Assembly: GCF_000429645.1 (NCBI RefSeq)
Contig: NZ_KE386934.1
Coordinates: 372,001 to 436,000, forward strand
From: Niveispirillum irakense DSM 11586
GTDB lineage: Bacteria > Pseudomonadota > Alphaproteobacteria > Azospirillales > Azospirillaceae
Length of the DNA stretch: 64,000 nt
Direction: 5' to 3'
A program made the translations under genes and the position numbers. Numbering within the stretch: position 1 is the stretch's first letter; every line of letters begins with the position of its first letter. The notes below the pieces were generated by a model. The model was not told where the DNA came from. It did not search any database and saw only the letters and a list, made by a program, of their open reading frames with translations. Of the stretch, positions 1 to 64,000 are shown in pieces.

Positions 1-67
1 GCAGAAAGCTAGACGGGGGATCGCTGCCCCGGCCACGCCTAAAATATGCGTCAGAAGGAGGGGAGAA

Positions 68-613
68 TCAGGTCAGTGTCGTCACCAGCCGCGCCGGCGT
101 GCCATCGGAAAGCAATAGCCGCTCCCAAAGCACCCGACCGGGGCGGATCGGCACGGTGCAATCCTGGTTGGCGCCCGTTTGCAGTTCCAGACTGTCTGCC
201 CCGCCCTCCCCCCAGCCATGGCGGGCAAGCGTGGCCTCCATCGCCAGGATTTCCGGAGAGGCAAAACCAATCATCGGCCGCCCGGCCAGATCCCGAAAGG
301 ACACACGCCATTCCGCCTCCCGCGAGGGGGAGACGGCCAGCAGCCGATGCGTGCGGTCGCAGATCAGGTGCAGCTTCCGGAACGAGCTTTCCACAAGCCC
401 GCGCAAGACCCGGTCGCCGGCGGGGTCGGGCCTACCAAGCACGGCGCGAATGGCACTGGCCTGCTGTGGCGTTACACAAAGCAGGCCACGTTCCCAGCGC
501 GACACGGTCGTCTGGTTGACCCCCAGACGCGCCGCCAGATCCCCCTGTTTGACGCCGCGCAACAGGCGCAACCGCCGCAGCGCCCGTCCTTCTGCCTTTT
601 CCTGATCTGTCAT
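68..613 (-). CDS. XRE-family HTH transcriptional regulator
   Basis: This 181-residue protein has a helix-turn-helix at about residues 11-59 (LAARLGVNQTTVSRWERG is the recognition region). The C-terminal part of about 120 residues has no motif I can name and may be a sensor-like domain (WRVSFRDLAGRPMIGFAS). I chose the ATG at 611-613 because the Met lies just before the HTH. It begins 7 nt after the fabI stop on the same strand, so the two genes are probably co-transcribed. That placement suggests a regulator of membrane-lipid or envelope genes, which is inference. The ligand and targets are unknown. Confidence 0.8.
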   Translation of the reverse strand: MTDQEKAEGRALRRLRLLRGVKQGDLAARLGVNQTTVSRWERGLLCVTPQQASAIRAVLGRPDPAGDRVLRGLVESSFRKLHLICDRTHRLLAVSPSREAEWRVSFRDLAGRPMIGFASPEILAMEATLARHGWGEGGADSLELQTGANQDCTVPIRPGRVLWERLLLSDGTPARLVTTLT

Positions 614-620
614 GACCAAC

Positions 621-1391
621 TCAGCCCAGGATGTTGTAACCACCATCAATATAGGGGACGGAGCCGGTTACGGCACGCGCGGCATCGCTGGCCAGGAAGG
701 CGGCATAGGCACCGACATCCTCCACGCTGACCTGCTGGCGCATCGGCGCGCGTTCTGCCGCGCGGGCCAGCAGCTCGTCAAACCGGTTGATACCACTGGC
801 CGCACGGGTCTTCAGCGGGCCGGGTGACAGGCAATGGACGCGGATATCCTTCGGCCCCAGTTCCGCCGCCAGATATCGGGTTACCGATTCCAGTGCCGCC
901 TTGACCGGGCCCATCAGATTGTAATGTTCGACCACCTTTTCCGAGCCATAGAAGCTGACGGTCTGAAGGCAGCCGCCCTGGGTCATCAGCGGTTCCGCCA
1001 GATGGGCCATGCGGATGAAGGAATGGACCGACACGTCCATGGCCGTCAGGAACCCGTCGCGCGAACAATCGGTGACGCGGGCGTGCAGATCATCCCGCGG
1101 CGCAAAAGCGATGGAATGCAGCACGAAATCCAGCCGCCCCCATTCCTGCGCGATCTTGTCGAAAACGGCTTCCAACTGCCCCGGCTCCCGCACATCACAC
1201 GGCAGAATCAGGGATGCCTGCAGCGCCTCCGCCAGGGGGCGGACATAAGGGTCGGCCTTGGCGTTGAGATAGGTAACTGCCAATTCCGCCCCCAGGGCAC
1301 GGAAGGCTTGGGCACAACCGTGGGCAATGGAGCCTTCGTTGGCGATGCCGACCACAAGGCCGCGCTTTCCTTCCAATGAAATCAAAGACAT
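621..1391 (-). CDS. fabI: Enoyl-[acyl-carrier-protein] reductase (NADH), FabI type
   Basis: FabI carries out the last reduction of each fatty-acid elongation cycle, turning trans-2-enoyl-ACP into acyl-ACP in the cytosol. The 256-residue protein has the SDR fold signatures of the family: a dinucleotide-binding segment GIANEGSIA at residues 15-23 and the FabI catalytic set Tyr148, Tyr157 and Lys164 (YNLMGPVK, the Y-x6-K spacing). The C-terminus GSVPYIDGGYNILG is typical. The start at 1391 has a GGAG ribosome-binding site 9 nt upstream. It is followed by the XRE regulator after 7 nt. A role in saturated versus unsaturated fatty-acid supply is known for the family; isozyme redundancy cannot be judged here. 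Confidence 0.93.
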   Translation of the reverse strand: MSLISLEGKRGLVVGIANEGSIAHGCAQAFRALGAELAVTYLNAKADPYVRPLAEALQASLILPCDVREPGQLEAVFDKIAQEWGRLDFVLHSIAFAPRDDLHARVTDCSRDGFLTAMDVSVHSFIRMAHLAEPLMTQGGCLQTVSFYGSEKVVEHYNLMGPVKAALESVTRYLAAELGPKDIRVHCLSPGPLKTRAASGINRFDELLARAAERAPMRQQVSVEDVGAYAAFLASDAARAVTGSVPYIDGGYNILG

Positions 1392-1572
1392 ATTGCTTTT
1401 TCTCCGACCGGGGACTGCAACCAATATCACCTATTGCACTGCACAAGTCACCATTCTCGCACACAGGTGTTACAGCACTGTATCGGGGTGGCCTGAGAGA
1501 TGCCGGATGCGGTGGACCTTGCCAAGCCGGGACCATGCCCTGACAGTGCACTGCCCTTACGCGACAAATCTG

Positions 1573-2694
1573 ATGCCAATGCCCCGCCTTTTCACGCTTC
1601 TGACGATTCTATTTGGCTTCTGGTCGGTGTCCGCCGCCAGCGCTGCCGAGTTCCAGGCCGGCGAACAGGTGCGGATACAAAGACCGGTCGAGGGGGCCCT
1701 GTTCGCTGCCGGAAAACATGTCGTGGTAACAGCCCCTGTCGATGGCGATCTTTTTGCCGCCGGGTTCGACCTGCGTGTTCCGGGGCCTGTTACGGGGGAT
1801 GCCCTGCTTATCGGCTTCACCCTTGACCTGTCCGCCCCGATCGCAGGCGATCTGCTGCTCGTCGCGGGGCGGGCGACGGTGAATGGCCCCGTAAGCGGTG
1901 ATGTGGAAGCCAATGGCGCCAATATCACCATCGCCCCTTCGTCCCGGATCGGCGGGGATTTCGTGGCCTCCGGCACCCAGATCACGATGGAAGGGGTGAT
2001 TGCCGGCGATGCCAGACTGGTGGGGGAAAAGGTTACCCTGGCAGGCACCATCGCCGGCAACGTCGATGTCGCCGCCGACGAATTGCTGCTGCTGCCCGGC
2101 GCCAGGATTGTTGGCAATTTGCGCCATAGCGGCCCGGCACCGGTCACCGTGCCGGACGGCGCCTCAGTCGCCGGTACGGTGCGCTACCGGGAAGATGGGG
2201 GCAGCGGGGATGGCTGGCTGGTCTCCATGGTCGGGCGGGCGCTGGCCCTGTTCCTGACCGGTTTGGCCGTGCGGTGGCTGTTTCCCGACCTGCTGGCTGG
2301 CGTGTCCGCCGCCGTGCGCGCCCACCCGGTGCGCCATGGATTGACCGGTATTGCCGTCATGATGGTAACGCCGCTGCTGATCCTGCTGCTGGTGATCAGC
2401 ATGATCGGCATCCCCTTGGGCATGCTGATGGGCGGTCTTTATCTGTTGGCCTACCCGCTGGGCTTGGCACTTGCAGCCTTCGCTGTGGGTGACATGTGGG
2501 TGCGCCGGGGCGGCGACACGGTGCGGGGGCGTCTGGCCCGCTTTGGTGGCGCCACGCTGGTACTGGCGCTGTTATCGCTGGTGCCCTGGATTGGCTGGCC
2601 GATCCTGGCCGGGCTGACCGCGCTGGGCGTCGGGGCCCTGGCAGCAGCGCTGGTGCGCCGCGCGCCCGTCCACAGCCCCACTGGGCCTGAATGA
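1573..2694 (+). CDS. Bactofilin-like (polymer-forming) repeat protein with C-terminal membrane domain
   Basis: This 373-residue envelope protein of unknown job has three parts. A signal peptide at about residues 1-27 ends in an ASAAE-type site. Next comes a region of about 190 residues of short Gly-rich beta repeats (GDLFAAG, GDALLIG, GDLLLVAG, GDVEANG), as in bactofilin-like or DUF583 beta-helices. The C-terminal half holds four or five hydrophobic segments (for example LLILLLVISMIGIPLGMLMGG). Two in-frame ATGs lie at 1573 and 1579; I took the first. It is transcribed divergently from fabI. An external or periplasmic beta-helix anchored in the inner membrane is inferred from the layout. No partner gene is evident. 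Confidence 0.75.
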   Translation: MPMPRLFTLLTILFGFWSVSAASAAEFQAGEQVRIQRPVEGALFAAGKHVVVTAPVDGDLFAAGFDLRVPGPVTGDALLIGFTLDLSAPIAGDLLLVAGRATVNGPVSGDVEANGANITIAPSSRIGGDFVASGTQITMEGVIAGDARLVGEKVTLAGTIAGNVDVAADELLLLPGARIVGNLRHSGPAPVTVPDGASVAGTVRYREDGGSGDGWLVSMVGRALALFLTGLAVRWLFPDLLAGVSAAVRAHPVRHGLTGIAVMMVTPLLILLLVISMIGIPLGMLMGGLYLLAYPLGLALAAFAVGDMWVRRGGDTVRGRLARFGGATLVLALLSLVPWIGWPILAGLTALGVGALAAALVRRAPVHSPTGPE

Positions 2695-2698
2695 CAAA

Positions 2699-2728
2699 GG
2701 GGCGGGCCGCCATCACGCGACCCGCCCC
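2699..2728 (-). terminator. Hairpin terminator after yajQ
   Basis: The arms GGGGCGGG (2699-2706) and CCCGCCCC (2721-2728) pair perfectly around a 14-nt loop. Read on the minus strand the stem is followed by a short T run (TTTGTC), so it most likely ends the yajQ transcript. It could also serve the gene ending at 2694 from the other side. Confidence 0.6.
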
Positions 2729-2755
2729 TCATGCCCATGATCCGGTTTTACCCGA

Positions 2756-3247
2756 TCAATCGCGGAAATTATTATACTGGAGCGGCTGTTCGATCTTCAG
2801 CCCCTTCACCAGGGCGATGGCTGCCTGAAGGTCGTCCAGCTTCTTGCCGGACACGCGCAGCTCATCCCCCTGGATGGCGGCCTGCACCTTCATCTTGCTG
2901 TCCTTCAACGCTTTGACGATCTGCTTGGCCAGCGCCTGCTCGATCCCCTGCTTGACCTTGACAACCTGGCGCTTGGTGCTGCCGCCAGCATCCTCTTCCC
3001 GGCCCCAGTCCAGACAGCCGGGGTCCAGCTTGCGACGCACGAAATAGGCTTTCAGCATTTCCTGAAGCTGCGCCAGCTTGGTGTCATCCTCGGTATGGAT
3101 GTGGATCTCGTTTTCCTTCTCCTTCAGTTCCATCGTGGATTTGGAACCTTTGAAGTCGAAACGGGTCTGAACCTCGCGCAGCACACCCTGCACGGCGTTG
3201 TTGACCTCGGCGAGATCGGTCTTGGAAACAATGTCAAAGGAAGGCAT
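2756..3247 (-). CDS. yajQ: YajQ family nucleotide-binding protein (UPF0234)
   Basis: This is a full-length 163-residue member of the YajQ family, recognisable from its N-terminus MPSFDIVSKTD, the central FDFKGSKS and the C-terminal end LQYNNFRD. Family members bind nucleotides, and some are reported as cyclic-di-GMP receptors that act as transcription co-factors. The exact role in this organism is not shown by the sequence. It is a stand-alone gene with its own terminator. Length and conservation are normal for the family. Confidence 0.93.
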   Translation of the reverse strand: MPSFDIVSKTDLAEVNNAVQGVLREVQTRFDFKGSKSTMELKEKENEIHIHTEDDTKLAQLQEMLKAYFVRRKLDPGCLDWGREEDAGGSTKRQVVKVKQGIEQALAKQIVKALKDSKMKVQAAIQGDELRVSGKKLDDLQAAIALVKGLKIEQPLQYNNFRD

Positions 3248-3365
3248 GGCGGGGACTTGTCTGTTACGGTCAATGAGTTGACAGACAGTTTAACACCGCC
3301 GGCCCGCCGCGTCACACAAAAGCCCATCACCAGAGCGGCCGCGGGCGCCCATCAGGCCCACGCCG

Positions 3366-3581
3366 TCAGGCCCGGATCATTCCGCCGGCTGTTGCCCCTT
3401 CATCGCCTGCCTGCGGCGGCGTGGCGGGGTTGGCCATACCGGGCGCCGCCCCGGCAGCGCGCACAGCATTGGCAGGGGTGGGGCGATCGGCAGCCGCCAT
3501 GGCCGCGATCAGCGCCAGCCCCATCAATAACAGAGCCTGAAGGGCCAAAGCAGTCCGTGGCGACAATTTCATGATACGCAT
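3366..3581 (-). CDS. Small membrane-anchored protein of unknown function
   Basis: This 71-residue open frame has one hydrophobic N-terminal segment (LALQALLLMGLALIAAMAAA) followed by an Ala/Pro/Gly-rich tail that looks disordered. The start at 3581 is supported by GAGGGAGAAG immediately upstream; a second ATG lies 9 nt inside. The hydrophobic segment could be a signal peptide or a single membrane anchor. I do not recognise a family. The clear ribosome-binding site argues that it is translated, but low sequence complexity keeps confidence moderate. Confidence 0.5.
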   Translation of the reverse strand: MRIMKLSPRTALALQALLLMGLALIAAMAAADRPTPANAVRAAGAAPGMANPATPPQAGDEGATAGGMIRA

Positions 3582-3835
3582 GATCTTCTCCCTCGGCTGG
3601 CCCCTGGACGGTGGCTTCCGGACAACAACTTGGCCGGTGCATATATTCAGATATGCCTCATCACCCTTTCGCAAACATGACAGGCATCACAGAGTTCATG
3701 TCTGTTCCGTAACAAATGTGCGCTGTGATGAAGAAAACACACCGGATTCGATCCTTTTCACCCTCGCCGCTTCATTCATCGGGATCGGGGTGCTAGATGT
3801 GACCGACCTGCCTTCGCCACTTGCCGGGAACAGAG

Positions 3836-5188
3836 ATGACGAACCCCGCCTTCGACACCGACGCCGCCAATCTGCTGGAGGATCTGATCGCCCGCGCCCG
3901 CCGCGCCGGGGCCGATGCCGCCGACGCGCTTCTGGTGGATGCGGCGTCCCTGTCGCTGTCCACGCGCCTGGGCAAGCCGGAAGGGATTGAGCGGTCGGAA
4001 GGCGGCGATCTGGGTCTGCGGGTCTTTGTCGGCCAGCAGATGGCCATGGTGTCCAGTTCCGACCGCAGCCCGAACGCCCTGGCGGAACTGGTTGAACGGG
4101 CGGTCGCCATGGCCCGCGCCGTGCCGCCGGACCCGTTCTGCGGCATTGCCAGCCCTGACCAGATCACCCGCACCTGGTCGGAACTGGACCTGTTCGATCC
4201 GGAAGAACCATCGGCGGACATCCTGATTGAGGGCGCCCGCCGGACGGAAGAGGCGGCCATGGCCATCAACGGCGTGACCAATTCCGAAGGGGCGGATGCA
4301 AGCTGGGGGCGCAGTCAGGTGACCCTGGTGGCCAGTAACGGCTTTGCCGGGGGGTATCGCGTCTCCCGCCGGTCTTTATCCGTCTCCGTCCTGGCCGGCC
4401 AGGATACGGATATGCAGACCGATTACGCCTATCACAGCACCGTCTATGGCAGCGACCTGGAAAGCCCGGAACAGATCGGCCGCCGCGCCGGTGAACGGGT
4501 GGTAGCCAAGCTGAACCCGCGCAAGGTGAAAAGCCAGTCCGTCCCGGTGATTTTCGATCCCCGCCTGTCCGGCGGGCTGATCGGCAGCCTCTGCGGGGCG
4601 ATTTCCGGTTCCGCCATCGCACGCGGCACCAGCTTCCTGAAGGATAAGCTGGGACAGGCGATTTTCGCGCCCGGCGTCACGATTGTGGAAGATCCGCATA
4701 TGCAGCGCGGCCTTCGGTCCAAGCCGTTCGATGCGGAAGGCATTGCCAATCACCGCCGCGACCTGATCGCTGATGGCGTCTTGACCACCTGGCTGATGGA
4801 TCTGCGCTCAGCCAGGCAACTGGGCCTGAAGACGACGGGCCACGCGGCGCGCGGCACTGGCGGCCCGCCCTCCCCCAGCCCGACCAATATCTACATGAAG
4901 CCGGGCACGCTCTCCCCCCAGGCGTTGATGGCCGACATCAAGGACGGGTTGTATCTGACATCGCTGATGGGCCAGGGCGTGAATGGCGTGACGGGTGATT
5001 ATTCCCGCGGGGCCGCCGGCTTCTGGATCGAGAATGGCCAGATCGCCTATCCGGTGAGTGAGATCACCATTGCCGGCAACCTGAAGGACATGTTTGCCCG
5101 GCTGGTCCCGGCCGACGATCTGGAAATGCGCCACGGGATGGATGCACCAACCATCCGGATCGACGGCATGACCGTGGCCGGCACCTGA
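3836..5188 (+). CDS. pmbA: TldD/PmbA family protein (PmbA)
   Basis: PmbA (TldE) partners TldD in a two-subunit metalloprotease known from microcin B17 maturation and CcdA antitoxin turnover. The 450-residue protein has PmbA hallmarks: GLRVFVGQQMA near the N-terminus, the Gly-rich central FDPRLSGGLIGSL, and the C-terminal VNGVTGDYSRGAAGFWIENG. It lacks the HExxxH zinc motif that belongs to TldD, as expected. I chose the ATG at 3836; a TTG five codons earlier is possible. No tldD is in the window, which is common because the two are often unlinked. The cellular substrates here are unknown. Confidence 0.9.
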   Translation: MTNPAFDTDAANLLEDLIARARRAGADAADALLVDAASLSLSTRLGKPEGIERSEGGDLGLRVFVGQQMAMVSSSDRSPNALAELVERAVAMARAVPPDPFCGIASPDQITRTWSELDLFDPEEPSADILIEGARRTEEAAMAINGVTNSEGADASWGRSQVTLVASNGFAGGYRVSRRSLSVSVLAGQDTDMQTDYAYHSTVYGSDLESPEQIGRRAGERVVAKLNPRKVKSQSVPVIFDPRLSGGLIGSLCGAISGSAIARGTSFLKDKLGQAIFAPGVTIVEDPHMQRGLRSKPFDAEGIANHRRDLIADGVLTTWLMDLRSARQLGLKTTGHAARGTGGPPSPSPTNIYMKPGTLSPQALMADIKDGLYLTSLMGQGVNGVTGDYSRGAAGFWIENGQIAYPVSEITIAGNLKDMFARLVPADDLEMRHGMDAPTIRIDGMTVAGT

Positions 5189-5207
5189 TCCGGGAAAGAC
5201 CTGGGCA

Positions 5208-5609
5208 TCAGGCCACCGACTGGCGGACCATCTCCTCCAGCCGGGTGGTCCGCATGTAAAGGCTGTGGCTGCGTTCCAGCAGGGAGCGCAGCCCGGCTGG
5301 CAATTCCAGATTGTCAGGACCAGACGGGTCAGAACAGATGCGTCCGCCGGACAGGGCGAAATCATCCCCCACGGCCTGCTCCTGCGTCATCTCCCCCACA
5401 TGCACGGCCTTCTGCGCCAGCATCCAGGCCATCACCTGGGTCAACCGACTGGTGACGCGCATCGATTCATAGGAAATCTGCAGGCGGGTGCCGGGCGGCA
5501 GGCCGCGCTGATCAACCGCTTCCTGATAGGCGACGTAGTTACGTGCCTCTACCAGAAGCGCCATCGTCTCGTCATAGGCGCGATCAAAAAAGCGGGTCGG
5601 ACCATTCAC
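5208..5609 (-). CDS. rcdA: RcdA-type protein (DUF1465), adaptor in regulated CtrA proteolysis
   Basis: This 133-residue protein matches DUF1465, the family of Caulobacter RcdA. RcdA works with CpdR and PopA as an adaptor that delivers CtrA and other substrates to ClpXP. Family features seen are the helical N-terminus (RFFDRAYDETMALLVEARNYVAY), the segment YESMRVTSRLTQVMAWMLAQKAVHVGE, and a short acidic linker before a C-terminal helix. The gene is alphaproteobacterial and implies a CtrA-type cell-cycle circuit. The length is somewhat short of Caulobacter RcdA. An unusual nested inverted repeat lies upstream at 5656-5691. Confidence 0.83.
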   Translation of the reverse strand: MNGPTRFFDRAYDETMALLVEARNYVAYQEAVDQRGLPPGTRLQISYESMRVTSRLTQVMAWMLAQKAVHVGEMTQEQAVGDDFALSGGRICSDPSGPDNLELPAGLRSLLERSHSLYMRTTRLEEMVRQSVA

Positions 5610-5655
5610 CCTGACACCCTCCCGGTGCCGCTGCCCTGGGGCACGACACCCTGCT

Positions 5656-5691
5656 CAGTTTCACTACTGTAGGGGTGAACACCCGAAACTG
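5656..5691. promoter_or_regulatory. Nested inverted repeat upstream of rcdA
   Basis: An outer pair CAGTTTC (5656-5662) and GAAACTG (5685-5691) encloses an inner pair GGGTG (5673-5677) and CACCC (5680-5684) with a 2-nt loop. Ten unpaired bases sit on one side only. It lies 47-82 nt before the rcdA start. It could be a bulged RNA hairpin in the 5' leader or an operator. There is no T run, so it is not an obvious terminator. Confidence 0.4.
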
Positions 5692-5797
5692 GCAACCGAT
5701 CCCAAAGGGCAGGTTTCGATCTCTGGTGGCAGATTTCAAGGCGCCATCCCCCTGCCCCGCCGCTGTGAGAGCGGCTGAAAATTTTTCAGTGCCCCCT

Positions 5798-5823
5798 CTT
5801 GAAGCCAGGGGGGAGGCTAAATA
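5798..5823 (+). promoter_or_regulatory. Putative RpoH (sigma-32) heat-shock promoter of hsp20
   Basis: CTTGAAG at 5798-5804 fits the -35 element of heat-shock promoters, and CTAAATA at 5817-5823 is a plausible alphaproteobacterial -10. The 12-nt spacer is within the sigma-32 range. Transcription would start near 5830, just before the first of three hairpins that lead to hsp20. The -10 match is only partial, so this is a candidate. Confidence 0.5.
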
Positions 5824-5833
5824 GATCAAGGAC

Positions 5834-5930
5834 GTGGCAGCGACGCCCGTTTCGGGGTCGCCAGCGCCACAAAGGAACGGGCCGCCCGATGTCGGGGGTC
5901 CGGGATCAACGTATCGCTCTTGGAGGATAC
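5834..5930 (+). promoter_or_regulatory. ROSE-like RNA thermometer in the hsp20 leader
   Basis: Three consecutive hairpins precede the start codon. Hairpin I is 5834-5870 (GTGGC/GCCAC outside, GCGAC/GTCGC and CCCG/CGGG inside). Hairpin II is 5879-5901 (GGGCC/GGTCC and CCCGA/TCGGG). Hairpin III is 5911-5930 and sequesters the Shine-Dalgarno. In hairpin III the anti-SD UCGCU (5914-5918) pairs with AGGA of GGAGG (5922-5926), leaving the G at 5916 bulged. The U(U/C)GCU motif with a bulged G opposite the SD is the signature of ROSE elements in small heat-shock genes of alphaproteobacteria. Melting on warming would free the SD. Confidence 0.82.
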
Positions 5931-5932
5931 TT

Positions 5933-6391
5933 ATGCGTACCTATGACCTTTCGCCGCTGTTCCGCTCCACCGTCGGCTTTGACCGTGTGACCCGCCTTCT
6001 GGAATCTGCCTTGAATGGCGAAGATGGCGGCAACAGCGCCTATCCCCCGTACAATATTGAAAAGCTGGGCGACGACCAGTACCGCATCACCATGGCGGTG
6101 GCCGGTTTCGCGCTGGATGATCTGGAGATCACTGCGCACCCCAACCTGCTGATCGTGCAGGGCAAGGCCAAGGAAACCGACAATGGCGCCGTGTTCCTGC
6201 ATCGCGGGATCGCTGGCCGCGCCTTTGAGCGGCGCTTCCAGTTGGCCGACCATATCCGCGTCAGCAATGCGACGCTGGAGAACGGCCTGCTGCATGTCGA
6301 ACTGGTGCGTGAAGTGCCGGAGACGATGAAGCCCCGGACCATTCAGATCAGCGGCAATACGGCCCCGGCCAGCCTCTCCCACGCCGCCTGA
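5933..6391 (+). CDS. Hsp20-family small heat-shock protein
   Basis: This is a 152-residue alpha-crystallin-type chaperone that binds unfolding proteins without ATP. The N-terminus RTYDLSPLFRSTVGFDRV is the IbpA-like class A form. The alpha-crystallin domain runs from about residue 40 (YPPYNIEKLGDDQYRITMAV) to about 135, with the conserved ERRFQLADHIRV and the NGLLHVEL strand. The start at 5933 is fixed by GGAGG 6 nt upstream, itself buried in hairpin III of the ROSE-like leader. A strong terminator follows at 6420. Expression is therefore expected to be controlled by heat both at transcription and at translation. Confidence 0.93.
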   Translation: MRTYDLSPLFRSTVGFDRVTRLLESALNGEDGGNSAYPPYNIEKLGDDQYRITMAVAGFALDDLEITAHPNLLIVQGKAKETDNGAVFLHRGIAGRAFERRFQLADHIRVSNATLENGLLHVELVREVPETMKPRTIQISGNTAPASLSHAA

Positions 6392-6419
6392 TCGGTTTGC
6401 GTCACCCTGAAATTAGTGA

Positions 6420-6453
6420 GGGCCGCTGCGGTGCAGCGGCCCTTCATTTTTTT
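6420..6453 (+). terminator. Rho-independent terminator of hsp20
   Basis: GGGCCGCTGC (6420-6429) pairs with GCAGCGGCCC (6433-6442) across a 3-nt loop and is followed by TTCATTTTTTT. It lies 29 nt after the hsp20 stop. Confidence 0.9.
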
Positions 6454-6594
6454 ACCCGTTTCCCTGAAGCCCCGCCCGTTCAACCCGGAACGAACGACTG
6501 CGACGGTATGCATCGGGCACATTGCGGTCAACCCTTCTTGACGGTCTTGTGACAAAACCATGGGTAGTTCGAAGGGCATTGTTGCCATTTTAAC

Positions 6595-8532
6595 TCAGTT
6601 TGCCTGCCCCGCAGGCAACTTTTGTTCGTTTTGAGGCAGTTGGGCATAGCCAGCCTCGCGGAAGGCCGCCTTGATCTCTTCCAGAATGATCGGATCATCA
6701 ATGGTGGCAGGCATGCGCCATTGCTCACTGTCGGCAATCTTCTGCATCGTCCCACGCAGGATTTTGCCGGACCGGGTTTTGGGTAAACGGTCCACGACAA
6801 TGGCCTGTTTGAACGCCGCAACGGGGCCGATCTCATCCCGAACCTTGGCGATGACATCGGCGATGATCTCCGCATGGGACCGGGTCACACCATTTTTCAG
6901 CACGATCAAACCAAAGGGCAACTGGCCTTTCAGGGAATCGGCAACCCCGATCACGGCGCATTCCGCAACGTCGGGATGGCCGGACAGCACCTCCTCCATC
7001 GCGCCGGTGGACAGGCGGTGGCCTGCGACATTGATGATGTCATCCGTCCGCGCCATGACGAAGATATAACCGTCGCTATCGATGAAGCCGGCATCCGATG
7101 TCTGATAATAACCGGGATAATCAGCAAGATAGCTTTTTACGAATCGATCATCCGCATTCCAGAGCGTTGGTAGCGTACCCGGCGGCAGCGGCAACCGGGC
7201 GACGATGGCACCGATATCGCCGGCCCGAACCGGCTGCCCATCGGCGGCCAGCACCCTTATGTCCCAGCCCGGCAGCGGCTTGGCCGTGCTGCCATATTTC
7301 ACCGGGAACAAGCCCAGCCCCATCGGGTTGCCGGCGATGGGCCAGCCGGTTTCGGTCTGCCACCAATGGTCAATCACTGGCACCTGCAGATTGCTTTCCG
7401 CCCATTGCAGCGTATCCGGGTCCGACCGCTCCCCGGCCAGGAACAGCACGCGCAGGCTGGACAGATCATAATCCTTGATCTTAGTCCCCTGCGGGTCTTC
7501 CCGCTTGATGGCGCGGAAGGCGGTGGGGGCCGTGAACAAAGCCACGGCCTTATGCTCCGCAATCACCCGCCAGAAGGCGCCGGCATCGGGCGTGCCCACG
7601 GGCTTGCCTTCATAAACAACGCTGGTGCAGCCCTGCAGCAGCGGGCCGTAAACAATATAGGAATGGCCGACCACCCAGCCGACATCGCTGGCGGTCCAGA
7701 ACACCTCGCCGGGCCGGATGCCATAGAAATGGTCCATGGTCCATTTCAGCGCGACGGCATAACCGCCCGTGTCGCGCACCACACCCTTGGGCTGACCCGT
7801 CGTGCCCGATGTGTAGAGGATGTAAAGCGGGTGGGTTGCCTCCACCATCTCGCACTCAACCGGTGCAGCATCTGCCATCGCGGCATCCCAAACCACGTCC
7901 CGGCCCGGCAGCAGCGTCGCAATCTGCTGCGGGCGCTGGAACAGGATGCAGCGGGAAGGCTTGTGGGACGCGTGCTCAATCGCGGCATCCAGCATCGGCT
8001 TATAGGCAATGACCCGGCTGCCCTCGATCCCGCAGCTTGCGGAGACGATCACCTTGGGCTGGGCGTCATTGATCCGGGTGGCCAGCTCATGCGGTGCGAA
8101 TCCGCCAAAGACGACGGAATGGATGGCGCCGATCCGGGCACAGGCCAGCATGGCCACCGCGGCTTCCGGCACCATTGGCATATAGATGATGACCCGGTCA
8201 CCCTTGGCCACCCCGGCATCCCGCAGCACGCCGCCAAAGCGCGACACCTGATCCAGCAGGTCCGCATAGGTGATGGTGCGCTTGGTGCCGGTGACCGGGC
8301 TGTCATGGATCAGCGCCGCCTGATCACCGCGACCCGCGGCAACATGGCGATCCACCGCATTCCAGCACATGTTCAGCCGGCCATCCGTAAACCAGCGATA
8401 AAATGGTTTGGCGCTATCATCCAGGATAGTGGACGGCGGTACGGCCCAATCCACCGCCCGGGCGGCATCGGCCCAGAAACCAGTTGGGTCAGCTAATGAT
8501 TGTGCATGAAGGTCTTCATACCGTGCCGTCAT
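6595..8532 (-). CDS. prpE: Propionyl-CoA synthetase (acetyl-CoA synthetase-like), PrpE
   Basis: This enzyme activates propionate (or acetate) to its CoA thioester through an acyl-AMP intermediate. The 645-residue length and motifs are those of PrpE: the P-loop-like YTSGTTGQPKGVV, the ASDVGWVVGHSYIVYGPL stretch, EGKPVGTPDAGAFWRV, the WWQTETGWP core and INVAGHRLSTG. The adenylation-state lysine is in RSGKILRG near residue 590. PrpE rather than Acs is suggested by the EGKPVGTPDAGAF segment and the conserved DHFYGIRPGEVFW. It stands alone, without prpBCD nearby, so propionate could be directed to methylmalonyl-CoA or to PHA precursors. That last point is inference. Confidence 0.88.
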   Translation of the reverse strand: MTARYEDLHAQSLADPTGFWADAARAVDWAVPPSTILDDSAKPFYRWFTDGRLNMCWNAVDRHVAAGRGDQAALIHDSPVTGTKRTITYADLLDQVSRFGGVLRDAGVAKGDRVIIYMPMVPEAAVAMLACARIGAIHSVVFGGFAPHELATRINDAQPKVIVSASCGIEGSRVIAYKPMLDAAIEHASHKPSRCILFQRPQQIATLLPGRDVVWDAAMADAAPVECEMVEATHPLYILYTSGTTGQPKGVVRDTGGYAVALKWTMDHFYGIRPGEVFWTASDVGWVVGHSYIVYGPLLQGCTSVVYEGKPVGTPDAGAFWRVIAEHKAVALFTAPTAFRAIKREDPQGTKIKDYDLSSLRVLFLAGERSDPDTLQWAESNLQVPVIDHWWQTETGWPIAGNPMGLGLFPVKYGSTAKPLPGWDIRVLAADGQPVRAGDIGAIVARLPLPPGTLPTLWNADDRFVKSYLADYPGYYQTSDAGFIDSDGYIFVMARTDDIINVAGHRLSTGAMEEVLSGHPDVAECAVIGVADSLKGQLPFGLIVLKNGVTRSHAEIIADVIAKVRDEIGPVAAFKQAIVVDRLPKTRSGKILRGTMQKIADSEQWRMPATIDDPIILEEIKAAFREAGYAQLPQNEQKLPAGQAN

Positions 8533-8733
8533 GATGCTTCCTCCCCCTTTTATTCGCGCGTAAAGGAAAGTCGTGCGACAAGTCTCCCGTCATCTGCGTG
8601 AATCGTTTACAACCCTTGTCGTCGGACCTTTGTCTTTCCTTCTCCAAACATCGCGAACCGAAGAACCGTTTCATCCCCTACCTTGGTCTGATCAAATATT
8701 CGCCGGCCGCCAAAGCAGGACGCATCCGATAAA

Positions 8734-9081
8734 ATGATTGTCGATAGCCGCCACATCCTGTTCTCGCCCTCGGCCCTTCGCGCCGCCCTGTCCACATATC
8801 GGGAACTGTTTCCCCAGAAGCAGCCGCCTGGACATCTGGGGCCGATCATCATCCGCCGGCAGAGCCCGATCATGCTGGGAATCCAGGTTCAGGCCTATGG
8901 CGCCTCGGCTTACCGTGAGTTGGAGATGGCGGAGAGCGAGGTGGCGGCCATGCTGATCGTCTATTGCCGGAAGCTGAAAATCCCCCTGCCCCGCACTGCC
9001 GAGAAGGCAATTAAGGTTGAGGGCGACAACATCGCGCTGATCGTCTCCAAGACACTGGCGCTCGCCACCGCGACACCGTGA
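8734..9081 (+). CDS. Conserved-looking hypothetical protein
   Basis: I do not recognise this 115-residue protein. It is mixed alpha/beta in appearance, with no signal peptide or membrane segment. A block RELFPQKQPPGHLGPIIIRRQSPIMLGIQVQAYG splits a helical N-terminus from a helical middle (YRELEMAESEVAAMLIVYCRKLKIPLPR). Codon use looks like its neighbours. It is divergent from prpE with 201 nt between. A function should not be assigned on this evidence. Confidence 0.6.
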   Translation: MIVDSRHILFSPSALRAALSTYRELFPQKQPPGHLGPIIIRRQSPIMLGIQVQAYGASAYRELEMAESEVAAMLIVYCRKLKIPLPRTAEKAIKVEGDNIALIVSKTLALATATP

Positions 9082-9145
9082 CGCGTACCAGGGGGACGCG
9101 CACCAGGGGAACGCACATCGGAGGAACGCGCATCCGGCGCTGTCG

Positions 9146-9883
9146 TTACGGCTCCACTGGCACGGGCTTGGGCCGCAAGGTGGCGACCAGCGCCTTCACA
9201 TCCTCGCCGCGCAGCAGCGGATAGCGTGTGCGGACAAGATCAGCCAATTCCGCCGGGTCCCAATCACGCAGCGCGCCAGGATCGAAATGGAGCGCCAGAT
9301 ATTCCCCCGCCAGCAGCGAGCCTTCACTGGCGAAGAAGCGGATTCGGTGGATCACATCCGTGGATGGCAGGTCCGACGGTTCCCCCGCAGCGGCATCGCA
9401 ACAGGCCAGCAGGCGCAGCAGCGCATCACGTCCCGGTTCGGCCTGCCAATGCCGAACGGCATCAATAATGGCCTGCATCGCAGTTACATCACGGATTGGC
9501 GCTGTCTGGCGGGCAAGCTGTTCCAAAAGCGTGCCGGCATCGTCCAGCGCCTCTTCCAACTCGAAGATTGCCGGCGTGTCGCGCCGCTCCTCAAGTTCCC
9601 GCAGGATCAGGGGATGCAGCGGCTGGTGATCATCCAGCCCGAACCAGACATTGTCGAACCACTGGATCGCGCGCTCCACCCGCACATCGCCCCGCGGCGC
9701 CCGGATCACCTGATCAATCAGCACCTGTTCATCCAGAAGCGCGTCGGGGACCGGCACCTGGTCCGGCAGCATACCGGCCAGGACAGGGTCTATCTCATGC
9801 GTCAGGTTCACTGCCAGCAGCACGGTCACATGGGTGACAAAGGCACTGGCGATCTGCCGTGCCGCCATCATGTCCATGTCCAT
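9146..9883 (-). CDS. Hypothetical protein, 245 residues
   Basis: The product is acidic, largely helical and apparently cytosolic, with no motif I can name. It opens with a Met-rich stretch (MDMDMMAARQIASAFVTHVTVLLAVNL) and ends in a Pro-rich tail. I chose the ATG at 9881-9883 because GGGGAGGA lies 9 nt upstream; further in-frame ATGs upstream lack such a site. It is divergent from the DsbA-like gene at 10014, with about 130 nt between them that could hold both promoters. The repeated Asp/Glu-Leu helices (LEEALDDAGTLLEQLARQ) suggest a protein-protein interaction role, which is a weak inference. Confidence 0.62.
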   Translation of the reverse strand: MDMDMMAARQIASAFVTHVTVLLAVNLTHEIDPVLAGMLPDQVPVPDALLDEQVLIDQVIRAPRGDVRVERAIQWFDNVWFGLDDHQPLHPLILRELEERRDTPAIFELEEALDDAGTLLEQLARQTAPIRDVTAMQAIIDAVRHWQAEPGRDALLRLLACCDAAAGEPSDLPSTDVIHRIRFFASEGSLLAGEYLALHFDPGALRDWDPAELADLVRTRYPLLRGEDVKALVATLRPKPVPVEP

Positions 9884-10013
9884 GGCTCTATCCTCCCCTT
9901 GGACGCCGTTCATCGCCGCCATTGCCATGATGGGCCGAAAAGGGCCAGAACGGCAATGCGCTTGGCGCCGGCTTCGTCACAGGCCGCCACAGCCCTTGCG
10001 GGGAGGATTGCCC

Positions 10014-10664
10014 ATGCTGATCGAGATCTATGCCGACCTTGTCTGTCCCTGGTGCTATATCGGCAAGGTCCGGCTGGAACAGGCATTGTCCAACCGGCCG
10101 CAGGCCCGGGTGGACTTGCGCTGGCTGCCTTTCCAGCTCAATCCCGAACTCCCGCCCGAGGGGGTGGACCGGGCCACCTACCTCACCGTCAAGTTCGGCG
10201 GTGTGGAACGGGCGCGCCAGCTCAGCGCATCGCTGGAGCAGGCAGCGGAACGGGAAGGACTCTCCCTGCGCCTGGATCGGATTCGGCGCACGCCCAACAC
10301 GACCCAGGCTCATCGGCTGGTGCGTCTGGCCGATGGATTCGGCCAGGGCACGGCCATGGCAGGCCGGCTGTTCAAAGCCTATTTCGAAGAAGGCAAGGAT
10401 ATTGGCGACCTGGATGCGCTGACGGACCTTGCGGGTGAGATCGGGCTGTCCCAGGAAGAAACCAGAACCTATCTGGAAGGCGACGCCGACCGCGCTGCCA
10501 TCCGCGCCGCCGACCAGACCGCGCGCCAACTGGGGGTGCAGGCCGTGCCCTGCTTCGTGTTTGACCGCCGCTACGCCCTGTCCGGTGCCCAGGAATGGAC
10601 GGCCTTCTTGCCCATGCTGGATCTGGCACGCGGTAACGATCCCGCCAATCGCGCCCGATCCTGA
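10014..10664 (+). CDS. DsbA-family oxidoreductase, FrnE/HCCA-isomerase-like
   Basis: This 216-residue thioredoxin-fold protein carries the active site Cys11-Pro-Trp-Cys14 in DLVCPWCYIG, the form found in the FrnE branch of the DsbA family. The helical insertion (QAAEREGLSLRLDRIRRTPNTTQAHRLV) and the cis-Pro loop GVQAVPCFVFD agree with this. There is no signal peptide, so it should act in the cytosol; FrnE-type proteins are linked to polyketide chemistry and oxidative stress. The start at 10014 has GGGGAGGA 7 nt upstream. A terminator follows at 10694. Confidence 0.85.
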   Translation: MLIEIYADLVCPWCYIGKVRLEQALSNRPQARVDLRWLPFQLNPELPPEGVDRATYLTVKFGGVERARQLSASLEQAAEREGLSLRLDRIRRTPNTTQAHRLVRLADGFGQGTAMAGRLFKAYFEEGKDIGDLDALTDLAGEIGLSQEETRTYLEGDADRAAIRAADQTARQLGVQAVPCFVFDRRYALSGAQEWTAFLPMLDLARGNDPANRARS

Positions 10665-10693
10665 TCGACAGGCCCCCATCATCCGACGGGCAT

Positions 10694-10730
10694 AAAAAAA
10701 GCGGACCGGTCTGATCCGGCCCGCTTTCTT
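10694..10730 (+). terminator. Terminator after the DsbA-like gene
   Basis: AAAGCGG (10698-10704) pairs with CCGCTTT (10721-10727), with a further inner CCGG pairing, and is followed by TTTCTTCG. An A run before the stem makes it usable from the minus strand as well. Confidence 0.78.
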
Positions 10731-10743
10731 CGTGTCTCATACC

Positions 10744-10777
10744 AATCTCCCGTGATCGTGGCCGATCACAGGAGATT
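10744..10777. repeat. Long imperfect inverted repeat without T run
   Basis: AATCTCC (10744-10750) pairs with GGAGATT (10771-10777), and inside them GTGATCG (10752-10758) pairs with CGATCAC (10763-10769). It lies between the DsbA-like terminator and the 3' end of the DAHP synthase gene. No poly-T follows on either strand. It could be a transcript-stabilising hairpin or a protein site. Confidence 0.5.
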
Positions 10778-10860
10778 TCGTGCTCCCTCACTCGCCGGGC
10801 GGGCGCATCCGCGCCCTTGGCTCACGCCGCACGAGCGGCGGGTCGGCAGCCGGCACCCGA

Positions 10861-12270
10861 TCACTCTGCCGCCACGCGCACGCGCGGCTGGCTGTCGCGG
10901 GTGGCCTTCAGCCCCTCCGCCACCAGGAAGGCCAGTTCCAGCGACTGGCTGGCATTCAGGCGCGGATCGCAGGCGGTGTGGTAACGCAGGGCCAGCGCAT
11001 GATCGGTGATGGCCTGGGCGCCACCGGTGCATTCGGTCACGTCCTGGCCCGTCATCTCGAAATGCACGCCACCCGGATAGGCCCCTTCGGCGCGGCAGAC
11101 ATCCATGAAGCCCCGCACTTCGGTCAGCACCCGGTCAAACGGCCGGGTCTTGTAGCCGGTGGAGGATTTGACGGTGTTGCCATGCATGGGGTCACATGAC
11201 CAGACGACCTGGCGGCCCTCGCGCAGCACGCGGCGGACCAGCGGGGCCAGCTTGTCGCCGACCTTGTCCGAACCCATGCGGACGATGAGCGTAAGGCGAC
11301 CAGCCTCATCCTCCGGGTTCAGGATGTCGATCAGACGGATCAGGTCATCCGGGTCCATGGTGGGGCCGCATTTCAGGCCGATGGGGTTCTTCACCCCGCG
11401 CAGGAATTCCACATGCGCACCATCATGCTGGCGGGTGCGGTCACCGATCCACAGCATATGGGCGGAGACGTCGTACCAATCGCCGCTGGTGCTGTCGATG
11501 CGGGTCATCGCCTGCTCATAGGGCAGCAGCAGCGCCTCATGGCTGGTGAACAGTTCCGTCTCGCGGATCTGCGGCGTGGTAGCGCCATTGATGCCGCAGG
11601 CCGCCATGAAGGACAAAGCCTCGTCCAGCCGGTTGGCCAGGTCCTGGTACCGTTCGCCCTGCGGGCTCTTCTCCACAAAGCCCAGATTCCACTGATGCAC
11701 CTTATGCAGGTCGGCATAGCCGCCCTGGGCAAAGGCGCGCAGCAGGTTCAGGGTTGCGGCAGACTGGTTATAGGCCTGGACCATCCGCTCCGGATCGGGA
11801 ATGCGCGCTTCGGGCGTGAAATCGAAGCCGTTGATGATATCCCCACGGTAGGAGGGCAGTTCCACATCGCCCACCATTTCCGTGTCGGCGGAACGCGGCT
11901 TGGCGAACTGGCCGGCCAGACGGCCCACCTTCACCACCGGCGTGGCGGAACCGAAGGTCAGCACCACGGCCATCTGCAACAGCACGCGGAACGTGTCGCG
12001 GATATTGTTGGGGTGGAACTCGGCAAAGCTCTCGGCGCAATCACCGCCCTGCAACAGGAAGGCCTCGCCCCGGGCGACCTTGCCCAGATGATCCTTCAGG
12101 CGGCGCGCTTCACCCGCAAAAACCAGGGGTGGATATGTCGCCAATCTTGTTTCCACCGCCTTCAACTTGTCGGCGTCGGGATAAAACGGGACCTGCCGGA
12201 TCGGCTTGGCGCGCCAGCTGTCGGGCGTCCAGCGCCCAGCGGTCCCCACCTTCTGCATATCCGTCGGCAT
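10861..12270 (-). CDS. 3-deoxy-7-phosphoheptulonate synthase, class II
   Basis: This enzyme joins phosphoenolpyruvate and erythrose 4-phosphate in the first step of the shikimate pathway. It is the plant/Mycobacterium-like class II form: 469 residues with [14 protein letters not shown], the metal and PEP-binding [24 protein letters not shown] and [15 protein letters not shown]. The metal-binding Cys of GGDC, the His of PMHGNT, the Glu of HFEMTGQ and an Asp near the C-terminus are all present. It has no extra N-terminal regulatory domain, so feedback control cannot be predicted. It appears to be a single-gene unit with 241 nt before the divergent ampG. Confidence 0.93.
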
Positions 12271-12511
12271 GGTCCTACCTCATCCTTTTCATCAGCACCG
12301 CCTGGCCTCTCTCTACTGCCGGCGGGTCCGTCAAGTTACCCATCGCTGATCCGTGCGACCAGTGGGTCGATCTTTGTATGCGAGTCGAAGGGGTATTTTC
12401 CAGTCCCATCAACCTGCATTTTGCGCAATGTTCGTGCGCATTTAGACCGCACGCCTGTGCAGACCGACGCTATACTGCCGACAAATCCCGGTATGCGGAC
12501 ATCAGGACACC

Positions 12512-13873
12512 ATGGCCACAGCACATCAGGCAGCGGAAGAGACAGCACCGAAGAAGCAGGCCAAGGGCTGGCGGGATGTGATGCGGGCACTGCGGCGGCC
12601 CAAGGTTCTGGTCATGCTGCTGCTGGGCTTCTCCTCTGGCCTGCCCTTCCTGCTCACCGGGAACACGCTGGGTTTCTGGCTGCGCGAAGGCGGCAGCGAT
12701 CTGGCCGCCATTGGCTTCCTGTCCTGGATCGGCATTGTTTATTCGCTGAAAATGCTGTGGGCGCCGCTGGTGGACCGGCTGGATGTGCCGGGCCTGGGCT
12801 GGCTGGGGCGCCGGCGGGGCTGGATGCTGGTCTCCCAGATTATTATCGGCGCCGGCCTGCTGGGCATGGCGGCAGTGGGGCCGGCTGGCGGTGAAGGGCT
12901 GTGGGCGTTGGGCGGTTTTGCCCTGATGGCGGCCTTCGCCTCGGCCACACAGGATATCGTGGTCGATGCCTGGCGCATTGAAAGTGCGGCCGATGGGGAA
13001 GAACAGGGCCTGCTCTCCGCCGCTTATCAGATCGGCTACCGCGCGGCGATGCTGGCGACGGACAGTCTGATCCTGCTGCTGGCCGCCGGCATTGGCTGGC
13101 AGATGTCCTATGGCGTGGCCGGGCTGACGATGGTGATCGGCATCGGTGCGACACTGGCGGCGACGGAACCCGTACGCGCCGCGCTGACTGGCAGTGCCGT
13201 CAAACCACTATGGAGCGCATCGGGCCTGTTTGATGCCTATGTCGGCCCGCTGCTGGTGTTCCTGCGCAGCCATGGGCAACTTGCGCTGTTGATGCTGCTG
13301 GTGGTCTGCCTCTACCGGCTGGGTGATTTCATGATCGGCCCCATGATCAACCCTTTCTATGTCGATCTGGGATTGACGAAGGAAGTGGTGGGCACCGTGC
13401 GCGCCTCTGTCGGGCTATGGGCTTCTGTGGCGGGAATCGCGCTGGGCGGGCTTTGCTCGGTCAAGCTGGGATTCGGGAAGACACTCATTCTGGGGGCGAT
13501 TCTCGGCCCGTTCTCCAACCTCGCCTTCAGTGCCATGGCACTGGCCGGCCCGGATATCGGCGTGTTCACAGCCGCCATCATCGTGGACAATATCTCCACC
13601 GGATTCGCGGGCGTGGCCCTGACCGCCTATATGTCCAGCCTGACCAGCATCGGCTATACGGCCACACAATATGCCCTGCTCACCTCCTTCTATGCCCTGC
13701 TGGGCAAGGTGCTGAAGGGCTTTTCCGGCGGGATCGTGGATGCGTTGACCCCTGCCTGGGGCCTGCTGCACGCCTATGGGCTGTTCTTTGCCGGGACCGC
13801 CCTGGTTGGCGTGCCGGTGGTGATCCTCTGCATCATCCTGAATAGGGCCACCGCCGCCCACCGGCAGCCCTGA
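12512..13873 (+). CDS. ampG: AmpG-family muropeptide permease (MFS)
   Basis: AmpG imports anhydromuropeptides from the periplasm for cell-wall recycling and indirectly controls ampC induction where that exists. The 453-residue protein has about 12 hydrophobic segments. The family N-terminal block is clear (PKVLVMLLLGFSSGLPFLLTGNTLGFWLRE), as is SWIGIVYSLKMLWAPLVDR, followed by ATQDIVVDAWRIE. The short cytosolic N-terminal tail is Lys-rich. Substrate assignment rests on overall AmpG similarity; related PAT/acetyl-CoA transporter members cannot be excluded. Confidence 0.85.
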   Translation: MATAHQAAEETAPKKQAKGWRDVMRALRRPKVLVMLLLGFSSGLPFLLTGNTLGFWLREGGSDLAAIGFLSWIGIVYSLKMLWAPLVDRLDVPGLGWLGRRRGWMLVSQIIIGAGLLGMAAVGPAGGEGLWALGGFALMAAFASATQDIVVDAWRIESAADGEEQGLLSAAYQIGYRAAMLATDSLILLLAAGIGWQMSYGVAGLTMVIGIGATLAATEPVRAALTGSAVKPLWSASGLFDAYVGPLLVFLRSHGQLALLMLLVVCLYRLGDFMIGPMINPFYVDLGLTKEVVGTVRASVGLWASVAGIALGGLCSVKLGFGKTLILGAILGPFSNLAFSAMALAGPDIGVFTAAIIVDNISTGFAGVALTAYMSSLTSIGYTATQYALLTSFYALLGKVLKGFSGGIVDALTPAWGLLHAYGLFFAGTALVGVPVVILCIILNRATAAHRQP

Positions 13874-13881
13874 CAGCGCCA

Positions 13882-15108
13882 CTAGAAGCCGCAAGGGCAG
13901 GTACACATGGCCGGCGGACCACCGGAACCGCCGCTCCCGGACCCCGATCCTGGACCCACAGGCGTGTAGCCACCGCCCGGCACCGATGGCCCGACTGGTG
14001 CGCCCCCACCACCGCCACCCGGCGGCACCGAACCGCCGGAACCACCCGGAACCGGCGCACCACCTCCTCCCGGACCCGATCCCGGATCCACAGGCGTATA
14101 ACCCCCGCCCGGCACCGATGGCCCGACCGGTGCGACCCCACCACCGCCACCCGGCGGCACCGAACCGCCGGAACCACCCGGAACCGGCGCACCACCACCT
14201 CCCGGACCCGACCCCGGACCCACAGGCGTATAGTCGCCGCCCGGCCCCGATGGCCCGACCGGCCCCCCCCCACCGCCGCCGCCCGGCGGCACCTGGCCGC
14301 CGGAACCAGCCGGAACGAGCACACCCCCAGGGTCCGGCCCCAGAGGCGTATAGCCGCCGGGTGTGATCGGGGGCGATGTCGGAACAGAGGGAACACCTGT
14401 CGGTATATTGACGACCGGCACCGATGGTCCGCTGCCCGTGCCACCACCATTCGCAGGCATACCCGGCGATGGGGCCGCACCAGGGCCCGCAGTTGCGCCG
14501 GGTAATGGCACGCCGGTCGGGTTTCCTGGGACCATGCCCGTCCCGCTATCTGCCACCGCCATCCCCGGCAAGCCGGGCACACCCGGCATCATGACCGGCG
14601 GCACCATGATCAGGGAACTGCCCAGCGCCACCATGGTACCGCTGACGGGATTGATCAGTTCACCCCCGATCAACATTATATGAAAGGGAAAGCCCGTGCT
14701 TTCGGTCACCGCTGTTGAAATCGCCCCCAAATCCAACGGTTGATCCGCATAGATGACCGGATTGTCGATCCGGGCCGCCATCACGACCTGCCGCTGGGTG
14801 AGGCTTTGCAGAATATCAACACCCACCGTGGCACCGGCTGCGGCCAGCGCAGTGGCGCCGTTTGCCCCGTTCGTGATGCGCAGATCACGGAAACGGACCA
14901 TCGGTGGATAGGTGGTGCCGCCCGCCGGCTCCATCTGGATATGCATATTACGGAGACCGCCCGCGTTCAGTGCCGCCAGCACCTGCGATGCCTGCACCGG
15001 CAGGTCGAACATGAAAGGCAAAAGCCCCAGGAGAAGCAGGACCGCCGCGATGACATAGAGCAGCAGACGCAACACCCAGCGCAGGGGCTTCAGCAGAATG
15101 GACAGCAT
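13882..15108 (-). CDS. Membrane-anchored protein with Gly/Pro-rich 44-residue tandem repeats
   Basis: I do not recognise this 408-residue protein as a whole. One or two hydrophobic segments (WVLRLLLYVIAAVLLLLGLLPFMF) anchor the N-terminus. A folded region of about 150 residues follows (MVRFRDLRITNGANG, ARIDNPVIYADQP) and resembles the AsmA/DUF3971 style of beta-strands, a weak impression. The C-terminal 200 residues are low complexity: about three copies of a 44-residue unit built around GGGYTPV, PVPGGSGGSVPPGG and APVGPSVPG, ending in CTCPCGF. The start is uncertain (ATG 15108, or GTG 15114). A surface or periplasmic spacer is likely. Confidence 0.7.
   Translation of the reverse strand: MLSILLKPLRWVLRLLLYVIAAVLLLLGLLPFMFDLPVQASQVLAALNAGGLRNMHIQMEPAGGTTYPPMVRFRDLRITNGANGATALAAAGATVGVDILQSLTQRQVVMAARIDNPVIYADQPLDLGAISTAVTESTGFPFHIMLIGGELINPVSGTMVALGSSLIMVPPVMMPGVPGLPGMAVADSGTGMVPGNPTGVPLPGATAGPGAAPSPGMPANGGGTGSGPSVPVVNIPTGVPSVPTSPPITPGGYTPLGPDPGGVLVPAGSGGQVPPGGGGGGGPVGPSGPGGDYTPVGPGSGPGGGGAPVPGGSGGSVPPGGGGGVAPVGPSVPGGGYTPVDPGSGPGGGGAPVPGGSGGSVPPGGGGGGAPVGPSVPGGGYTPVGPGSGSGSGGSGGPPAMCTCPCGF
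13925..14360. repeat. 132-bp tandem repeat (about three copies) inside the coding region
   Basis: The segment beginning at 13981 (caccgatggcccga) recurs at 14113 and, slightly diverged, at 14245. This gives an exact 132-bp period, or 44 codons, so copy changes keep the frame. The first two copies are nearly identical; the third has lost part of the similarity. Such repeats expand or contract by slippage or recombination. Confidence 0.85.
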
Positions 15109-15287
15109 GGACACAACCAGCGACGGCAAGCAGGGCCCCCATCCTATCGCCTTTGCTTGAAAGCCCACAGTCTCACCGCACGCATAGGCAGCGGGTCCAG
15201 GATCAGACCGATGGACAGCAGCGGGAACTGCACGCATCTTAAGCGAAATCAGCACCCCGATGGCCTTACCCCTTGCAGTCTGTCCCC

Positions 15288-15494
15288 ATGCCCCCTTTCC
15301 CCGCCCCGACCCTGTTCACCTTCCGCTGGCGCAATGAGGCCGGCAAATGGACAGAGCTGAATTGCTGGGCCGCCACCCAGACGGAGGCGGAGGATTCCGC
15401 CCGCCGGGCCGGCTGGCCCGGCCATGACGGCACCCGGCTGGGGCGCTATCGGGCATGGCTGAAAGAGGCGGTAATGGGTGATGAAAAAATCTGA
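15288..15494 (+). CDS. Small hypothetical protein, 68 residues
   Basis: The short product has a compact basic/aromatic composition (TLFTFRWRNEAGKWTELNCWAATQTEAEDSARRAGWPG and RLGRYRAWLKEAV). This looks like a genuine small folded protein rather than a chance frame. I do not recognise a family. I chose the ATG at 15288, the residue before PPFPAPTLF; an ATG/TTG upstream cannot be excluded and no strong ribosome-binding site is visible. It lies between the Gly/Pro repeat gene and tRNA-Met. Confidence 0.45.
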   Translation: MPPFPAPTLFTFRWRNEAGKWTELNCWAATQTEAEDSARRAGWPGHDGTRLGRYRAWLKEAVMGDEKI

Positions 15495-15560
15495 ACAAGT
15501 TGCTTGACACACCCCCCGGATTTTTCTAAATAGCGGCTCCCGATCGGAACGACGGTCGAC

Positions 15561-15635
15561 GGCACTGTAGCTCAGCGGTAGAGCAGGGGACTCATAAGCC
15601 CTTGGTCGCGTGTTCAAATCACGCCAGTGCCACCA
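15561..15635 (+). tRNA. tRNA-Met (anticodon CAT)
   Basis: The cloverleaf folds with acceptor arms GGCACTG (15561-15567) and CAGTGCC (15625-15631), a D-arm GCTC/GAGC, a T-arm GCGTG/CACGC around TTCAAAT and an encoded ACCA end. The anticodon CAT is at 15593-15595 in the loop CTCATAA. The base pair next to the loop (A with G) is not canonical. The acceptor and loop fit elongator tRNA-Met better than initiator; a tRNA-Ile with lysidine at C34 cannot be formally excluded. Confidence 0.92.
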
Positions 15636-15645
15636 TCCAATTCGC

Positions 15646-15682
15646 AAAGGGCGCCGAAGCGATGCTTCCGGCGCCCTTTGTC
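15646..15682 (+). terminator. Terminator after tRNA-Met
   Basis: AAAGGGCGCCG pairs with CGGCGCCCTTT around an inner AAGC/GCTT stem. It begins 11 nt after the CCA end of the tRNA. Confidence 0.8.
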
Positions 15683-15791
15683 ATTTCGGGCTATTTTCCA
15701 TCTTTCGTCCCACGCTGGTTGTCGGGCTGCGCCCGCTCGCCTAGGATTGGGGATGCGGGGATGATCCCTGCCAAGAAAGGTCTGAAGGATC

Positions 15792-16436
15792 ATGCCTGAC
15801 AGCCCCCTTCCCGCCCCCCCTTCCATCCCCGGTGCCGTCACCAGCATGGAAGCCCTTGAAGCGCTGTATGGGGAGCCGGGGAAACCATCCCTGGTGAAAG
15901 AGACAGCACGGCTGACACCAGGCTATCGAGTGTTGATCGAATCCTCGCCGTTCTGCGCGCTGGCCACTGCCGGGCCGGAAGGGCTGGATGTGTCGCCGCG
16001 TGGCGATGCGGCGGGATTCGTCCATATCCTGGATGATCGCACATTGCTGCTGCCCGACCGGCGCGGCAATAACCGCATCGACAGCCTGCGCAATGTGATG
16101 CGCGATCCCCGCGTCGCCCTGCTATTCCTGATACCCGGCCTGAATGAGACCCTGCGGGTGAATGGCCGCGCCGCCATCAGCGCCGATCCCGACCTGTGCG
16201 CCCGCTTCACCACGGATGGGCATCCGCCGCGCAGCGTGCTGTGGATCGCCATCGACAGTGTCTATTTCCAATGTGCCCGCGCCCTGCTCCGCTCCGGCTT
16301 GTGGCAAGGAGGGAGGGCGCGGCCGGAAGGCCTGCCGACACCCGGCACCTTGATTGCCGAGGCGAGTTCCGGTGCCTATGGCGGCCCGGATTATGATGCG
16401 CTGCTGGCAGAACGTCTGCCCACATCACTCTATTAA
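15792..16436 (+). CDS. PPOX-class FMN-dependent flavoprotein
   Basis: This 214-residue protein belongs to the pyridoxamine-phosphate-oxidase-like family of split-barrel flavin enzymes. Diagnostic segments are FCALATAGPEGLDVSPRGDAAGFV, LLLPDRRGNNRIDSLRNV, PRVALLFLIPG and LRVNGRAAIS. These match the uncharacterised MSMEG_1061-like subgroup of PPOX proteins, which bind FMN or F420. The substrate is unknown. It is followed 15 nt later by a small membrane-protein gene, so the two may share a transcript. Confidence 0.82.
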   Translation: MPDSPLPAPPSIPGAVTSMEALEALYGEPGKPSLVKETARLTPGYRVLIESSPFCALATAGPEGLDVSPRGDAAGFVHILDDRTLLLPDRRGNNRIDSLRNVMRDPRVALLFLIPGLNETLRVNGRAAISADPDLCARFTTDGHPPRSVLWIAIDSVYFQCARALLRSGLWQGGRARPEGLPTPGTLIAEASSGAYGGPDYDALLAERLPTSLY

Positions 16437-16451
16437 GGGGAAGGGATAGCC

Positions 16452-16760
16452 ATGGCCCGGCGGCGCCCATCGCTTTATCTGGTTCCGGCGATCCTGCTGG
16501 CTTTGCTGTTCGTGGCCATTCCAGGCCTGCCCCTGGGGCTGCCGCCGGAAATTCTCGGCTTCTGGGATGGGCTGGTGGCACCCCTCCGCACCCCTGTCAC
16601 CGCTTTCTGGTGGCACTATGTGCGCGGCGGCGACCAGCAGCCGCTTTTCAACGCGCTGACCTATCTCACCATGGTGGCGATTCTGGTCCTGCCCTGGGTG
16701 CTGGTCCGCTGGCTGTGGATCAGGCGGCGACGGGCTGGCGGCGCTGGTCTGTTCCACTGA
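16452..16760 (+). CDS. Small integral membrane protein, two transmembrane segments
   Basis: This 102-residue protein has a basic N-terminus (MARRR), a first hydrophobic segment ([23 protein letters not shown]) and a second ([22 protein letters not shown]). It ends in [12 protein letters not shown], which would face the cytosol. I do not know the family. It starts 15 nt after the PPOX flavoprotein. Its last 41 nt overlap the 3' end of mnmA on the opposite strand, an unusual convergent overlap. Confidence 0.65.
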
Positions 16761-17874
16761 TCCAGCCGCCGCCCAGCATCCGCTCCCCATCATAGAAAAC
16801 GGCGGCTTGGCCGGGAGAAATGCCGAACTGCGGCTGTTCCAGGTCCAACGTGGCCTTGCCGTCGCCCAGCAGCATCAGCACCGCCAGCGCCGGCTGCTGG
16901 GCCGAGCGCAGCTTGACGAAGACCGGCATCGGCACACCAATGGCAGCCGTGCCCAGCCAGTTCACCTCCCGCACCATCACCCGGTCACGGGCGAGCGCAG
17001 CGCGGGGGCCGACAATCACCTGATTAGCGATGGGATCGACCCGCACGACGTAAAGCGGATCAGCCTCGTCCCCGCCATCGCCCTTGCGCCCACCGATCCC
17101 CAGGCCGCGCCGCTGGCCGACGGTGTAATGGATCACCCCGTCATGCCGGCCCATGATGGTGCCATCGACATGCACAATCTCCCCCGGCCGCACGGCACCG
17201 GGGCGCAGCGTTTCCACCACCTTGGCGTAACCACCGGTGGGCACGAAGCAGATATCCTGGCTGTCCGGCTTGTCGGCCACGGGCAGGCCCAGATCGTCGG
17301 CGATGGCACGGGTTTCCGTCTTGGGCTTGGTGCCCAGGGGGAAGCGCAGGAAATCAAGCTGCTCCTGCGTGGTGGCGAACAGGAAATAGGACTGGTCGCG
17401 GCCATGGTCGGCCCCGCGCAGCATCTGCGCCTTGCCATCGGCCCCGACCACACGCTGGGCGTAATGGCCCGTCGCCATGCAATCGGCCCCCAGTTCGCGC
17501 GCCTGATCCAGCAGATCCTTGAACTTGACCGTCTGGTTGCAGCGCACGCAGGGGATCGGCGTTTCGCCCTTCAGATAGGTATCGACGAAATCGTCCATCA
17601 CCGATTGTTTGAACCGGCTTTCATAATCCAGCACATAATGCGGGATGTCGATCTGGTCGGCCACGCGACGGGCATCATAAATGTCCTGTCCGGCGCAGCA
17701 GGCCCCCTTCTTGCCGACCGTCATGCCATAATCATAAAGCTGAAGGGTGATGCCGACGACATCATAGCCCTCCCGCTTCAGCATGGCGGCAGCGACGGAG
17801 CTGTCCACGCCGCCAGACATGGCGACGACGACACGGGTTTCGGCCGGGGCCTTATCGATTCCAAGCGAGTTCAT
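16720..17874 (-). CDS. mnmA: tRNA-specific 2-thiouridylase MnmA
   Basis: MnmA thiolates U34 of tRNAs for Lys, Glu and Gln, using ATP and a persulfide relay. The 384-residue protein has the PP-loop [12 protein letters not shown] (SGGVDSS at residues 20-26), the nucleophile Cys109 in [14 protein letters not shown] and the partner Cys209 in DSQDICFV. The C-terminal beta-barrel ends at [13 protein letters not shown]. The ATG at 17872-17874 was preferred over a longer frame because the family N-terminus begins just before the PP-loop. Its 3' end overlaps the convergent small membrane-protein gene by 41 nt. Confidence 0.95.
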
Positions 17875-18042
17875 GGCCGCAAATATAAGCCGCAATGCCA
17901 CGGCCTGCCATGGGGCGGGCAAGCATTGCCGCTATGAAGCGCCGGCCTGCTTTATTGTCGCCACGACATGTCCGCCGCTGCCATTGGCGTACCAGCCCCC
18001 TATGCTGGGCCGGCCCCGTCATTGCGCAAGAAGGCCGCCATC

Positions 18043-18750
18043 ATGACCGCCGCCACCATCGCCCATGTTGATACCCTGTTGATCGGCACCCCCCAGCCCC
18101 TGGGCCCCAGGTCCGTGCCCAGCAGCATCGCCACCCGCCAGCCCGTCACCGGACCGGTGCAGGTGGGGGAGAACGGGCTGATCGGTGATCAGGTGGGGGA
18201 TACCAAGATCCATGGCGGGCCGGAAAAGGCCATCCACCTTTACCCGCATGATCATTATGCCGCCTGGGCCGCCGAACAGCCTGCCATGGCCCCCTTACTG
18301 GCCCAACCCGGCGCGTTTGGGGAAAACCTGTCGGTCAGCGGGTTGGTGGAAGCGGATGTCTGCCTGGGCGATGTGGTGGAAATTGGCAGCACCCGGCTTC
18401 AGCTTGCCCAGGGCCGGCAGCCCTGCTGGAAGCTGGGTGTGCGGTTCGGCCTGCCCGTCCTGCCGCGTCTGGTGCAGAAGACGGGGCGCATTGGCTGGTA
18501 TTACCGGGTGCTGACGCCCGGCACGATCCGTCAGGGTGACCCGATCCGCCTGCTGGACCGGCCGAATCCGGCCTGGGATCTCGCCAGCACGCTGCGCCTG
18601 CTTTATGTCGACACGCTGGACCGCGACCGGCTGGAGGTTCTGGCCGAACTGCCGGGCGCCAGCCCCGGCCTGCGGCGGCTGGCGGCCAACCGGCTGGCCA
18701 ATGCAGCGGTGGAGGATTGGGGCCGCCGCCTGGACGGCATGCCCTCCTGA
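18043..18750 (+). CDS. MOSC-domain protein, YiiM-like
   Basis: MOSC proteins of the YiiM type use a molybdenum cofactor and detoxify N-hydroxylated base analogues such as 6-N-hydroxylaminopurine. The 235-residue protein shows KIHGGPEKAIHLYPHDHYAAW, PGAFGENLSVSGL and the Cys128 motif QGRQPCWKLGVRFG that would ligate molybdenum. The C-terminal 40-residue helical extension is typical of YiiM. I chose the ATG at 18043. moaD and moaE, which make the cofactor, are at 49.7-50.4 kb. Confidence 0.85.
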   Translation: MTAATIAHVDTLLIGTPQPLGPRSVPSSIATRQPVTGPVQVGENGLIGDQVGDTKIHGGPEKAIHLYPHDHYAAWAAEQPAMAPLLAQPGAFGENLSVSGLVEADVCLGDVVEIGSTRLQLAQGRQPCWKLGVRFGLPVLPRLVQKTGRIGWYYRVLTPGTIRQGDPIRLLDRPNPAWDLASTLRLLYVDTLDRDRLEVLAELPGASPGLRRLAANRLANAAVEDWGRRLDGMPS

Positions 18751-18780
18751 CCCGCTTTCAAAAAGGCGCGAAAGCCTTGA

Positions 18781-19056
18781 TCACACAGCCTGATGGACCT
18801 GCAACCGGTCCATCAGCGGGCCCTGCCATTCTGCCGGCACCGGCTCCACCTTGGTGATCCAGTTATAAAGGTCGGGGTCGTTATTCTCCATCAACGCCTC
18901 ATAGGCATCGACTTCCGCTTCAGTCATGGTCGCCAGATATTTGCGGGCGAAGCTGCCCATCAGCAGGTCCATTTCCTTGGTGCCCCGATGTTCGCTGCGG
19001 AAAATCAAGCGCTTGCGACGATTATCCAGTTCCATCTCGCTCATCTCTGCCATCAT
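18781..19056 (-). CDS. sdhE: FAD assembly factor SdhE (succinate dehydrogenase assembly)
   Basis: SdhE promotes covalent attachment of FAD to the SdhA subunit of succinate dehydrogenase. This 91-residue protein has the conserved RGxxE motif (Arg24-Gly-Thr-Lys-Glu28) within FRSEHRGTKEMDLLMGSFA and the family C-terminal helices (YEALMENNDPDLYNWIT). Two ATGs (19056, 19053) and another at 19044 are all possible starts. It is divergent from recG, an arrangement I recall from other alphaproteobacteria. Slightly shorter or longer N-termini would not affect the call. Confidence 0.9.
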   Translation of the reverse strand: MMAEMSEMELDNRRKRLIFRSEHRGTKEMDLLMGSFARKYLATMTEAEVDAYEALMENNDPDLYNWITKVEPVPAEWQGPLMDRLQVHQAV

Positions 19057-19149
19057 CGGGGTTCCGGTTTGAATTGATGGTAGGATATAGAGCGGTAGCG
19101 GCTCTCTGTCAGCCATCCCGCTTCGTTTCGCCCCACCGGAGCCTGCCCT

Positions 19150-21234
19150 TTGCGTCCCGCCATCCTGTTCCCCCTTTTCGCCCCCATCACCAGCCTGCCG
19201 GGCCTGGGGCCGCGTCTTGGCAAGCTGGCGGAACGGCTGGCCGGCCCCCATGTGGTGGATTTGCTGTGGCACAAGCCGGTGGGCATCGTTGACCGCATCG
19301 CCGTACCGTCGATCAGCGAGGCGCCGGAGGGGCGCAATGTGGTGCTGACTGTCCGGGTGGATGGGCATATGCCGCCGCACATGCCCAACCGGCCCTACCG
19401 CATCCGCTGTGTGGACCATACCGGCCTGATGGATCTGGTCTATTTCCACATCAAGGGGGACTGGCTGGAAAAGAAGCTGCCCGTCGGCAGCCTGATAACC
19501 GTGTCCGGCAAGGCGGAATATTATAATAACCAGCTCCAGATCGCCCACCCGGACCATGCCGCCCCGGTGGAGGATGGCGCGCCCGCCACCTCTGCCGTTG
19601 AACCCACATATCCCCTGACCGGCGGCCTGAACCCCAAGCCGCTGCGCAATGCCATCCAGGCGGCCCTGGCCCGCGCCCCGCAATTGCCGGAATGGCAGGA
19701 TGCGGCGTGGCTGAAGCGGCGCGACTGGCCGGATTGGCACAGCGCCCTGACCCGCCTGCACAACCCGGTGGATGAGGCGGACATCAATCCCCTCGGCCCC
19801 GTGCGCCAGCGTCTGGCCTATGATGAGTTGCTGGCCAACCAGTTGGCCCTGGCCCTGGTACGGGCGGGGCAGAAGAAGCTGGCGGGCCGCGTGGTGGTGG
19901 GTAATGGACGTTTACGCGCCCAGATCACAGCCGCCCTGCCCTATCAACTGACCCACGCCCAGGCCCGCTCCCTTGAGGAGATTTACGCCGACATGGCCCA
20001 GCCCGCGCGCATGTTGCGGCTGTTGCAGGGTGATGTGGGCAGCGGCAAGACCGTGGTGGCGTTGATGGCGCTGTTGAACGCGGTGGAAACCGGGGCGCAA
20101 GGGGCGCTGATGGCCCCCACCGAAATCCTGGCCCGCCAGCACGCCGAAACCCTGGCGCCTTTGTGCGCAGCCGCCGGCGTTCGGCTGGCCGTGCTGACCG
20201 GGCGGGACAAGGGCAAGGCGCGGGCAGCATTGCTGGAAAGGCTGGCGGCGGGGGAGATCGACATCCTGATCGGCACCCATGCTTTGTTTCAGGACGAGGT
20301 GGCCTTTGCCGATCTGGCGCTGGCGGTGATCGACGAACAGCATAAGTTCGGCGTTCACCAGCGCCTGCAACTGGCGGCCAAGGGGCGCGGGGTGGATACG
20401 CTGGTGATGACGGCCACGCCGATCCCCCGCACCCTGACCCTGACCGCCTATGGCGATATGGATGTCTCCCGCCTGGATGAAAAGCCGCCGGGCCGCCAGC
20501 CGGTGAAAACCGTGGTGATGCATTCCGACCGGCTGGAAGAGGTGGTATCCGGCCTGCCCCGCGCCATCGGGTCCGGCCAGCGCATCTATTGGGTGTGCCC
20601 GCTGGTGGATGAAAGCGAACAGGTCGATCTGGCCGCCGCCACCCACCGCCACGCCACCCTGCTGGAACGGTTCGGCGACCGGGTGGGCCTGATCCATGGC
20701 AAGATGAAGGGGCCGGAAAAGGATGCTGTGATGGCCGCCTTTGCCGAGGGGCGGCTGGATATTCTGGTGGCCACCACGGTGATTGAGGTCGGCGTAAATG
20801 TGCCGGAAGCCACCATCATGATCATCGAACATGCCGAACGATTCGGCCTGGCGCAGTTGCACCAGTTGCGCGGCCGGGTGGGCCGTGGATCGGGTGCCTC
20901 CACCTGCCTGCTGCTCTATTACCAGCCGCTGGGCGAGGTGGCACGCCAGCGCCTGCAGGTGATGAAGGAGACGGAAGACGGCTTCCTGATCGCCGAAAAA
21001 GACCTGGAACTGCGCGGGGCCGGCGAAATGCTGGGCACCAAACAATCCGGCATCCCGGAATTCCGGCTGGCCGATCTGGCCGTGCATGGGGAATTGCTGG
21101 CGGTGGCGCGCGATGACGCCAAGCTGATCATCGAGCGCGACCCGGACCTAGCGTCCGAACGCGGTGTGGCGCTGCGGACGCTGCTTTATCTGTTTGAGCG
21201 GGATGCGGCGGTGAAGTATCTTAGATCAGGATGA
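19150..21234 (+). CDS. recG: ATP-dependent DNA helicase RecG
   Basis: RecG remodels stalled forks and branched DNA, driving Holliday-junction migration. The 694-residue protein begins MRPAILFPLFAPITSLPGLG, then has the OB/wedge domain (HMPPHMPNRPYRIRCVDHTG). The helicase domains follow: LLQGDVGSGKTVVAL (Walker A), VIDEQHKFG (DExQ box), TATPIPRTL, and the RecG/Mfd TRG region with RFGLAQLHQLRGRVGRGS. The start is a TTG at 19150 with GGAG upstream; no ATG suits the family N-terminus. The coding sequence is intact up to 21234, after which base composition drops abruptly into the AT-rich cassette. Confidence 0.95.
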   Translation: MRPAILFPLFAPITSLPGLGPRLGKLAERLAGPHVVDLLWHKPVGIVDRIAVPSISEAPEGRNVVLTVRVDGHMPPHMPNRPYRIRCVDHTGLMDLVYFHIKGDWLEKKLPVGSLITVSGKAEYYNNQLQIAHPDHAAPVEDGAPATSAVEPTYPLTGGLNPKPLRNAIQAALARAPQLPEWQDAAWLKRRDWPDWHSALTRLHNPVDEADINPLGPVRQRLAYDELLANQLALALVRAGQKKLAGRVVVGNGRLRAQITAALPYQLTHAQARSLEEIYADMAQPARMLRLLQGDVGSGKTVVALMALLNAVETGAQGALMAPTEILARQHAETLAPLCAAAGVRLAVLTGRDKGKARAALLERLAAGEIDILIGTHALFQDEVAFADLALAVIDEQHKFGVHQRLQLAAKGRGVDTLVMTATPIPRTLTLTAYGDMDVSRLDEKPPGRQPVKTVVMHSDRLEEVVSGLPRAIGSGQRIYWVCPLVDESEQVDLAAATHRHATLLERFGDRVGLIHGKMKGPEKDAVMAAFAEGRLDILVATTVIEVGVNVPEATIMIIEHAERFGLAQLHQLRGRVGRGSGASTCLLLYYQPLGEVARQRLQVMKETEDGFLIAEKDLELRGAGEMLGTKQSGIPEFRLADLAVHGELLAVARDDAKLIIERDPDLASERGVALRTLLYLFERDAAVKYLRSG

Positions 21235-21284
21235 TTTAACCTTAGAATCGCGATATATTCTTGTTGATCGAAGACGAACATAGG

Positions 21285-21311
21285 AGAAAATTTTCTGGTT
21301 TTCCCAAAACC
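21285..21311. promoter_or_regulatory. Two adjacent inverted repeats before the ParA-SIR2 cassette
   Basis: AGAAAATTTTCT (21285-21296) is a perfect 12-nt palindrome. Immediately after it, GGTTTT (21297-21302) and AAAACC (21306-21311) form a second inverted repeat with a CCC spacer. A TATATT hexamer at 21254-21259 could be a -10 element. The repeats end 21 nt before the ATG and may be operators for an unseen or self-encoded repressor. Function is inferred only. Confidence 0.4.
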
Positions 21312-21332
21312 TCAACCTAAAATGTGAGACCC

Positions 21333-22331
21333 ATGAAATCTGTAGCATTCTTTACGAACAAAGGCGGCGTCGGCAAGACTACATTAGTCTGCAACCTCGC
21401 CGCACATCTTTCGATTTTCCACGGAAAAAAAATTCTTATCGTAGATGCCGACCCACAAACAAATGCCACCCAATATATGTTTAATGACAATACATTAGAA
21501 GAAGTTTACGAAAAGAAAACGGCTTATACTATATACAGTATGGCTCGCCCTCTATCTCAAGGAAAAGGCTATTCTGCTGAGAACTCTTACAGACGTTCTC
21601 CAAATTTTGAAGTTGACGTCTTGCTCGGAGATCCAAGATTAGCTCTAATTGAAGACACCCTCGCCACCGATTGGAACACATCCGGAGTAAGAGGCCTAAG
21701 AACTACTTTTATGTTTAGAGAGTTTTTACTTGGATGCCTCCAATATGATTTTGTTTTTTTTGATATGGGCCCCTCTTTGGGATCAATAAATAGATCTGTA
21801 CTTATTGGTTGTGACTATTTTATACTTCCGTTATCAATAGATCTTTTTAGCATTCGAGCTACTGAAAACATATCTACCTGGCTGAAAGAATGGAAAAAAA
21901 GACTATCTCTTCAGATAAGCTCCATTTCAGATGTATCTGAAATAGAAGTTTCTGATCTGGAATTCAGACTCAGACTACTCGGATATGTAAACCAACAGTA
22001 TACAGCAAAACGAGATTCGTCTGGTGAACGACGCGCAGTGAAGGCTTATGAAAAGGTTATGCGCGCAATACCAGATGCCATACAGCAAACCATCATTAGT
22101 GACCACCAACAAGAACCCGATGATATAGATTATAAACTGGGATCAATACCGAATTTACATAGCCTGATTCCAATGTCACAGAGCAGTAGGAAACCTGTAT
22201 TTAAACTCAAAAGCGGAGACGGCATAGTCGGCGCTCATTTTGCCAAAGTGACTGAATCATTGGAAATATTTAATAACATTTCTATGAAATTTCTGGAGAA
22301 CATGGAGGCTTTAAGTGATTACGTGGCCTGA
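21333..22331 (+). CDS. ParA/MinD-family ATPase, first gene of a ParA-SIR2 cassette
   Basis: This 332-residue protein has the deviant Walker A motif KGGVGKTT (residues 10-17, signature lysine Lys10). It also has a switch I DADPQTNAT (38-46) and a Walker B-like FFDMGPS with Asp144, so an ATP-driven dimer is expected. The rest (residues 60-130 and 200-332) does not resemble plasmid partition ParA, and no parB or parS is nearby. ATG at 21333 or GTG at 21324 may start it. Composition is AT-rich (27-40% G+C in sampled lines versus about 62% in recG) with many AGA, ATA and TTA codons, so it was acquired. It overlaps the SIR2 gene by 17 nt, so the two are likely one functional unit. Confidence 0.85.
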   Translation: MKSVAFFTNKGGVGKTTLVCNLAAHLSIFHGKKILIVDADPQTNATQYMFNDNTLEEVYEKKTAYTIYSMARPLSQGKGYSAENSYRRSPNFEVDVLLGDPRLALIEDTLATDWNTSGVRGLRTTFMFREFLLGCLQYDFVFFDMGPSLGSINRSVLIGCDYFILPLSIDLFSIRATENISTWLKEWKKRLSLQISSISDVSEIEVSDLEFRLRLLGYVNQQYTAKRDSSGERRAVKAYEKVMRAIPDAIQQTIISDHQQEPDDIDYKLGSIPNLHSLIPMSQSSRKPVFKLKSGDGIVGAHFAKVTESLEIFNNISMKFLENMEALSDYVA

Positions 22332-23181
22332 AGATCTAATTTCCTCAATAGCAAGAAGAAAAGCTATCTTCTTCTTGGGAGCAGGAACGTCAATGAATTC
22401 TATTAATGCAAAAGGGCAACGCCCGCCATCGTGGCGTGATTTTCTAGAGTCAGGAATTGAACGCTGCCAATCCAACAAATCTGAGATGAGTAAGATTCTT
22501 CGATCTGGAGACTATTTAACTTGTTGTCAAATTATAAAATATAAACTTGCGCACGATTGGGTTCCATTTGTCGAAGAAAAGTTTCTTCAGCCAATGTTTA
22601 AACACAATAAAACACACGAATTAATATTTAAATTAGACTCTCCTATAGTTTTAACTCCAAATTTTGATAAAATATATGACAATTATGCAGTGTCTCAGAC
22701 GAGTAACTTGATAAAAATAAAAAAATATCATGATGATGACTTGGCTAGATCCCTACGTGGAGGAGAAAAACAAAGATTAATATTAAAAATACATGGATGC
22801 ATAGATACGCCTGATAGACTAGTATTTACCAGAGAGGACTATGCAGATATAAGGAATAAATTCGCTAATTTCTATAGAGCAATGGACGCCCTTGTTCTCA
22901 CTCATACCTTCCTTTTTATAGGATGCGGAATGAACGATCCAGATTTAAGTCTTATTCTCGAACAGTACGCACGCTCATTTGGTAGCGCCCCACCCCATTA
23001 CATTACATTTTCAGGAAAAGTAACAGAGGAGTATAAAAACATGATAGAAAAGAATTACAATTTAAGGTTATTAAAATATTCTTCAAATGATGACCACAAA
23101 GAACTTCAAGACTCACTCGAAAGTTTAGTGAAAGCGGTAAACTCTAAACGGGACGATTTATCAACATCTCAGCTATGGTAA
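22315..23181 (+). CDS. SIR2-like (SIR2_2-type) NADase-domain protein, second gene of the cassette
   Basis: The 288-residue protein is a stand-alone SIR2-like domain of the kind used as an NAD-depleting effector in phage defence. The nucleotide-binding loop is GAGTS (22-26). TPNFD (114-118) supplies the predicted catalytic Asn116 and Asp118. His160 lies in KIHGCID, followed by LVFTREDY. FIGCGMNDPD (201-210) is the second NAD-contact motif. All catalytic positions are present. There is no membrane segment or extra domain, so activation must come from its partner or ligand. The GTG start at 22315 has GGAGG 6 nt upstream, inside the ParA gene, which implies translational coupling. Confidence 0.88.
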   Translation: MITWPEDLISSIARRKAIFFLGAGTSMNSINAKGQRPPSWRDFLESGIERCQSNKSEMSKILRSGDYLTCCQIIKYKLAHDWVPFVEEKFLQPMFKHNKTHELIFKLDSPIVLTPNFDKIYDNYAVSQTSNLIKIKKYHDDDLARSLRGGEKQRLILKIHGCIDTPDRLVFTREDYADIRNKFANFYRAMDALVLTHTFLFIGCGMNDPDLSLILEQYARSFGSAPPHYITFSGKVTEEYKNMIEKNYNLRLLKYSSNDDHKELQDSLESLVKAVNSKRDDLSTSQLW

Positions 23182-23253
23182 ATCGTTAATTAAAATACAA
23201 AAATATTTAAATAAATTACTGAAAAACACCTTTAATGAGAGAACGAAACTGCC

Positions 23254-23544
23254 ATGACCGACACCAACCTTGATCCGCTGGGTGACAGCTTCGAGTCTTT
23301 TCTGGAGAGCGAAGGCATCAAGGAAGAGGTCTATGGTACCGCCATCAAGCGCATTATCGCCTTTCAACTGGAAGCGGCACGCGATGCCGCCGATATCTCC
23401 AAAACCGCCATGGCCCAGACCATGGAAACAAGCCGCACCCAGGTTAACCGGGTGCTGGACCCGGAAAATGTCGCCATCTCTCTGGAACTGTTGGATCGGG
23501 CGGCCAAGGCGGTCGGCAAACGGCTCCGGGTGGAATTGATCTGA
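23254..23544 (+). CDS. XRE-type HTH protein, antitoxin-like (HigA/HTH_37 style)
   Basis: This 96-residue protein has an N-terminal helix (LGDSFESFLESEGIKEEVYGTAIKRIIAFQLEAARD) and a C-terminal HTH (DISKTAMAQTMETSRTQVNRVLDPE). It resembles the antitoxins that normally follow a RelE/HigB toxin gene. No toxin gene precedes it; the AT-rich ParA-SIR2 cassette ends about 70 nt upstream. Its composition is that of the host chromosome, so it probably belongs to the resident DNA. The start has GAGAACGAAACTGCC upstream, a weak site. Whether it regulates the cassette is unknown. Confidence 0.75.
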   Translation: MTDTNLDPLGDSFESFLESEGIKEEVYGTAIKRIIAFQLEAARDAADISKTAMAQTMETSRTQVNRVLDPENVAISLELLDRAAKAVGKRLRVELI

Positions 23545-23652
23545 CGCCGCACCCGGCGGATACTGAAGGCAAAAAGCGGCCCGCCATTGACCCCCAGGGC
23601 CGGGATACATTAGGCCAGTGCTATCCCTTTCACGGCAGCGGACACCGCCCCC

Positions 23653-24921
23653 ATGCCCCATGCCCCTTCCTGGTACGCTGATACGGCCCATCCCGCCCCC
23701 AACCGACCGATGCTGGTGGGCGATGTCACCGCCGATGTCTGTATTGTCGGGGCCGGTTATACGGGGCTGGTGACAGCGATTGAGCTGGCGCAGCGCGGCC
23801 TGTCCGTTGTGGTGCTGGAGGCGGAGAAGGTTGGCTGGGGGGCGTCGGGCCGCAATGGCGGGCAGATCGTCACCGGCTTCAACAAATCCATCGCCGAGAT
23901 TGAAGGCTGGATGGGCAAGGGTGATGCCCGCCAGCTCTGGGATCTGTCGGAAGAGGCCAAGACCATGCTGGCCGGGCTGGTGGAACGGCACCAGATCGAG
24001 TGCGACCTGAAATGGGGTTATCTGCTGGCCGCCTTGAAGCCCCGGCACATGACGGCGCTGGCTGAGCATCAGGCGGAACTGGACGGCCTGGCCTATGGCA
24101 AATCCCGCATGGTGGCGCGGGATGAGGTGCGGGCCATGGTGGCAACCGACTCCTATATCGGTGGCCTGTATGATGAAGGGTCGGGCCAGTTACACCCGCT
24201 GAACTATGCGCTGGGGCTGGCGCGGGCGGCGGAAGGGCTGGGCGTGCGCATCCATGAGGGCAGCCGCGTGGTGCGGGTGGAAACGGGCGACAAGCCCTTT
24301 GCCACCACCGCCACCGGCAAGGTTAGCGCCGGCTATCTGGTGCTGGCCGGCAATGCCTATCTGGGCGGCTTGGCCCCGCCCATCCGCAGCCGGGTGATGC
24401 CGGCCGGCACCTATATGATCGCCACCGCCCCGATGGAGCCGGAACGGGCTGCCGCCCTGATCCCATCGGGCATCGCGGTGGCCGATATCAATTTCGCGCT
24501 GAATTACTATCGCCGGTCGCCGGATCACCGGTTCCTGTTCGGCGGCGGGGTCAGCTATTCCGGCTTTGATGCGCCGGGGCTGAAAACCAGCCTGCGCCGC
24601 ACCATGCTGCGCTATTTCCCGCAACTGGCCGATGTGCCGGTGGAGTATCTGTGGGGTGGGCATGTCGCCATCACCATGAACCGGCTGCCGCATCTGGGTC
24701 GGATCAGCCCGACCACATATTTCGCCCAGGGCTATAGCGGCCATGGCGTGGCACTGACGGCCATTGCCGGGCGGGTGATTGCAGAGGCCATCGGCCATCA
24801 GGCCGAACGGTTCGATATTTTCGCCCGCATCCCGCACCGCCCCTTCCCCGGCGGGCAGACCTTCCGCATGCCGGCCCTGGTGCTGGCCATGATGTGGTAC
24901 CGGCTGCGAGACCTGCTGTAA
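23653..24921 (+). CDS. puuB: FAD-dependent amine oxidoreductase, PuuB-like (gamma-glutamylputrescine oxidase)
   Basis: This 422-residue DAO-family flavoenzyme has the FAD-binding GAGYTGLVTAIELAQRG at residues 33-49, WGASGRNGGQIVTGFN, and the C-terminal GGHVAITMNRLPHLG plus YSGHGVALTAIAG. These signatures, including WYADTAH at the N-terminus, are those of gamma-glutamylputrescine oxidase. That enzyme oxidises glutamylated putrescine in the Puu catabolic pathway. A polyamine role is supported by the potFGHI importer at 29.5-33.8 kb, although puuA, puuC and puuD are not in the window. Related glycine or D-amino acid oxidases remain possible. Confidence 0.8.
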   Translation: MPHAPSWYADTAHPAPNRPMLVGDVTADVCIVGAGYTGLVTAIELAQRGLSVVVLEAEKVGWGASGRNGGQIVTGFNKSIAEIEGWMGKGDARQLWDLSEEAKTMLAGLVERHQIECDLKWGYLLAALKPRHMTALAEHQAELDGLAYGKSRMVARDEVRAMVATDSYIGGLYDEGSGQLHPLNYALGLARAAEGLGVRIHEGSRVVRVETGDKPFATTATGKVSAGYLVLAGNAYLGGLAPPIRSRVMPAGTYMIATAPMEPERAAALIPSGIAVADINFALNYYRRSPDHRFLFGGGVSYSGFDAPGLKTSLRRTMLRYFPQLADVPVEYLWGGHVAITMNRLPHLGRISPTTYFAQGYSGHGVALTAIAGRVIAEAIGHQAERFDIFARIPHRPFPGGQTFRMPALVLAMMWYRLRDLL

Positions 24922-24950
24922 GCGGGTCGGGCGCAGGCACCTGGATAAAA

Positions 24951-24982
24951 ACAGGGGCGGCACCCTGCGGCACCGCCCCTGT
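24951..24982 (-). terminator. Bidirectional hairpin terminator between puuB and the FKBP gene
   Basis: ACAGGGGCGG (24951-24960) pairs with CCGCCCCTGT (24973-24982). On the minus strand the stem is followed by TTTTTATCC, so it mainly ends the FKBP transcript. On the plus strand it is about 30 nt after the puuB stop. Confidence 0.82.
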
Positions 24983-25019
24983 TCATTGATTGATCAGGCT
25001 GCCCGTCTGGTTGCCCACC

Positions 25020-25574
25020 TCAGCGGATCATGGAGGGGTTGGCCAGCAGGTTGGTATTGTCCGGCTTGCGGATGCTCAGCAATTCAATGGTGAACAGCAG
25101 GGTGGAACCACCGGGGATGCGCGGCGGCTGCCCCCGCGCGCCATAGCCCAGTTCCGACGGCACAGCCAGTTCCCAGGTCTCCCCCACCTTCATCATGGGG
25201 ATGGCTTCCTGCCACCCACGGATAAGCCCGCCCAGCGGGAAGCTGGCCGGACGGCCGCGATTATAGGAGCTGTCGAACTCCGACCCGTCGATCAGGATGC
25301 CGCGATAATGCACCGTCACCTCATCCGACAGCAGCGGCCGCTGGGCATTACCCACAGCCGGCTTGACGATGCGGTATTGCAGACCGCTGGGCGTGGTGCG
25401 CCAACCGGCCTTCTTGGCATTTTCGATCAGATATTGCTTCTGCGGGTCGATGCGCGGCAGGGCCAATGCGGCATCCCCCTGCCCCGCCGGCTTCTGCTGT
25501 GCCCCCGCCGGCAGGGCGGTGACCATCAGGGTGGCGCCAAGGAAAAGGGCGGCAAACGTGGCGGAACCGGACAT
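25020..25574 (-). CDS. FKBP-type peptidyl-prolyl isomerase, exported
   Basis: This 184-residue product has a signal peptide (TFAALFLGATLMVTALPAGAQQ) and so should act in the periplasm. The FKBP domain begins at about residue 70 and carries SDEVTVHYRGILIDGSEFDSSYNRG, GLIRGWQEAIPMMKVGETWEL, VPSELGYGARG and IPGGSTLLFTIELL, the full set for activity. It folds or isomerises secreted proteins. GGGAG lies 7 nt before the ATG at 25574. A second FKBP gene lies just upstream on the same strand, so this looks like a tandem duplication of the isomerase. Confidence 0.92.
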   Translation of the reverse strand: MSGSATFAALFLGATLMVTALPAGAQQKPAGQGDAALALPRIDPQKQYLIENAKKAGWRTTPSGLQYRIVKPAVGNAQRPLLSDEVTVHYRGILIDGSEFDSSYNRGRPASFPLGGLIRGWQEAIPMMKVGETWELAVPSELGYGARGQPPRIPGGSTLLFTIELLSIRKPDNTNLLANPSMIR

Positions 25575-25694
25575 GCAACACTCCCATGTCAACAAACTGA
25601 AACCGGCTGTGGGGTAACACAGGCGAAAGGGGGGTGCCACCCCCGTGAATAGTCGCAGGGCGAATATAGCCGGTCACCGCGCGTTTGCGTGGCT

Positions 25695-26189
25695 TCACTG
25701 TCCGCTGAGATAGGGTTTGGTGATGCCCAGCAGTTCAAGGGTGAACAGCAACGTGGCGTCGGGCGGTACCTTGCCACTGGCAGAGCCGCGCGCGCCGTAG
25801 CCCAGCGCAGCCGGCACCGCGATTTCCCAGGTATCACCGATGCGCATCATCGGCACCACCTCCCGCCAGCCGGCGATCACGCGGGTCAGTTGCAGCTTGG
25901 CCGGCTTGCCCTTGCGCCCCGTTGTATCGTCAAACACGGTGCCATCGAGCAGGGTGCCACGATAATTCAGGGTCGCATGGTCGATCGGCGCTGGCACCGG
26001 CCCGGTGCCCGGCCCCGCCTTAACCACCCGGTAGCGCACGCCGCCGGGTGTGGATTTCCAGCCCTTCGCATCCAGGCTTGCCAGATATTCCGCCTCCGCC
26101 GGCGGGGCGGCACGGGCCAGCCCCGGCACCAGCGGCACCAGCACCAATGCCAGGGCGGTCCCCAGCATCCGCAACAACCTGCCCATCAT
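25695..26189 (-). CDS. FKBP-type peptidyl-prolyl isomerase, second exported paralogue
   Basis: This 164-residue protein has a signal peptide (LLRMLGTALALVLVPLVPGLARAAPP) and the FKBP signatures NYRGTLLDGTVFDDTTG, RVIAGWREVVPMMRIGDTWEI, VPAALGYGARG and VPPDATLLFTLELL. It is shorter at the N-terminus than its neighbour at 25020 and more basic. The two share the domain order and Gly-Tyr-Gly-Ala-Arg-Gly core, so they are paralogues. The intergenic gap (121 nt) suggests that they can be expressed together or separately. It is preceded by a DUF-type exported protein gene on the same strand. Confidence 0.9.
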   Translation of the reverse strand: MMGRLLRMLGTALALVLVPLVPGLARAAPPAEAEYLASLDAKGWKSTPGGVRYRVVKAGPGTGPVPAPIDHATLNYRGTLLDGTVFDDTTGRKGKPAKLQLTRVIAGWREVVPMMRIGDTWEIAVPAALGYGARGSASGKVPPDATLLFTLELLGITKPYLSGQ

Positions 26190-26209
26190 GTATCCTCCCC
26201 TATTTATGT

Positions 26210-26839
26210 TTACTTTTTCCCTTCCTCCTGGAAAGCCGGCGGCACGCGGCCTTCCAGCGGTTCCATCGTCATCATGCGCAGACCCGGCGGCGGGGTGAAC
26301 AGGGCCGCGTCCTGCGGTCCGCGCTTGATCTCGGTTAGTTTCATGGACACGTCAATCGGCTCCCCGCCATCCGTGGCCGTGCCCTCAATCCGGACATAGA
26401 TGCCATCGGCGCTGGCCCAGACATGGCCGTCAAAGCCACCGCCAGCCGGAAACGTATCCTGCACGCGGTACTTCACCACCTTTTCCCCGGCGATGGTTTC
26501 CGTGCCTTCCCGCGTCGCGTTCAGGGTGGCCAGCGCCGTGGGCACCACGCCCACTTCCGGATCGGCGGCATCAATCTCCATCGCCATTTTGCTTTCCGGC
26601 TGGATCACGATAGCCTTGGGCTGGTCGGGCCGGATGATCAAAAGGTTGGTCAAGCCATCCACCCGGCTTTCCCGACGTTCCTTGCCACGATCATGATGGA
26701 TCGTCGCCTCCAGCACGGCGCCATTCACCGTCAGCACCTGACGCGCCTGATATTGGGCCGCCGGGGTCGGCAATTGGTCGGCCAAAGCCGGCGACACCAC
26801 CAGAACGGTCAGCAGAAGGGCGGGAAGGAGAGGCTTCAC
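26210..26839 (-). CDS. Exported LolA/DUF4412-like protein
   Basis: This 209-residue protein has a signal peptide (LLPALLLTVLVVSPALADQ) and a beta-rich body (QYQARQVLTVNGAVLEATIHHDRGKERRESRVDG, VIQPESKMAMEID) like LolA-related lipid-carrier barrels or DUF4412. The pattern of paired strands, a central KVVKYRVQDTFPAGGGFDGHVWAS and a C-terminal FTPPPGLRMM supports this. I am not sure of the exact family and would not assign lipoprotein transport. It is 20 nt upstream of the FKBP gene on the same strand, so the three genes may form an envelope-quality operon. Confidence 0.68.
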   Translation of the reverse strand: MKPLLPALLLTVLVVSPALADQLPTPAAQYQARQVLTVNGAVLEATIHHDRGKERRESRVDGLTNLLIIRPDQPKAIVIQPESKMAMEIDAADPEVGVVPTALATLNATREGTETIAGEKVVKYRVQDTFPAGGGFDGHVWASADGIYVRIEGTATDGGEPIDVSMKLTEIKRGPQDAALFTPPPGLRMMTMEPLEGRVPPAFQEEGKK

Positions 26840-27028
26840 GGGATTGATACTCCAGAACAGGGATCCACCCTGGGGAATAGGGTAAGGGTACGACTGCTCA
26901 ACCGACGCGGCAAGCTGAACGGACGGCTTGACCCCTTATACTCAGCAAGAGCATAACAAAATCGACATGTCCGCCGGACGGGCCCCGGCCAGGGGCGGCG
27001 GCGGGCAAGGCCTGTCATGGAAGCCGCA

Positions 27029-28699
27029 ATGACCGATCATTTGACCATCGCCCTGGCGCAGATCAACCCGACCGTGGGCAAGCTGGACCATAATGCGGCC
27101 CTGATCCGCCAGGCCCGGCGCGAGGCGGCCGATGCCGGTGCCGATCTTGTTTTGTATCCGGAACTGTCGGTCTGCGGCTATCCGCCTGAAGATCTGGTGC
27201 TGAAACCCTTTTTCCTGGATCAGGTGGAAGCGACGGTTCGGGCGTTGGCCGCCGATACCGCCGATGGCGGCCCGGCGCTGCTGGTCGGCGCACCCTGGCG
27301 GGTGGAGGGGCGGCGGCACAATGCCGCCCTGCTGCTGGATGGCGGCAAGATCCAGGCCGTGCGCCTGAAGCATGACCTGCCCAATTACGGCCCGTTTGAC
27401 GAAAAGCGCGTGTTTGAGGCCGGCCCCCTGCCCGGCCCGATCAACTTCCGCGGCGTGCGGCTGGGCGTGGTGATCTGCGAGGATATGTGGACGCCGGACG
27501 TCTGCGAAACCCTGGCCGAAACCGGGGCAGAGCTGTTGCTGGTGCCCAATGGCAGCCCGTTTGAACTGGACAAGGTGGACCGCCGCCTCTCCCTGGCTGT
27601 GTCGCGCGTGACGGAGACCGGCCTGCCGCTGATCTATCTCAACCAGGTAGGCGGACAGGATGAACTGGTGTTTGACGGTGCCAGCTTCGCGCTTAATCCT
27701 GATCGGGAACTGGTCGCCCAACTGCCCGCCTTTGTGGAGCGGCTGGCCATCACCCGCTGGTCCCGCACAGCGGATGGCTGGACGGGCCAATCCAAGGAAA
27801 TGGTGCCGCCGCCGGAATCGCTGTCGGCCATCTATGGCGCCATGATTCTGGGCCTGCGCGACTATGTGGGCAAAAATGGATTTCCCGGCGTGCTGCTGGG
27901 CATGTCCGGCGGCATTGATTCGGCCATTTCCGCTGCCGTCGCCGTGGATGCGCTGGGACCGGACAAGGTTCATTGCGTGATGATGCCCAGCCCCTATACC
28001 AGCCAGGACAGCCTGGATGATGCCGCGCAATGCGCCGGCCTGCTGGGGTGCCGCATTGATACGATCTCCATTGCCCCTGCCATGGACGCCTTCGCAGCAA
28101 TGCTGGCCCCCAGCTTCGCCGGCACCCAGCCCGACATCACGGAAGAGAATCTGCAAAGCCGGTCGCGCGGCCTGACACTGATGGCGCTGTCCAACAAGTT
28201 CGGCGCCATGGTGCTGTCCACCGGCAACAAGTCGGAAATGTCAGTCGGCTACGCCACGCTCTATGGCGATATGTGCGGCGGCTATTCCGTACTGAAGGAC
28301 GTTTACAAGACGATGGTTTACCGCCTGTCGGACTGGCGGAACCAAAACCGTCCGCTTGGCGCCCTGGGCCCGTCCGGCATGGTCATCCCGGAACGGATCA
28401 TCACCAAGGCCCCGACGGCGGAACTGAAACCCGACCAGAAGGACCAGGATACGCTGCCCGAATATGCCGTTCTGGATGATATCCTGGAATGTCTGGTGGA
28501 AAAGGATATGTCCATGGCGGATATCGTCGCGCGCGGGCACGACGCCGCGACGGTCAACCGCGTCTGGCGCATGCTGGATCGGGCTGAATATAAGCGTCGG
28601 CAGGCGCCTCCGGGTGTGAAGATCACCTCCCGCAGCTTTGGCAAGGACCGACGCTATCCCATTACCAGTGGCCTGTTGTCATTGGTGCCGAGCAAGTGA
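27029..28699 (+). CDS. nadE: Glutamine-dependent NAD(+) synthase
   Basis: NadE makes NAD from deamido-NAD, using ammonia released from glutamine by its own amidase domain. The 556-residue protein begins with a nitrilase-like domain whose catalytic Glu (LYPELSVCGYPPEDL), Lys (LKHDLPNYGPFDE) and Cys (VVICEDMWTP) are all present. The C-terminal synthetase half has the P-loop LGMSGGIDSAISA and ends with the family SRSFGKDRRYPI. Another ATG at 27017 is in frame; GGAAG 5 nt upstream favours 27029. NAD is the target of the SIR2-type effector at 22.3 kb, a functional link by substrate only. Confidence 0.93.
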   Translation: MTDHLTIALAQINPTVGKLDHNAALIRQARREAADAGADLVLYPELSVCGYPPEDLVLKPFFLDQVEATVRALAADTADGGPALLVGAPWRVEGRRHNAALLLDGGKIQAVRLKHDLPNYGPFDEKRVFEAGPLPGPINFRGVRLGVVICEDMWTPDVCETLAETGAELLLVPNGSPFELDKVDRRLSLAVSRVTETGLPLIYLNQVGGQDELVFDGASFALNPDRELVAQLPAFVERLAITRWSRTADGWTGQSKEMVPPPESLSAIYGAMILGLRDYVGKNGFPGVLLGMSGGIDSAISAAVAVDALGPDKVHCVMMPSPYTSQDSLDDAAQCAGLLGCRIDTISIAPAMDAFAAMLAPSFAGTQPDITEENLQSRSRGLTLMALSNKFGAMVLSTGNKSEMSVGYATLYGDMCGGYSVLKDVYKTMVYRLSDWRNQNRPLGALGPSGMVIPERIITKAPTAELKPDQKDQDTLPEYAVLDDILECLVEKDMSMADIVARGHDAATVNRVWRMLDRAEYKRRQAPPGVKITSRSFGKDRRYPITSGLLSLVPSK

Positions 28700-28929
28700 A
28701 AGAAAGGTTCAAAGGAACAGTCCTCCCATGCTTGACAAGGCCCCGGCTGCCTACCAAAGTGCGGGCCAGCGCGCCTTGTGGGTTATGGACTATCCTCTTT
28801 CCATAGCTGACGAGGTAACCTCTCTGGTATAGGTTCAGGAGTAGCGCATGGCGTTGTTCCTGTTCCATAATCGAGATAGGCAATAATGCCGGTGAAATTG
28901 ACGCAACACGTTCAGGTGGGGGTTCCGCA

Positions 28930-29313
28930 GTGTCCTTGAACATTCAGGTGCTGGTTGTCGACGATTACGCGACGATGCGGCGTATCATCAGGAACCTGCT
29001 CACCCAGATCGGGTTCACAAAGATCGAAGAAGCGGCCGATGGTGCCGAAGCGCTGGCCAAGCTGCGCGCTGCCCAGTTCGGTCTGGTGATTTCCGACTGG
29101 AACATGGAGCCGATGACCGGTCTCCAGCTTCTGAAGGAAGTGCGCGCGGATGTCCGCCTCAAGGCAACGCCGTTCATCATGGTGACGGCTGAGTCCAAGA
29201 CGGAAAACGTGATCGCCGCCAAGGAAGCCGGCGTGAACAACTATATCGTCAAGCCGTTCAACGCCGACACGCTGAAGAAGAAGATCGAAAGCGTGCTGGG
29301 CGCGCTGGGCTGA
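28930..29313 (+). CDS. cheY: CheY-type chemotaxis response regulator
   Basis: This single-domain 127-residue receiver has the acidic pair Asp11-Asp12 (VVDDYATMRR), the phosphorylation site Asp56 in VISDWNMEP, a Thr in MVTAES at about 86, and the invariant Lys108 in YIVKPFN. This is close to E. coli CheY, which binds the flagellar motor when phosphorylated. Translation starts at GTG 28930, with GGTGGGGG upstream. No other chemotaxis gene is adjacent; cheZ is at 37.4 kb and an MCP at 53.3 kb. It is followed by a G/C-rich hairpin at 29380. Confidence 0.9.
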   Translation: MSLNIQVLVVDDYATMRRIIRNLLTQIGFTKIEEAADGAEALAKLRAAQFGLVISDWNMEPMTGLQLLKEVRADVRLKATPFIMVTAESKTENVIAAKEAGVNNYIVKPFNADTLKKKIESVLGALG

Positions 29314-29379
29314 TAAAGGGGCGCCAGGGGTAGTCATTGATCTACCCCGGTTGCTTTAAGCCCACCCTGACGAAGCCGG

Positions 29380-29440
29380 TATGCCCATCCGTCGCGGCCC
29401 CTGCTATTGGCACGGGCCTGCGGGGATGGGTTTTGCTTTG
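29380..29440 (+). terminator. Candidate terminator after cheY
   Basis: CCCATCC near 29382 and GGATGGG before TTTTGCTTTG form the outer stem of a long imperfect hairpin, with GCCCC/GGGCC pairing inside. The T run is interrupted, so this is a moderate call. Confidence 0.5.
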
Positions 29441-29500
29441 TGTGGCCTCCAGAGACAGGTGATACCGTGTCGGGCCATCTATTCGGCTGAAGTCACCGAC

Positions 29501-29540
29501 AAAAAAGCCGGCGTCCCATAACGGGAACGCCGGCTTTTTG
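29501..29540. terminator. Strong bidirectional terminator
   Basis: AAAAAAGCCGGCGT and ACGCCGGCTTTTTG form a long stem around TCCCATAACGGGA. It lies between cheY (plus) and potI (minus) and would stop transcription from either side. Confidence 0.9.
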
Positions 29541-29563
29541 TTTCTGTGCCCACAGGGGTGGGG

Positions 29564-30394
29564 TCAGCCCTGTTGGGCCATTTGTTCATCCCGTTTGCGC
29601 AACCTCTCCTGCCGGGCATTGTAGAAGCCAGCGGCAATAATGCCGGTTGCCACAATTGCCACCACAATCGTGGCCAGGGCATTGATTTTCGGGCTGAGCC
29701 CCAAACGGACGCTGGAGAAGACGACCTGCGGCAGCGTTGTGGAGCCAGGGCCGGAAACGAAACTGGTAATCACCAGATCATCCAGTGACAGGGTGAAAGC
29801 CAGCAGCCAGCCGGACACAATGGCGGGCGCGATCAGCGGCAGGGTGATGACAAAGAACACCTTGGCCGGGCGTGCGCCCAAATCCATTGCCGCTTCCTCC
29901 AGGCTGGCATCCATGGATACCAGACGGGACTGCACCACCACCGTCACGAAAGACATGGTGAAGGTGATATGGGCCAGCACGATGGTCAGCATACCGCGAC
30001 CCTCTGGCCAGCCGGTCAACTGTTCCAGACTGACGAACAGCAGCAGCAAGGCCAGGCCCAGGATCACCTCCGGCATCACCAGGGGTGCCGATACCATGCC
30101 GGAAAACAGTGCCCGCCCTTTAAAGGCGCCAAACCGGGCCAGCATCATGCCGGCCAGCGTGCCCAACACCACGGCACAGGAGGCAGAAATGAAAGCAACA
30201 CGGACGGACAGCCACGCTGCCGAAAGAAGCTGGTCGTCCTGCATCAACTCCCCATACCAGCGGAAGGAGAACTCGCTCCAGACCGAAATGGACCGGTTGT
30301 CGTTGAAAGACAAAACGATCAGCAGGAGAATCGGCAGATAAAGGAACAGCAGGCCGATCAACAAGCCGAAACGCAGGAACCAGGATTTCGGCAT
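29564..30394 (-). CDS. potI: Polyamine ABC transporter permease PotI
   Basis: This is the second permease of the putrescine importer, an inner-membrane protein of 276 residues with about six hydrophobic segments. It has the ABC-permease EAA motif EEAAMDLGARPAKVFFVITLPLIAPAI, and the C-terminal end is Arg/Glu-rich (ARQERLRKRDE). Start and stop overlap with potH by one nucleotide (TAATG), so translation is coupled. It is the last gene of the potFGHI operon, which ends at the bidirectional terminator 29501-29540. Confidence 0.93.
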   Translation of the reverse strand: MPKSWFLRFGLLIGLLFLYLPILLLIVLSFNDNRSISVWSEFSFRWYGELMQDDQLLSAAWLSVRVAFISASCAVVLGTLAGMMLARFGAFKGRALFSGMVSAPLVMPEVILGLALLLLFVSLEQLTGWPEGRGMLTIVLAHITFTMSFVTVVVQSRLVSMDASLEEAAMDLGARPAKVFFVITLPLIAPAIVSGWLLAFTLSLDDLVITSFVSGPGSTTLPQVVFSSVRLGLSPKINALATIVVAIVATGIIAAGFYNARQERLRKRDEQMAQQG

Positions 30395-31338
30395 TACGGG
30401 TGCCCCCCCTGTTTGCCCTGAACATTCTGGAACAGCATGATCGGCACCACCAGGAACAGCAGCAGAGCCACCGCCACAGCAGACGCCAATGGCCAGTCAC
30501 GGTTATTGAAAAATTCGGTCCAGAGCGTCCGACCGATCATCAGCGTATCCGGGCCCCCCAGCAATTCCGGGATCACGAACTCGCCTGTCGCCGGGATGAA
30601 AACCAGTAGCGAGCCCGCGATCATGCCTGGGATGGACAAAGGCAAGGTGATGGTCAGGAACGCTTTCCAGGGCGGACAGCCCAGATCGGCCGCCGCCTCC
30701 AGCAAGGTATTATCCATCCGCTCCAGCGTGGAATAGAGCGGCAGGATCATGAAGGGCAGATAGGAATAGGTGATGCCGATATAGGTCGCCATCGGCGTGT
30801 ACAGGATCTGCAAAGGCTGATCGATGATCCCCAGCCACATCAGGAAATTGTTCAACACCCCATTATTGGACAGGATGCCGATCCAGGCATAAACGCGGAT
30901 GAGAAAGCTGGTCCAGAAGGGCAGGATCACCAGCATCAACAGCGGCGCGCGCCATTTCGGGTCTGCCTTCGCGATGGCATAGGCCACCGGATAACCCAGA
31001 ACCAAGCAACAGATCGTGGAGACGAAAGCGATCTTCAGGCTGTTCAGATAGGCGATGATATAAAGGTCATCCGTCACCATATAATGGAAATTATAGAAGG
31101 TGACGGTGATCTGATATTTCAGCTCCTCCACCGTTTCCAGCAACGGCGTGAAGGGCGGGATCGCCATCTGGGATTCCGCCAGCGCGATCTTCAGCACGAT
31201 CAGAAATGGGATCAGGAAGAAAAGCAGCAGCCAGCCATAGGGGATGGCCATGACCAGCGCCCGGCCGGACAGGCCGACACGCTGGAGCAACCCCAAAAAG
31301 CCGGTATGCCGCATTTCGCTTTGGATCAGTTCCGCCAT
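30394..31338 (-). CDS. potH: Polyamine ABC transporter permease PotH
   Basis: This first permease of the putrescine importer has 314 residues and about six transmembrane segments. It carries the PotB/PotH-specific long loop (FTPLLETVEELKYQITVTFYNFHYM) and the EAA motif LLEAAADLGCPPWKAFLTITLPLSIPG. The order potF-potG-potH-potI matches the putrescine operon of gammaproteobacteria. Substrate preference between putrescine and spermidine cannot be read off the permease. Confidence 0.93.
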   Translation of the reverse strand: MAELIQSEMRHTGFLGLLQRVGLSGRALVMAIPYGWLLLFFLIPFLIVLKIALAESQMAIPPFTPLLETVEELKYQITVTFYNFHYMVTDDLYIIAYLNSLKIAFVSTICCLVLGYPVAYAIAKADPKWRAPLLMLVILPFWTSFLIRVYAWIGILSNNGVLNNFLMWLGIIDQPLQILYTPMATYIGITYSYLPFMILPLYSTLERMDNTLLEAAADLGCPPWKAFLTITLPLSIPGMIAGSLLVFIPATGEFVIPELLGGPDTLMIGRTLWTEFFNNRDWPLASAVAVALLLFLVVPIMLFQNVQGKQGGHP

Positions 31339-31348
31339 GATCCCCCCG

Positions 31349-32503
31349 TTAGCTGGTCAGCACGGAACCGGCGAAGGGACGCCAGCTCAAATACACCCGG
31401 TCCTCCCAGGTGATGGGCATTTCGGTCCGGCGCGTGACCATGGGGGCCGTCACCCGGACACGCTTGCCGGTGGTCAGTTCGATCTCATAGATCGAGACAT
31501 CCCCCAGATAGGCAATTTCCTTCACCGTACCGACGGCCTGGTTACGGCCATTGTCGCCAGCCGGCGGCTCCTTGGTGATGGCAATCTTTTCCGGCCGCAC
31601 GGCCACCCAGCATTCCGTACCCGGTGCGGCATGGCCGGGATGGCTGACATAAAGGTCGCAATCCGCTTCATCGGACCGAATCAGGGAATGGTCAGGCTCC
31701 GACTCCACGATACGGCCATGCAGCATATTGACCGATCCGATGAATTCGGCGGTGAAGCGGCTGTTGGGATATTCATAGATTTCGGTCGGCGTGCCAATCT
31801 GGGCGATGTAGCCCCGGTTCATCACGGCAATGCGTGATGACATGGTCATGGCCTCTTCCTGGTCATGAGTCACGATCACGAAGGTGATGCCGACCTTCTC
31901 CTGGATATTCACCAGTTCGAACTGGGTCTGCTCCCGCAGCTTTTTGTCCAAGGCCCCCAGCGGCTCGTCCAGCAGCAGCAGTTTGGGGCGCTTCACCAGG
32001 GCGCGGGCAAGCGCCACGCGCTGGCGCTGACCGCCGGAAAGCTGGTGCGGCTTGCGATGCCCGAACTGGGAGAGCTGGACCAGGTTCAACACCTCGGCTA
32101 CCCGCTCCTTGATCTCCGCCTTCGGCACCTTGTCCTGGTGCAGACCGAAAGCGATGTTCTTCTCCACGCTCATGTGCGGAAACAGGGCGTAGGACTGGAA
32201 CATCATGTTCACCGGCCGCTCATAGGGCGGCACGTTGGACATATCGACACCGTCGATGAAAATCTTGCCCTCGGTCGGGCGCTCGAACCCGGCCAGCATG
32301 CGCAGCAAGGTGGTCTTGCCGGAGCCGGAACCCCCGAGAAGGGAGAAGAATTCCCCCCGATAGATCGACAAGGAGACATCGTCCACGGCGGTAAAATCGC
32401 CGAACTTCTTTGTCACCTTCTCGATACGGACATAGGGCTTCTCATTCGGGTCCCGCCAAGGTTCCAGCTTGGTCTGGGTCCGCGAGGGCTGCGCAGTAGC
32501 CAT
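31349..32503 (-). CDS. potG: Polyamine ABC transporter ATPase PotG
   Basis: This 384-residue ATPase powers the PotHI permeases. It has Walker A GGSGSGKTTLLRMLAG, Q-loop QSYALFPHMSVEKN, signature LSGGQRQRVALARAL, Walker B LLLLDEPLGALD and the H-loop VTHDQEEAM. A C-terminal TOBE-type regulatory domain follows (GRIVESEPDHSLIRSD, WVAVRPEKIAI). The start is 10 nt from the potH side and 208 nt from the potF stop. A hairpin at 32659-32689 in that gap may act as an attenuator. Confidence 0.94.
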   Translation of the reverse strand: MATAQPSRTQTKLEPWRDPNEKPYVRIEKVTKKFGDFTAVDDVSLSIYRGEFFSLLGGSGSGKTTLLRMLAGFERPTEGKIFIDGVDMSNVPPYERPVNMMFQSYALFPHMSVEKNIAFGLHQDKVPKAEIKERVAEVLNLVQLSQFGHRKPHQLSGGQRQRVALARALVKRPKLLLLDEPLGALDKKLREQTQFELVNIQEKVGITFVIVTHDQEEAMTMSSRIAVMNRGYIAQIGTPTEIYEYPNSRFTAEFIGSVNMLHGRIVESEPDHSLIRSDEADCDLYVSHPGHAAPGTECWVAVRPEKIAITKEPPAGDNGRNQAVGTVKEIAYLGDVSIYEIELTTGKRVRVTAPMVTRRTEMPITWEDRVYLSWRPFAGSVLTS

Positions 32504-32658
32504 GTCGTCGTTCGTCCCTGTCCGGTTGAGCGAAAAAGGATTGGTGGCAAGAAATACGTGTCAGCCGATCCTACACGCGGCGCCTTGCCAAACGATAGCG
32601 CCCGTTGAAGTTCGGCTTGAAAATTATGACCTTGAGCGGTCAGCCTCAGGAAGCAGAA

Positions 32659-32689
32659 AGGGCGCCGGCAGTTCCCCCGCCGACGCCCT
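32659..32689 (-). terminator. Hairpin between potF and potG, possible attenuator
   Basis: AGGGCGcCGGC and GCCGaCGCCCT pair with one mismatch. On the minus strand the stem is followed by CCCTTTC, a weak T run. Partial read-through would give more binding protein than ATPase, as seen in many ABC importers; this is inference. Confidence 0.45.
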
Positions 32690-32711
32690 ATCCTTCATGG
32701 ATCAGGACTAA

Positions 32712-33806
32712 TCAGCGGCCAGTCTTGATCTTGGTCCAGGCGCGGGTACGTTCACGTTCCGCCTTCTGGGTGACCTGCTTCACGGTGAAGAACTTGTCCA
32801 TCACATCCTTCGGCGGGAAGATGGACGGGTTGCCGGAAATTTCCTTGTCCATCAGCGGCCAGGAGGCCGGCACGGCATTGGCATAGGCGACAAAGTCGCT
32901 GATGCCGGCCATCACCTTCGGCTCCAGCACATAATTGATGAAGGCATGGGCGGTTTCGACATTGGCACCCGCCGGAACGGCGGCAATGTCAAACCAGACC
33001 TGCGCCCCTTCCTTGGGGATGCTGTACTCAATCGTGTACTTGGCCTTGGCTTCCGTCGCGCGGGCGGCAGCCTGGAACACGTCACCCGAATAGCCCACGG
33101 CCACGCAGGCATCACCCGATGCCAGCGGATCGATGACCGACGGCACGAAAGTCTTCACATAGGGGCGGATGGCCAGCATGGCCGCTTCGGCCTTCTGCAC
33201 ATCAGCCGAAGCCTCGCTATTGGGATCCAGCCCCTGTGATTTCAGCACGGTCGGCAGGATATCGGTCTGGCTGTCCAGGAAGACAATGCCGCAGGCCGCC
33301 AGCTTCTTGGCGTTCTCCGGGTTGAAGACCAATTCCCAGCTATCGGTCGGGGCGTTGGGGAGCAGTTCCTTCACCTTCTCGACATTATAGCCGATACCAA
33401 TGGTGCCCCATTGGTAGATCACACCATATTCGTTGCCCGGATCGGTCGATTCGACCAGCTTCATCAGCGCCGGGTCCAGGTTCTTCAGGTTCGGGATCTT
33501 GGACTTGTCCAGCTTCTGGACAGCCTTGGCCTGGATCAGTTTGCGAAAGGTCGGCTCGGCCGTCGGAACGATGACGTCGTAACCAGACTTACCGACCAGC
33601 AGCTTCGATTCCAGGGTTTCCAGGTCGGTGAAGACGTCATACTGCGTCTTGATGCCGGTCGCCTTCGTGAAATCGTCCAGCGTGGTCTCACCGATATAGT
33701 CGGCCCAATTGTAGATATTGACCTTCTTTTCCTGTGCCACGGCGGCGTGGCTCAGGGCAACGGCGGCGACCATGCCGATGGCGCCCAGCACCTGCTTCAT
33801 CTTCAT
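32712..33806 (-). CDS. potF: Periplasmic putrescine-binding protein PotF
   Basis: This 364-residue polyamine-binding protein has a signal peptide (KQVLGAIGMVAAVALSHAAVAQ) followed by EKKVNIYNWADYIGE, the classical PotD/PotF start of the mature protein. Conserved ligand-pocket blocks (VPTAEPTFRKLIQ, YQWGTIGIGYN, SGDACVAVGYSGD) are present. The start at 33806 is set by GGGGGTCGTTG before the ATG; a longer frame reaches 33890 without a ribosome-binding site. It is the first gene of the operon and is separated from potG by a 208-nt gap. Confidence 0.94.
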   Translation of the reverse strand: MKMKQVLGAIGMVAAVALSHAAVAQEKKVNIYNWADYIGETTLDDFTKATGIKTQYDVFTDLETLESKLLVGKSGYDVIVPTAEPTFRKLIQAKAVQKLDKSKIPNLKNLDPALMKLVESTDPGNEYGVIYQWGTIGIGYNVEKVKELLPNAPTDSWELVFNPENAKKLAACGIVFLDSQTDILPTVLKSQGLDPNSEASADVQKAEAAMLAIRPYVKTFVPSVIDPLASGDACVAVGYSGDVFQAAARATEAKAKYTIEYSIPKEGAQVWFDIAAVPAGANVETAHAFINYVLEPKVMAGISDFVAYANAVPASWPLMDKEISGNPSIFPPKDVMDKFFTVKQVTQKAERERTRAWTKIKTGR

Positions 33807-34043
33807 CAACGACCCCCAATTGATTATCGCGTCTGCCTCTAGACGCGCCTCCGGGATACCGGGTGCAGGCCCGATATCTTCGCATTGCACATTTCCCCCG
33901 CCACCTTGTCAATCAGGATGGATTTATGAGGCGGAATAAAGGGATGGCATGCCCTCTTTCCCCATCGCAACGGCCTACCAGCCTATGGCATAAGTGCCCC
34001 CAGACCTTATCTTCATCGCAGAAAACCGGACGCGCGGCCCATC

Positions 34044-34874
34044 ATGGAATCGCAAGACGCTATCCCCTTCGGGTCCCACGCTCCCGGCGGTCTTGTTCAG
34101 ACACTGACCCGGTTCTGCCAGACGCGCCCGGTGACGCCACTTGGCCGCCGTATCGCGCTCTGGGTTCGCCGGGTGGCGATGCGTCTTCACGGACCGATCT
34201 TTGATGTCCAGGTGCGCGGCCTCACGCTGCGCCTCCACCCGGACGATAATGTCGGGGAACGCAAGTTCCTGTTCATGCCGCAATTTTTCGATCCGGAGGA
34301 AATGGCCCTTCTGGCCGGGCGCCTGCCCCGCGATGGCACCTTCATCGATATCGGCGCCAATGTTGGGCTTTATACGTTGAATGCGGCCAGCCTTCTGGGC
34401 CCTGGCGGTCGCATCCTGGCCGTGGAGCCGGGGCCGGAAGCCATCCGCCGGCTGCGCATGAACCTGTCCTTGAATCCAAGTTTGGCGACCATCACCCATG
34501 TGGATTGCGCGATCGGCGCGACGGAAGGGGTCATGGGACTCAACCTGGATGCCAGCAATCTTGGCGGGTCCAGCCTTGTGCATGAACATGGCGGCAACAG
34601 CACCCCGGTCCGCGTGCGACCGCTGCTGGATGTGCTGGCCGAAAAGGGGATAGACCGGATTGATGTGCTGAAGATTGATGTGGAAGGGGCGGAAGATCAG
34701 GCCCTGGCCCCCTTCTTTGCCCGCGCCCCTGAAAGCCTGCACCCGCGCCTGATCATTATGGAACGGTCAGAGAAAAGCTGGCGGGTGGACCTGCTGGCGC
34801 TGTTGCAAAGCCTGGGCTATCGCAGCTTTGGCTCCAGCAAGATGAACTGGCTGCTGGAGAAGCCGGCCCCCTGA
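34044..34874 (+). CDS. FkbM-family SAM-dependent methyltransferase
   Basis: This 276-residue protein carries the FkbM-type methyltransferase domain: GTFIDIGANVGLYTLNAASLL (SAM-binding motif I), ILAVEPGPEAIRRLRMNLSLN, and IDVLKIDVEGAEDQAL with the characteristic KIDVEGAE. Family members methylate sugars or secondary metabolites; the acceptor is unknown. It starts 237 nt from potF, divergently. No glycan gene cluster is nearby, so its target cannot be guessed from context. Confidence 0.85.
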   Translation: MESQDAIPFGSHAPGGLVQTLTRFCQTRPVTPLGRRIALWVRRVAMRLHGPIFDVQVRGLTLRLHPDDNVGERKFLFMPQFFDPEEMALLAGRLPRDGTFIDIGANVGLYTLNAASLLGPGGRILAVEPGPEAIRRLRMNLSLNPSLATITHVDCAIGATEGVMGLNLDASNLGGSSLVHEHGGNSTPVRVRPLLDVLAEKGIDRIDVLKIDVEGAEDQALAPFFARAPESLHPRLIIMERSEKSWRVDLLALLQSLGYRSFGSSKMNWLLEKPAP

Positions 34875-34940
34875 CGCGCGGCGGGAGCCAGCCTGCCATG
34901 TCCGGGCGGGGATGGCGCATTGGTCCGCAATGGCGCACCC

Positions 34941-35915
34941 ATGGCCGGTCAGACAGGTTTGAAGCCAATGCCCGCCCCTCCCTCCTTACCGTCCGGCACG
35001 GTTGGCCGTGCCATTTTCTCCATGATCTGCGCCGTGGCCCTGTTCGCCACGATGAATGCGATGGTCAAATATCTGGGCGGGCGCTATCCGCTGGGGCAGA
35101 TGATCTTCTGCCGCGCCCTGTTCGCGCTTATCGTACTGGCCCCGCTGATAAAGCGGGCCGGGGGAGTGGTCAGCCTGGGCACCCGGCGGCCCTGGGGCCA
35201 TGCCGCCCGCAGTCTTATCGGGGTGGTGGCCATGTTCTGCGGCTTCACCGCCATCACCAGCCTGCCTTTGGCCAACGCCGCCGCTTTTGCTTTCACCGCC
35301 CCTTTATGGACCACCACGCTGGGCGTGCTGGTGCTGGGGGAGAAGGTCCGCTGGCGGCGAACCCTGGCATTGATCGTGGGCTTTTGCGGCGTGCTGATCA
35401 TGCTCCGCCCCGATGTGAAGCTGCTGGAAGATATCCTGAATGGCGGTACGGTTGCCGTGGGCAGCGCCCTGGCCCTGACCAGCGCGGCTTTGGGCGCCTG
35501 CGCGATGATTTCCGTGCGTCGATTGTCCGCAACCGAACCCAGCACCACCATCGTCTTCTATTTCATGGCAACCGGCTGCCTGCTGTCGGGACTGCTGACC
35601 TGGCCCGATTTTGTGATGCCGGACGTGAAGGATGGGCTTCTGTTGATCCTGATCGGCATCATCGGCGGGGTGGCGCAGTTACTGCTGACAACCGCCTATC
35701 GTGGCGCCCCAGTGGCGGTGATTGCGCCCTTCGATTATACCGCGATGCTGTGGGCAACCGGTTATGGCTTCCTGTTATGGGGAGAGGTGCCGGACCTTAC
35801 CCTGGTGCTGGGGGCGATCATCGTTGTCGCCAGCGGTGCTTACATAACGATACGTGAAACCAGGCTGGGGATCGCCAGCACGGTCAGCGTCAAACAGTCG
35901 ACGAAGATGGGTTGA
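34941..35915 (+). CDS. EamA/DMT-family transporter
   Basis: This 324-residue drug/metabolite transporter has ten hydrophobic segments and two EamA repeats (TVGRAIFSMICAVALFATMNAMVKYLGG and GSALALTSAALGACAMISVRRL). Typical second-repeat motifs are LLLTTAYRGAPVAVIAPFDYTAMLWATGYGFLLWGE. An ATG at 34941 was chosen; a TTG at 34920 also exists. It is followed one nucleotide later by the rlmJ start. The substrate is unknown; S-adenosylmethionine, amino-acid and sugar exporters of this family look alike. Confidence 0.88.
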   Translation: MAGQTGLKPMPAPPSLPSGTVGRAIFSMICAVALFATMNAMVKYLGGRYPLGQMIFCRALFALIVLAPLIKRAGGVVSLGTRRPWGHAARSLIGVVAMFCGFTAITSLPLANAAAFAFTAPLWTTTLGVLVLGEKVRWRRTLALIVGFCGVLIMLRPDVKLLEDILNGGTVAVGSALALTSAALGACAMISVRRLSATEPSTTIVFYFMATGCLLSGLLTWPDFVMPDVKDGLLLILIGIIGGVAQLLLTTAYRGAPVAVIAPFDYTAMLWATGYGFLLWGEVPDLTLVLGAIIVVASGAYITIRETRLGIASTVSVKQSTKMG

Positions 35916-35916
35916 G

Positions 35917-36789
35917 ATGAATTACCGTCACGCTTTCCATGCCGGCAATCCGGCCGATGTGATGAAGCATGCCGTTCTGGCCTATCTTCTGGAACGGTTG
36001 CAGGCCAAACCCGCACCCTTTTTTGTGTTGGATACCCATGCCGGCATCGGTCGCTACGATCTGGAAGCCCAGCAGGCCCAGCGTACGGGAGAAGCCATCC
36101 GGGGGGTGCGGCGTCTGTTGCGGGAAAACGCCCCGTCCCTGCCCGCCGCCGCGGCTGCCTATCTGGCGGCCTTGCGCAATCTCAACCCGGCGGGGCAGCC
36201 GTTGGAGATGCTGCGGCATTATCCGGGCTCTCCGCTTCTGGCCCGGCTGGCGATGCGGCCCGGCGACCGGCTTGTCCTGGCGGAACTCCATCCCGAGGAT
36301 GTGCAAACATTGCGGGCAAATTTTCGTGGGGATTCCCAGGTCGCCATCCATCATATGGACGGGTGGCTGGCCCTGAAAGCGCATTTGCCGCCGCCGGAAC
36401 GGCGGGGCCTTGTCGTGATCGATCCACCTTTTGAAGCCCCGGATGAGTTTGAGCGTCTGGTCGCTGCCTTGGCGCTGGCATATCGGCGATGGTCTACCGG
36501 CCTTTATCTGCTGTGGTATCCGATAAAGGACCGGGCAACGTCCTGGCGGTTCCACCAGATGCTGACACAGACGGGTATTCCGCGGATTTTGGCTGCGGAA
36601 TTGACTTGGGCCGATGATGACCGCAGCGACCGGTTGAACGGATCGGGCCTTATCCTGGTCAACCCGCCCTGGCAAACCGACGAGGCCCTGGCCACGTTGT
36701 TGCCGGCCTTGCATGCCGGTCTTGGCGCAGAAGCGGGAGACGGCCGAATATTCTGGATTCGCGACGAAGCCGGCAAGCCCGGCGCTTAG
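35917..36789 (+). CDS. rlmJ: 23S rRNA (adenine(2030)-N6)-methyltransferase RlmJ
   Basis: RlmJ methylates A2030 of 23S rRNA. The 290-residue protein has the family N-terminus MNYRHAFHAGNPADVMKH, the SAM-binding FVLDTHAGIGRYDL and the catalytic DPPF in LVVIDPPFEAPDEF. The ATG at 35917 overlaps the reading context of the DMT transporter (one nucleotide separates the stop from the start). It is the last gene of that short unit; no ribosomal or competence gene is next to it. Confidence 0.93.
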   Translation: MNYRHAFHAGNPADVMKHAVLAYLLERLQAKPAPFFVLDTHAGIGRYDLEAQQAQRTGEAIRGVRRLLRENAPSLPAAAAAYLAALRNLNPAGQPLEMLRHYPGSPLLARLAMRPGDRLVLAELHPEDVQTLRANFRGDSQVAIHHMDGWLALKAHLPPPERRGLVVIDPPFEAPDEFERLVAALALAYRRWSTGLYLLWYPIKDRATSWRFHQMLTQTGIPRILAAELTWADDDRSDRLNGSGLILVNPPWQTDEALATLLPALHAGLGAEAGDGRIFWIRDEAGKPGA

Positions 36790-36831
36790 GCACCGGGCTT
36801 CGACCATTCTTTAGCAAAAGGTCTGAAGGGA

Positions 36832-37155
36832 TCAGGCACGGCCGGGGTTGAACGACGGTGGATCGCTGGCGGGGAAGGAATCCTCGCTGGCAATGCCAAC
36901 ATCATCATTCTCTTCATCATGCGCTGAAGAGAGCGCCTCCCCATCGTTGGAGCCCCGGTGGCTCCATGCCTCATAGGCCGGGCAATAGCCGGTTAGACCG
37001 CGGGCAACAAGCAGACCCCCGGCAATGCCGGCAACCACGCTGCCCCGCCGGACCGCAGCGGCCAACAGCAGGCCGCCAACAGTCGTGGTGATCACCCGCT
37101 CCGCCGAGCCGACATTGGCGGCCGGCAGATGATCAAGTATGTCGTGATGGTTCAC
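36832..37155 (-). CDS. DUF2892/YgaP-like small membrane protein
   Basis: This 107-residue protein has the YgaP C-terminal-like double hydrophobic segment (ITTTVGGLLLAAAVRRGSVVAGIAGGLLVARGLTGYCPAYE) with the Gly-rich hairpin typical of DUF2892. The tail has an acidic SEDSFPASDPPSF motif seen in other alphaproteobacterial small proteins. It lacks the rhodanese domain of YgaP. It is likely an inner-membrane protein of unknown function, convergent to rlmJ. Confidence 0.7.
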   Translation of the reverse strand: MNHHDILDHLPAANVGSAERVITTTVGGLLLAAAVRRGSVVAGIAGGLLVARGLTGYCPAYEAWSHRGSNDGEALSSAHDEENDDVGIASEDSFPASDPPSFNPGRA

Positions 37156-37246
37156 GGCCGCTACTCCTATCTGGTGTCTTTACCAACTTTACGCTTTGAA
37201 ACGACCGAAACAGGGTCCGTGTTCCGAGGGTGGGATGCACCTCCAC

Positions 37247-37267
37247 CTTAACCTTTTAGCTAAGGTT
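37247..37267. promoter_or_regulatory. Inverted repeat upstream of cheZ
   Basis: AACCTT (37250-37255) and AAGGTT (37262-37267) form a 6-bp inverted repeat. The left side overlaps TTAACC, a partial match to the CtrA half-site. CtrA control of flagellar genes is known in alphaproteobacteria, and RcdA implies such a circuit. The match is incomplete, so this is a low-confidence site. Confidence 0.3.
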
Positions 37268-37368
37268 GCCACCTTGCAGTGGGTTGTGCCTTGGGTCAGA
37301 GTGCCGGAAGGATTGCTCACCGAATGGATGACCCCTTTCGGTGGGCCTATTGCTGGAGCGGGGGGATT

Positions 37369-38109
37369 ATGGTGCAAGCGCGGCAACGGCCTTTCATGGC
37401 GGAAATTCAACGGGCACGGAAGGGGGGCGCCCCCTCACCCAGCCTGTCCGCCGTCAGTGATACTGCCGCACTACCCGCCCCTTCGCCGTCGCCGGTGGTG
37501 GTACAGGCCGACAATAGCGAGATGATCGCCGCCATCCAGGCTCTGGGCACGAAGCTGGACCGGTTCCTCACTGTCGATCATACGCAGATTGAGCAAATCC
37601 AGCTTGAAATCTCCGATATCGCCGGACGGATCAAGGCGACCAAGGTGGAAATGGCCGCGCTGCGGCATCCGTTGGCCAATGAGGACAAGTTTCAGGAAGC
37701 CAGCGAACAACTTTCCGCAGTCGTGCGCGCCACGGAAGGGGCGACGAACGCCATTATCGGCGCGGCGGAAGAGATTGAAGATATTGTCAGCGAAGTGCGG
37801 TCGCAACTGCCCGAGGGCTATCAGAATAGCCGCCTGAAGGACTTGAATGATCTGACTTTGCGGATTTTCGAAGCCTGCAATTTCCAGGATCTGACAGGGC
37901 AGCGTATCACCAAGGTCGTCCAGGCGCTGTCCTTCATTGAACAGCGCATTGACAGCATGATGTCCGTCTGGAACCAGAAGGAATTCGAGGCGCTGCCCCT
38001 GCCGCCCTCCATCGCGAAAACAGACAGCGGCTTGGCGTTGCATGGCCCCGCAGAGGAAAGCAGCAACAGCCGCGTTTCTCAGGCCGATATCGACGCCCTG
38101 TTCGACTGA
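37369..38109 (+). CDS. cheZ: Protein phosphatase CheZ
   Basis: CheZ speeds dephosphorylation of CheY. The 246-residue protein is mostly helical after residue 50 and carries the catalytic motif EACNFQDLTGQRI, with Asp174 and Gln178 in the DxxxQ spacing of the E. coli enzyme. A CheY-binding acidic helix closes the C-terminus (SQADIDALFD). The first 45 residues are disordered and Pro-rich. I chose the ATG at 37369 because GGAGCGGGGGGATT precedes it; ATGs at 37324 and 37396 are possible. It should act on the cheY product from 28.9 kb. Confidence 0.9.
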   Translation: MVQARQRPFMAEIQRARKGGAPSPSLSAVSDTAALPAPSPSPVVVQADNSEMIAAIQALGTKLDRFLTVDHTQIEQIQLEISDIAGRIKATKVEMAALRHPLANEDKFQEASEQLSAVVRATEGATNAIIGAAEEIEDIVSEVRSQLPEGYQNSRLKDLNDLTLRIFEACNFQDLTGQRITKVVQALSFIEQRIDSMMSVWNQKEFEALPLPPSIAKTDSGLALHGPAEESSNSRVSQADIDALFD

Positions 38110-38117
38110 GCCAAAAG

Positions 38118-38151
38118 GGCCTGCGCCCCGGGTTCAGTCCGGGCGCAGGCC
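38118..38151 (-). terminator. Hairpin shared by cheZ and the NarL-like gene
   Basis: GGCCTGCGCCC (38118-38128) pairs with GGGCGCAGGCC (38141-38151). The right arm lies inside the 3' end of the regulator gene. On the minus strand the stem is followed by CCCTTTTGG. Confidence 0.7.
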
Positions 38152-38892
38152 GGTACGGGCCGCCAGAATGGCAATCTGGGTGCGGTTGCGGGCGCCCAGC
38201 TTCTGCATCATCGCCCGGACATGCACCTTGACCGTGCCTTCCAACACCCCAAGCTGCCGGGCGATTTCCTTGTTTGAACAGCCGGACAGGAGCAGGCGGA
38301 AGATATCGCGTTGACGGTTGGTCAAACGTGCCACACCGGCCTGATCCAATCCCCCATCAGGCACCTGGTTGACAGCAGACTGTGCCACCAGCCGATAGGG
38401 AAGCTGCACATAGCCTTCCCGAGACAAGGCAAGGCCAACGGCATCCGCCAGGACGGCGCTGGGATCGCTTTTTAACAGGCAGGCAGCAGCACCGGCAGAC
38501 AGGAGAGTGCGAGCTTCCGCCGCTGTGAAATTACCCGACATCACTATGGCCGGTATATTTCCAAGCCGCGTCAGGAAATCGACCACCGCCACGGTGCGGT
38601 CGGCGCCCAAACCATCCACATCCATCAAAATCACATCAGGCGCTGCCCCGGTGTCCAAAGCGGACAAGGCCTCTTCCGGTGTTGCGGCCTGCCATGTGTA
38701 GGCACCGTCGTAAAGGGAAGACAGGGTCAATGCCAACCCATGGCGTACCAGAGCCTGCGGTTCCACAATCATAAAACCGCGCCGGCGCCCGCCGGCAGCA
38801 ACGTCGCGCGTAGTGCCACGGCTGGAAACGCGCTGAAAGCTCTCCGGCTGTATCACCCGCAACGGGCTTTCACGACGCGCCGCCACGCTCAT
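38134..38892 (-). CDS. NarL/LuxR-family response regulator with degenerate acidic pocket
   Basis: The 252-residue protein has a receiver domain (about residues 40-155) and a LuxR-type HTH (TNRQRDIFRLLLSGCSNKEIARQLGVLEGTVKVHVRAMMQKLGARNR). The phosphoacceptor Asp91 (VILMDVDG) and Lys141 (LLKSDP) are present. The acidic pair is replaced by Glu44-Pro45, so phosphorylation may be weak or absent. The start at 38892 has GGAGG 5 nt upstream; the first 38 residues are an extra tail. It is divergent from a similar regulator at 39213. Confidence 0.85.
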   Translation of the reverse strand: MSVAARRESPLRVIQPESFQRVSSRGTTRDVAAGGRRRGFMIVEPQALVRHGLALTLSSLYDGAYTWQAATPEEALSALDTGAAPDVILMDVDGLGADRTVAVVDFLTRLGNIPAIVMSGNFTAAEARTLLSAGAAACLLKSDPSAVLADAVGLALSREGYVQLPYRLVAQSAVNQVPDGGLDQAGVARLTNRQRDIFRLLLSGCSNKEIARQLGVLEGTVKVHVRAMMQKLGARNRTQIAILAARTGLRPD

Positions 38893-39212
38893 GGCAACCT
38901 CCAACATTTCATGACAACCAATACCGCCAATTTCGAATCATACTCATATGAAATAAGTGTTCCCGCAACCTCCTTCTGGTCACCCTCGAAAGAATCTGTT
39001 TATAATCCAGAGTTGATGGAAAGAAATAAGGAATTTATTTCGAAATTCGAAGTGTTTTTCTTGGTGCATACTTTTGTTTTTCTGCATTATGTCAAATTTT
39101 AGTTAAAATTTTATCCATTTCTTTGCCGCTCGTTGATCAAATAAGAACCTTCAATCAATTGATATAATTGGATTTTTAGTCTTTTAATCAAGATAGGACG
39201 GGCCAGGAGCGA
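38893..39212. other. AT-rich divergent intergenic region between two regulators
   Basis: The 320-nt stretch has no credible gene and is far richer in A+T than the neighbouring genes. It contains palindromes TTGATCAA (39133-39140) and ATCAATTGAT (39154-39163) and a repeated TTCGAA pair (TTCGAAATTCGAA, about 39039-39051). These may be binding sites for either of the flanking LuxR-type regulators; no site is proven. Confidence 0.6.
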
Positions 39213-39875
39213 ATGAACATGTCAGGTGGCAGCGTTATGCTGGTGGATCGCGACCAATTATTCAGCGCTGCGCTTGCCGCATTGCTGGAGGATGAAGGGC
39301 TGGAGGTCGAGGCCCCGCTCCCCTCCGTCACTGCGGTTGGAGGCGTACTGGACGAAGGGTTGGAACCCTCATTAATCATCACCGATCCTGCGGGTCTTGA
39401 TCGGGAGGGTGAGGGGTCACCCCTATCGCGTCTGCGCGAAATCGCACCAGATGCCCGGTTGCTGGTATTGAGTTCGGACATGTCCGCCAAGGCTGTCGCG
39501 GACAGCATGACCATTGGCGCCCATGGGCATGTATCCAAAGGGGCTTCCTTCAATGTGGTGCTGCGGGCAGTAAAACTCATCCAGCAAGGCCAGGCTGTTT
39601 ATCCAGCCAATGTGGCCCAGAATTTAGGCCAGGGCGCAAGCCCCAGCCCAGAAAGCCTCCGGGAGGGAGAAACAGCCGACCTGTCTCCCCGGGAAACACA
39701 GATACTGGCCTGCATCCTGAGTGGCCATTCCAACAAGGCCATCGCAAGACGGTTGGCCATTACGGAATCAACCGTAAAAATGCATTTCAAGAACGCGATG
39801 CGGAAAATCAACGCGAGCAACCGGACCCAAGCAGCCATATGGGCCATGGAGCATGGAATAGCCCCGATGGCCTGA
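39213..39875 (+). CDS. NarL/LuxR-family response regulator
   Basis: The 220-residue protein has an N-terminal receiver with phosphoacceptor Asp58 (LIITDPAG) and Lys109 (VSKGAS), and a C-terminal LuxR HTH (SPRETQILACILSGHSNKAIARRLAITESTVKMHFKNAMRKINASNRTQ). Only one residue of the acidic pair is acidic (Asp12-Arg13). The two regulators at 38134 and 39213 share this architecture and stand divergently. No sensor kinase is adjacent. Another ATG at 39219 is possible. Confidence 0.87.
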   Translation: MNMSGGSVMLVDRDQLFSAALAALLEDEGLEVEAPLPSVTAVGGVLDEGLEPSLIITDPAGLDREGEGSPLSRLREIAPDARLLVLSSDMSAKAVADSMTIGAHGHVSKGASFNVVLRAVKLIQQGQAVYPANVAQNLGQGASPSPESLREGETADLSPRETQILACILSGHSNKAIARRLAITESTVKMHFKNAMRKINASNRTQAAIWAMEHGIAPMA

Positions 39876-39905
39876 GAAGGCCGGAAACAATCCTATATAC
39901 ACACG

Positions 39906-39937
39906 AAAAAGGGGTGCCTGGACGGGCACCCCTTTTT
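39906..39937. terminator. Strong bidirectional terminator
   Basis: AAAAAGGGGTGCC and GGCACCCCTTTTT pair perfectly around a 6-nt loop. It serves the regulator ending at 39875 (plus) and the OmpA-family gene ending at 39996 (minus). Confidence 0.92.
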
Positions 39938-39995
39938 CTTATCGCACCATAAGCGGGTCGCCCCGAAACCCGTAAGGATTTCGGGGCAGAGCAGC

Positions 39996-41072
39996 TTACG
40001 GGAACACGATGACCGCACGGCGGTTCGACGGCTCACGGACGCCATCGGCAGTCGGGACCAGCGGATCCGTCTCACCCTTGGCTTCCAGAGCGATCTGACC
40101 GACCGGCAGGCCCTGGCTGGCCAGATACTGACGAACGGCTTCGGCGCGCTGCATCGACAGCTTCTGGTTATAGTCGGCCGGACCGGAGGAGTCGGCGTGG
40201 CCGGCAACCGTGATCTGCACAACCTTACCGGCCTTGGCATCGCGGGCAACGTTCTGGAGAACCTGCTGAGCATCAGCAGACAGAACAGACTTATCCCAGT
40301 CGAAGAAGACCGTGAAGTTGCGGGAGATGGCCGGCGGCGGCGGGGGCGGCGGGGGCGGCGGGGGCGGCGGCGGGGGCGGCGGGGCGACAGCCGTGGTGGC
40401 TACCGGAGCCGCAACCGGGGCCGCACCGAAGACGGTACGGACGCCGACCAGCACGGAGTGGGAGTCATAACGCGAGCTGAAAGCCGGGCTGGCCGTGTCG
40501 TACTTCAGCTTGTTGGTGCCGAGGTAACGATAACCCAGCGTCAGGTCCATGTTGTCAAACAGAGCATAGGCCACACCGGCATTCAGCTGGTAGGCGAAGG
40601 CACCGTTGCTGTCATTCATGTAGTTGCCGGCAGAGAACAGCGGACCAGCCGTGTCCAGCTTCTGCCAGCCCCAGCCGAGACCACCACCAACATAGGGGCG
40701 CAGCGGAGAACCGATATCGAATTCCTGCTGGACAACTGCCATCAGGGTATAGGCCTTCAGGTTACCGATGCCGGTGCCCGTGCGCGTGGCGGGGCCGCCC
40801 GAGATACCATCGATCTCGTGAACGGTCATGCCACCTTCAACGCCCAGACGCAGGCCGGTGCCGAACTGGTAACCAAATTCCAGGACCGAGGTCAGCGCGT
40901 CCTTGGTGCTGACTTCGTTCGTGACAGTCGAGCTCTTGAAGTCGCTGTCCTGAAGCCAGTTCACGCCAATCTGGGCGCCGAAATACGGGCCTTCAATCAG
41001 ATTCTGAGCAGACGCAGCAGAGGACAGCGTCAGCGCGATTGCCGTCCCCATCAGCATGTGGCGCAATTTCAT
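39996..41072 (-). CDS. OmpA-family outer-membrane protein with polyproline linker
   Basis: The 358-residue protein has a signal peptide (LRHMLMGTAIALTLSSAASAQ), an eight-stranded OmpA/OprF-like barrel (PYFGAQIGVNWLQ to VLVGVRTVFG), a linker of 17 consecutive prolines, and a C-terminal OmpA peptidoglycan-binding domain (FFDWDKSVLSADAQQVL, GHADSSGPADYNQKLSMQRAEAVRQYL, EPSNRRAVI). It tethers the outer membrane to the cell wall. AAGGAG abuts a first ATG (41078); the second ATG at 41072 sits at normal spacing, so I used it. Confidence 0.93.
   Translation of the reverse strand: MKLRHMLMGTAIALTLSSAASAQNLIEGPYFGAQIGVNWLQDSDFKSSTVTNEVSTKDALTSVLEFGYQFGTGLRLGVEGGMTVHEIDGISGGPATRTGTGIGNLKAYTLMAVVQQEFDIGSPLRPYVGGGLGWGWQKLDTAGPLFSAGNYMNDSNGAFAYQLNAGVAYALFDNMDLTLGYRYLGTNKLKYDTASPAFSSRYDSHSVLVGVRTVFGAAPVAAPVATTAVAPPPPPPPPPPPPPPPPPAISRNFTVFFDWDKSVLSADAQQVLQNVARDAKAGKVVQITVAGHADSSGPADYNQKLSMQRAEAVRQYLASQGLPVGQIALEAKGETDPLVPTADGVREPSNRRAVIVFP
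40332..40382. repeat. Short-period G/C repeat encoding 17 prolines
   Basis: A run of CGG/GGG triplets on the plus strand (CCG/CCC on the coding strand) spans 51 nt in the OmpA linker. Repeated hexamers here make it prone to slippage that would keep the frame only in steps of three. Confidence 0.85.
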
Positions 41073-41282
41073 GTTCATCTCCTTAAGGGCCCTTCGAACG
41101 ACTGCCGTTGCGCCGTCGCGGCGCTGGCAGCCTTATTCTGCTTGGGCGAAAACCGAAGCCAGTATTAAGCCCACAGGCAATAGGCTTACAGAAAACGCGG
41201 GCGCAACTCAAGAAGGCAAGATCATAGCTAAAGATACTATACCATACGGCCAATCCTGCATTCAGGGTGGCCTTCTATTGCT

Positions 41283-41471
41283 CTATGCCGCACAGCGAAA
41301 GGCGTTTACGACGGCGCGGTGGGCATCCGTGGTGTCCGGATAGGTCCGGCCATGCAGTTGCTGCACAGCAGGGTGAACAGCGTGGAAGCGTACGCCTTCC
41401 TCCTCCGCCATGGCAAGCCCCACAGCTTCCTCATCAATTTCGATAATGTAGTCTGGCCGATTCTTCATCAT
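41283..41471 (-). CDS. Small acidic hypothetical protein, 62 residues
   Basis: This short open frame encodes an acidic peptide with a mixed helix/strand look (YIIEIDEEAVGLAMAEEEGVRFHAVHPAVQQLHG). A GGGAAC motif lies before the ATG pair at 41471/41468. I do not recognise a family. It is separated from the OmpA gene by about 210 nt and from the MBL hydrolase by about 190 nt on the other strand. The balanced composition supports translation, but a chance frame cannot be excluded. Confidence 0.42.
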   Translation of the reverse strand: MMKNRPDYIIEIDEEAVGLAMAEEEGVRFHAVHPAVQQLHGRTYPDTTDAHRAVVNAFRCAA

Positions 41472-41661
41472 CGCGGTTCCCAGTTTCTACGGGTGAATTC
41501 TGTTGGCCCGCCTCTACCACCCTCATGATGACAGTTTCCATCACGTGGCCGTGACAATGGCGCGATGGTAAGCGGCAAGACGGGTGAAACGGAGACGCTT
41601 GCCAGCCCCGATATGGTGCTTTACCGCTGAAAAAGATGAGAAACAGCCAGGGAACCGCCCC

Positions 41662-42675
41662 GTGACCAGTCTATCCACCCCTCCGGAAGGTGAGGCGATC
41701 ATCACGTCCGTGGCGCCTGGGCTGACATCAGCCCGCCTCCCCCTGCCCTTCGCGCTGGATCATGTACATGTTTGGCTGCTGGAGGAGGCCGATGGCTGGA
41801 CCGTGATCGACACAGGTGTATCCAGCAATCGCACCCGTCTTTTATGGGACGGGATCATTGAGCGCCATTTCAACCAGCGACCGCTGCGCCGCCTGATCGC
41901 AACCCATTATCATCCCGACCATGTCGGGCTGGCGGACTGGCTATGCCAACGTTTTGATGCCCCGTTGATGATGACGCAGACGGAATGGCTGCTGGCGCGA
42001 TTGCTGTCGCAAGACCAGTCCTCTTCCCTTCAGGCAGCCTATCATTCCTTCTATCGCGCCATGGGACTGGATGACGCGGCAACCGATCAGTTGCTGGAGC
42101 GCGGCAATGCTTATGCCCGGGGCGTTCCCTCCGTCCCGGCGCAGTTCCGCCGCCTCAAACAAGGCGACCAGTTGGAAATGGGGGGATATGTATGGCAGGT
42201 CATCACCAGTGGTGGCCATTCCCCCGAACATGCCTGTTTTTATGCTGACAAGGGTCGGCTGCTGATTGCCGGCGACATGGTGCTTCCCCGGATCAGCCCC
42301 AATGTCAGCGTCTGGCCACTGGAACCGGACGCCGACCCGCTGTGGGATTTCCTGGATGGTTTATCCCGTCTCCGGCAATTGCCGGAAGATACGCTGGTTC
42401 TCCCCTCTCATGGCCAGCCATTCCAACACCTGCATCAGCGGATTGATGAATTGACGCATCATCATGCCGAAAGGCTGATGGAAACCGAGGTCGATTGCCG
42501 GACGAATCCCCGGACGGTGGCGGAGGTGACACGCACCCTTTTCCATCGCCCGTTGGACACCCACCAGCTCAGCTTCGCCACGGGGGAAGCGCTGGCCCAC
42601 CTCAATCATCTGGTGAACCAGGGAAAATTGAAACGCAGCCTCCGCGACGACGGGGTCTGGTTGTTCAGCACTTAA
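41662..42675 (+). CDS. Metallo-beta-lactamase-fold hydrolase
   Basis: This 337-residue protein has the MBL zinc motif THYHPDHVG (His82, His84, Asp86, His87), the upstream LLEEADGWTVIDTGVSS strand block and later metal ligands in SGGHSPEHACFY, AGDMVLP and SHGQPF. A C-terminal winged-helix-like domain (TRTLFHRPLDTHQLSFATGEALAHLNHLVNQGKL) resembles the glyoxalase-II-like/LACTB2 group. The GTG at 41662 was chosen; the frame runs back to 41584 without a good start. The substrate is unknown. Confidence 0.85.
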   Translation: MTSLSTPPEGEAIITSVAPGLTSARLPLPFALDHVHVWLLEEADGWTVIDTGVSSNRTRLLWDGIIERHFNQRPLRRLIATHYHPDHVGLADWLCQRFDAPLMMTQTEWLLARLLSQDQSSSLQAAYHSFYRAMGLDDAATDQLLERGNAYARGVPSVPAQFRRLKQGDQLEMGGYVWQVITSGGHSPEHACFYADKGRLLIAGDMVLPRISPNVSVWPLEPDADPLWDFLDGLSRLRQLPEDTLVLPSHGQPFQHLHQRIDELTHHHAERLMETEVDCRTNPRTVAEVTRTLFHRPLDTHQLSFATGEALAHLNHLVNQGKLKRSLRDDGVWLFST

Positions 42676-42681
42676 GCAAAT

Positions 42682-42720
42682 AAAAAGCCGGCCCCGATCA
42701 TATCAACGGGGCCGGCTTCA
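42682..42720. terminator. Strong bidirectional terminator
   Basis: AAGCCGGCCCCG (42685-42696) pairs with CGGGGCCGGCTT (42707-42718) and is flanked by T runs on the minus strand. It lies between the MBL gene and the exported protein gene on the opposite strand. Confidence 0.9.
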
Positions 42721-42736
42721 AATAAGACCGTAAGGG

Positions 42737-43306
42737 TCAGCGGCTGGCTGCGCCCGTTGCGCCGCTGCGCCGCGCCGGTGAGGGCGTCGCCTCTGCAACC
42801 ACGGCAGCCGGCAACGGCTTGTCGCAACGGGCTTCCTGCGCCATGCGGATACCGGGGGCGTCAGGGGACAGGCCCTTGCGCAATTCCGCAAGATCCAGCG
42901 ACATGGCCTTCTGAACGAAGGGAACATGCTCAGAACAGAAAACCGGTGTCGTCAAGGCGATGGCGCGCTGTGACGTCTCATTCGCCAGACGGGTCCGGAA
43001 AGTATCGAAGGCCCGGTTGGAATTACCTTTGGCCGTCCGCTTATAATAACCGACCAGCGTCTTTTGCCAGTCCTGCATCTGTTTTTCGTGACGCAGCGTG
43101 AACATCTTATATTGCGCGAACAGGCTGGGCTGACCCTTAACATCCATATGTTGGCATGTAAGCCCCACGACCATCATTTCGGTGTGAAGGCGGATCGCCT
43201 GTTCCGCCTCAAATTCCGCAACGGAATAGCAGGGCGGCTTGGCGTAGGCCGGACCGGCAAGCAGGGAGAACAGGGCAGCCGTCAAGGCGAAGCGTTTACG
43301 CAGCAT
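42737..43306 (-). CDS. Exported hypothetical protein
   Basis: This 189-residue protein has a signal peptide (FALTAALFSLLAGPAYAKPP), and mature-region features that suggest a small helical periplasmic protein (RLHTEMMVVGLTCQHMDVKGQPSLFAQYKMFTLRHEKQM). It has four Cys (CYSVAE, LTCQH, VFCSE, ARCDKP) that could form two disulfides. I recognise no family. The start at 43306 fits the signal peptide. It ends at the strong terminator 42682-42720. Confidence 0.7.
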   Translation of the reverse strand: MLRKRFALTAALFSLLAGPAYAKPPCYSVAEFEAEQAIRLHTEMMVVGLTCQHMDVKGQPSLFAQYKMFTLRHEKQMQDWQKTLVGYYKRTAKGNSNRAFDTFRTRLANETSQRAIALTTPVFCSEHVPFVQKAMSLDLAELRKGLSPDAPGIRMAQEARCDKPLPAAVVAEATPSPARRSGATGAASR

Positions 43307-43681
43307 CGGTCGCAAATTCCATAAAAGCCGGGCTTTGAGCGGACATTGCCTGATCCATTGCTTTCCGGCAAGTGCGCCATGCGGGGTGCCCATACCGATT
43401 TTCAAAATCAGCGGCTACAAAGCCTGTCAGGGCATCAGGCATCAAAATCCGCTTTTAAAAAGACGCCGCACTCCAGGAGTGGGCTGCATGCCGTGGCACT
43501 ATGGACCCGCATTTTTTTACATTTTGTGCTTAGTTCCTCTTTCAATTTACGTTCAATTCCCCCATATCTTGACAGGCAAATCCTGGCAAACCCAATGCAG
43601 CCTTGCGTCAACACCTGTTGGTGGAGGCCCCGGGTATCTTTGATAATGCATCGGAACCGCTTGAGTCTGTGAAGCCATTTA
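43307..43681. other. Intergenic region before the HTH/disordered-protein gene
   Basis: No gene is seen in these 375 nt. TTGACA at 43569-43574 could be a -35 element for the gene at 43682, but the -10 region is weak. I see no hairpin or repeat of note. Confidence 0.5.
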
Positions 43682-44815
43682 ATGACGCAAGAGCCTCTCT
43701 GGCAACTGAGTGATATCTTGAACGCCGAAACCGAAGGTGATGCGGAGTCCCCGAAGCGTCGTGGACGTATCCCGCAATCCGCTTGGCCGCGAATTCTTGA
43801 GCGTTACAAGGCGGGCGCAACCCTGTCTGCCATCGCGCGTGAATTTGACTGCACGCCTAGTGCCATCTCCTACATCGTCCGCAAAGCGGAAGCAGCCGGG
43901 GTAAACCCGGATGCCGGTGGCGGAGAGGCAGAGGCAGCGGCCGAACCCGTAACCCCAACCCCGCCGCCCCCCGCGGCTGAGGCTGCACGCCCTGCGCGAC
44001 GTGTTGCCCCGCGGGAAGCGAAGCCGGAGGTGGAAAGCTCGCTTCCGCCCGTTGCGGCAGCGGAGCCAGCCACGCCGGCCCCCGCGCCAGCAGCAGCGCC
44101 CCCTGCCCCGGAAACCGCGGCGGAAACGCATGCGCGCGACGTGCTTCAGCACGATAGCGGCCGCCATGAGCAGCGGAGCGAAGGGGCACGACGCTTCGAA
44201 GGGCGTGAAAACCGCCCGCCGCGCGAAGGCCGCTATACGGGTGAAGGCGGTTTTGAAGCACGCGGTGACGGCCAGCGGAACGAGAATAACCAGCGCGCCG
44301 ATGGGCCGCGTGGGGATCGTGGCCAGGAAGGCCGTCGTCCCCCCGGTGGCGGGGCACCGCGCTTCCCACAGGGTGGCCAGCGTGACCGGTTCGGGGACCG
44401 CCAGAACCGTGATCGGGATCGGGACCGGGGGGAAGGCAACCGTCCGCCGCGTGATATGGAACGGCAGGAACGCGCCGCTTTCGATCCCGCTTCGACGAGC
44501 CAGCAGCCCAGCGAAGTGGTCTATCCTTATCGCCAGCAACGCAATCCCGCACGGATGGAGGCACTGGAAACTCCGTCCGTGCCTGCGGATGAGCGGATGG
44601 ATGCGGCCGCCAAGGCTTGCGCTGAAGCTTATCGTGCCTGGAAGGCCCAGGCTGATGGCGGCGTACAGGCCCTGGGTGATGCGATCCACGAATTGCGTCG
44701 TGTGATTGCCCGGATGGAGATCGAAGTTTCTGCCAGCCGTAAGGAAGAGCAGAGGCCGATCCCGATCCATTCTTACCGGACCAGCCATTCACCCCCGCAA
44801 CAACCACGCGGTTGA
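43682..44815 (+). CDS. HTH-domain protein with long disordered Arg/Gly/Asp-rich region
   Basis: I do not recognise this 377-residue protein as a named gene. Residues 28-72 form a homeodomain-like HTH (RIPQSAWPRILERYKAGATLSAIAREFDCTPSAISYIVRKAEAAG). Residues 75-300 are low complexity: Ala/Pro/Glu first, then Arg-, Gly-, Asp- and Asn-rich with RDRDRDRGEGNRPPRD and repeated RGD/RGG-like turns. A helical C-terminus follows (MDAAAKACAEAYRAWKAQ, LRRVIARMEIEV). The layout suggests a DNA-binding protein with an RNA- or condensate-type tail. The start is an ATG at 43682 and a strong terminator follows. Confidence 0.78.
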   Translation: MTQEPLWQLSDILNAETEGDAESPKRRGRIPQSAWPRILERYKAGATLSAIAREFDCTPSAISYIVRKAEAAGVNPDAGGGEAEAAAEPVTPTPPPPAAEAARPARRVAPREAKPEVESSLPPVAAAEPATPAPAPAAAPPAPETAAETHARDVLQHDSGRHEQRSEGARRFEGRENRPPREGRYTGEGGFEARGDGQRNENNQRADGPRGDRGQEGRRPPGGGAPRFPQGGQRDRFGDRQNRDRDRDRGEGNRPPRDMERQERAAFDPASTSQQPSEVVYPYRQQRNPARMEALETPSVPADERMDAAAKACAEAYRAWKAQADGGVQALGDAIHELRRVIARMEIEVSASRKEEQRPIPIHSYRTSHSPPQQPRG

Positions 44816-44831
44816 TACAGGTGTGATTGGC

Positions 44832-44867
44832 AAAAAAGCCCCATCCCTATCAGGGTGGGGCTTTTTT
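44832..44867 (+). terminator. Rho-independent terminator after the HTH/disordered gene
   Basis: AAAAAAGCCCCATCCCT pairs with AGGGTGGGGCTTTTTT with one bulge. It is 17 nt after the stop codon. Confidence 0.9.
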
Positions 44868-44922
44868 CATGGAATACGCGATCAGGGATGATCAATTTCA
44901 GCCAGATCCGGCACAGAAACAG

Positions 44923-44952
44923 AAAAGCCTGCCGGAATACCGGCAGGCTTTA
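44923..44952 (-). terminator. Terminator of the phasin gene
   Basis: AAAGCCTGCCG (44924-44934) pairs with CGGCAGGCTTT (44941-44951). Read on the minus strand the stem ends in TTTTCTG, about 50 nt after the phasin stop. Confidence 0.72.
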
Positions 44953-45000
44953 ACTGACCATTAAGAGACGACCAACCGGCCTCTCTTCTGTAACCGAGTA

Positions 45001-45480
45001 TCAGCCCTTTTTCGGCGTCAGCTTGCCGAGCATGGTCTGTACTTCGTCAAAATTTTCCTGCAGACGCTTGGTCAGCACTTCGACCGCCTCGGTGTTGGAC
45101 TTGGCGATCATCTCGCCCAGTTCCTTCATATTGGCAGAGGCATGTTCGAAAGCGGACTTGATCAATTCCGCCTGCTTGGCAACCTTGTCTTCCGGCGTGC
45201 CGGGCGTAATCAATTGCGTCACGACGGAGGAGGTCTCCTCAATCGTCTGGCGCACGATCTCAGCATGACGGCGCGCCACAGCCTGGGCACCTTCAAGGGC
45301 CAACTGGTTCGCAGCGACCACGGCTTCGACATTGCGGCGCTGGGAAGCCAGAACGCTGTCGAAATCGCCCGTCGGGAGCTTCATATCGCCGAACATCTTC
45401 TGCATGTCCGTGAAGCGCGACATATCCCAGAACTTCGTCGGATCAAAGTCCAGGAACGGGTTCTTGATCGTGCTGGTCAT
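45001..45480 (-). CDS. phaP: Phasin family protein (PHA granule-associated)
   Basis: Phasins coat polyhydroxyalkanoate granules and control their size. This 159-residue helical protein has the Phasin_2-like pattern: MQKMFGDMKLPTGDFDSVLASQRRNVEAVVAANQLALEGAQAVARRHAEIVRQTIEETSS, then a second amphipathic helix. The start has AGGGG upstream. Three TGC-N3-GCA motifs at 45532, 45563 and 45626 are candidate PhaR sites, so it is probably repressed by the phaR product from 60.3 kb when no polymer is present. Confidence 0.9.
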   Translation of the reverse strand: MTSTIKNPFLDFDPTKFWDMSRFTDMQKMFGDMKLPTGDFDSVLASQRRNVEAVVAANQLALEGAQAVARRHAEIVRQTIEETSSVVTQLITPGTPEDKVAKQAELIKSAFEHASANMKELGEMIAKSNTEAVEVLTKRLQENFDEVQTMLGKLTPKKG

Positions 45481-45531
45481 TCATATCCCCTAGGGCTGTG
45501 CGACCATGCCGGGCGGCGTCGCAGGGACCAT

Positions 45532-45634
45532 TGCAATGCACCACAACCACACCAGCGATTGCTGCACCGCAAAATTCATATGAGAACAGAGTGACATTTG
45601 CCGCTTTTTTCGTCAACTTTTTTGTTGCAGCGCA
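45532..45634. promoter_or_regulatory. Three TGC-N3-GCA motifs in the phasin promoter region
   Basis: TGCAATGCA (45532-45540), TGCACCGCA (45563-45571) and TGCAGCGCA (45626-45634) all fit TGC-N3-GCA. PhaR of Paracoccus and related bacteria is known to bind TGC-rich sites upstream of phasin genes, so these are candidate operators for the repressor at 60283. A statistical test of this pattern against the genome background is needed. Confidence 0.55.
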
Positions 45635-45730
45635 CAAAACCGTTTCAAATTCAAGGGCTTGACCTTCCGTTACGTCATCTCGCGTGGAAAGAAGGTGAAC
45701 AGCCCCACCACTCCCGCATTGCGAGCAGCC

Positions 45731-46453
45731 TTATCGACAAATGCCAAAGGGCCCCATATCCAGATGGAAATGGTCCCGATGAAGATCATTATAATCGGGG
45801 CCCAACACAGAGCGAAAAATCTGGCAGCCCCCTTTATGGGCATCGCGCCAGAACAGGGCAGCCGCCGTGGGGCGGGATTGGTCATCCATACGGTCCCAAT
45901 CGCTGATCAGGCTGGATGTCGTGCCATCCGCCAGGGTTACAGCCGCAATATCGATGGCATTTGCGGTGGCGTGCTGGCTGCGCCGCCCCCCTTCTCCGCG
46001 TGTTGTGCGCACAGCACGGCAGGCATAGGTGCCATAATGGCGGACATTCGCGATATCGGCATTGAAATGGCGCCGGGCGGCCGGGATGAGGACATGGCGT
46101 TCATACAGTACCAACCCCGCCAGCAGCGGGCAGGAGGCCGTAACCGTGGCGTTGTACCGTAAATCAGACCGGCGAAGGGTCGCTGCCCCCGTAAGGCCGC
46201 ACCCTTCCGCAGGCCCGGACCGGTCGGGCACCGGGCTGGCAGCCACACCCGCCCCTTCCAGCCAGGCAAAGCAGGCCTCGGGCTGATCCTGCAAGCGACG
46301 CAACTGCCAGCTCGTCAGAAAGCCGGGCGGCTCTGCCGGGTCGGGCAAGGCAAACGGATTCCACCGCGCCGGTATCTCGATCAGATCAGGCCGAAGCCAG
46401 ATCCCCCCCGCCACCAGAGTGACGGCCAGAAGAAGGAATATTTTCCAGCGCAT
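45731..46453 (-). CDS. Extensin-family protein (peptidase-like)
   Basis: This 240-residue protein has an N-terminal membrane anchor or signal peptide (WKIFLLLAVTLVAGGIWLRP). Its C-terminus bears the extensin-like domain that resembles DD-peptidases: SQHATANAIDIAAVTLADG, KGGCQIFRSVLG and DLHRDHFHLDMG supply His/Asp zinc ligands. Six or more Cys suggest periplasmic disulfides. It may trim peptidoglycan; a structural role is equally possible. ATG 46453 was chosen over a TTG two codons earlier. Confidence 0.78.
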   Translation of the reverse strand: MRWKIFLLLAVTLVAGGIWLRPDLIEIPARWNPFALPDPAEPPGFLTSWQLRRLQDQPEACFAWLEGAGVAASPVPDRSGPAEGCGLTGAATLRRSDLRYNATVTASCPLLAGLVLYERHVLIPAARRHFNADIANVRHYGTYACRAVRTTRGEGGRRSQHATANAIDIAAVTLADGTTSSLISDWDRMDDQSRPTAAALFWRDAHKGGCQIFRSVLGPDYNDLHRDHFHLDMGPFGICR

Positions 46454-47035
46454 GTGCAATCCGCGTGATGAAGCAAGGCCAGGTAACCGACTGGATGACA
46501 GCAGCCCACCCTGGCATTAACGGGTTTGCATAAGGAATTGGCTCGTCTCGCTGCGTCTTTTCTGCGACGCACGGAAATCCTGCACCATATGGATATTGAT
46601 CCTGTCCCCCAGCGGGCAGCGATCCTAATTTTGCACAAGTATGTCTATGACGCGGCTCCAGGGGCGGTTAAATGTTTGTCAAGCATTTGAATCGACCACA
46701 TGACAGAACCATGACGGCTTGACTTATAAAATATCCATATTTTTCAATCAGTTAATTTTTGACGCCTATTTTTTAGGCAAATCCGTAAAAGCCGCAGACT
46801 TCTTGGTGTCCCATGCGCAACCCCCATCCTTTTCCTCAGACTTATCCACAGATTCCGTGGAATAGTTCAACCAGCGCTCATGCCTGCCATCACCCACCAA
46901 TCGGCCGAGGCAAAATGCCGATAGCCGCCCGAAATTGAGTCTTTCGTACAGGGAGACAGTTTTGATCATGGGGAATGCGACCTCTCATCCGAAGGGTGAT
47001 TGACCAGGAAGAGCGGATCAGCCACATCACTGGCC
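46454..47035. other. Non-coding AT-rich interval before uvrC
   Basis: The 582-nt interval holds no gene I would support. It contains the AT-rich DnaA-box element at 46747-46858 and a GAATC (GANTC) site in TTGAATCGACC. A stretch of Thr/Ser-coding frames on the minus strand has no ribosome-binding site. Confidence 0.6.
46747..46858. promoter_or_regulatory. AT-rich element with perfect DnaA box, copy A
   Basis: The block has TTTTTGACGCCTATTTTTTAGGC near 46757 (GCCTA/TAGGC inverted repeat at 46764-46778), 61 nt of intervening sequence, and a perfect DnaA box TTATCCACA at 46842-46850. The box is followed at once by GATTC, a GANTC methylation site. A second, similarly spaced copy is at 51980-52077. 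It may be a DnaA-controlled promoter of uvrC or a replication-linked site. Confidence 0.6.
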
Positions 47036-49072
47036 ATGCAGGACCAACCCGAAAAAATTCCCTTTTCCGCCTCTGCCCAAACACCCCCGGCTGATTCCGG
47101 GGATGAGCCGGCCGCCATGGATGATAGCGTGACCTCCTCCGAGCCTACGGGGGATGTGGCGACGGCTGGGGATCTGCACACCGAATCTGCCGAACCCCAG
47201 AAGAGGCGCACCCGCCGTACCGTCGCCGATCTCAACCGCGGGGTGGAGGTGATCAAGGCCTATCTGCGCACCCTGCCCGACCGGCCTGGCGTCTATCGGA
47301 TGCTGAATGATGATGGGGATGCGTTATATGTCGGCAAGGCGCGCAGCCTGAAGCGCCGTGTCACCAACTATACGATGCCGGTCAAGCTGCCGATCCGCTT
47401 GCAGCGCATGATCGCGGAAACGACCCAGATGGAGTTCGTCACCACCCATACCGAGGTGGAGGCGCTGCTTCTGGAGTCGAATCTGATCAAGAAGCTGATG
47501 CCGCGCTATAATGTGCTGCTGCGCGACGACAAGACCTTCCCCCATATCCTGATCAAAGGCGGGCACGATTTCCCGCAATTGACTAAGCATCGCGGCACCC
47601 GATCCGATCCCGGCCATTATTATGGTCCCTTCGCATCGGCGGGCGCCGTCAACCGCGTGCTGACGGCGCTGCAGCGGGCGTTCCAGCTTCGCTCCTGCGC
47701 CGATACGGTATTCAGCAGCCGCACCCGGCCCTGCCTGCAATATCAGATCAAGCGGTGTACGGCCCCCTGTGTGGAACGGGTCAGCGCCATGGAATATGCC
47801 GAGCAGGTAGCCGAGGCGCGTACCTTCCTGGAAGGGCGCAGCCGCGATATCCAGGCCGAACTGGCGCAGGCCATGCAGCAGGCTTCCGAGGCGCTGGAGT
47901 TTGAACGGGCGGCGAAGCTGCGCGACCGTATCCGCGCTTTGACCGCCATCCAGGCGCATCAGGATATCAATGTCGAAGGGATCGAGGATGCCGACGTGAT
48001 CGCCGCCCACCAGGATGGCGGCAGCACCTGCATCCAGGTCTTCTTCTTCCGGGGCGGTCGCAATTATGGCAACCGGGCCTATTTCCCCAGCCATGATAAG
48101 GCCCAGGATGTGGAGGAGGTGCTGGCCGCCTTCATTGCCCAATTCTATGACAACAAGGCCGCCCCCAGCCTCGTCCTGGTCAGCCATGAGTTGGCCGAAC
48201 ATGAATTGCTTCAGGAAGCGCTCAGCGTGCGGGCCGGCCATAAGGTGGAACTGCATGCGCCCAAGCGGGGCGACAAGAAACGCCTGCTGGATCACGCCCT
48301 GACCAATGCCCGCGAGGCCCACGGCCGGCGGCTGGCGGAAAGCGGCAGCCAGGCCAAACTATTGGCCGGGGTGGCTGAAGTCTTCGGGCTTTCAGAACCG
48401 CCGAAGCGGATCGAGATTTACGATAACAGCCACATCCAGAGCGCGCATGCCATCGGCGCCATGGTCGTCGCCGGGCCGGATGGCTTCATCAAGAATGCCT
48501 ATCGCAAGTTCAACATCAAAACCGCCGGTGCCGCCGGTGACGATTACGCCATGATGCGCGAGGTGCTGACCCGGCGCTTCGAACGGGCCTTAAAAGAAGA
48601 CCCTGAACGGACGGGCGAGAACTGGCCCGATCTGGTGTTGATCGATGGTGGCGAGGCGCAACTGGCCGTCGTGGCGGAAGTGTTTGCCGAACTGGGCATT
48701 GATGATGTCTGTCTGGCCGCCATCGCCAAGGGGCCGGACCGTGATGCCGGGCGGGAACGGTTCTTCATGCCCGGTCGGCCCCCGTTCGGCCTCGATCACA
48801 AGAGCCCGGTGCTCTATTATCTGCAAAGACTGCGGGACGAGGCGCATCGTTTCGCCATCGGCACCCACCGGTCACGGCGGGAAAAGGCGATCAGCGCTTC
48901 CCCCCTGGACGAAGTGCAGGGCATCGGGCCTCGCCGCAAGAAAGCGCTGCTGCTGCATTTCGGTTCCGCCAGGGCCGTCTCTCGTGCCGGGCTCAACGAC
49001 CTGGAGGCCGTGGAAGGCATCAGCCGTGCTGTCGCGAAAATCATCTATGATCACTTCCATCCGGAGGGATAG
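47036..49072 (+). CDS. uvrC: Excinuclease ABC subunit C
   Basis: UvrC makes both incisions in nucleotide excision repair. The 678-residue protein has a GIY-YIG nuclease domain ([27 protein letters not shown]), the Cys-rich zone ([12 protein letters not shown]), the UVR/UvrB-binding helix ([15 protein letters not shown]), the RNase H-like endonuclease domain ([30 protein letters not shown]) and C-terminal helix-hairpin-helix ([15 protein letters not shown]). The first 65 residues are an acidic low-complexity extension not needed for catalysis. The ATG at 47036 was chosen over TTG 47000. Confidence 0.94.
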
Positions 49073-49126
49073 GATGCCGCCACTGTTTCCTTCCCCCTGC
49101 CCGCCTGTTCGAGAACCATCCCCCCG

Positions 49127-49702
49127 ATGCTGACCAGCCTGCCCAACATCCTGACCTTGTCGCGCATCGCCATCATTCCCATTGTGGTGGCCTTGTTCTT
49201 CTTCCCCGGCCCCTGGCCGGCCTGGATTGCGGCGGGCCTGTTTGCGGTGGCCTGCATCACCGACTGGTTCGACGGCTATCTGGCCCGCGCCTGGCAGGAA
49301 GAAAGTGCGATCGGCAAATTCCTGGACCCGATTGCCGACAAGCTGCTGGTCGCTGCTGTGCTGATCATGCTGGTGGCCAATCGCCACATTGCCGATCTGG
49401 CCGTGTTGCCGGCGGTGGTGATCCTGCTGCGGGAAGTGATGGTGTCGGGACTGCGGGAGTTTCTGGCCGGGCTGCGTGTCAGTGTTCCGGTCAGCCAGCT
49501 TGCCAAATGGAAGACGGGCATCCAGATGCTGGCCATCGGCTGGCTGATCGTGGGTGAACATGGCCCCGCCACCTGGCCGGTAACCTTCATTGGCGAGGTG
49601 GGGCTGTGGCTTGCGGCGGCCCTGACACTGGCCACGGGCTGGGATTATCTGCGCGCCGGTTTGCGCCACATGCTGGCGCCCGGTGGGGGAAAGACCGAAT
49701 GA
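49127..49702 (+). CDS. pgsA: CDP-diacylglycerol--glycerol-3-phosphate 3-phosphatidyltransferase
   Basis: PgsA makes phosphatidylglycerol phosphate. The 191-residue inner-membrane protein has four or five hydrophobic segments and the CDP-alcohol phosphotransferase motif D-x2-D-G-x2-A-R-x8-G-x3-D, visible in ITDWFDGYLARAWQEESAIGKFLDPIADKLL. The ATG at 49127 starts LTSLPNILTLSRIAII, the family N-terminus. It is 55 nt after uvrC, as in many proteobacteria, and overlaps moaD by 4 nt. Confidence 0.92.
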   Translation: MLTSLPNILTLSRIAIIPIVVALFFFPGPWPAWIAAGLFAVACITDWFDGYLARAWQEESAIGKFLDPIADKLLVAAVLIMLVANRHIADLAVLPAVVILLREVMVSGLREFLAGLRVSVPVSQLAKWKTGIQMLAIGWLIVGEHGPATWPVTFIGEVGLWLAAALTLATGWDYLRAGLRHMLAPGGGKTE

Positions 49703-49953
49703 TCAAGCTTCTTTATTTCGCCTGGCTGCGCAGCAAGATTGGGCAGGCCGAAGAACAGATAGCCCTGCCGGAAGGCGTTGCGGATGTCGGCGGGCTGATC
49801 GTGCATCTCCAGGCCCGGGGCGGCGGCTATGCCGATGCGCTGGCCAATATCGATGTCGTGAAAGTCGCCGTGAACCAGGAATATGCGCCCTTTTCCCACC
49901 CGGTGAAGCCGGGGGACGAAGTGGCGCTGTTCCCACCCGTGACGGGGGGCTGA
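49699..49953 (+). CDS. moaD: Molybdopterin synthase small subunit MoaD
   Basis: MoaD is the sulfur carrier of molybdopterin synthase. The 84-residue protein has a ubiquitin-like fold with the essential C-terminal Gly-Gly (FPPVTGG). Its ATG overlaps the pgsA stop (ATGA), and its stop overlaps the moaE start. MoaD also supports the MOSC enzyme at 18 kb, which needs the molybdenum cofactor. Confidence 0.92.
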   Translation: MIKLLYFAWLRSKIGQAEEQIALPEGVADVGGLIVHLQARGGGYADALANIDVVKVAVNQEYAPFSHPVKPGDEVALFPPVTGG

Positions 49954-50429
49954 TGGCAGTCCGGGTCCAGGAAGCGGATTTCGATCTCGGGGCTGAATTG
50001 CGGGCGCTGGTGGCGGGCAACCATGCCATTGGCGGCCTGTGCAGCTTTGTCGGGCTGGTGCGCGATCTGCACCCCAAGGCCGGCGAAGCGGCTGGAACGG
50101 TCAAGGCCCTGACCCTGCAGCATTATCCCGGCATGACGGAAAAGCAGCTTGCCGCCATCGAGGCAGAAGCCCGCACCCGCTGGCCCCTGGCGGACTGTCT
50201 GATTATCCATCGTCATGGAAAGATGGAGCCGGGGGAGCAGATCGTGCTGGTCGCCTGCGCCAGCGCCCATCGCGAGGCGGCCTTTGAGGCATGCCAGTTC
50301 CTGATGGATTGGCTGAAAACCAAGGCCCCTTTCTGGAAACTGGAAGACACGGAGAATGGTGACCGCTGGGTGGAAAGCCGCACGGCAGACGCCCAGGCCG
50401 CCGCACGCTGGACCGACCAGAAGGCCTAA
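49953..50429 (+). CDS. moaE: Molybdopterin synthase catalytic subunit MoaE
   Basis: MoaE transfers sulfur from MoaD thiocarboxylate to precursor Z. The 158-residue protein shows GGLCSFVGLVRDLH, TLQHYPGMTEKQL, IIHRHGKMEPGEQIVLVACASAHR and the catalytic LKTKAPFWKLE (Lys). It overlaps moaD by one nucleotide, so the two are translated together. The gene is followed 80 nt later by a sensor histidine kinase. Confidence 0.93.
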   Translation: MAVRVQEADFDLGAELRALVAGNHAIGGLCSFVGLVRDLHPKAGEAAGTVKALTLQHYPGMTEKQLAAIEAEARTRWPLADCLIIHRHGKMEPGEQIVLVACASAHREAAFEACQFLMDWLKTKAPFWKLEDTENGDRWVESRTADAQAAARWTDQKA

Positions 50430-50510
50430 GCCGGAGGGCTGACATTGCGGTAAGCGACAAGCAGCCTGCCGACGGGTAATATCGGGGTATGTGAGTTTGG
50501 GTTTTCGACC

Positions 50511-51725
50511 ATGCCTGTTCGGAAAGAGCAACCCGTTATTCTTGTCATTGGCGGCAGCGCACCAGCCTATCCGACCATGGTGCCTGGGGCCCCGCGCTTC
50601 CATTTTCACCCTGCTACGGTTCTGCTGGAACATTGCCGCTCGCTGCGCCCGCATCTGGTGATTCTTGATCTGGCCGGGGTGGATGATCCCCTGCCCCTGC
50701 TGGATATGATCGCCCCCCTGCCGATCCAGCAAATGCCCAGCGCCATCGTAATCGGCGATGCCTTGACGGGGGCTATCCGGCAGCAAGCGCTGAACCGGGG
50801 GGCCGTCGCCGTCATTGAGCGTCCGGCGGACGGGATGGAACTGTCGCTTCTTCTATCAGCGCATGTCCGTCTGCGCAGCCAGGTACGGCATCTGGCCCGT
50901 CGCGGGCAGGAGCTTGACCAGCTTCTGTCCGACAGGAACCAGCGCCTGCAGGACGCCCTGGCTCTGCTGGAGAAAGCCGAACAGAAACTGGCCCGACGGG
51001 CAGAGCCTGACCCTGGCAACAGCCAGTTGGAAATCCTGGCCAATGCCACCCATGAGCTGCGCACCCCTTTGAACGCGATTATCGGTTTCAGTGACCTGCT
51101 GTGCAGTCAGGCCCATGGCGCGCTGGGTGATGCCCGGTATGGTGAATATGCCCAGGATATCCAGGACGCCGCGCACCATCTCCTGGCCCTGGTGGAAGGC
51201 ACCCTGGATCTGGCACGGGCGGAAGCCGGGCATGAAGAACTGGATATCCGCGACATTGATATTGGCAGCACCGTCCTGAACAGCACCCGGCTGGTACGGC
51301 AACTGGCGGAAAATGCCGGCGTTCGTCTGGAAACGCTGCTGCCGGAAACGCCTTTGCATATTCGAACCGACCCGGACAAAATCCGCCAGATCTTGTTGAA
51401 CCTTACATCCAACGCCATCAAATTCACGCCGCCCGGTGGTGTCGTCACCGTTGCGGTGGATAGCAGTGCCGATGGGGGTGCGGTGATCCTGGTGATCCGG
51501 GACACAGGGTTTGGCATGGCCGCCCAGGATATCCCGGTGGCAATGCGCCCCTTTGGCCAGGTGAAACAGGCCGAACGACCGCACCCGAAAGGTACTGGCC
51601 TGGGCCTGCCGCTGACCAACCGCTTTGTAAAGATGCTGGGTGGCGTCTTGGATATTGACAGCCAGCCCGGCAAGGGGACGACCGTGACCGTTCGTCTGCC
51701 CCCCGTTCCGCCCGATCACGATTAA
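50511..51725 (+). CDS. Hybrid-type sensor histidine kinase with pseudo-receiver N-terminus
   Basis: The 404-residue kinase has an N-terminal receiver-like domain (VILVIGGSAPAYP; Asp53 in VILDLAG) in which the conserved Lys is replaced by Arg104 (VIERPADG), so it probably does not signal by phosphorylation. A coiled helix (RRGQELDQLLSDRNQRLQDALALLEKAEQKL) leads to the HisKA box with His181 (ATHELRTPLNAIIGFSDLL) and a complete ATPase (RQILLNLTSNAIKFT, DTGFGM, GTGLGLPL). No transmembrane segment is present. A cognate response regulator is not adjacent. Confidence 0.87.
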   Translation: MPVRKEQPVILVIGGSAPAYPTMVPGAPRFHFHPATVLLEHCRSLRPHLVILDLAGVDDPLPLLDMIAPLPIQQMPSAIVIGDALTGAIRQQALNRGAVAVIERPADGMELSLLLSAHVRLRSQVRHLARRGQELDQLLSDRNQRLQDALALLEKAEQKLARRAEPDPGNSQLEILANATHELRTPLNAIIGFSDLLCSQAHGALGDARYGEYAQDIQDAAHHLLALVEGTLDLARAEAGHEELDIRDIDIGSTVLNSTRLVRQLAENAGVRLETLLPETPLHIRTDPDKIRQILLNLTSNAIKFTPPGGVVTVAVDSSADGGAVILVIRDTGFGMAAQDIPVAMRPFGQVKQAERPHPKGTGLGLPLTNRFVKMLGGVLDIDSQPGKGTTVTVRLPPVPPDHD

Positions 51726-52377
51726 CTATTTCCGGTTGGTGGCTGCGTCAAAGCACGCCGTTTGTCCACTGTCTCTTATGCAGATCGCCAAAGGCGTCTG
51801 ACATGCGTTTGCGGCATGTCTTTGGGACAACTGATTCCTTCAACGCATGGATCGTCCCTCTGTGCAACTTAGGGCAGAGCCAAGACGGCAAATTTATAAA
51901 TACGACTTAAGTGACTGATTATTAAGAATTTATTGTATTTGTTCGATATGCGTTCTAGCGACCCTAAAAATAAGCGCACCAGTTTTGACTATTTTTTAGG
52001 CAATCTTGATAGAGACCAAGGTAACTGCGCCCGTACAGACTTAGCCAATCTTTAATCACAGACTTATCCACAGATTCTGGGGATCAAACCTACCGCTTGG
52101 GGGCTTGGTTGCAGGGCAAACTGCCCATATCCCTGCCTGCCGTTCAGTCGATGACGACAAGAGAGCAGGGCCGGGGGCCGCCACAATCTTTTGTGGCATC
52201 GCTATCAGATTATCCTGACAAGCTGACCCGTTTGAGGCGACCGACACGCCACTTGCGAATCATCCCCATCCTGGAAGACGCTGGCGCCGCCTTGTGCGCC
52301 AGCGCACTTCCCCCCGGCGGGTCCAGTGGGTAGGCTCCCCACCATTCGGAGCCACCCGACAGTAAGGATCACCCGTC
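51726..52377. other. Non-coding interval with second DnaA-box element
   Basis: The 652-nt interval has no gene I would support. Its centre (51860-52080) is AT-rich and carries copy B of the DnaA-box element. The distal 300 nt before the GST gene are G+C-rich with no clear frame; AAGGA lies before the GST start. Confidence 0.6.
51980..52077. promoter_or_regulatory. AT-rich element with perfect DnaA box, copy B
   Basis: AGTTTTGACTATTTTTTAGGCAA (51981-52003) corresponds to copy A near 46757. After 60 nt a perfect TTATCCACA (52064-52072) is followed by GATTC, again a GANTC site. The two copies therefore share order, spacing (60 versus 61 nt) and the DnaA-box/GANTC junction. It lacks the left half of the GCCTA/TAGGC palindrome found in copy A. 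Confidence 0.6.
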
Positions 52378-53070
52378 ATGACCATCGAATTACATGTCTG
52401 GCCCACGCCCAATGGCTATAAAATCTCCATCGCGCTGGAGGAGATGGGCCTTCCCTACAATGTCCATCCGGTGAATATCGGGGCAGGCGACCAGTTCAAG
52501 CCTGATTTCCTGAAGATCGCGCCCAACAACCGGATGCCGGCGATTGTCGATCCCGATGGGCCGGGCACCAAGCCGATCAGCCTGTTCGAGTCTGGTGCCA
52601 TTCTGATTTATCTGGCGGAGAAGACAAAGCAGTTCCGCCCGGCTGACGAGGCGGAATGGTTCAGCCATATTCAGTGGTTGATGTGGCAGATGGGCGGCCT
52701 GGGACCCATGTTCGGGCAGGCCGGTCACTTCATGCTCTATGCGCCGGAAAAGGTGCCCTACGGTATTGACCGCTATCGTAATGAGGCCAAGCGCCTGTTG
52801 AAGGTCGCAGATACACGCTTGGCAGAGACGGAATATCTGGGCAGCGACGCCTATGGCATCGCCGACATGGCCAGCTTCCCGTGGATTCGCAATGCGCCGA
52901 AATATGAGATCGATCTGGCGGATTATCCGCATGTGAAGCGCTGGCATGATGCCATTGACGCGCGCCCGGCCGTCAAACGCGGTCTTGCCCTGTTGTCGGA
53001 TAAGGTTCGCCCCGCAGGCCAGCCGATGAGTGAGGCGGAAAAGCAAGTATTGTTCGGACGTAAAGGCTGA
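52378..53070 (+). CDS. Glutathione S-transferase, YfcG/Nu-like
   Basis: This 230-residue protein has the thioredoxin-like N-domain (LHVWPTPNGYKISIALEEMGLPYNVHPVNI, NNRMPAIVDPDGP, LFESGAILIYLAEK) and the helical C-domain (QWLMWQMGGLGPMFGQAGHF, YGIADMASFPW) of GSTs. The NGYKISIALEE and QAGHF segments are those of the YfcG-type GSTs, which reduce disulfides rather than conjugate drugs. The ATG at 52378 follows AAGGATCACCCGTC. A strong terminator follows. Confidence 0.9.
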   Translation: MTIELHVWPTPNGYKISIALEEMGLPYNVHPVNIGAGDQFKPDFLKIAPNNRMPAIVDPDGPGTKPISLFESGAILIYLAEKTKQFRPADEAEWFSHIQWLMWQMGGLGPMFGQAGHFMLYAPEKVPYGIDRYRNEAKRLLKVADTRLAETEYLGSDAYGIADMASFPWIRNAPKYEIDLADYPHVKRWHDAIDARPAVKRGLALLSDKVRPAGQPMSEAEKQVLFGRKG

Positions 53071-53092
53071 TTGCAGCCCCGTTCAACCAGGA

Positions 53093-53130
53093 GAGGCGTC
53101 CCTCCCGGTAAGGAGGGGCGCCTCTTTTTT
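53093..53130 (+). terminator. Rho-independent terminator after the GST gene
   Basis: GAGGCGtCCCTCC pairs with GGAGGGGCGCCTC around CGGTAA, followed by TTTTTT. It lies 22 nt after the stop. Confidence 0.92.
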
Positions 53131-53287
53131 ATGCCAATACATCAAAGGCAGCCCGGGTCTGTGATGGAAGACACGGGCTGCCGCGGCGTCGGGTGCAGGT
53201 CCGCTCGGAGAGAGCGGCAATTGTGATAACAATGCGATATAATCAGGATGTCGCTCTTTCGCGCATCCCTCCCAAACAGGTTCCGTC

Positions 53288-54991
53288 ATGGATATCTTGA
53301 AGAAAGCCACCATCAGAGGCCGGATCATCCTCGGCTTCGGGGCGATCATGACCCTTCTCATCCTGTTGACGGTGATGGGGATCAACGATGTCAACAGCAT
53401 CAACCGCCGTTTGGAGGACATCAAGTTCGACAGCAGCGTGAAACAGCGCCATGCCATCGACTTCCGCGGCAGCGTTCATGATCGTGCCATTGCCCTGCGC
53501 GACGTGGTGCTGGTGCGGGACGATCAGGTCCTGCCCCTGATCCTGAAGGATATCGAAACGCTCACCGCCCGCTATGCCGAGGCTTCCGTCAAACTTGATG
53601 GCATGTTCAAGGACCAAGGCGGCGTCACGGCGGAGGAACGCCAGGCCCTTGCCCGTATCCAGGCGGTAGAGGCGAAAACGCTGCCCATGGTCCGTCAGGT
53701 CATCAATCTGCGGCAGGCGGCTGATTTTGACGCAGCGCAGGCATTGCTCCTGGAATCTGCCCGGCCGGCCTTCACCGACTGGCTGGCGGCCATCAACGCC
53801 TTCATCGACATTCAGGAGCACGCCTCTTTCGTCGCGGCTGAAGAGGCGCGGGAAATTGCCAAGCGCTTCCAGACCCAGATGCTGTTGCTGTGCCTGCTCT
53901 GCGTGGCAATCGGCGTCGGTTTTGGCTTCTGGACCGTCCGCTCCATCGGCCCGCTGCGGCGGTTGACGGCGGCCATGCTGGAACTGGCGCGCGGGAACCT
54001 TCAAATTGAGATCCCGCATAGCGACAAGCAGGATGAGGTGGGCGCCATCACCGGTGCCGTGGAAGTGTTCAAGGCCAATGCCGTGGAAACCGCCGCCCTG
54101 CGCCAGCAGCAGGCCGACAGCGAGGCCCGGATGGCGCAGGAACGCAAGGCCTCGCTGGCTTCCCTGGCACAGTCTTTCGACAGCCAGGTGAAGGGCGTGG
54201 TCGATAATGTCCTGCACTCCGCCGATGCGGTGCGCAACGCGTCGGAAACCCTGTCCGTCACGGCGGTTGAAACCGAACGCAAGGCTGCTTCGGTCGCCAG
54301 CAGTTCCGCCCAGGCATCCGCGAGTGTGGAGAATGTGGCCGGCGCAGCGCAGCAGCTTGCCGCGTCGATCAGCGAGATTGGCCAGCGGATTGATGATAGC
54401 ACCAACCATGCCCGTCAGGCCGCTGATCAGGCGGAACGCACCAACGGTATCGTGGACGGCCTGTCCGCCAAGGCGGAACGGATCGGTGATGTGCTGAAGC
54501 TGATTTCCGACATTGCCGAACAGACCAACCTGCTGGCCCTGAATGCCACGATCGAGGCCGCCCGCGCGGGCGAAGCCGGCAAAGGTTTTGCCGTCGTGGC
54601 AAGCGAGGTGAAGAACCTGGCCAGCCAGACCGCCAAGGCGACCGGCGACATTTCCGAGCGGATCGGCGAAATCCAGTTTGCGACGCGGGAAGCGGTGGAT
54701 GCCATCCGCCAGATCGTGTTGACGATCGAGGAGGTGAACCGCATCTCCACCGCCATTGCCGCCGCGGTGGAAGAACAGAACGCCGCAACGGCGGAGATCG
54801 CCCGGTCGGTGCAGGAGGCGTCGCAAGGCACGAATGTGGTTTCAAGCGCCATCGGCGATGTGCGTGCGGCCGCCACCCAGACCGGCACGGCGTCTGCCGA
54901 CCTGCTGGACAGCGCCGGCACCCTGTCCCAGCAGGCCGACACGCTGCGCAATCAGGTGCAGCAGTTCCTGAACGGGCTGCGGGCGGGGTAA
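53288..54991 (+). CDS. Methyl-accepting chemotaxis protein
   Basis: The 567-residue receptor has TM1 ([20 protein letters not shown]), a periplasmic four-helix-bundle domain of about 140 residues ([27 protein letters not shown]), TM2 ([20 protein letters not shown]), HAMP ([23 protein letters not shown]) and a signalling domain with the hairpin tip [38 protein letters not shown]. It signals to CheA, which would phosphorylate the cheY product. The ligand is unknown. No che operon adjoins it. Confidence 0.93.
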
Positions 54992-55015
54992 ACCCCACCC
55001 GCAAGGCCCGGACGG

Positions 55016-58000
55016 TCACGCCGCGTAACCACCCCCGGTGACGCGGCGGGCCTGGCCGATGGAAACCAGCAGATCCAGCATATCCTGCACCGCCTTGCCG
55101 CGCGCGCCTTTGAACTGGCGGGCCACGGCATCCGCCGGCAAGGCGGTATTGGCCGCCGACAGGGTGCGCAACAGGGCCTGGACCTGATCGGCCGGCAGCT
55201 TGGGCCAGGAGGGGCGCTTGGCGGCCACGGCGGTTTCGCCCAGATCGGCGACAAGCTGGGTCTGTACAGCCGCACCGGCGGGGTTCTGGAATTCCGGGCG
55301 CAGCCAGCGGATCAGGCCCTGCGCCTCCTCCGCCGCGCGCTGTTTGTTCAGCGCCACCAGCCGCAGCAGGATGTCCCGGTCTGCTAAGTCCACCGGCCAG
55401 CCATAGGCATCGGCCACCGCCGCATCCAGATCGCGGTGCAGGTCCAGCAGCACGCCGACATGGCCGGCATCATAGATGTCCTTTTCCGCCGGGGTGAAGG
55501 CGGCCCCGGCCCGGCGTTTTTCCAGCACATTATACAGGTCGGTCAGGGTGAACCGCCCGTCATTGTCGGCCAGCACCCGCTTGCGCAACCCATCCAGCTC
55601 CTCCGCCAGGGCGCCGATCCGGGCCTCCTGGGCGGGCGTGAGGATGGGGAAGGGGAATGGATCGAAGCAGCGCGATTTCTGATAACGCGGGTCGTTGCCG
55701 AAACCTAACCAACCACCCGCGGCTAAAGCCCAACAAACATGAACACGACTGCTGAGAATACCCAGATGGCTGGCCCGGTCGGAAGCGATAGCGACCAGCA
55801 TGTTATCCGGCAGGATGCTGATATCCAGAAACTGGAAAATGCGGTGCTTGGCCGTTTCAACGGTGGCGATATAGCGGGGGAGATTGACGAGGGCTTTGCG
55901 TAAATCTCCCCGCGGCTTGCCGAAAAGCCACCATTGCGCCGCATATTGGCGACCATCCGGCGTGTCAGCTTTGGTTTGCCGCTCGTCATGAACACGATCA
56001 TACAACCATTGATAAACCGCCGGATAGCGCTGGCGCACTTCACCTGCGGTCAAGCCGAACAGATCAATCACCATCAGGCCTCGGCCACGCCCCGTCAGGT
56101 CGCGGCCATTGCGGTAATGGCGAATATGGTTCTCCAGACCGTGCACTTTACCCAGCCCCAAGCCCGCTGCTTGGGCCGGGGTGACAAGGAAGCCGGAACC
56201 ATGCAGCTTCACCCCAGGACTGGAAATCCCTTCATTCGCCTGCAACGGCACAGCTCCCACCACATCCGCCCCAATCGTCAGATCGGGCAGGATCACCCCT
56301 TGTTCGATGGCAAAATCCACGGCGATGGCCCCATCGTTGGGGTTGGCCTCCCCTTCCCGCGCCACCTGTTTCAACAGCCCCTCCCCCGGCCCGGCCACGC
56401 CCACGGTCATGGCCACGCGCACGGCGGCGGACCCATGGGCGTCGGCCCAGGGATGGTCGGGGATGGCAAAGCACAGATGCAGCGGCTTTTTCGCCTCCAG
56501 ATGCCGCTTGATCACCCGGCGGCTGAAGGTCTGGGTGATGGAATTGGTGGTGATGAAGCCGAAGCGCCGCACCTTGCCATCGCGCACCAGATCGGCGGCG
56601 CGGTCCCACCAATACATCACGAAATCCGCCCCGCCGGGCATGTGCGGATAGGCGGCCCACAGCGCCTCTGCATAGCCATCACCCAGTTCCTGGCGCAAAT
56701 CCTTGCCGCCGATGAAGGGCGGGTTGCCGACGATGAAATCGGCCTTGGGCCAGGGGGCGGGCTTGGGATCGGTGAAACGGTAAAGCTCCCGCACCGCTGT
56801 TTCATCCGGCACTTGCCGCCCGGTCAGCGGGTCGGTGCGCATCGACACGCCATTCCAGCGGGCCACCGGCTTGCCATCCGCCCCCAGCACCAGTTCCTGT
56901 TTCTTCCAGGCCAGGACGGCATCCATCTCCCGCACGGTTTCAATGGGTTTCAGGATGGGGTCGGACAGGCTTTCCGGCCCGCGCAGGCGCAGATGCCCTT
57001 GCAAATGGCCCAACCACAGCACCAGTTCAGCAATGGGCACGGCCCCGCCATTCTTCTCCAGCCCGATAAATTGCTGCGGCCCCACGGTCAGGCCCTGCAT
57101 ATCCAGCACGGCCTGGGCACCGGCCCCCAGTTCCTCCAGCGCCAGCAGCACCTCCCCTTCCAGTTCCTTCATCAGTTCCAGGCTGACATAGAGGAAATTG
57201 CCGGTGCCACAGGCGGGGTCCAGCACCTTCACCTGGCAAAGATCGCGGTGGAAGGCGCGGATCAGTTCCACCGCGCCCTTGATATCGCCCGCCGCGCGCC
57301 GGCCTTCCGCCAGGGCCAGGGTGGCGCGGAATTCGGCCTGCAGCGGCTCAATCACCGTGGGGATGACCAGCCGTTCCACATAGGCGCGCGGGGTGAAATG
57401 GGCACCCAACTGCCCGCGTTCGCGCTCACCCAAGGCATTTTCCAGCAGGGTGCCGAAAATCGCCGGCTCCACATGGCGCCAGTCGCGCTGGCAGGCCGTC
57501 ACCAGTTCCGCCAACTCGTCTGCCGTCAGCGGCAGGGCCTGGGCATTCTTGAACAGGCCGCCGTTGAAATAACGCACGGGCGCACCGATCATCGGATCGA
57601 AATCACTGCCCTTGTCCATGGAACGCCAGAACGGCGTCAGGTACCGTGGCAGGAATTGCGGGGCACTTTCCGCCTGTTTCAACAGTTTCAGGAAGGCATC
57701 CGTCGGCAGCAGCCCCACATCCTCGGCGAAGGCGGTAAACAGGCAGCGCATCAGGAACAGCGCCACTTCCTTACGCTCATGCCGCTTTTCCAGCGACCGG
57801 GCCATGCGGGCCAGCCGATAGGCGATATCCTTCGTCACCTCCGCCCGCTTGGCCGCCGGGTCCAGCGACAAAGGATCGGTCCAGATGGCGCGCAGCCGTT
57901 CCCGGATCGCCGGGTCGGCCAGATCGGGGATGGCGATGCGGTGGGAACGGCTGTCGGGGAAGGGTTTGTAGCGTTTGCCCAGGCCGGTGAAATCGGCATA

Positions 58001-58459
58001 AATTTCAATCACATGGCCGACATCGACGATCACCAGGAAGGGCGGCCATTCCGGCAGATATTTGGCGTAATTTTCCGCCTGCTGCCGGGCCTGCTTCATC
58101 ATCCGATCCCAGGATGCCGAGGATGCAGGCTGTTTTGTCGGCAAGGCACCGCCAAACAGGTCACCCGCGGCAGATGCAACGGCATCCCCCCGCATACGCT
58201 TGTTGGATTGCTTGGCCTCCAACACGAAATGTTTGCGCTTATAGCAATCAATAAAATTGTACCGTCCGTCCTCGCCCTCCAAATCCATGGCGCGGACACG
58301 CTTTTCAAAAACATATTCGTTGCGTTCATCCTCGGCATGGCTGGCCTCGGGCACGCTTACGCCAATCAGTTCACAAAGTTCATTAATGAATTTCTGATAA
58401 TTGGCGCGTTCCGAACCGCCACGACCATTCCAATATTCAATGAATGCTGCGGTATCCAT
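55016..58459 (-). CDS. MmeI-like (type IIL/IIG) single-protein restriction-modification enzyme
   Basis: The 1147-residue protein combines nuclease and adenine methyltransferase. The nuclease motif D-x9-E-x-K is intact at Asp71, Glu81 and Lys83 (FIDCYKRKHFVLEAK), the spacing of MmeI. The methyltransferase has motif I LDPACGTGNFLYVS (414-422) and catalytic NPPF (579-582). A spacer helical region (AHFTPRAYVERLV) and C-terminal target-recognition and tail domains follow. Family members cut about 20 nt from their site and need no separate methylase or specificity gene. The ATG at 58459 was chosen. Base composition matches the host, so it is not recently foreign. Confidence 0.87.
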   Translation of the reverse strand: MDTAAFIEYWNGRGGSERANYQKFINELCELIGVSVPEASHAEDERNEYVFEKRVRAMDLEGEDGRYNFIDCYKRKHFVLEAKQSNKRMRGDAVASAAGDLFGGALPTKQPASSASWDRMMKQARQQAENYAKYLPEWPPFLVIVDVGHVIEIYADFTGLGKRYKPFPDSRSHRIAIPDLADPAIRERLRAIWTDPLSLDPAAKRAEVTKDIAYRLARMARSLEKRHERKEVALFLMRCLFTAFAEDVGLLPTDAFLKLLKQAESAPQFLPRYLTPFWRSMDKGSDFDPMIGAPVRYFNGGLFKNAQALPLTADELAELVTACQRDWRHVEPAIFGTLLENALGERERGQLGAHFTPRAYVERLVIPTVIEPLQAEFRATLALAEGRRAAGDIKGAVELIRAFHRDLCQVKVLDPACGTGNFLYVSLELMKELEGEVLLALEELGAGAQAVLDMQGLTVGPQQFIGLEKNGGAVPIAELVLWLGHLQGHLRLRGPESLSDPILKPIETVREMDAVLAWKKQELVLGADGKPVARWNGVSMRTDPLTGRQVPDETAVRELYRFTDPKPAPWPKADFIVGNPPFIGGKDLRQELGDGYAEALWAAYPHMPGGADFVMYWWDRAADLVRDGKVRRFGFITTNSITQTFSRRVIKRHLEAKKPLHLCFAIPDHPWADAHGSAAVRVAMTVGVAGPGEGLLKQVAREGEANPNDGAIAVDFAIEQGVILPDLTIGADVVGAVPLQANEGISSPGVKLHGSGFLVTPAQAAGLGLGKVHGLENHIRHYRNGRDLTGRGRGLMVIDLFGLTAGEVRQRYPAVYQWLYDRVHDERQTKADTPDGRQYAAQWWLFGKPRGDLRKALVNLPRYIATVETAKHRIFQFLDISILPDNMLVAIASDRASHLGILSSRVHVCWALAAGGWLGFGNDPRYQKSRCFDPFPFPILTPAQEARIGALAEELDGLRKRVLADNDGRFTLTDLYNVLEKRRAGAAFTPAEKDIYDAGHVGVLLDLHRDLDAAVADAYGWPVDLADRDILLRLVALNKQRAAEEAQGLIRWLRPEFQNPAGAAVQTQLVADLGETAVAAKRPSWPKLPADQVQALLRTLSAANTALPADAVARQFKGARGKAVQDMLDLLVSIGQARRVTGGGYAA

Positions 58460-58526
58460 CACTGATCCAAAAGTATTATACCCTGCGCAAAGGTTAATCG
58501 TGACGGGGTGCCTTCGGCAAGAAATC

Positions 58527-59789
58527 TCACGTTCCCAGCAACCAATCCCGCAGCGGTTGCCAGACCTTTTCCTGTGCGCTGCCGCTGACCACCATGCCGA
58601 TATGGCCCAAAGGCGGGTGCCATTGGGTGGCGTTTGGCAGGCGGGTTGCCAGGGCATTGGCCGAGGCCGGGGGCACGATCCGGTCGCGGGCGGGGACGAT
58701 GACCAGCGATGGCTTGGTCCAGCCGGCCGGGTCCACCGGCTGGCCGTCAATGCACCATTCCCCCTTGCCGGGTGTGTTCTCCCCATACCAGCCGGCAAGG
58801 CATTCCCGGGCGATGGCGGCCGGCAGGGTCACCCCGTCATTCAGCCAGTCTTCCAGCGCCACAAAATCATCCGCCGCGTCCGTCGCCGGATCCATCTGGG
58901 CGAAATGGCTGAACTTTTTCAGGGCCAGCAGCGGGTCCAGCGTTGCAAACAGCATCTGCACCCCATCCACCGGCAATTCACCCAGCAGATGCAAGCTTGG
59001 CTCGAACGGGTGCAGCAGCAGCGATGTCCGCTTGGCCGCCGCCGCATCATCGGCATGGAAATCCCAGGGCGTGGCCATGGCAACAAAGGCGGACACCTGA
59101 TCCGGCTGGCGCAAGGCCGCCGCCAGGGCCAGAAGGCCGCCCATGCAATAGCCCACCATGGAAACTGGGCCCCCCACATGGGCGCACAAGGCATCCAGCG
59201 CCCGCGCCAGCCTTCCGGCCACGATGTCGGTCAGGGTGAAGCCGCGTTCCGCCGGGCCCGGCTGCCCCCATTCCAGCAGAAAAGGCCGAAGCCCCTGGCC
59301 TGCCAGCCAGCGCAGCAGGCTTTTGCGGAAGGACAGGTCCAGGATATAGCCGCGATTGACGAGGGAGGGCACGAACAGGACAGGGCGGCCCTGCCCGCCG
59401 AAATCCAGCAGCCGCGCCGTCCCCTCCCGCCACAGGGTTGGTGCATCCTCGATATCGCGCTGATAGGGATGGTTGCGATAGCGTTCCAGCCCGGTGAAAA
59501 ACCGGTCGATGCGCCGCCGCATCTCCCGGTCCACGGCCCCTGACAGGGCGCCGGCGGGATCAGGCTTTTGCTGGTCGGGGCCCGCGTCCGCCCCCTGGCT
59601 TAGGGCTGCCAGATCGGCGCGGAGCCCGTCCACCAGCGGGCGCAGGCTGGGGTGCCAATGCGGCCAGTTCCCGCTCAAGAGCGGCAATCCGGCGGGCGAG
59701 GACATCAGGATCCCCAGCCCCATCCCCAGATGAAGGCCCAGCGGGCGCGGGCCCAGACGCAGCGGCGCTGTCAGGTTCGGATCGGCCAT
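58527..59789 (-). CDS. phaC: PhaC-like polyhydroxyalkanoate synthase
   Basis: This 420-residue alpha/beta hydrolase-fold protein has the PHA-synthase lipase box GYCMGG with Cys215, and the partner Asp369 (PARDRIVPP) and His396 (GHIGMVV), a complete triad. The blocks VLFVPSLVNRGYILDLSFRKSLLRWL and FLLEWGQPG fit PhaC. It polymerises hydroxyacyl-CoA at granules. Its ATG (59789) lies inside the upstream gene, and about 230 nt are read in two frames. phaR lies 490 nt upstream in the opposite direction, so this is a PHA locus. Confidence 0.87.
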   Translation of the reverse strand: MADPNLTAPLRLGPRPLGLHLGMGLGILMSSPAGLPLLSGNWPHWHPSLRPLVDGLRADLAALSQGADAGPDQQKPDPAGALSGAVDREMRRRIDRFFTGLERYRNHPYQRDIEDAPTLWREGTARLLDFGGQGRPVLFVPSLVNRGYILDLSFRKSLLRWLAGQGLRPFLLEWGQPGPAERGFTLTDIVAGRLARALDALCAHVGGPVSMVGYCMGGLLALAAALRQPDQVSAFVAMATPWDFHADDAAAAKRTSLLLHPFEPSLHLLGELPVDGVQMLFATLDPLLALKKFSHFAQMDPATDAADDFVALEDWLNDGVTLPAAIARECLAGWYGENTPGKGEWCIDGQPVDPAGWTKPSLVIVPARDRIVPPASANALATRLPNATQWHPPLGHIGMVVSGSAQEKVWQPLRDWLLGT

Positions 59790-60087
59790 GGTTATCTGCC
59801 TTTTCGGGGCCGTTCTTGTCCGGGGTGGGGGTGCCGGCTTTTTGCGCTGCACCCGGCCAGATGCCGGCCATCAGGTCACGCCACGCCCCCGGGGGAACCC
59901 CGCCCGACGCACCGGCCAGGAACGGGTTCAGCATCATGGCCGACTGGCTCATCGCCACCATCGTGCGGGCAATATTGTCGGCCATGGTCGGATCACCGGC
60001 CAGCGCCGCCCATTGCGCCTGCCAAATATCAAGATAGCGACGTGCCAGCGCATCCAGCGATGGCGGCTCTTCCGATTCTGTCGTCAT
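59560..60087 (-). CDS. PhaE/phasin-like helical protein overlapping phaC
   Basis: I do not recognise this 175-residue protein with certainty. Residues 11-60 (DALARRYLDIWQAQWAALAGDP...MSQSAMMLNPFLAG) have the PhaE/phasin style of amphipathic helix. Residues 127-145 (DPDVLARRIAALERELAAL) form a coiled-coil tail like those that close PhaE/PhaM proteins. The last 76 codons overlap phaC in another frame. The coil at 127-145 lies within that overlap, so both frames look coded. The start is an ATG at 60087. It may be a synthase partner (inference). Confidence 0.72.
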   Translation of the reverse strand: MTTESEEPPSLDALARRYLDIWQAQWAALAGDPTMADNIARTMVAMSQSAMMLNPFLAGASGGVPPGAWRDLMAGIWPGAAQKAGTPTPDKNGPEKADNHGRSEPDSAAASGPAPAGPSSGDGAGDPDVLARRIAALERELAALAPQPAPAGGRAPRRSGSPKPGGGRGPRPAKA

Positions 60088-60190
60088 CCGGCCCTGCCCG
60101 AAAGCGCTTTCATCCCAAGGGCAACCACCCTTGCTGGTTCAGGATATAGCGGTACCGCCGCTTTCCAAATGATTGTTTCGGTCGTAAATG

Positions 60191-60220
60191 TTGCGGCGTT
60201 GCGCAACGCTTGCGCTGCGA
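60191..60220. promoter_or_regulatory. TGC/GCA-rich palindromic cluster before phaR
   Basis: The block TTGCGGCGTTGCGCAACGCT followed by TGCGCTGCGA contains the palindrome GTTGCGCAAC and overlapping TGC/GCA steps, 63-92 nt before the phaR start. PhaR is known to repress its own gene in relatives, so this could be its site. No strict TGC-N3-GCA unit is found, so it is weaker than at the phasin gene. Confidence 0.35.
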
Positions 60221-60282
60221 CCGCGTAATGACGTACTCCTAATATAACAAACTGGAATGATCGAGCGGGGATAGGACGCCAC

Positions 60283-60882
60283 ATGGCTGAGAAAGAAGAT
60301 TCCAAGCCCGCGCCGGTGACGATCAAGAAGTACGCCAACCGTCGGCTGTACAATACCGCCACCAGCAGCTACGTGACGCTCGACCATCTCTGCCAGATGG
60401 TCAAGGATGGCACCGATTTCGTGGTATATGACGCCAAGACGGGCGATGATATCACCCGCTCCGTCCTGACGCAGATCATCGTGGAGGAAGAGTCGAAGGG
60501 CCAGAATCTGCTGCCCATCCCCTTCCTGCGCCAGTTGATCAGTTTCTATGGCGACAATATGCAGTGGCTGGTGCCGCGCTATCTTGAACATTCCATGAAG
60601 TCCTTCACGGGAAATCAGGACAAGATGCGCGAATATTTCCAGACCACGTTCGGCGGCATGTTCCCGTTCGGCGGGTTCGAGGAGATGAGCAAGCAGAATA
60701 TCGCCATGTTTGAGCGGGCGATGCGCATGTTCAGCCCCTTCAACGCGGAAGGGGGGGAGAATGTGGCACCCGCCGCGACCGACGCCCCCAAAGCTCGGCC
60801 AGAAGATAAATTCTCCGAGTTGCAGAAGCGGCTGGATGAATTGCAGAGCCAGATGGAAAACCTCACCAAGAAGCGCGACTGA
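60283..60882 (+). CDS. phaR: Polyhydroxyalkanoate synthesis regulator PhaR
   Basis: PhaR senses PHA and represses phasin and its own genes. The 199-residue protein has the PHB/PHA accumulation regulator DNA-binding domain (TIKKYANRRLYNTATSSYVTLDHLCQMVKDG), then PHB_acc repeats (TGDDITRSVLTQIIVEEESKG, NLLPIPFLRQLISFYGDNMQWLVPRYLEHSM) and a helical C-terminus (DKFSELQKRLDELQSQMENLTKK). It is divergent from the PhaE-like/phaC pair; candidate sites are at 60191 and near the phasin gene. A terminator follows at 60911. Confidence 0.94.
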   Translation: MAEKEDSKPAPVTIKKYANRRLYNTATSSYVTLDHLCQMVKDGTDFVVYDAKTGDDITRSVLTQIIVEEESKGQNLLPIPFLRQLISFYGDNMQWLVPRYLEHSMKSFTGNQDKMREYFQTTFGGMFPFGGFEEMSKQNIAMFERAMRMFSPFNAEGGENVAPAATDAPKARPEDKFSELQKRLDELQSQMENLTKKRD

Positions 60883-60910
60883 CAGAGCCGCAAATCTGGT
60901 CGGATTGACA

Positions 60911-60942
60911 GGCCGCTGCCCCAATCGGGCAGCGGCCTTTTT
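60911..60942 (+). terminator. Rho-independent terminator of phaR
   Basis: GGCCGCTGCCC pairs with GGGCAGCGGCC, followed by TTTTTGCTG. It lies 28 nt after the stop. Confidence 0.9.
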
Positions 60943-61050
60943 GCTGTCTCCATCATCCGGCCAGGGCTTCCGCTTGTGGCATTGATGGGACCATGGGTTT
61001 GCCCCCATTTCGTCACGGGATCATAAGCGGAAACCGTGCGTTGATAGGGC

Positions 61051-61281
61051 ATGGCTACGTCTCTGCATCATAGGCGCTGGACCTCCGCGCCGCACCCGAC
61101 CCGCATAAGGCCGGAAGATCGGCTGCATGAGGGCCCCGTCCTGGATGCCGAATGGTGGGAGGATGAACCCGCCACCGGCCTCCTTCCCCTCAACCGCGCC
61201 CAGCGCAAACACCCCCCGGACCGGGCAGGCCATCAGTTGGCCTGCGATGCCTATCGCCAGGCAAGCCGCTTCCACGCCTGA
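61051..61281 (+). CDS. Small hypothetical protein, 76 residues
   Basis: The short product has a compact basic N-terminus (HHRRWTSAPHPTRIRPEDRLHEGP) and an acidic/aromatic middle (LDAEWWEDEPATGLLPLNRAQRKHPPDRAGH). I do not recognise it. A strong terminator begins 17 nt after the stop, which is what a real gene would show. The opposite strand is also open at this position, so a chance frame cannot be excluded. Confidence 0.42.
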   Translation: MATSLHHRRWTSAPHPTRIRPEDRLHEGPVLDAEWWEDEPATGLLPLNRAQRKHPPDRAGHQLACDAYRQASRFHA

Positions 61282-61297
61282 CCGGACCCTGCATAGG

Positions 61298-61333
61298 AAA
61301 AGGGCGCCCTCCGCGCGGAAGGCGCCCTTTTCT
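61298..61333. terminator. Strong bidirectional terminator
   Basis: AAAAGGGCGCC and GGCGCCCTTTT pair around a loop, with T runs on both strands. It ends the small gene at 61281 (plus) and the RND pump gene at 61387 (minus). Confidence 0.9.
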
Positions 61334-61386
61334 TCTGCCCGTTGCGGGCCGGGTGGCTATGGTGCCGCCCGACCCTGCACAGCGTT

Positions 61387-64000
61387 TTATTCCGCCGCCA
61401 TGACGGAACGGGCCGGCCCGCCGTTGCGACCCAATACCAGACGGCGGATCAGCACGTAGAAAACCGGGGTGAACAACAGACCAAAGAAGGTCACCCCCAG
61501 CATGCCGAAGAACACGGTCGTCCCCAGGCTCTGCCGCATCTCCGCCCCGGCACCCGTCGCGATCATCAGGGGCAGCACGCCCAGGATGAAGGCGAAGGAT
61601 GTCATCAGGATCGGGCGCAACCGCAGGCGGCAAGCCTCGATCACGGCGTCGAACCGGTCCTTGCCTTCTGCTTCCAACTGACGCGCAAATTCCACGATCA
61701 GGATCGCGTTCTTCGACGCCAGCCCGACCAGCACGACGAAACCGATCTGGGACAGGATGTTGTTATCCATCCCCCGCATCATCAGCCCGCCCACAGCGGA
61801 CAGAAGACACATCGGCACGATCAGCAGGATGGCAAAGGGCAGTGACCAGCTTTCATACTGCGCCGCCAGCACCAGGAAGACGAAGAAGACGCAGAGCGGG
61901 AAGATATAGAGCGCTGAATTGCCGGCGATTTTTTCCTGATACGAAAGATCGGTCCAGGCGGCGGTGAAACCGGGGGGCAGATGATCCGCCGCCACCTTAT
62001 CCATGGCCTGGATGGCGGCACCGGAACTGAACCCCGGCAACGTATTGCCCTGCAACTCCGCCGCCGGGAACAGGTTATAGCGCAGCACCCGGTCCGGCCC
62101 CGTCACGAAACGGGCATCGACGAAGGAGCCTAGCTGCACCATGTCGCCATTGCCGTTGCGGGTCTGGAGTTTGCCGATCTGTTCCGGGTCCAGACGATAT
62201 TGCCAGTCAGCCTGCGCCGCCACCTGGAAGGTACGGCCAAACAAGTTGGTATCATTCACATAAGCCGACCCCAGATAGACCGACAGGGTCTGGAAGACCG
62301 ACGTCATCGGCACATTCAGCATCTGCGCCTTCACCCGGTCCACATCCAGGAAAAGCTGGGGCGCCTTGGCACTGAAGGGCGTGAAGACGCTGGTCAGGCC
62401 CTGGACCTGATTGCCTGCCATGGCCACAGCCCAGGTCGCCTCCTCCAGGGCCGCCGGCCCGGCGCTGGCCATATCCAGGATGCGCATGGTGAAGCCACCA
62501 GACGTTCCCAGCCCGCGCACCGGCGGCGGCGGCACCACAACCAGACGTGCCTCCGGGATCGCCATCAGGCGCTTTTGCAGATCCTGCACAATGACATCCG
62601 CCGTCAGGCCCAGGGGCAAACGCTCCTCATACGGCTGAAGGGGGGTGAAGATGGCGCCGGCATTGGCCGCCACCGTGCGGGTGGCGCCGGAGAAGCCAGA
62701 GAACTGCACCGTATGGCCGACGCCCGGCGTCTCCCGCGCGATGCGGGACGCCTCCTGCACCACCTTGTCCGTATTGGCCAGCGAGGCGCCTTCCGGCAAC
62801 TGCGCCACCACGATCAGATAGCCCTGATCCTGCTGCGGGATGAAGCCGGGGGCGATACGGGTGAACAGGAACCCGGTGCCGATAATCAGCAGGACATAGA
62901 CCACGATCATCATCATCGGGGCCCGGGTCACCCCGCTCACCATGCGACCATACCTGTCAGCCATCCGGTCGAAGGCGCGGTTGAACCCGTCAAAGAAGCG
63001 GTTGGTCAGCGATGACACCATGGCCAGCCGCCCGGTGGCCTGTGCATGGCCGTCTGTATGGGATTTCAGCAGCATAGCGCAGAGCGCCGGGCTGAGGGTC
63101 AGCGAGTTGAAGGCCGAAATGATGGTCGCCACCGCGATGGTGACCGCGAACTGGCGATAGAACTGCCCCTGGATACCATCAATGAAGGCGGTGGGAATGA
63201 ACACGGCTGACAGCACAAGCGCAATGGACACCAGCGCGCCGCCAACCTCGTCCATGGTGATGCGCGCCGCTTCAATCGGGGAATGGCCAAGCCCCAGATT
63301 GCGCTCCACATTCTCCACCACCACGATGGCGTCATCGACCACGATGCCAACCGCCAGCACCAGCCCGAAAAGGGTCAGGTTATTGATGGTGAAGCCCAGC
63401 GCCGCCATGATGGCAAAGGTGCCGATCAGCGATACGGGGATGGCGACGACCGGGATGATGGTGGCCCGCCAGCGCTGCAGGAACAGTAGCACGACCAGCA
63501 CCACCAGCAGCACCGCCTCGCCGATCGTCTTCACCAGTTCATGCACAGACTCAGCGATGAAGGTCGTCGTGTCGTAGACGATGCGATATTCCAGGCCGGG
63601 CGGGAAATCCTGGCTCAGTTCCTCAATCGCCTGTTTGATATTGGCTGCTGTTTCCAGCGCGTTGGAGCCGGGTAACTGAGAGATGGCGAGCGCCACCGCC
63701 GGTTTGCCGTCGAGATAGGAATTGCGCACATAATCGCGCGCACCCAGTTCCACCCGCGCCACATCCCGCAGCCGGACGATACGGCCGTCAGTACCGCTTT
63801 TAACGATGATGTTCTCAAATTCCTGCGGTTCGGTCAGGCGCCCCTGCAGGGTGATATTATATTGATAGTCGCGGGGCATTTCCGTGGGCGGGGCACCCAA
63901 CTGGCCGCCCGCGACCTGCACATTCTGCGCCTGAACGGCGGCCAGCACTTCCGGTGCCGTCATACCCAGGGACGCGATCTTCTGCGGATCCAACCACAGG
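61387..64000 (-). CDS. RND efflux transporter, AcrB/HAE1 type (5' part beyond window)
   Basis: The visible 870 codons form the C-terminal four-fifths of an AcrB-like drug/solvent pump; the N-terminus lies beyond 64000 and the frame is open there. Seen are the porter-domain segments (QKIASLGMTAPEVLAAVQAQNVQVAGGQ), the proton-relay Asp pair in GIVVDDAIVVVENVER, and the later transmembrane helices up to FGLLFTPVFYVLIRRLVLG. It takes substrate from the periplasm to an outer-membrane channel through a membrane-fusion protein not in the window. It ends at the terminator 61298-61333. Confidence 0.94.
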   Translation of the reverse strand, partial: LWLDPQKIASLGMTAPEVLAAVQAQNVQVAGGQLGAPPTEMPRDYQYNITLQGRLTEPQEFENIIVKSGTDGRIVRLRDVARVELGARDYVRNSYLDGKPAVALAISQLPGSNALETAANIKQAIEELSQDFPPGLEYRIVYDTTTFIAESVHELVKTIGEAVLLVVLVVLLFLQRWRATIIPVVAIPVSLIGTFAIMAALGFTINNLTLFGLVLAVGIVVDDAIVVVENVERNLGLGHSPIEAARITMDEVGGALVSIALVLSAVFIPTAFIDGIQGQFYRQFAVTIAVATIISAFNSLTLSPALCAMLLKSHTDGHAQATGRLAMVSSLTNRFFDGFNRAFDRMADRYGRMVSGVTRAPMMMIVVYVLLIIGTGFLFTRIAPGFIPQQDQGYLIVVAQLPEGASLANTDKVVQEASRIARETPGVGHTVQFSGFSGATRTVAANAGAIFTPLQPYEERLPLGLTADVIVQDLQKRLMAIPEARLVVVPPPPVRGLGTSGGFTMRILDMASAGPAALEEATWAVAMAGNQVQGLTSVFTPFSAKAPQLFLDVDRVKAQMLNVPMTSVFQTLSVYLGSAYVNDTNLFGRTFQVAAQADWQYRLDPEQIGKLQTRNGNGDMVQLGSFVDARFVTGPDRVLRYNLFPAAELQGNTLPGFSSGAAIQAMDKVAADHLPPGFTAAWTDLSYQEKIAGNSALYIFPLCVFFVFLVLAAQYESWSLPFAILLIVPMCLLSAVGGLMMRGMDNNILSQIGFVVLVGLASKNAILIVEFARQLEAEGKDRFDAVIEACRLRLRPILMTSFAFILGVLPLMIATGAGAEMRQSLGTTVFFGMLGVTFFGLLFTPVFYVLIRRLVLGRNGGPARSVMAAE

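Follow-up and report, generated by a model that had tools for sequence, protein, structure and literature searches.

Candidate DARS-type DnaA elements around uvrC in Niveispirillum irakense and their relatives across the Alphaproteobacteria

What are the two AT-rich intergenic blocks that flank the region from uvrC to a histidine kinase gene in Niveispirillum irakense DSM 11586, and what function might they share? The window, by which we mean the whole 64,000-nucleotide stretch of DNA analyzed here, holds both blocks within positions 46747-52077, 5.2 kb apart, as the first-pass annotation had reported (Table 1). In both copies TTATCCACA runs into GATTC, and the distance from GGCAA to TTATCCACA is 61 nt in copy 1 and 60 nt in copy 2, as described there; the terminal stretch common to the two is longer than had been noted (CAGACTTATCCACAGATTC). 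The reported succession of TTTTGAC and TATTTTTT is exact in copy 2, where they are adjacent, but 3 nt lie between them in copy 1 (TTTTGACGCCTATTTTTT). The blocks are indeed AT-rich, with 60% AT at 46700-46870 and 62% at 51880-52090 compared with 39% in the window, and both copies are intergenic and non-coding, as are copies in relatives, judged by script-predicted genes.

The copy pair is real and not a product of chance. Among nine matches to TTATCCACA with at most one mismatch in the window, the only two exact ones are copies 1 and 2 (0.21 exact matches expected), and a first-order Markov model gives an expectation of ~4e-11 for the pairing in 64 kb at a spacing of 55-65 nt, which bears out the judgment that coincidence is very unlikely. 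The genome-wide search that had been proposed, run over 5,453,999 bases (5.45 Mb) in 19 contigs, found TTTTTTAGGCAA-N50..70-TTATCCACAGATTC exactly twice, both times in the window, and the reversed control had no match in the same genome; GACTTATCCACAGATTC with at most two mismatches occurs at one additional place.

Table 1 Features of the two elements and neighboring genes (positions in the window).
Feature	Position	Strand	Remarks
Copy 1, IHF-like site TTTCAATCAGTTA	46742..46754	+	1 mismatch to WATCAANNNNTTR; -100 from box II
Copy 1, palindrome GCCTATTTTTTAGGC	46764..46778	.	matches Fis-type pattern GNNYANNNNNTRNNC
Copy 1, DnaA box III TTTTCCTCA	46830..46838	+	degenerate
Copy 1, DnaA box II TTATCCACA	46842..46850	+	perfect
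Copy 1, gap GATTC	46851..46855	.	5 nt, between boxes II and I; GANTC of the first-pass annotation
Copy 1, inverted DnaA box I TATTCCACG	46856..46864	-	minus-strand reading
Copy 1, entire element	46734..46867	+	R2 match, 82.1 bits; among the 36 sequences of R2 itself
uvrC	47036..49072	+	Pfam UvrC_RNaseH_dom, GIY-YIG, UVR; start 171 nt past copy 1
pgsA-like gene	49127..49702	+	CDP-alcohol phosphatidyltransferase
Histidine kinase gene	50511..51725	+	HisKA, HATPase_c
Copy 2, imperfect palindrome GACTATTTTTTAGGC	51987..52001	.	
Copy 2, DnaA box III TTAATCACA	52052..52060	+	
Copy 2, DnaA box II TTATCCACA	52064..52072	+	
Copy 2, gap GATTC	52073..52077	.	5 nt
Copy 2, inverted DnaA box I TGATCCCCA	52078..52086	-	minus-strand reading
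Copy 2, element	51972..52085	+	R2 match, 55.9 bits; also among R2's own sequences
Glutathione S-transferase-like gene	52378..53070	+	past copy 2

Each copy contains a three-box DnaA core, in which box III is followed after 3 nt by box II (TTATCCACA) and, after a further 5 nt, by an inverted box I. To our reading, the two blocks are probably DARS-type DnaA-reactivating elements, a function that we infer from their sequence. Both have the general features of a DARS core (three boxes, inverted box I, gaps of 5 and 3 nt, intergenic location), and the DARS core is described in the available part of PMC5742627; the first-pass annotation knew no name for the form, but that of the core has one, DARS. 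In a set of 68 non-redundant elements collected without use of boxes I or III, box I (≤3 mismatches) lies at +14 in 60 and box III (≤3 mismatches) at -12 in 63, the next best offsets having 3 and 5 elements, respectively, and both boxes are weak (2-3 mismatches) in most of the element copies listed. The GATTC that had been taken for a CcrM-type junction is simply the gap between boxes II and I, whose sequence is not conserved (GANTC in only 7 of the 68), and we rejected a CcrM-controlled DnaA site on this ground. An IHF match (≤1 mismatch) falls at -101 to -95 in 36 of the 68, compared with a mean of 2.5 and a maximum of 15 in other 7-nt windows; copy 2 lacks an IHF-like site at -100.

Each copy also has a palindrome of 15 bp on the box III side, ~62 nt ahead of box II; it is perfect in copy 1, imperfect in copy 2 and among the most conserved parts of the element. 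Such conservation would suit a chance DnaA box within some other kind of sequence (a repeat, a non-coding RNA or the operator of another regulator), but the DnaA boxes are kept at fixed spacing in proteobacteria, and we consider this explanation very unlikely. For the 7 kb from 46000 to 53000, Rfam returned no match up to E = 1, and an RNA element was dismissed. A palindrome regulon was likewise discarded: a search of 1.24 Mb of the relative G003, a sample picked to include element loci, gave three matches, two of which lie at elements. A search with PF02954 (HTH_8) found no Fis-sized protein in two genomes, G000 and G076, where the domain occurs only in long frames (the shortest being 212 and 217 aa), and canonical Fis was rejected as the palindrome binder.

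Although the exact long pattern is present in only two of 11 genomes of the genus (the source genome and G004), the looser element is found far more widely. Absence from all relatives, which the first-pass annotation had named as evidence against the pair, was not what we observed. Model R1 matches all 82 family genomes, and model R2, built from 36 sequences, none of them enterobacterial, matches 193 of 289 sampled Alphaproteobacteria, about two thirds. Under strict filters, R2 had no match in the other 96 of these 289 and in 91 of 299 genomes of the phylum sample. With the DARS geometry of the three-box core, this conservation far beyond the genus gives good support to the earlier suggestion of a DnaA-linked, replication-associated element. 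Sites of the hsp20 type were excluded from R1 and R2; one of them is still scored by R2 at 29.3 bits. The gene uvrC is frequent at these loci: it is present in 27 of the 30 retrieved by the family search and in 28 of 30 from the alphaproteobacterial R2 search; for the class and phylum searches combined, the count is 50 of the 56 loci read. Named copies outside the Alphaproteobacteria adjoin gyrA, priA, xseA and hemE. Additional copies occupy other loci that differ among species. The place along the way from oriC to the terminus, a conserved feature of DARS1 and DARS2, varies: with each contig taken as a whole chromosome, nine uvrC copies lie at 0.39-0.98 of a replichore. No match was obtained when an element from Azospirillum was compared by blastn with 72,556 plasmids, and therefore the evidence for copies on secondary replicons comes from contigs of the genomes given G numbers here.

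We compared the elements with the known DnaA loci of E. coli. In a 318-kb sample chosen to include these loci (default filters, E ≤ 10), R2 gave five matches, all at known loci: DARS1 (27.7 bits), DARS2 (18.8), the end of oriC (17.4), the datA region (15.4) and a second place near DARS2 (14.3). There was no match in four further 50-kb E. coli stretches, and several additional matches of at most 7 bits appeared in 18 kb with the filters off. Because oriC and datA score too, part of this signal comes from generic DnaA boxes. DARS1, the best E. coli match, shares with the elements the three boxes, the inverted box I, the gaps of 5 and 3 nt (TTATCCACT-5-TGTGGATAA-3-TGTGTATTA) and a UvrABC gene downstream. 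By contrast, DARS1 lies in the uvrB promoter region and the elements here lie beside uvrC. Near DARS1 we found neither an IHF match (≤1 mismatch) nor a Fis consensus, whereas the palindrome of the elements is conserved and copy 1 has an IHF-like site. The core of DARS2, in the mutH promoter region, is identical in box order, orientation and spacing, and its IHF-like sites at -99 to -70 resemble that of copy 1 at -100 to -87. An IHF site on the box III side, ~60-90 nt from the core as in DARS2, is present in copy 1 (1 mismatch) and absent from copy 2. The outer Fis sites of DARS2 are missing, and a Fis-type 15-mer (-78) lies instead between the IHF-like site and the core. We did not assign the elements to the DARS2 class because of this Fis arrangement and because G000 and G076 have no HTH_8 frame shorter than 212 aa. 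The ColE1 plasmid DARS, with three DnaA boxes in ~70 bp, two of which are essential in their correct orientation according to the accessible portion of PMC5835720, is similar, as described, in its three-box group and different in belonging to a plasmid origin. Similarly arranged pairs of DnaA boxes are common in E. coli, according to one source, and the box arrangement alone is insufficient for a DARS assignment.

The datA locus, which also combines DnaA boxes with an IHF site, raises the alternative of a site that, like datA, inactivates DnaA or that simply titrates it. The high-affinity box with an IHF-like site, the weak R2 match to the E. coli datA region and the nine matches in a single genome (G397, family f156) would agree with it. 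However, the essential datA boxes all point in one direction, as stated in the part of PMC5742627 available, and have the IHF site between them, whereas box I is inverted here, at the DARS spacing in 60 of the 68 elements, and the IHF-like site lies outside the core; we consider a datA-like or titration site improbable. Still less credible, to the point of being nearly negligible, is a chromosomal replication origin, possibly bipartite: AT-rich DNA, an IHF-like site and DnaA boxes are what an origin would have, and the hemE oriC of the genus likewise has DnaA boxes in AT-rich DNA, but it lies elsewhere in the genome. For G003, GC skew as sampled reaches its minimum at ~2.59 Mb, where hemE also lies with a DnaA-box cluster of its own; the uvrC and kinase copies are 1.3 Mb away, and an oriC role was not supported in this relative. 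Extra copies sit at differing loci among species. The hemE region of the source genome scores 13.6 bits with R2.

The recurrent link to uvrC, together with the copies by gyrA, priA, xseA and hemE, suggests another reading, in which the element is a DnaA-dependent transcriptional operator: DnaA, acting with IHF, would regulate uvrC and further genes of DNA metabolism, and no nucleotide exchange would take place. E. coli offers a precedent, for the partial text of PMC6015884 states that DnaA represses uvrB at uvrBp3, which overlaps DARS1. Against it stand copies between convergent genes, as predicted by script, in G003, G005, G007 and G009; in G014, G019, G015 and G047 the MarR-neighbor copies, located on smaller contigs, are likewise flanked by convergent predicted genes. 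Promoter control is therefore not the whole story, and we think this operator unlikely as the sole explanation, though less so than titration. The DnaA-controlled promoter put forward by the first-pass annotation could be true of the copy at uvrC but does not fit several copies of relatives. Operator and DARS functions are not exclusive: because the class-wide copy sits just upstream of uvrC, DnaA may tune this gene, and DARS-type sites may also control uvrC; given how frequent the uvrC link is, their main job could even be transcriptional.

If the DARS-type reading is right, ADP-DnaA would assemble on the three-box core, and IHF bending and a palindrome-binding protein would shape the DnaA complex. 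ADP would then be released and the freed DnaA would bind ATP, raising the initiation potential, and bound DnaA might modulate uvrC, just as uvrB is repressed by DnaA at DARS1 of E. coli.

We tentatively propose, as a possibility somewhat short of even, a previously unrecognized DARS family present in most Alphaproteobacteria. Its members would be anchored ahead of uvrC in that class and occur next to gyrA, priA, xseA or hemE in other classes of proteobacteria; they would be organized around a GCC-Y-A/T-rich-R-GGC palindrome recognized by a protein other than Fis, and in Azospirillum-like genomes they would have spread to secondary chromosomes. Among the matches listed from openly licensed papers (alphaproteobacterial DARS, uvrC with DnaA boxes, the palindrome), we found no report of the element, and PMC4245941, in the part available, describes conservation of the DARS2 core as specific to gamma-proteobacteria related to E. 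coli.

A precisely located element, present in roughly two of every three genomes sampled, would make the route by which Alphaproteobacteria regenerate ATP-DnaA directly testable. Under the proposal, one would expect the palindrome to have an architectural protein of its own, and the element would link replication control to nucleotide-excision repair, in parallel to DARS1 and uvrB in E. coli. The presence of the element on secondary replicons would be informative for the synchrony of multi-replicon genomes; with a copy on each large replicon, chromid copy number could be coupled to the supply of DnaA-ATP.

The two AT-rich blocks that the first-pass annotation had claimed were both found where it placed them, and a genome-wide search bore out the pairing: the exact pattern TTTTTTAGGCAA-N50..70-TTATCCACAGATTC has two matches in the 5.45 Mb genome, both within the window, and the reversed control has none. 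The right end common to both copies is CAGACTTATCCACAGATTC. Between copy 1 (upstream of uvrC) and copy 2 (after the histidine kinase) lie uvrC, pgsA, a moaD-like gene, a moaE-like gene and the kinase, and copy 2 is followed by a GST-like gene and then a chemoreceptor (uvrC, pgsA, kinase, GST and chemoreceptor named by Pfam; moaD and moaE named from translations). Copy 1 carries the full set of an IHF-like site, a palindrome and boxes III, II and I, while in copy 2 the palindrome is imperfect.

Element features (positions relative to box II) and other sites located in the analysis
Sequence	Feature	Position	Remarks
Element	IHF consensus	near -100	
Element	Palindrome, 15 bp, GCCYA-W5-TRGGC	about -78	-67 in one hsp20-type copy
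Element	Box III, weaker DnaA box, tandem to box II	-12	gap 3 nt
Element	Box II, perfect DnaA box	0	
Element	Box I, weak, inverted relative to box II	+14	gap 5 nt
Copy 2	Single IHF-like match, 1 mismatch	-144	nothing IHF-like at -100
E. coli DARS2	IHF-like sites, 1 mismatch each	-99..-86 and -83..-70	
E. coli DARS2	Fis consensus	-137..-122	
Window	MmeI-like restriction-methylation protein	55016-58798 (-)	1260 aa; MmeI_N, MmeI_hel, MmeI_Mtase, MmeI_TRD
Window	GC falls to 50-56%	~20000-26000	perhaps mobile DNA
Genome G064, another genus	5-kb pair of elements	958170 and 963302	
Genome G003, locus L068	Lone palindrome GCCTATTTAATAGGC	L068:16909 (G003:C1)	no DnaA box at element distance
Genome G003, locus L083	20 kb at 39.6% GC vs 58-66% in other sampled stretches	G003:C1:2720001-2740000	perhaps acquired island
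Genome G003, locus L100	Perfect TTATCCACA outside elements and oriC	G003:C1:2301155	
Genome G003, locus L095	Perfect TTATCCACA outside elements and oriC	G003:C1:1446070 and 1448036	

Named genomes were scanned with a pattern containing only one palindrome side and box II plus one base, which matched at least 119 places. The 80 matches listed were read, 62 of them with uvrC in the locus, and after dropping 12 that were ≥80% identical to another, 68 non-redundant elements remained. Box III stands at -12 in 63 of these 68 listed matches and box I at +14 in 60, against at most 5 and 3, respectively, at any other offset, and the GCC arm of the palindrome, which is absent from the search pattern, is present in 58. 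An IHF match falls in -101..-95 in 36/68, again among the matches listed, compared with a mean of 2.5 and a maximum of 15 in other 7-nt windows; that maximum probably lies near -137, where the counts at single offsets rise a second time. This second, smaller IHF-like peak is ~40 nt beyond the main one, with 8/68 exactly at -137. GANTC occurs in the gap between boxes II and I in 7/68 of the listed elements. The counts include a few chance-looking matches, such as locus L205, in which boxes I and III are absent; such matches were not taken out by hand.

Within the genus, the exact long pattern is found in 2/11 genomes and the 17-mer GACTTATCCACAGATTC in 9/11, and the 17-mer is found in 0/71 other family genomes. 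Its 14 places are upstream of uvrC (3), after a kinase or chemoreceptor (4), in the xerC/fsa region (3) and upstream of hsp20 (4). A perfect TTATCCACA lies upstream of uvrC in 10/10 genus genomes read, in similar surroundings even where the 17-mer is altered. The sequence model R1, trained on genus copies only (10 uvrC-type and 7 kinase- or xerC-type), matched 82/82 family genomes 1 to 7 times each at E ≤ 0.01, 71 of them from other genera; among 30 loci fetched, 27 have uvrC, two have hsp20 and one is cut by a contig edge, so that just its phasin side can be seen.

A second model, R2, draws on 36 sites, 15 of the window's family (copies 1 and 2 included) and 21 other named loci, four of which are titled only Proteobacteria or Pseudomonadota; none of the 36 is enterobacterial. 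At E ≤ 0.001 it matched 193/289 evenly drawn alphaproteobacterial genomes, and in a phylum sample 208/299 (42 inside Alphaproteobacteria and 166 outside, the latter mostly with weaker E-values), samples that may include genomes that supplied training sequences. uvrC was present in 50/56 loci read from both searches; of the six without it, the class search supplied two, and the other four are in genomes that do not belong to the class. Named sites outside Alphaproteobacteria adjoin gyrA (Neisseriaceae), priA (Chitinimonas, Acidithiobacillus), xseA (Cupriavidus) and hemE (one Comamonadaceae genome), with one Pfam-checked example of each neighbor and the remainder named from translations. In family f156 of the phylum search, small genomes have several R2 matches, up to nine (G397), vs two DARS in E. 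coli, which could reflect titration or a multi-copy DARS system.

We compared the element with the E. coli sites in the MG1655 record, where DARS cores were picked by location and box spacing. The core before uvrB (DARS1) reads TTATCCACT-ATTCC-TGTGGATAA-CCA-TGTGTATTA and that near mutH (DARS2) TTATTCACC-TTTTC-TGTGGATAG-AGT-TGTGAAGAA; a DARS2 deletion primer given in a portion of PMC4585315 matches DNA directly beside the latter. The boxes are oriented as in the window elements and separated by identical gaps of 5 and 3 nt. According to an excerpt of PMC5742627, a DARS core has three boxes, equally spaced in DARS1 and DARS2, with box I opposed to II and III. From the 4.64 Mb E. coli genome, eight stretches totaling 318 kb were searched with R2: four chosen for containing DARS1, DARS2, oriC and datA, and four serving as background. 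Default filters and E ≤ 10 left five matches in all, namely DARS1, DARS2, the end of oriC (labeled from the MG1655 feature), the datA region (labeled from its published place beside glyVXY and queG) and a second place near DARS2, and the background stretches gave none; with filters off, the two DARS stretches gave additional matches of ≤7 bits. The E. coli scores are independent since R2 contains no enterobacterial site, unlike those of copy 1 (82.1 bits) and copy 2 (55.9 bits), which are among its training sites. As a caution, E. coli has many box pairs in a similar arrangement, 52 according to a section of PMC5835720, and two chromosomal DARS emerged among them.

We also considered whether the element is a replication origin or only a promoter. 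The former is not supported in G003, where the minimum of the sampled skew falls near 2.59 Mb, close to hemE and to a separate cluster of DnaA boxes, vs ~0.49 Mb for the uvrC and kinase sites; dnaA is at 2.35 Mb, and one hsp20 site is 78 kb from hemE. The element's position on the main chromosome is variable. In genomes G003, G005, G007 (by maoC) and G009 (by xerC), and in copies with a MarR neighbor on smaller contigs of G014, G019, G047 and G015, it is flanked by convergent genes (predictions of a simple codon-bias script; MarR named from translation), so it is not only a promoter. In the MarR-neighbor copies, box II departs from the perfect box by one mismatch (TTACCCACA). Two sites are present on each of four contigs that lack a hemE gene and measure 1.75-2.05 Mb, and we infer that these contigs are secondary chromosomes.

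The element may be partly known already, because the relevant part of the review PMC10380432 states that many proteobacterial species, which it leaves unnamed, keep DARS1- and DARS2-like sequences. Literature searches returned no alphaproteobacterial DARS and no such uvrC site among the matches listed. At the sequence level, the core geometry, palindrome, IHF-like site and wide conservation are evident. In E. coli, ADP-DnaA oligomers on the DARS core release ADP, with IHF and Fis assisting at DARS2, as outlined in parts of PMC4245941 and PMC5742627. On the element core, ADP-DnaA would release ADP as on the E. coli core, and the palindrome may be occupied by a protein other than Fis, because no Fis-sized protein was seen in the two genomes searched. 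By analogy with E. coli, in which DnaA represses uvrBp3, a promoter overlapping DARS1, according to a passage of PMC6015884, we suggest that the element may have a second role, compatible with DARS function, in the control of uvrC.
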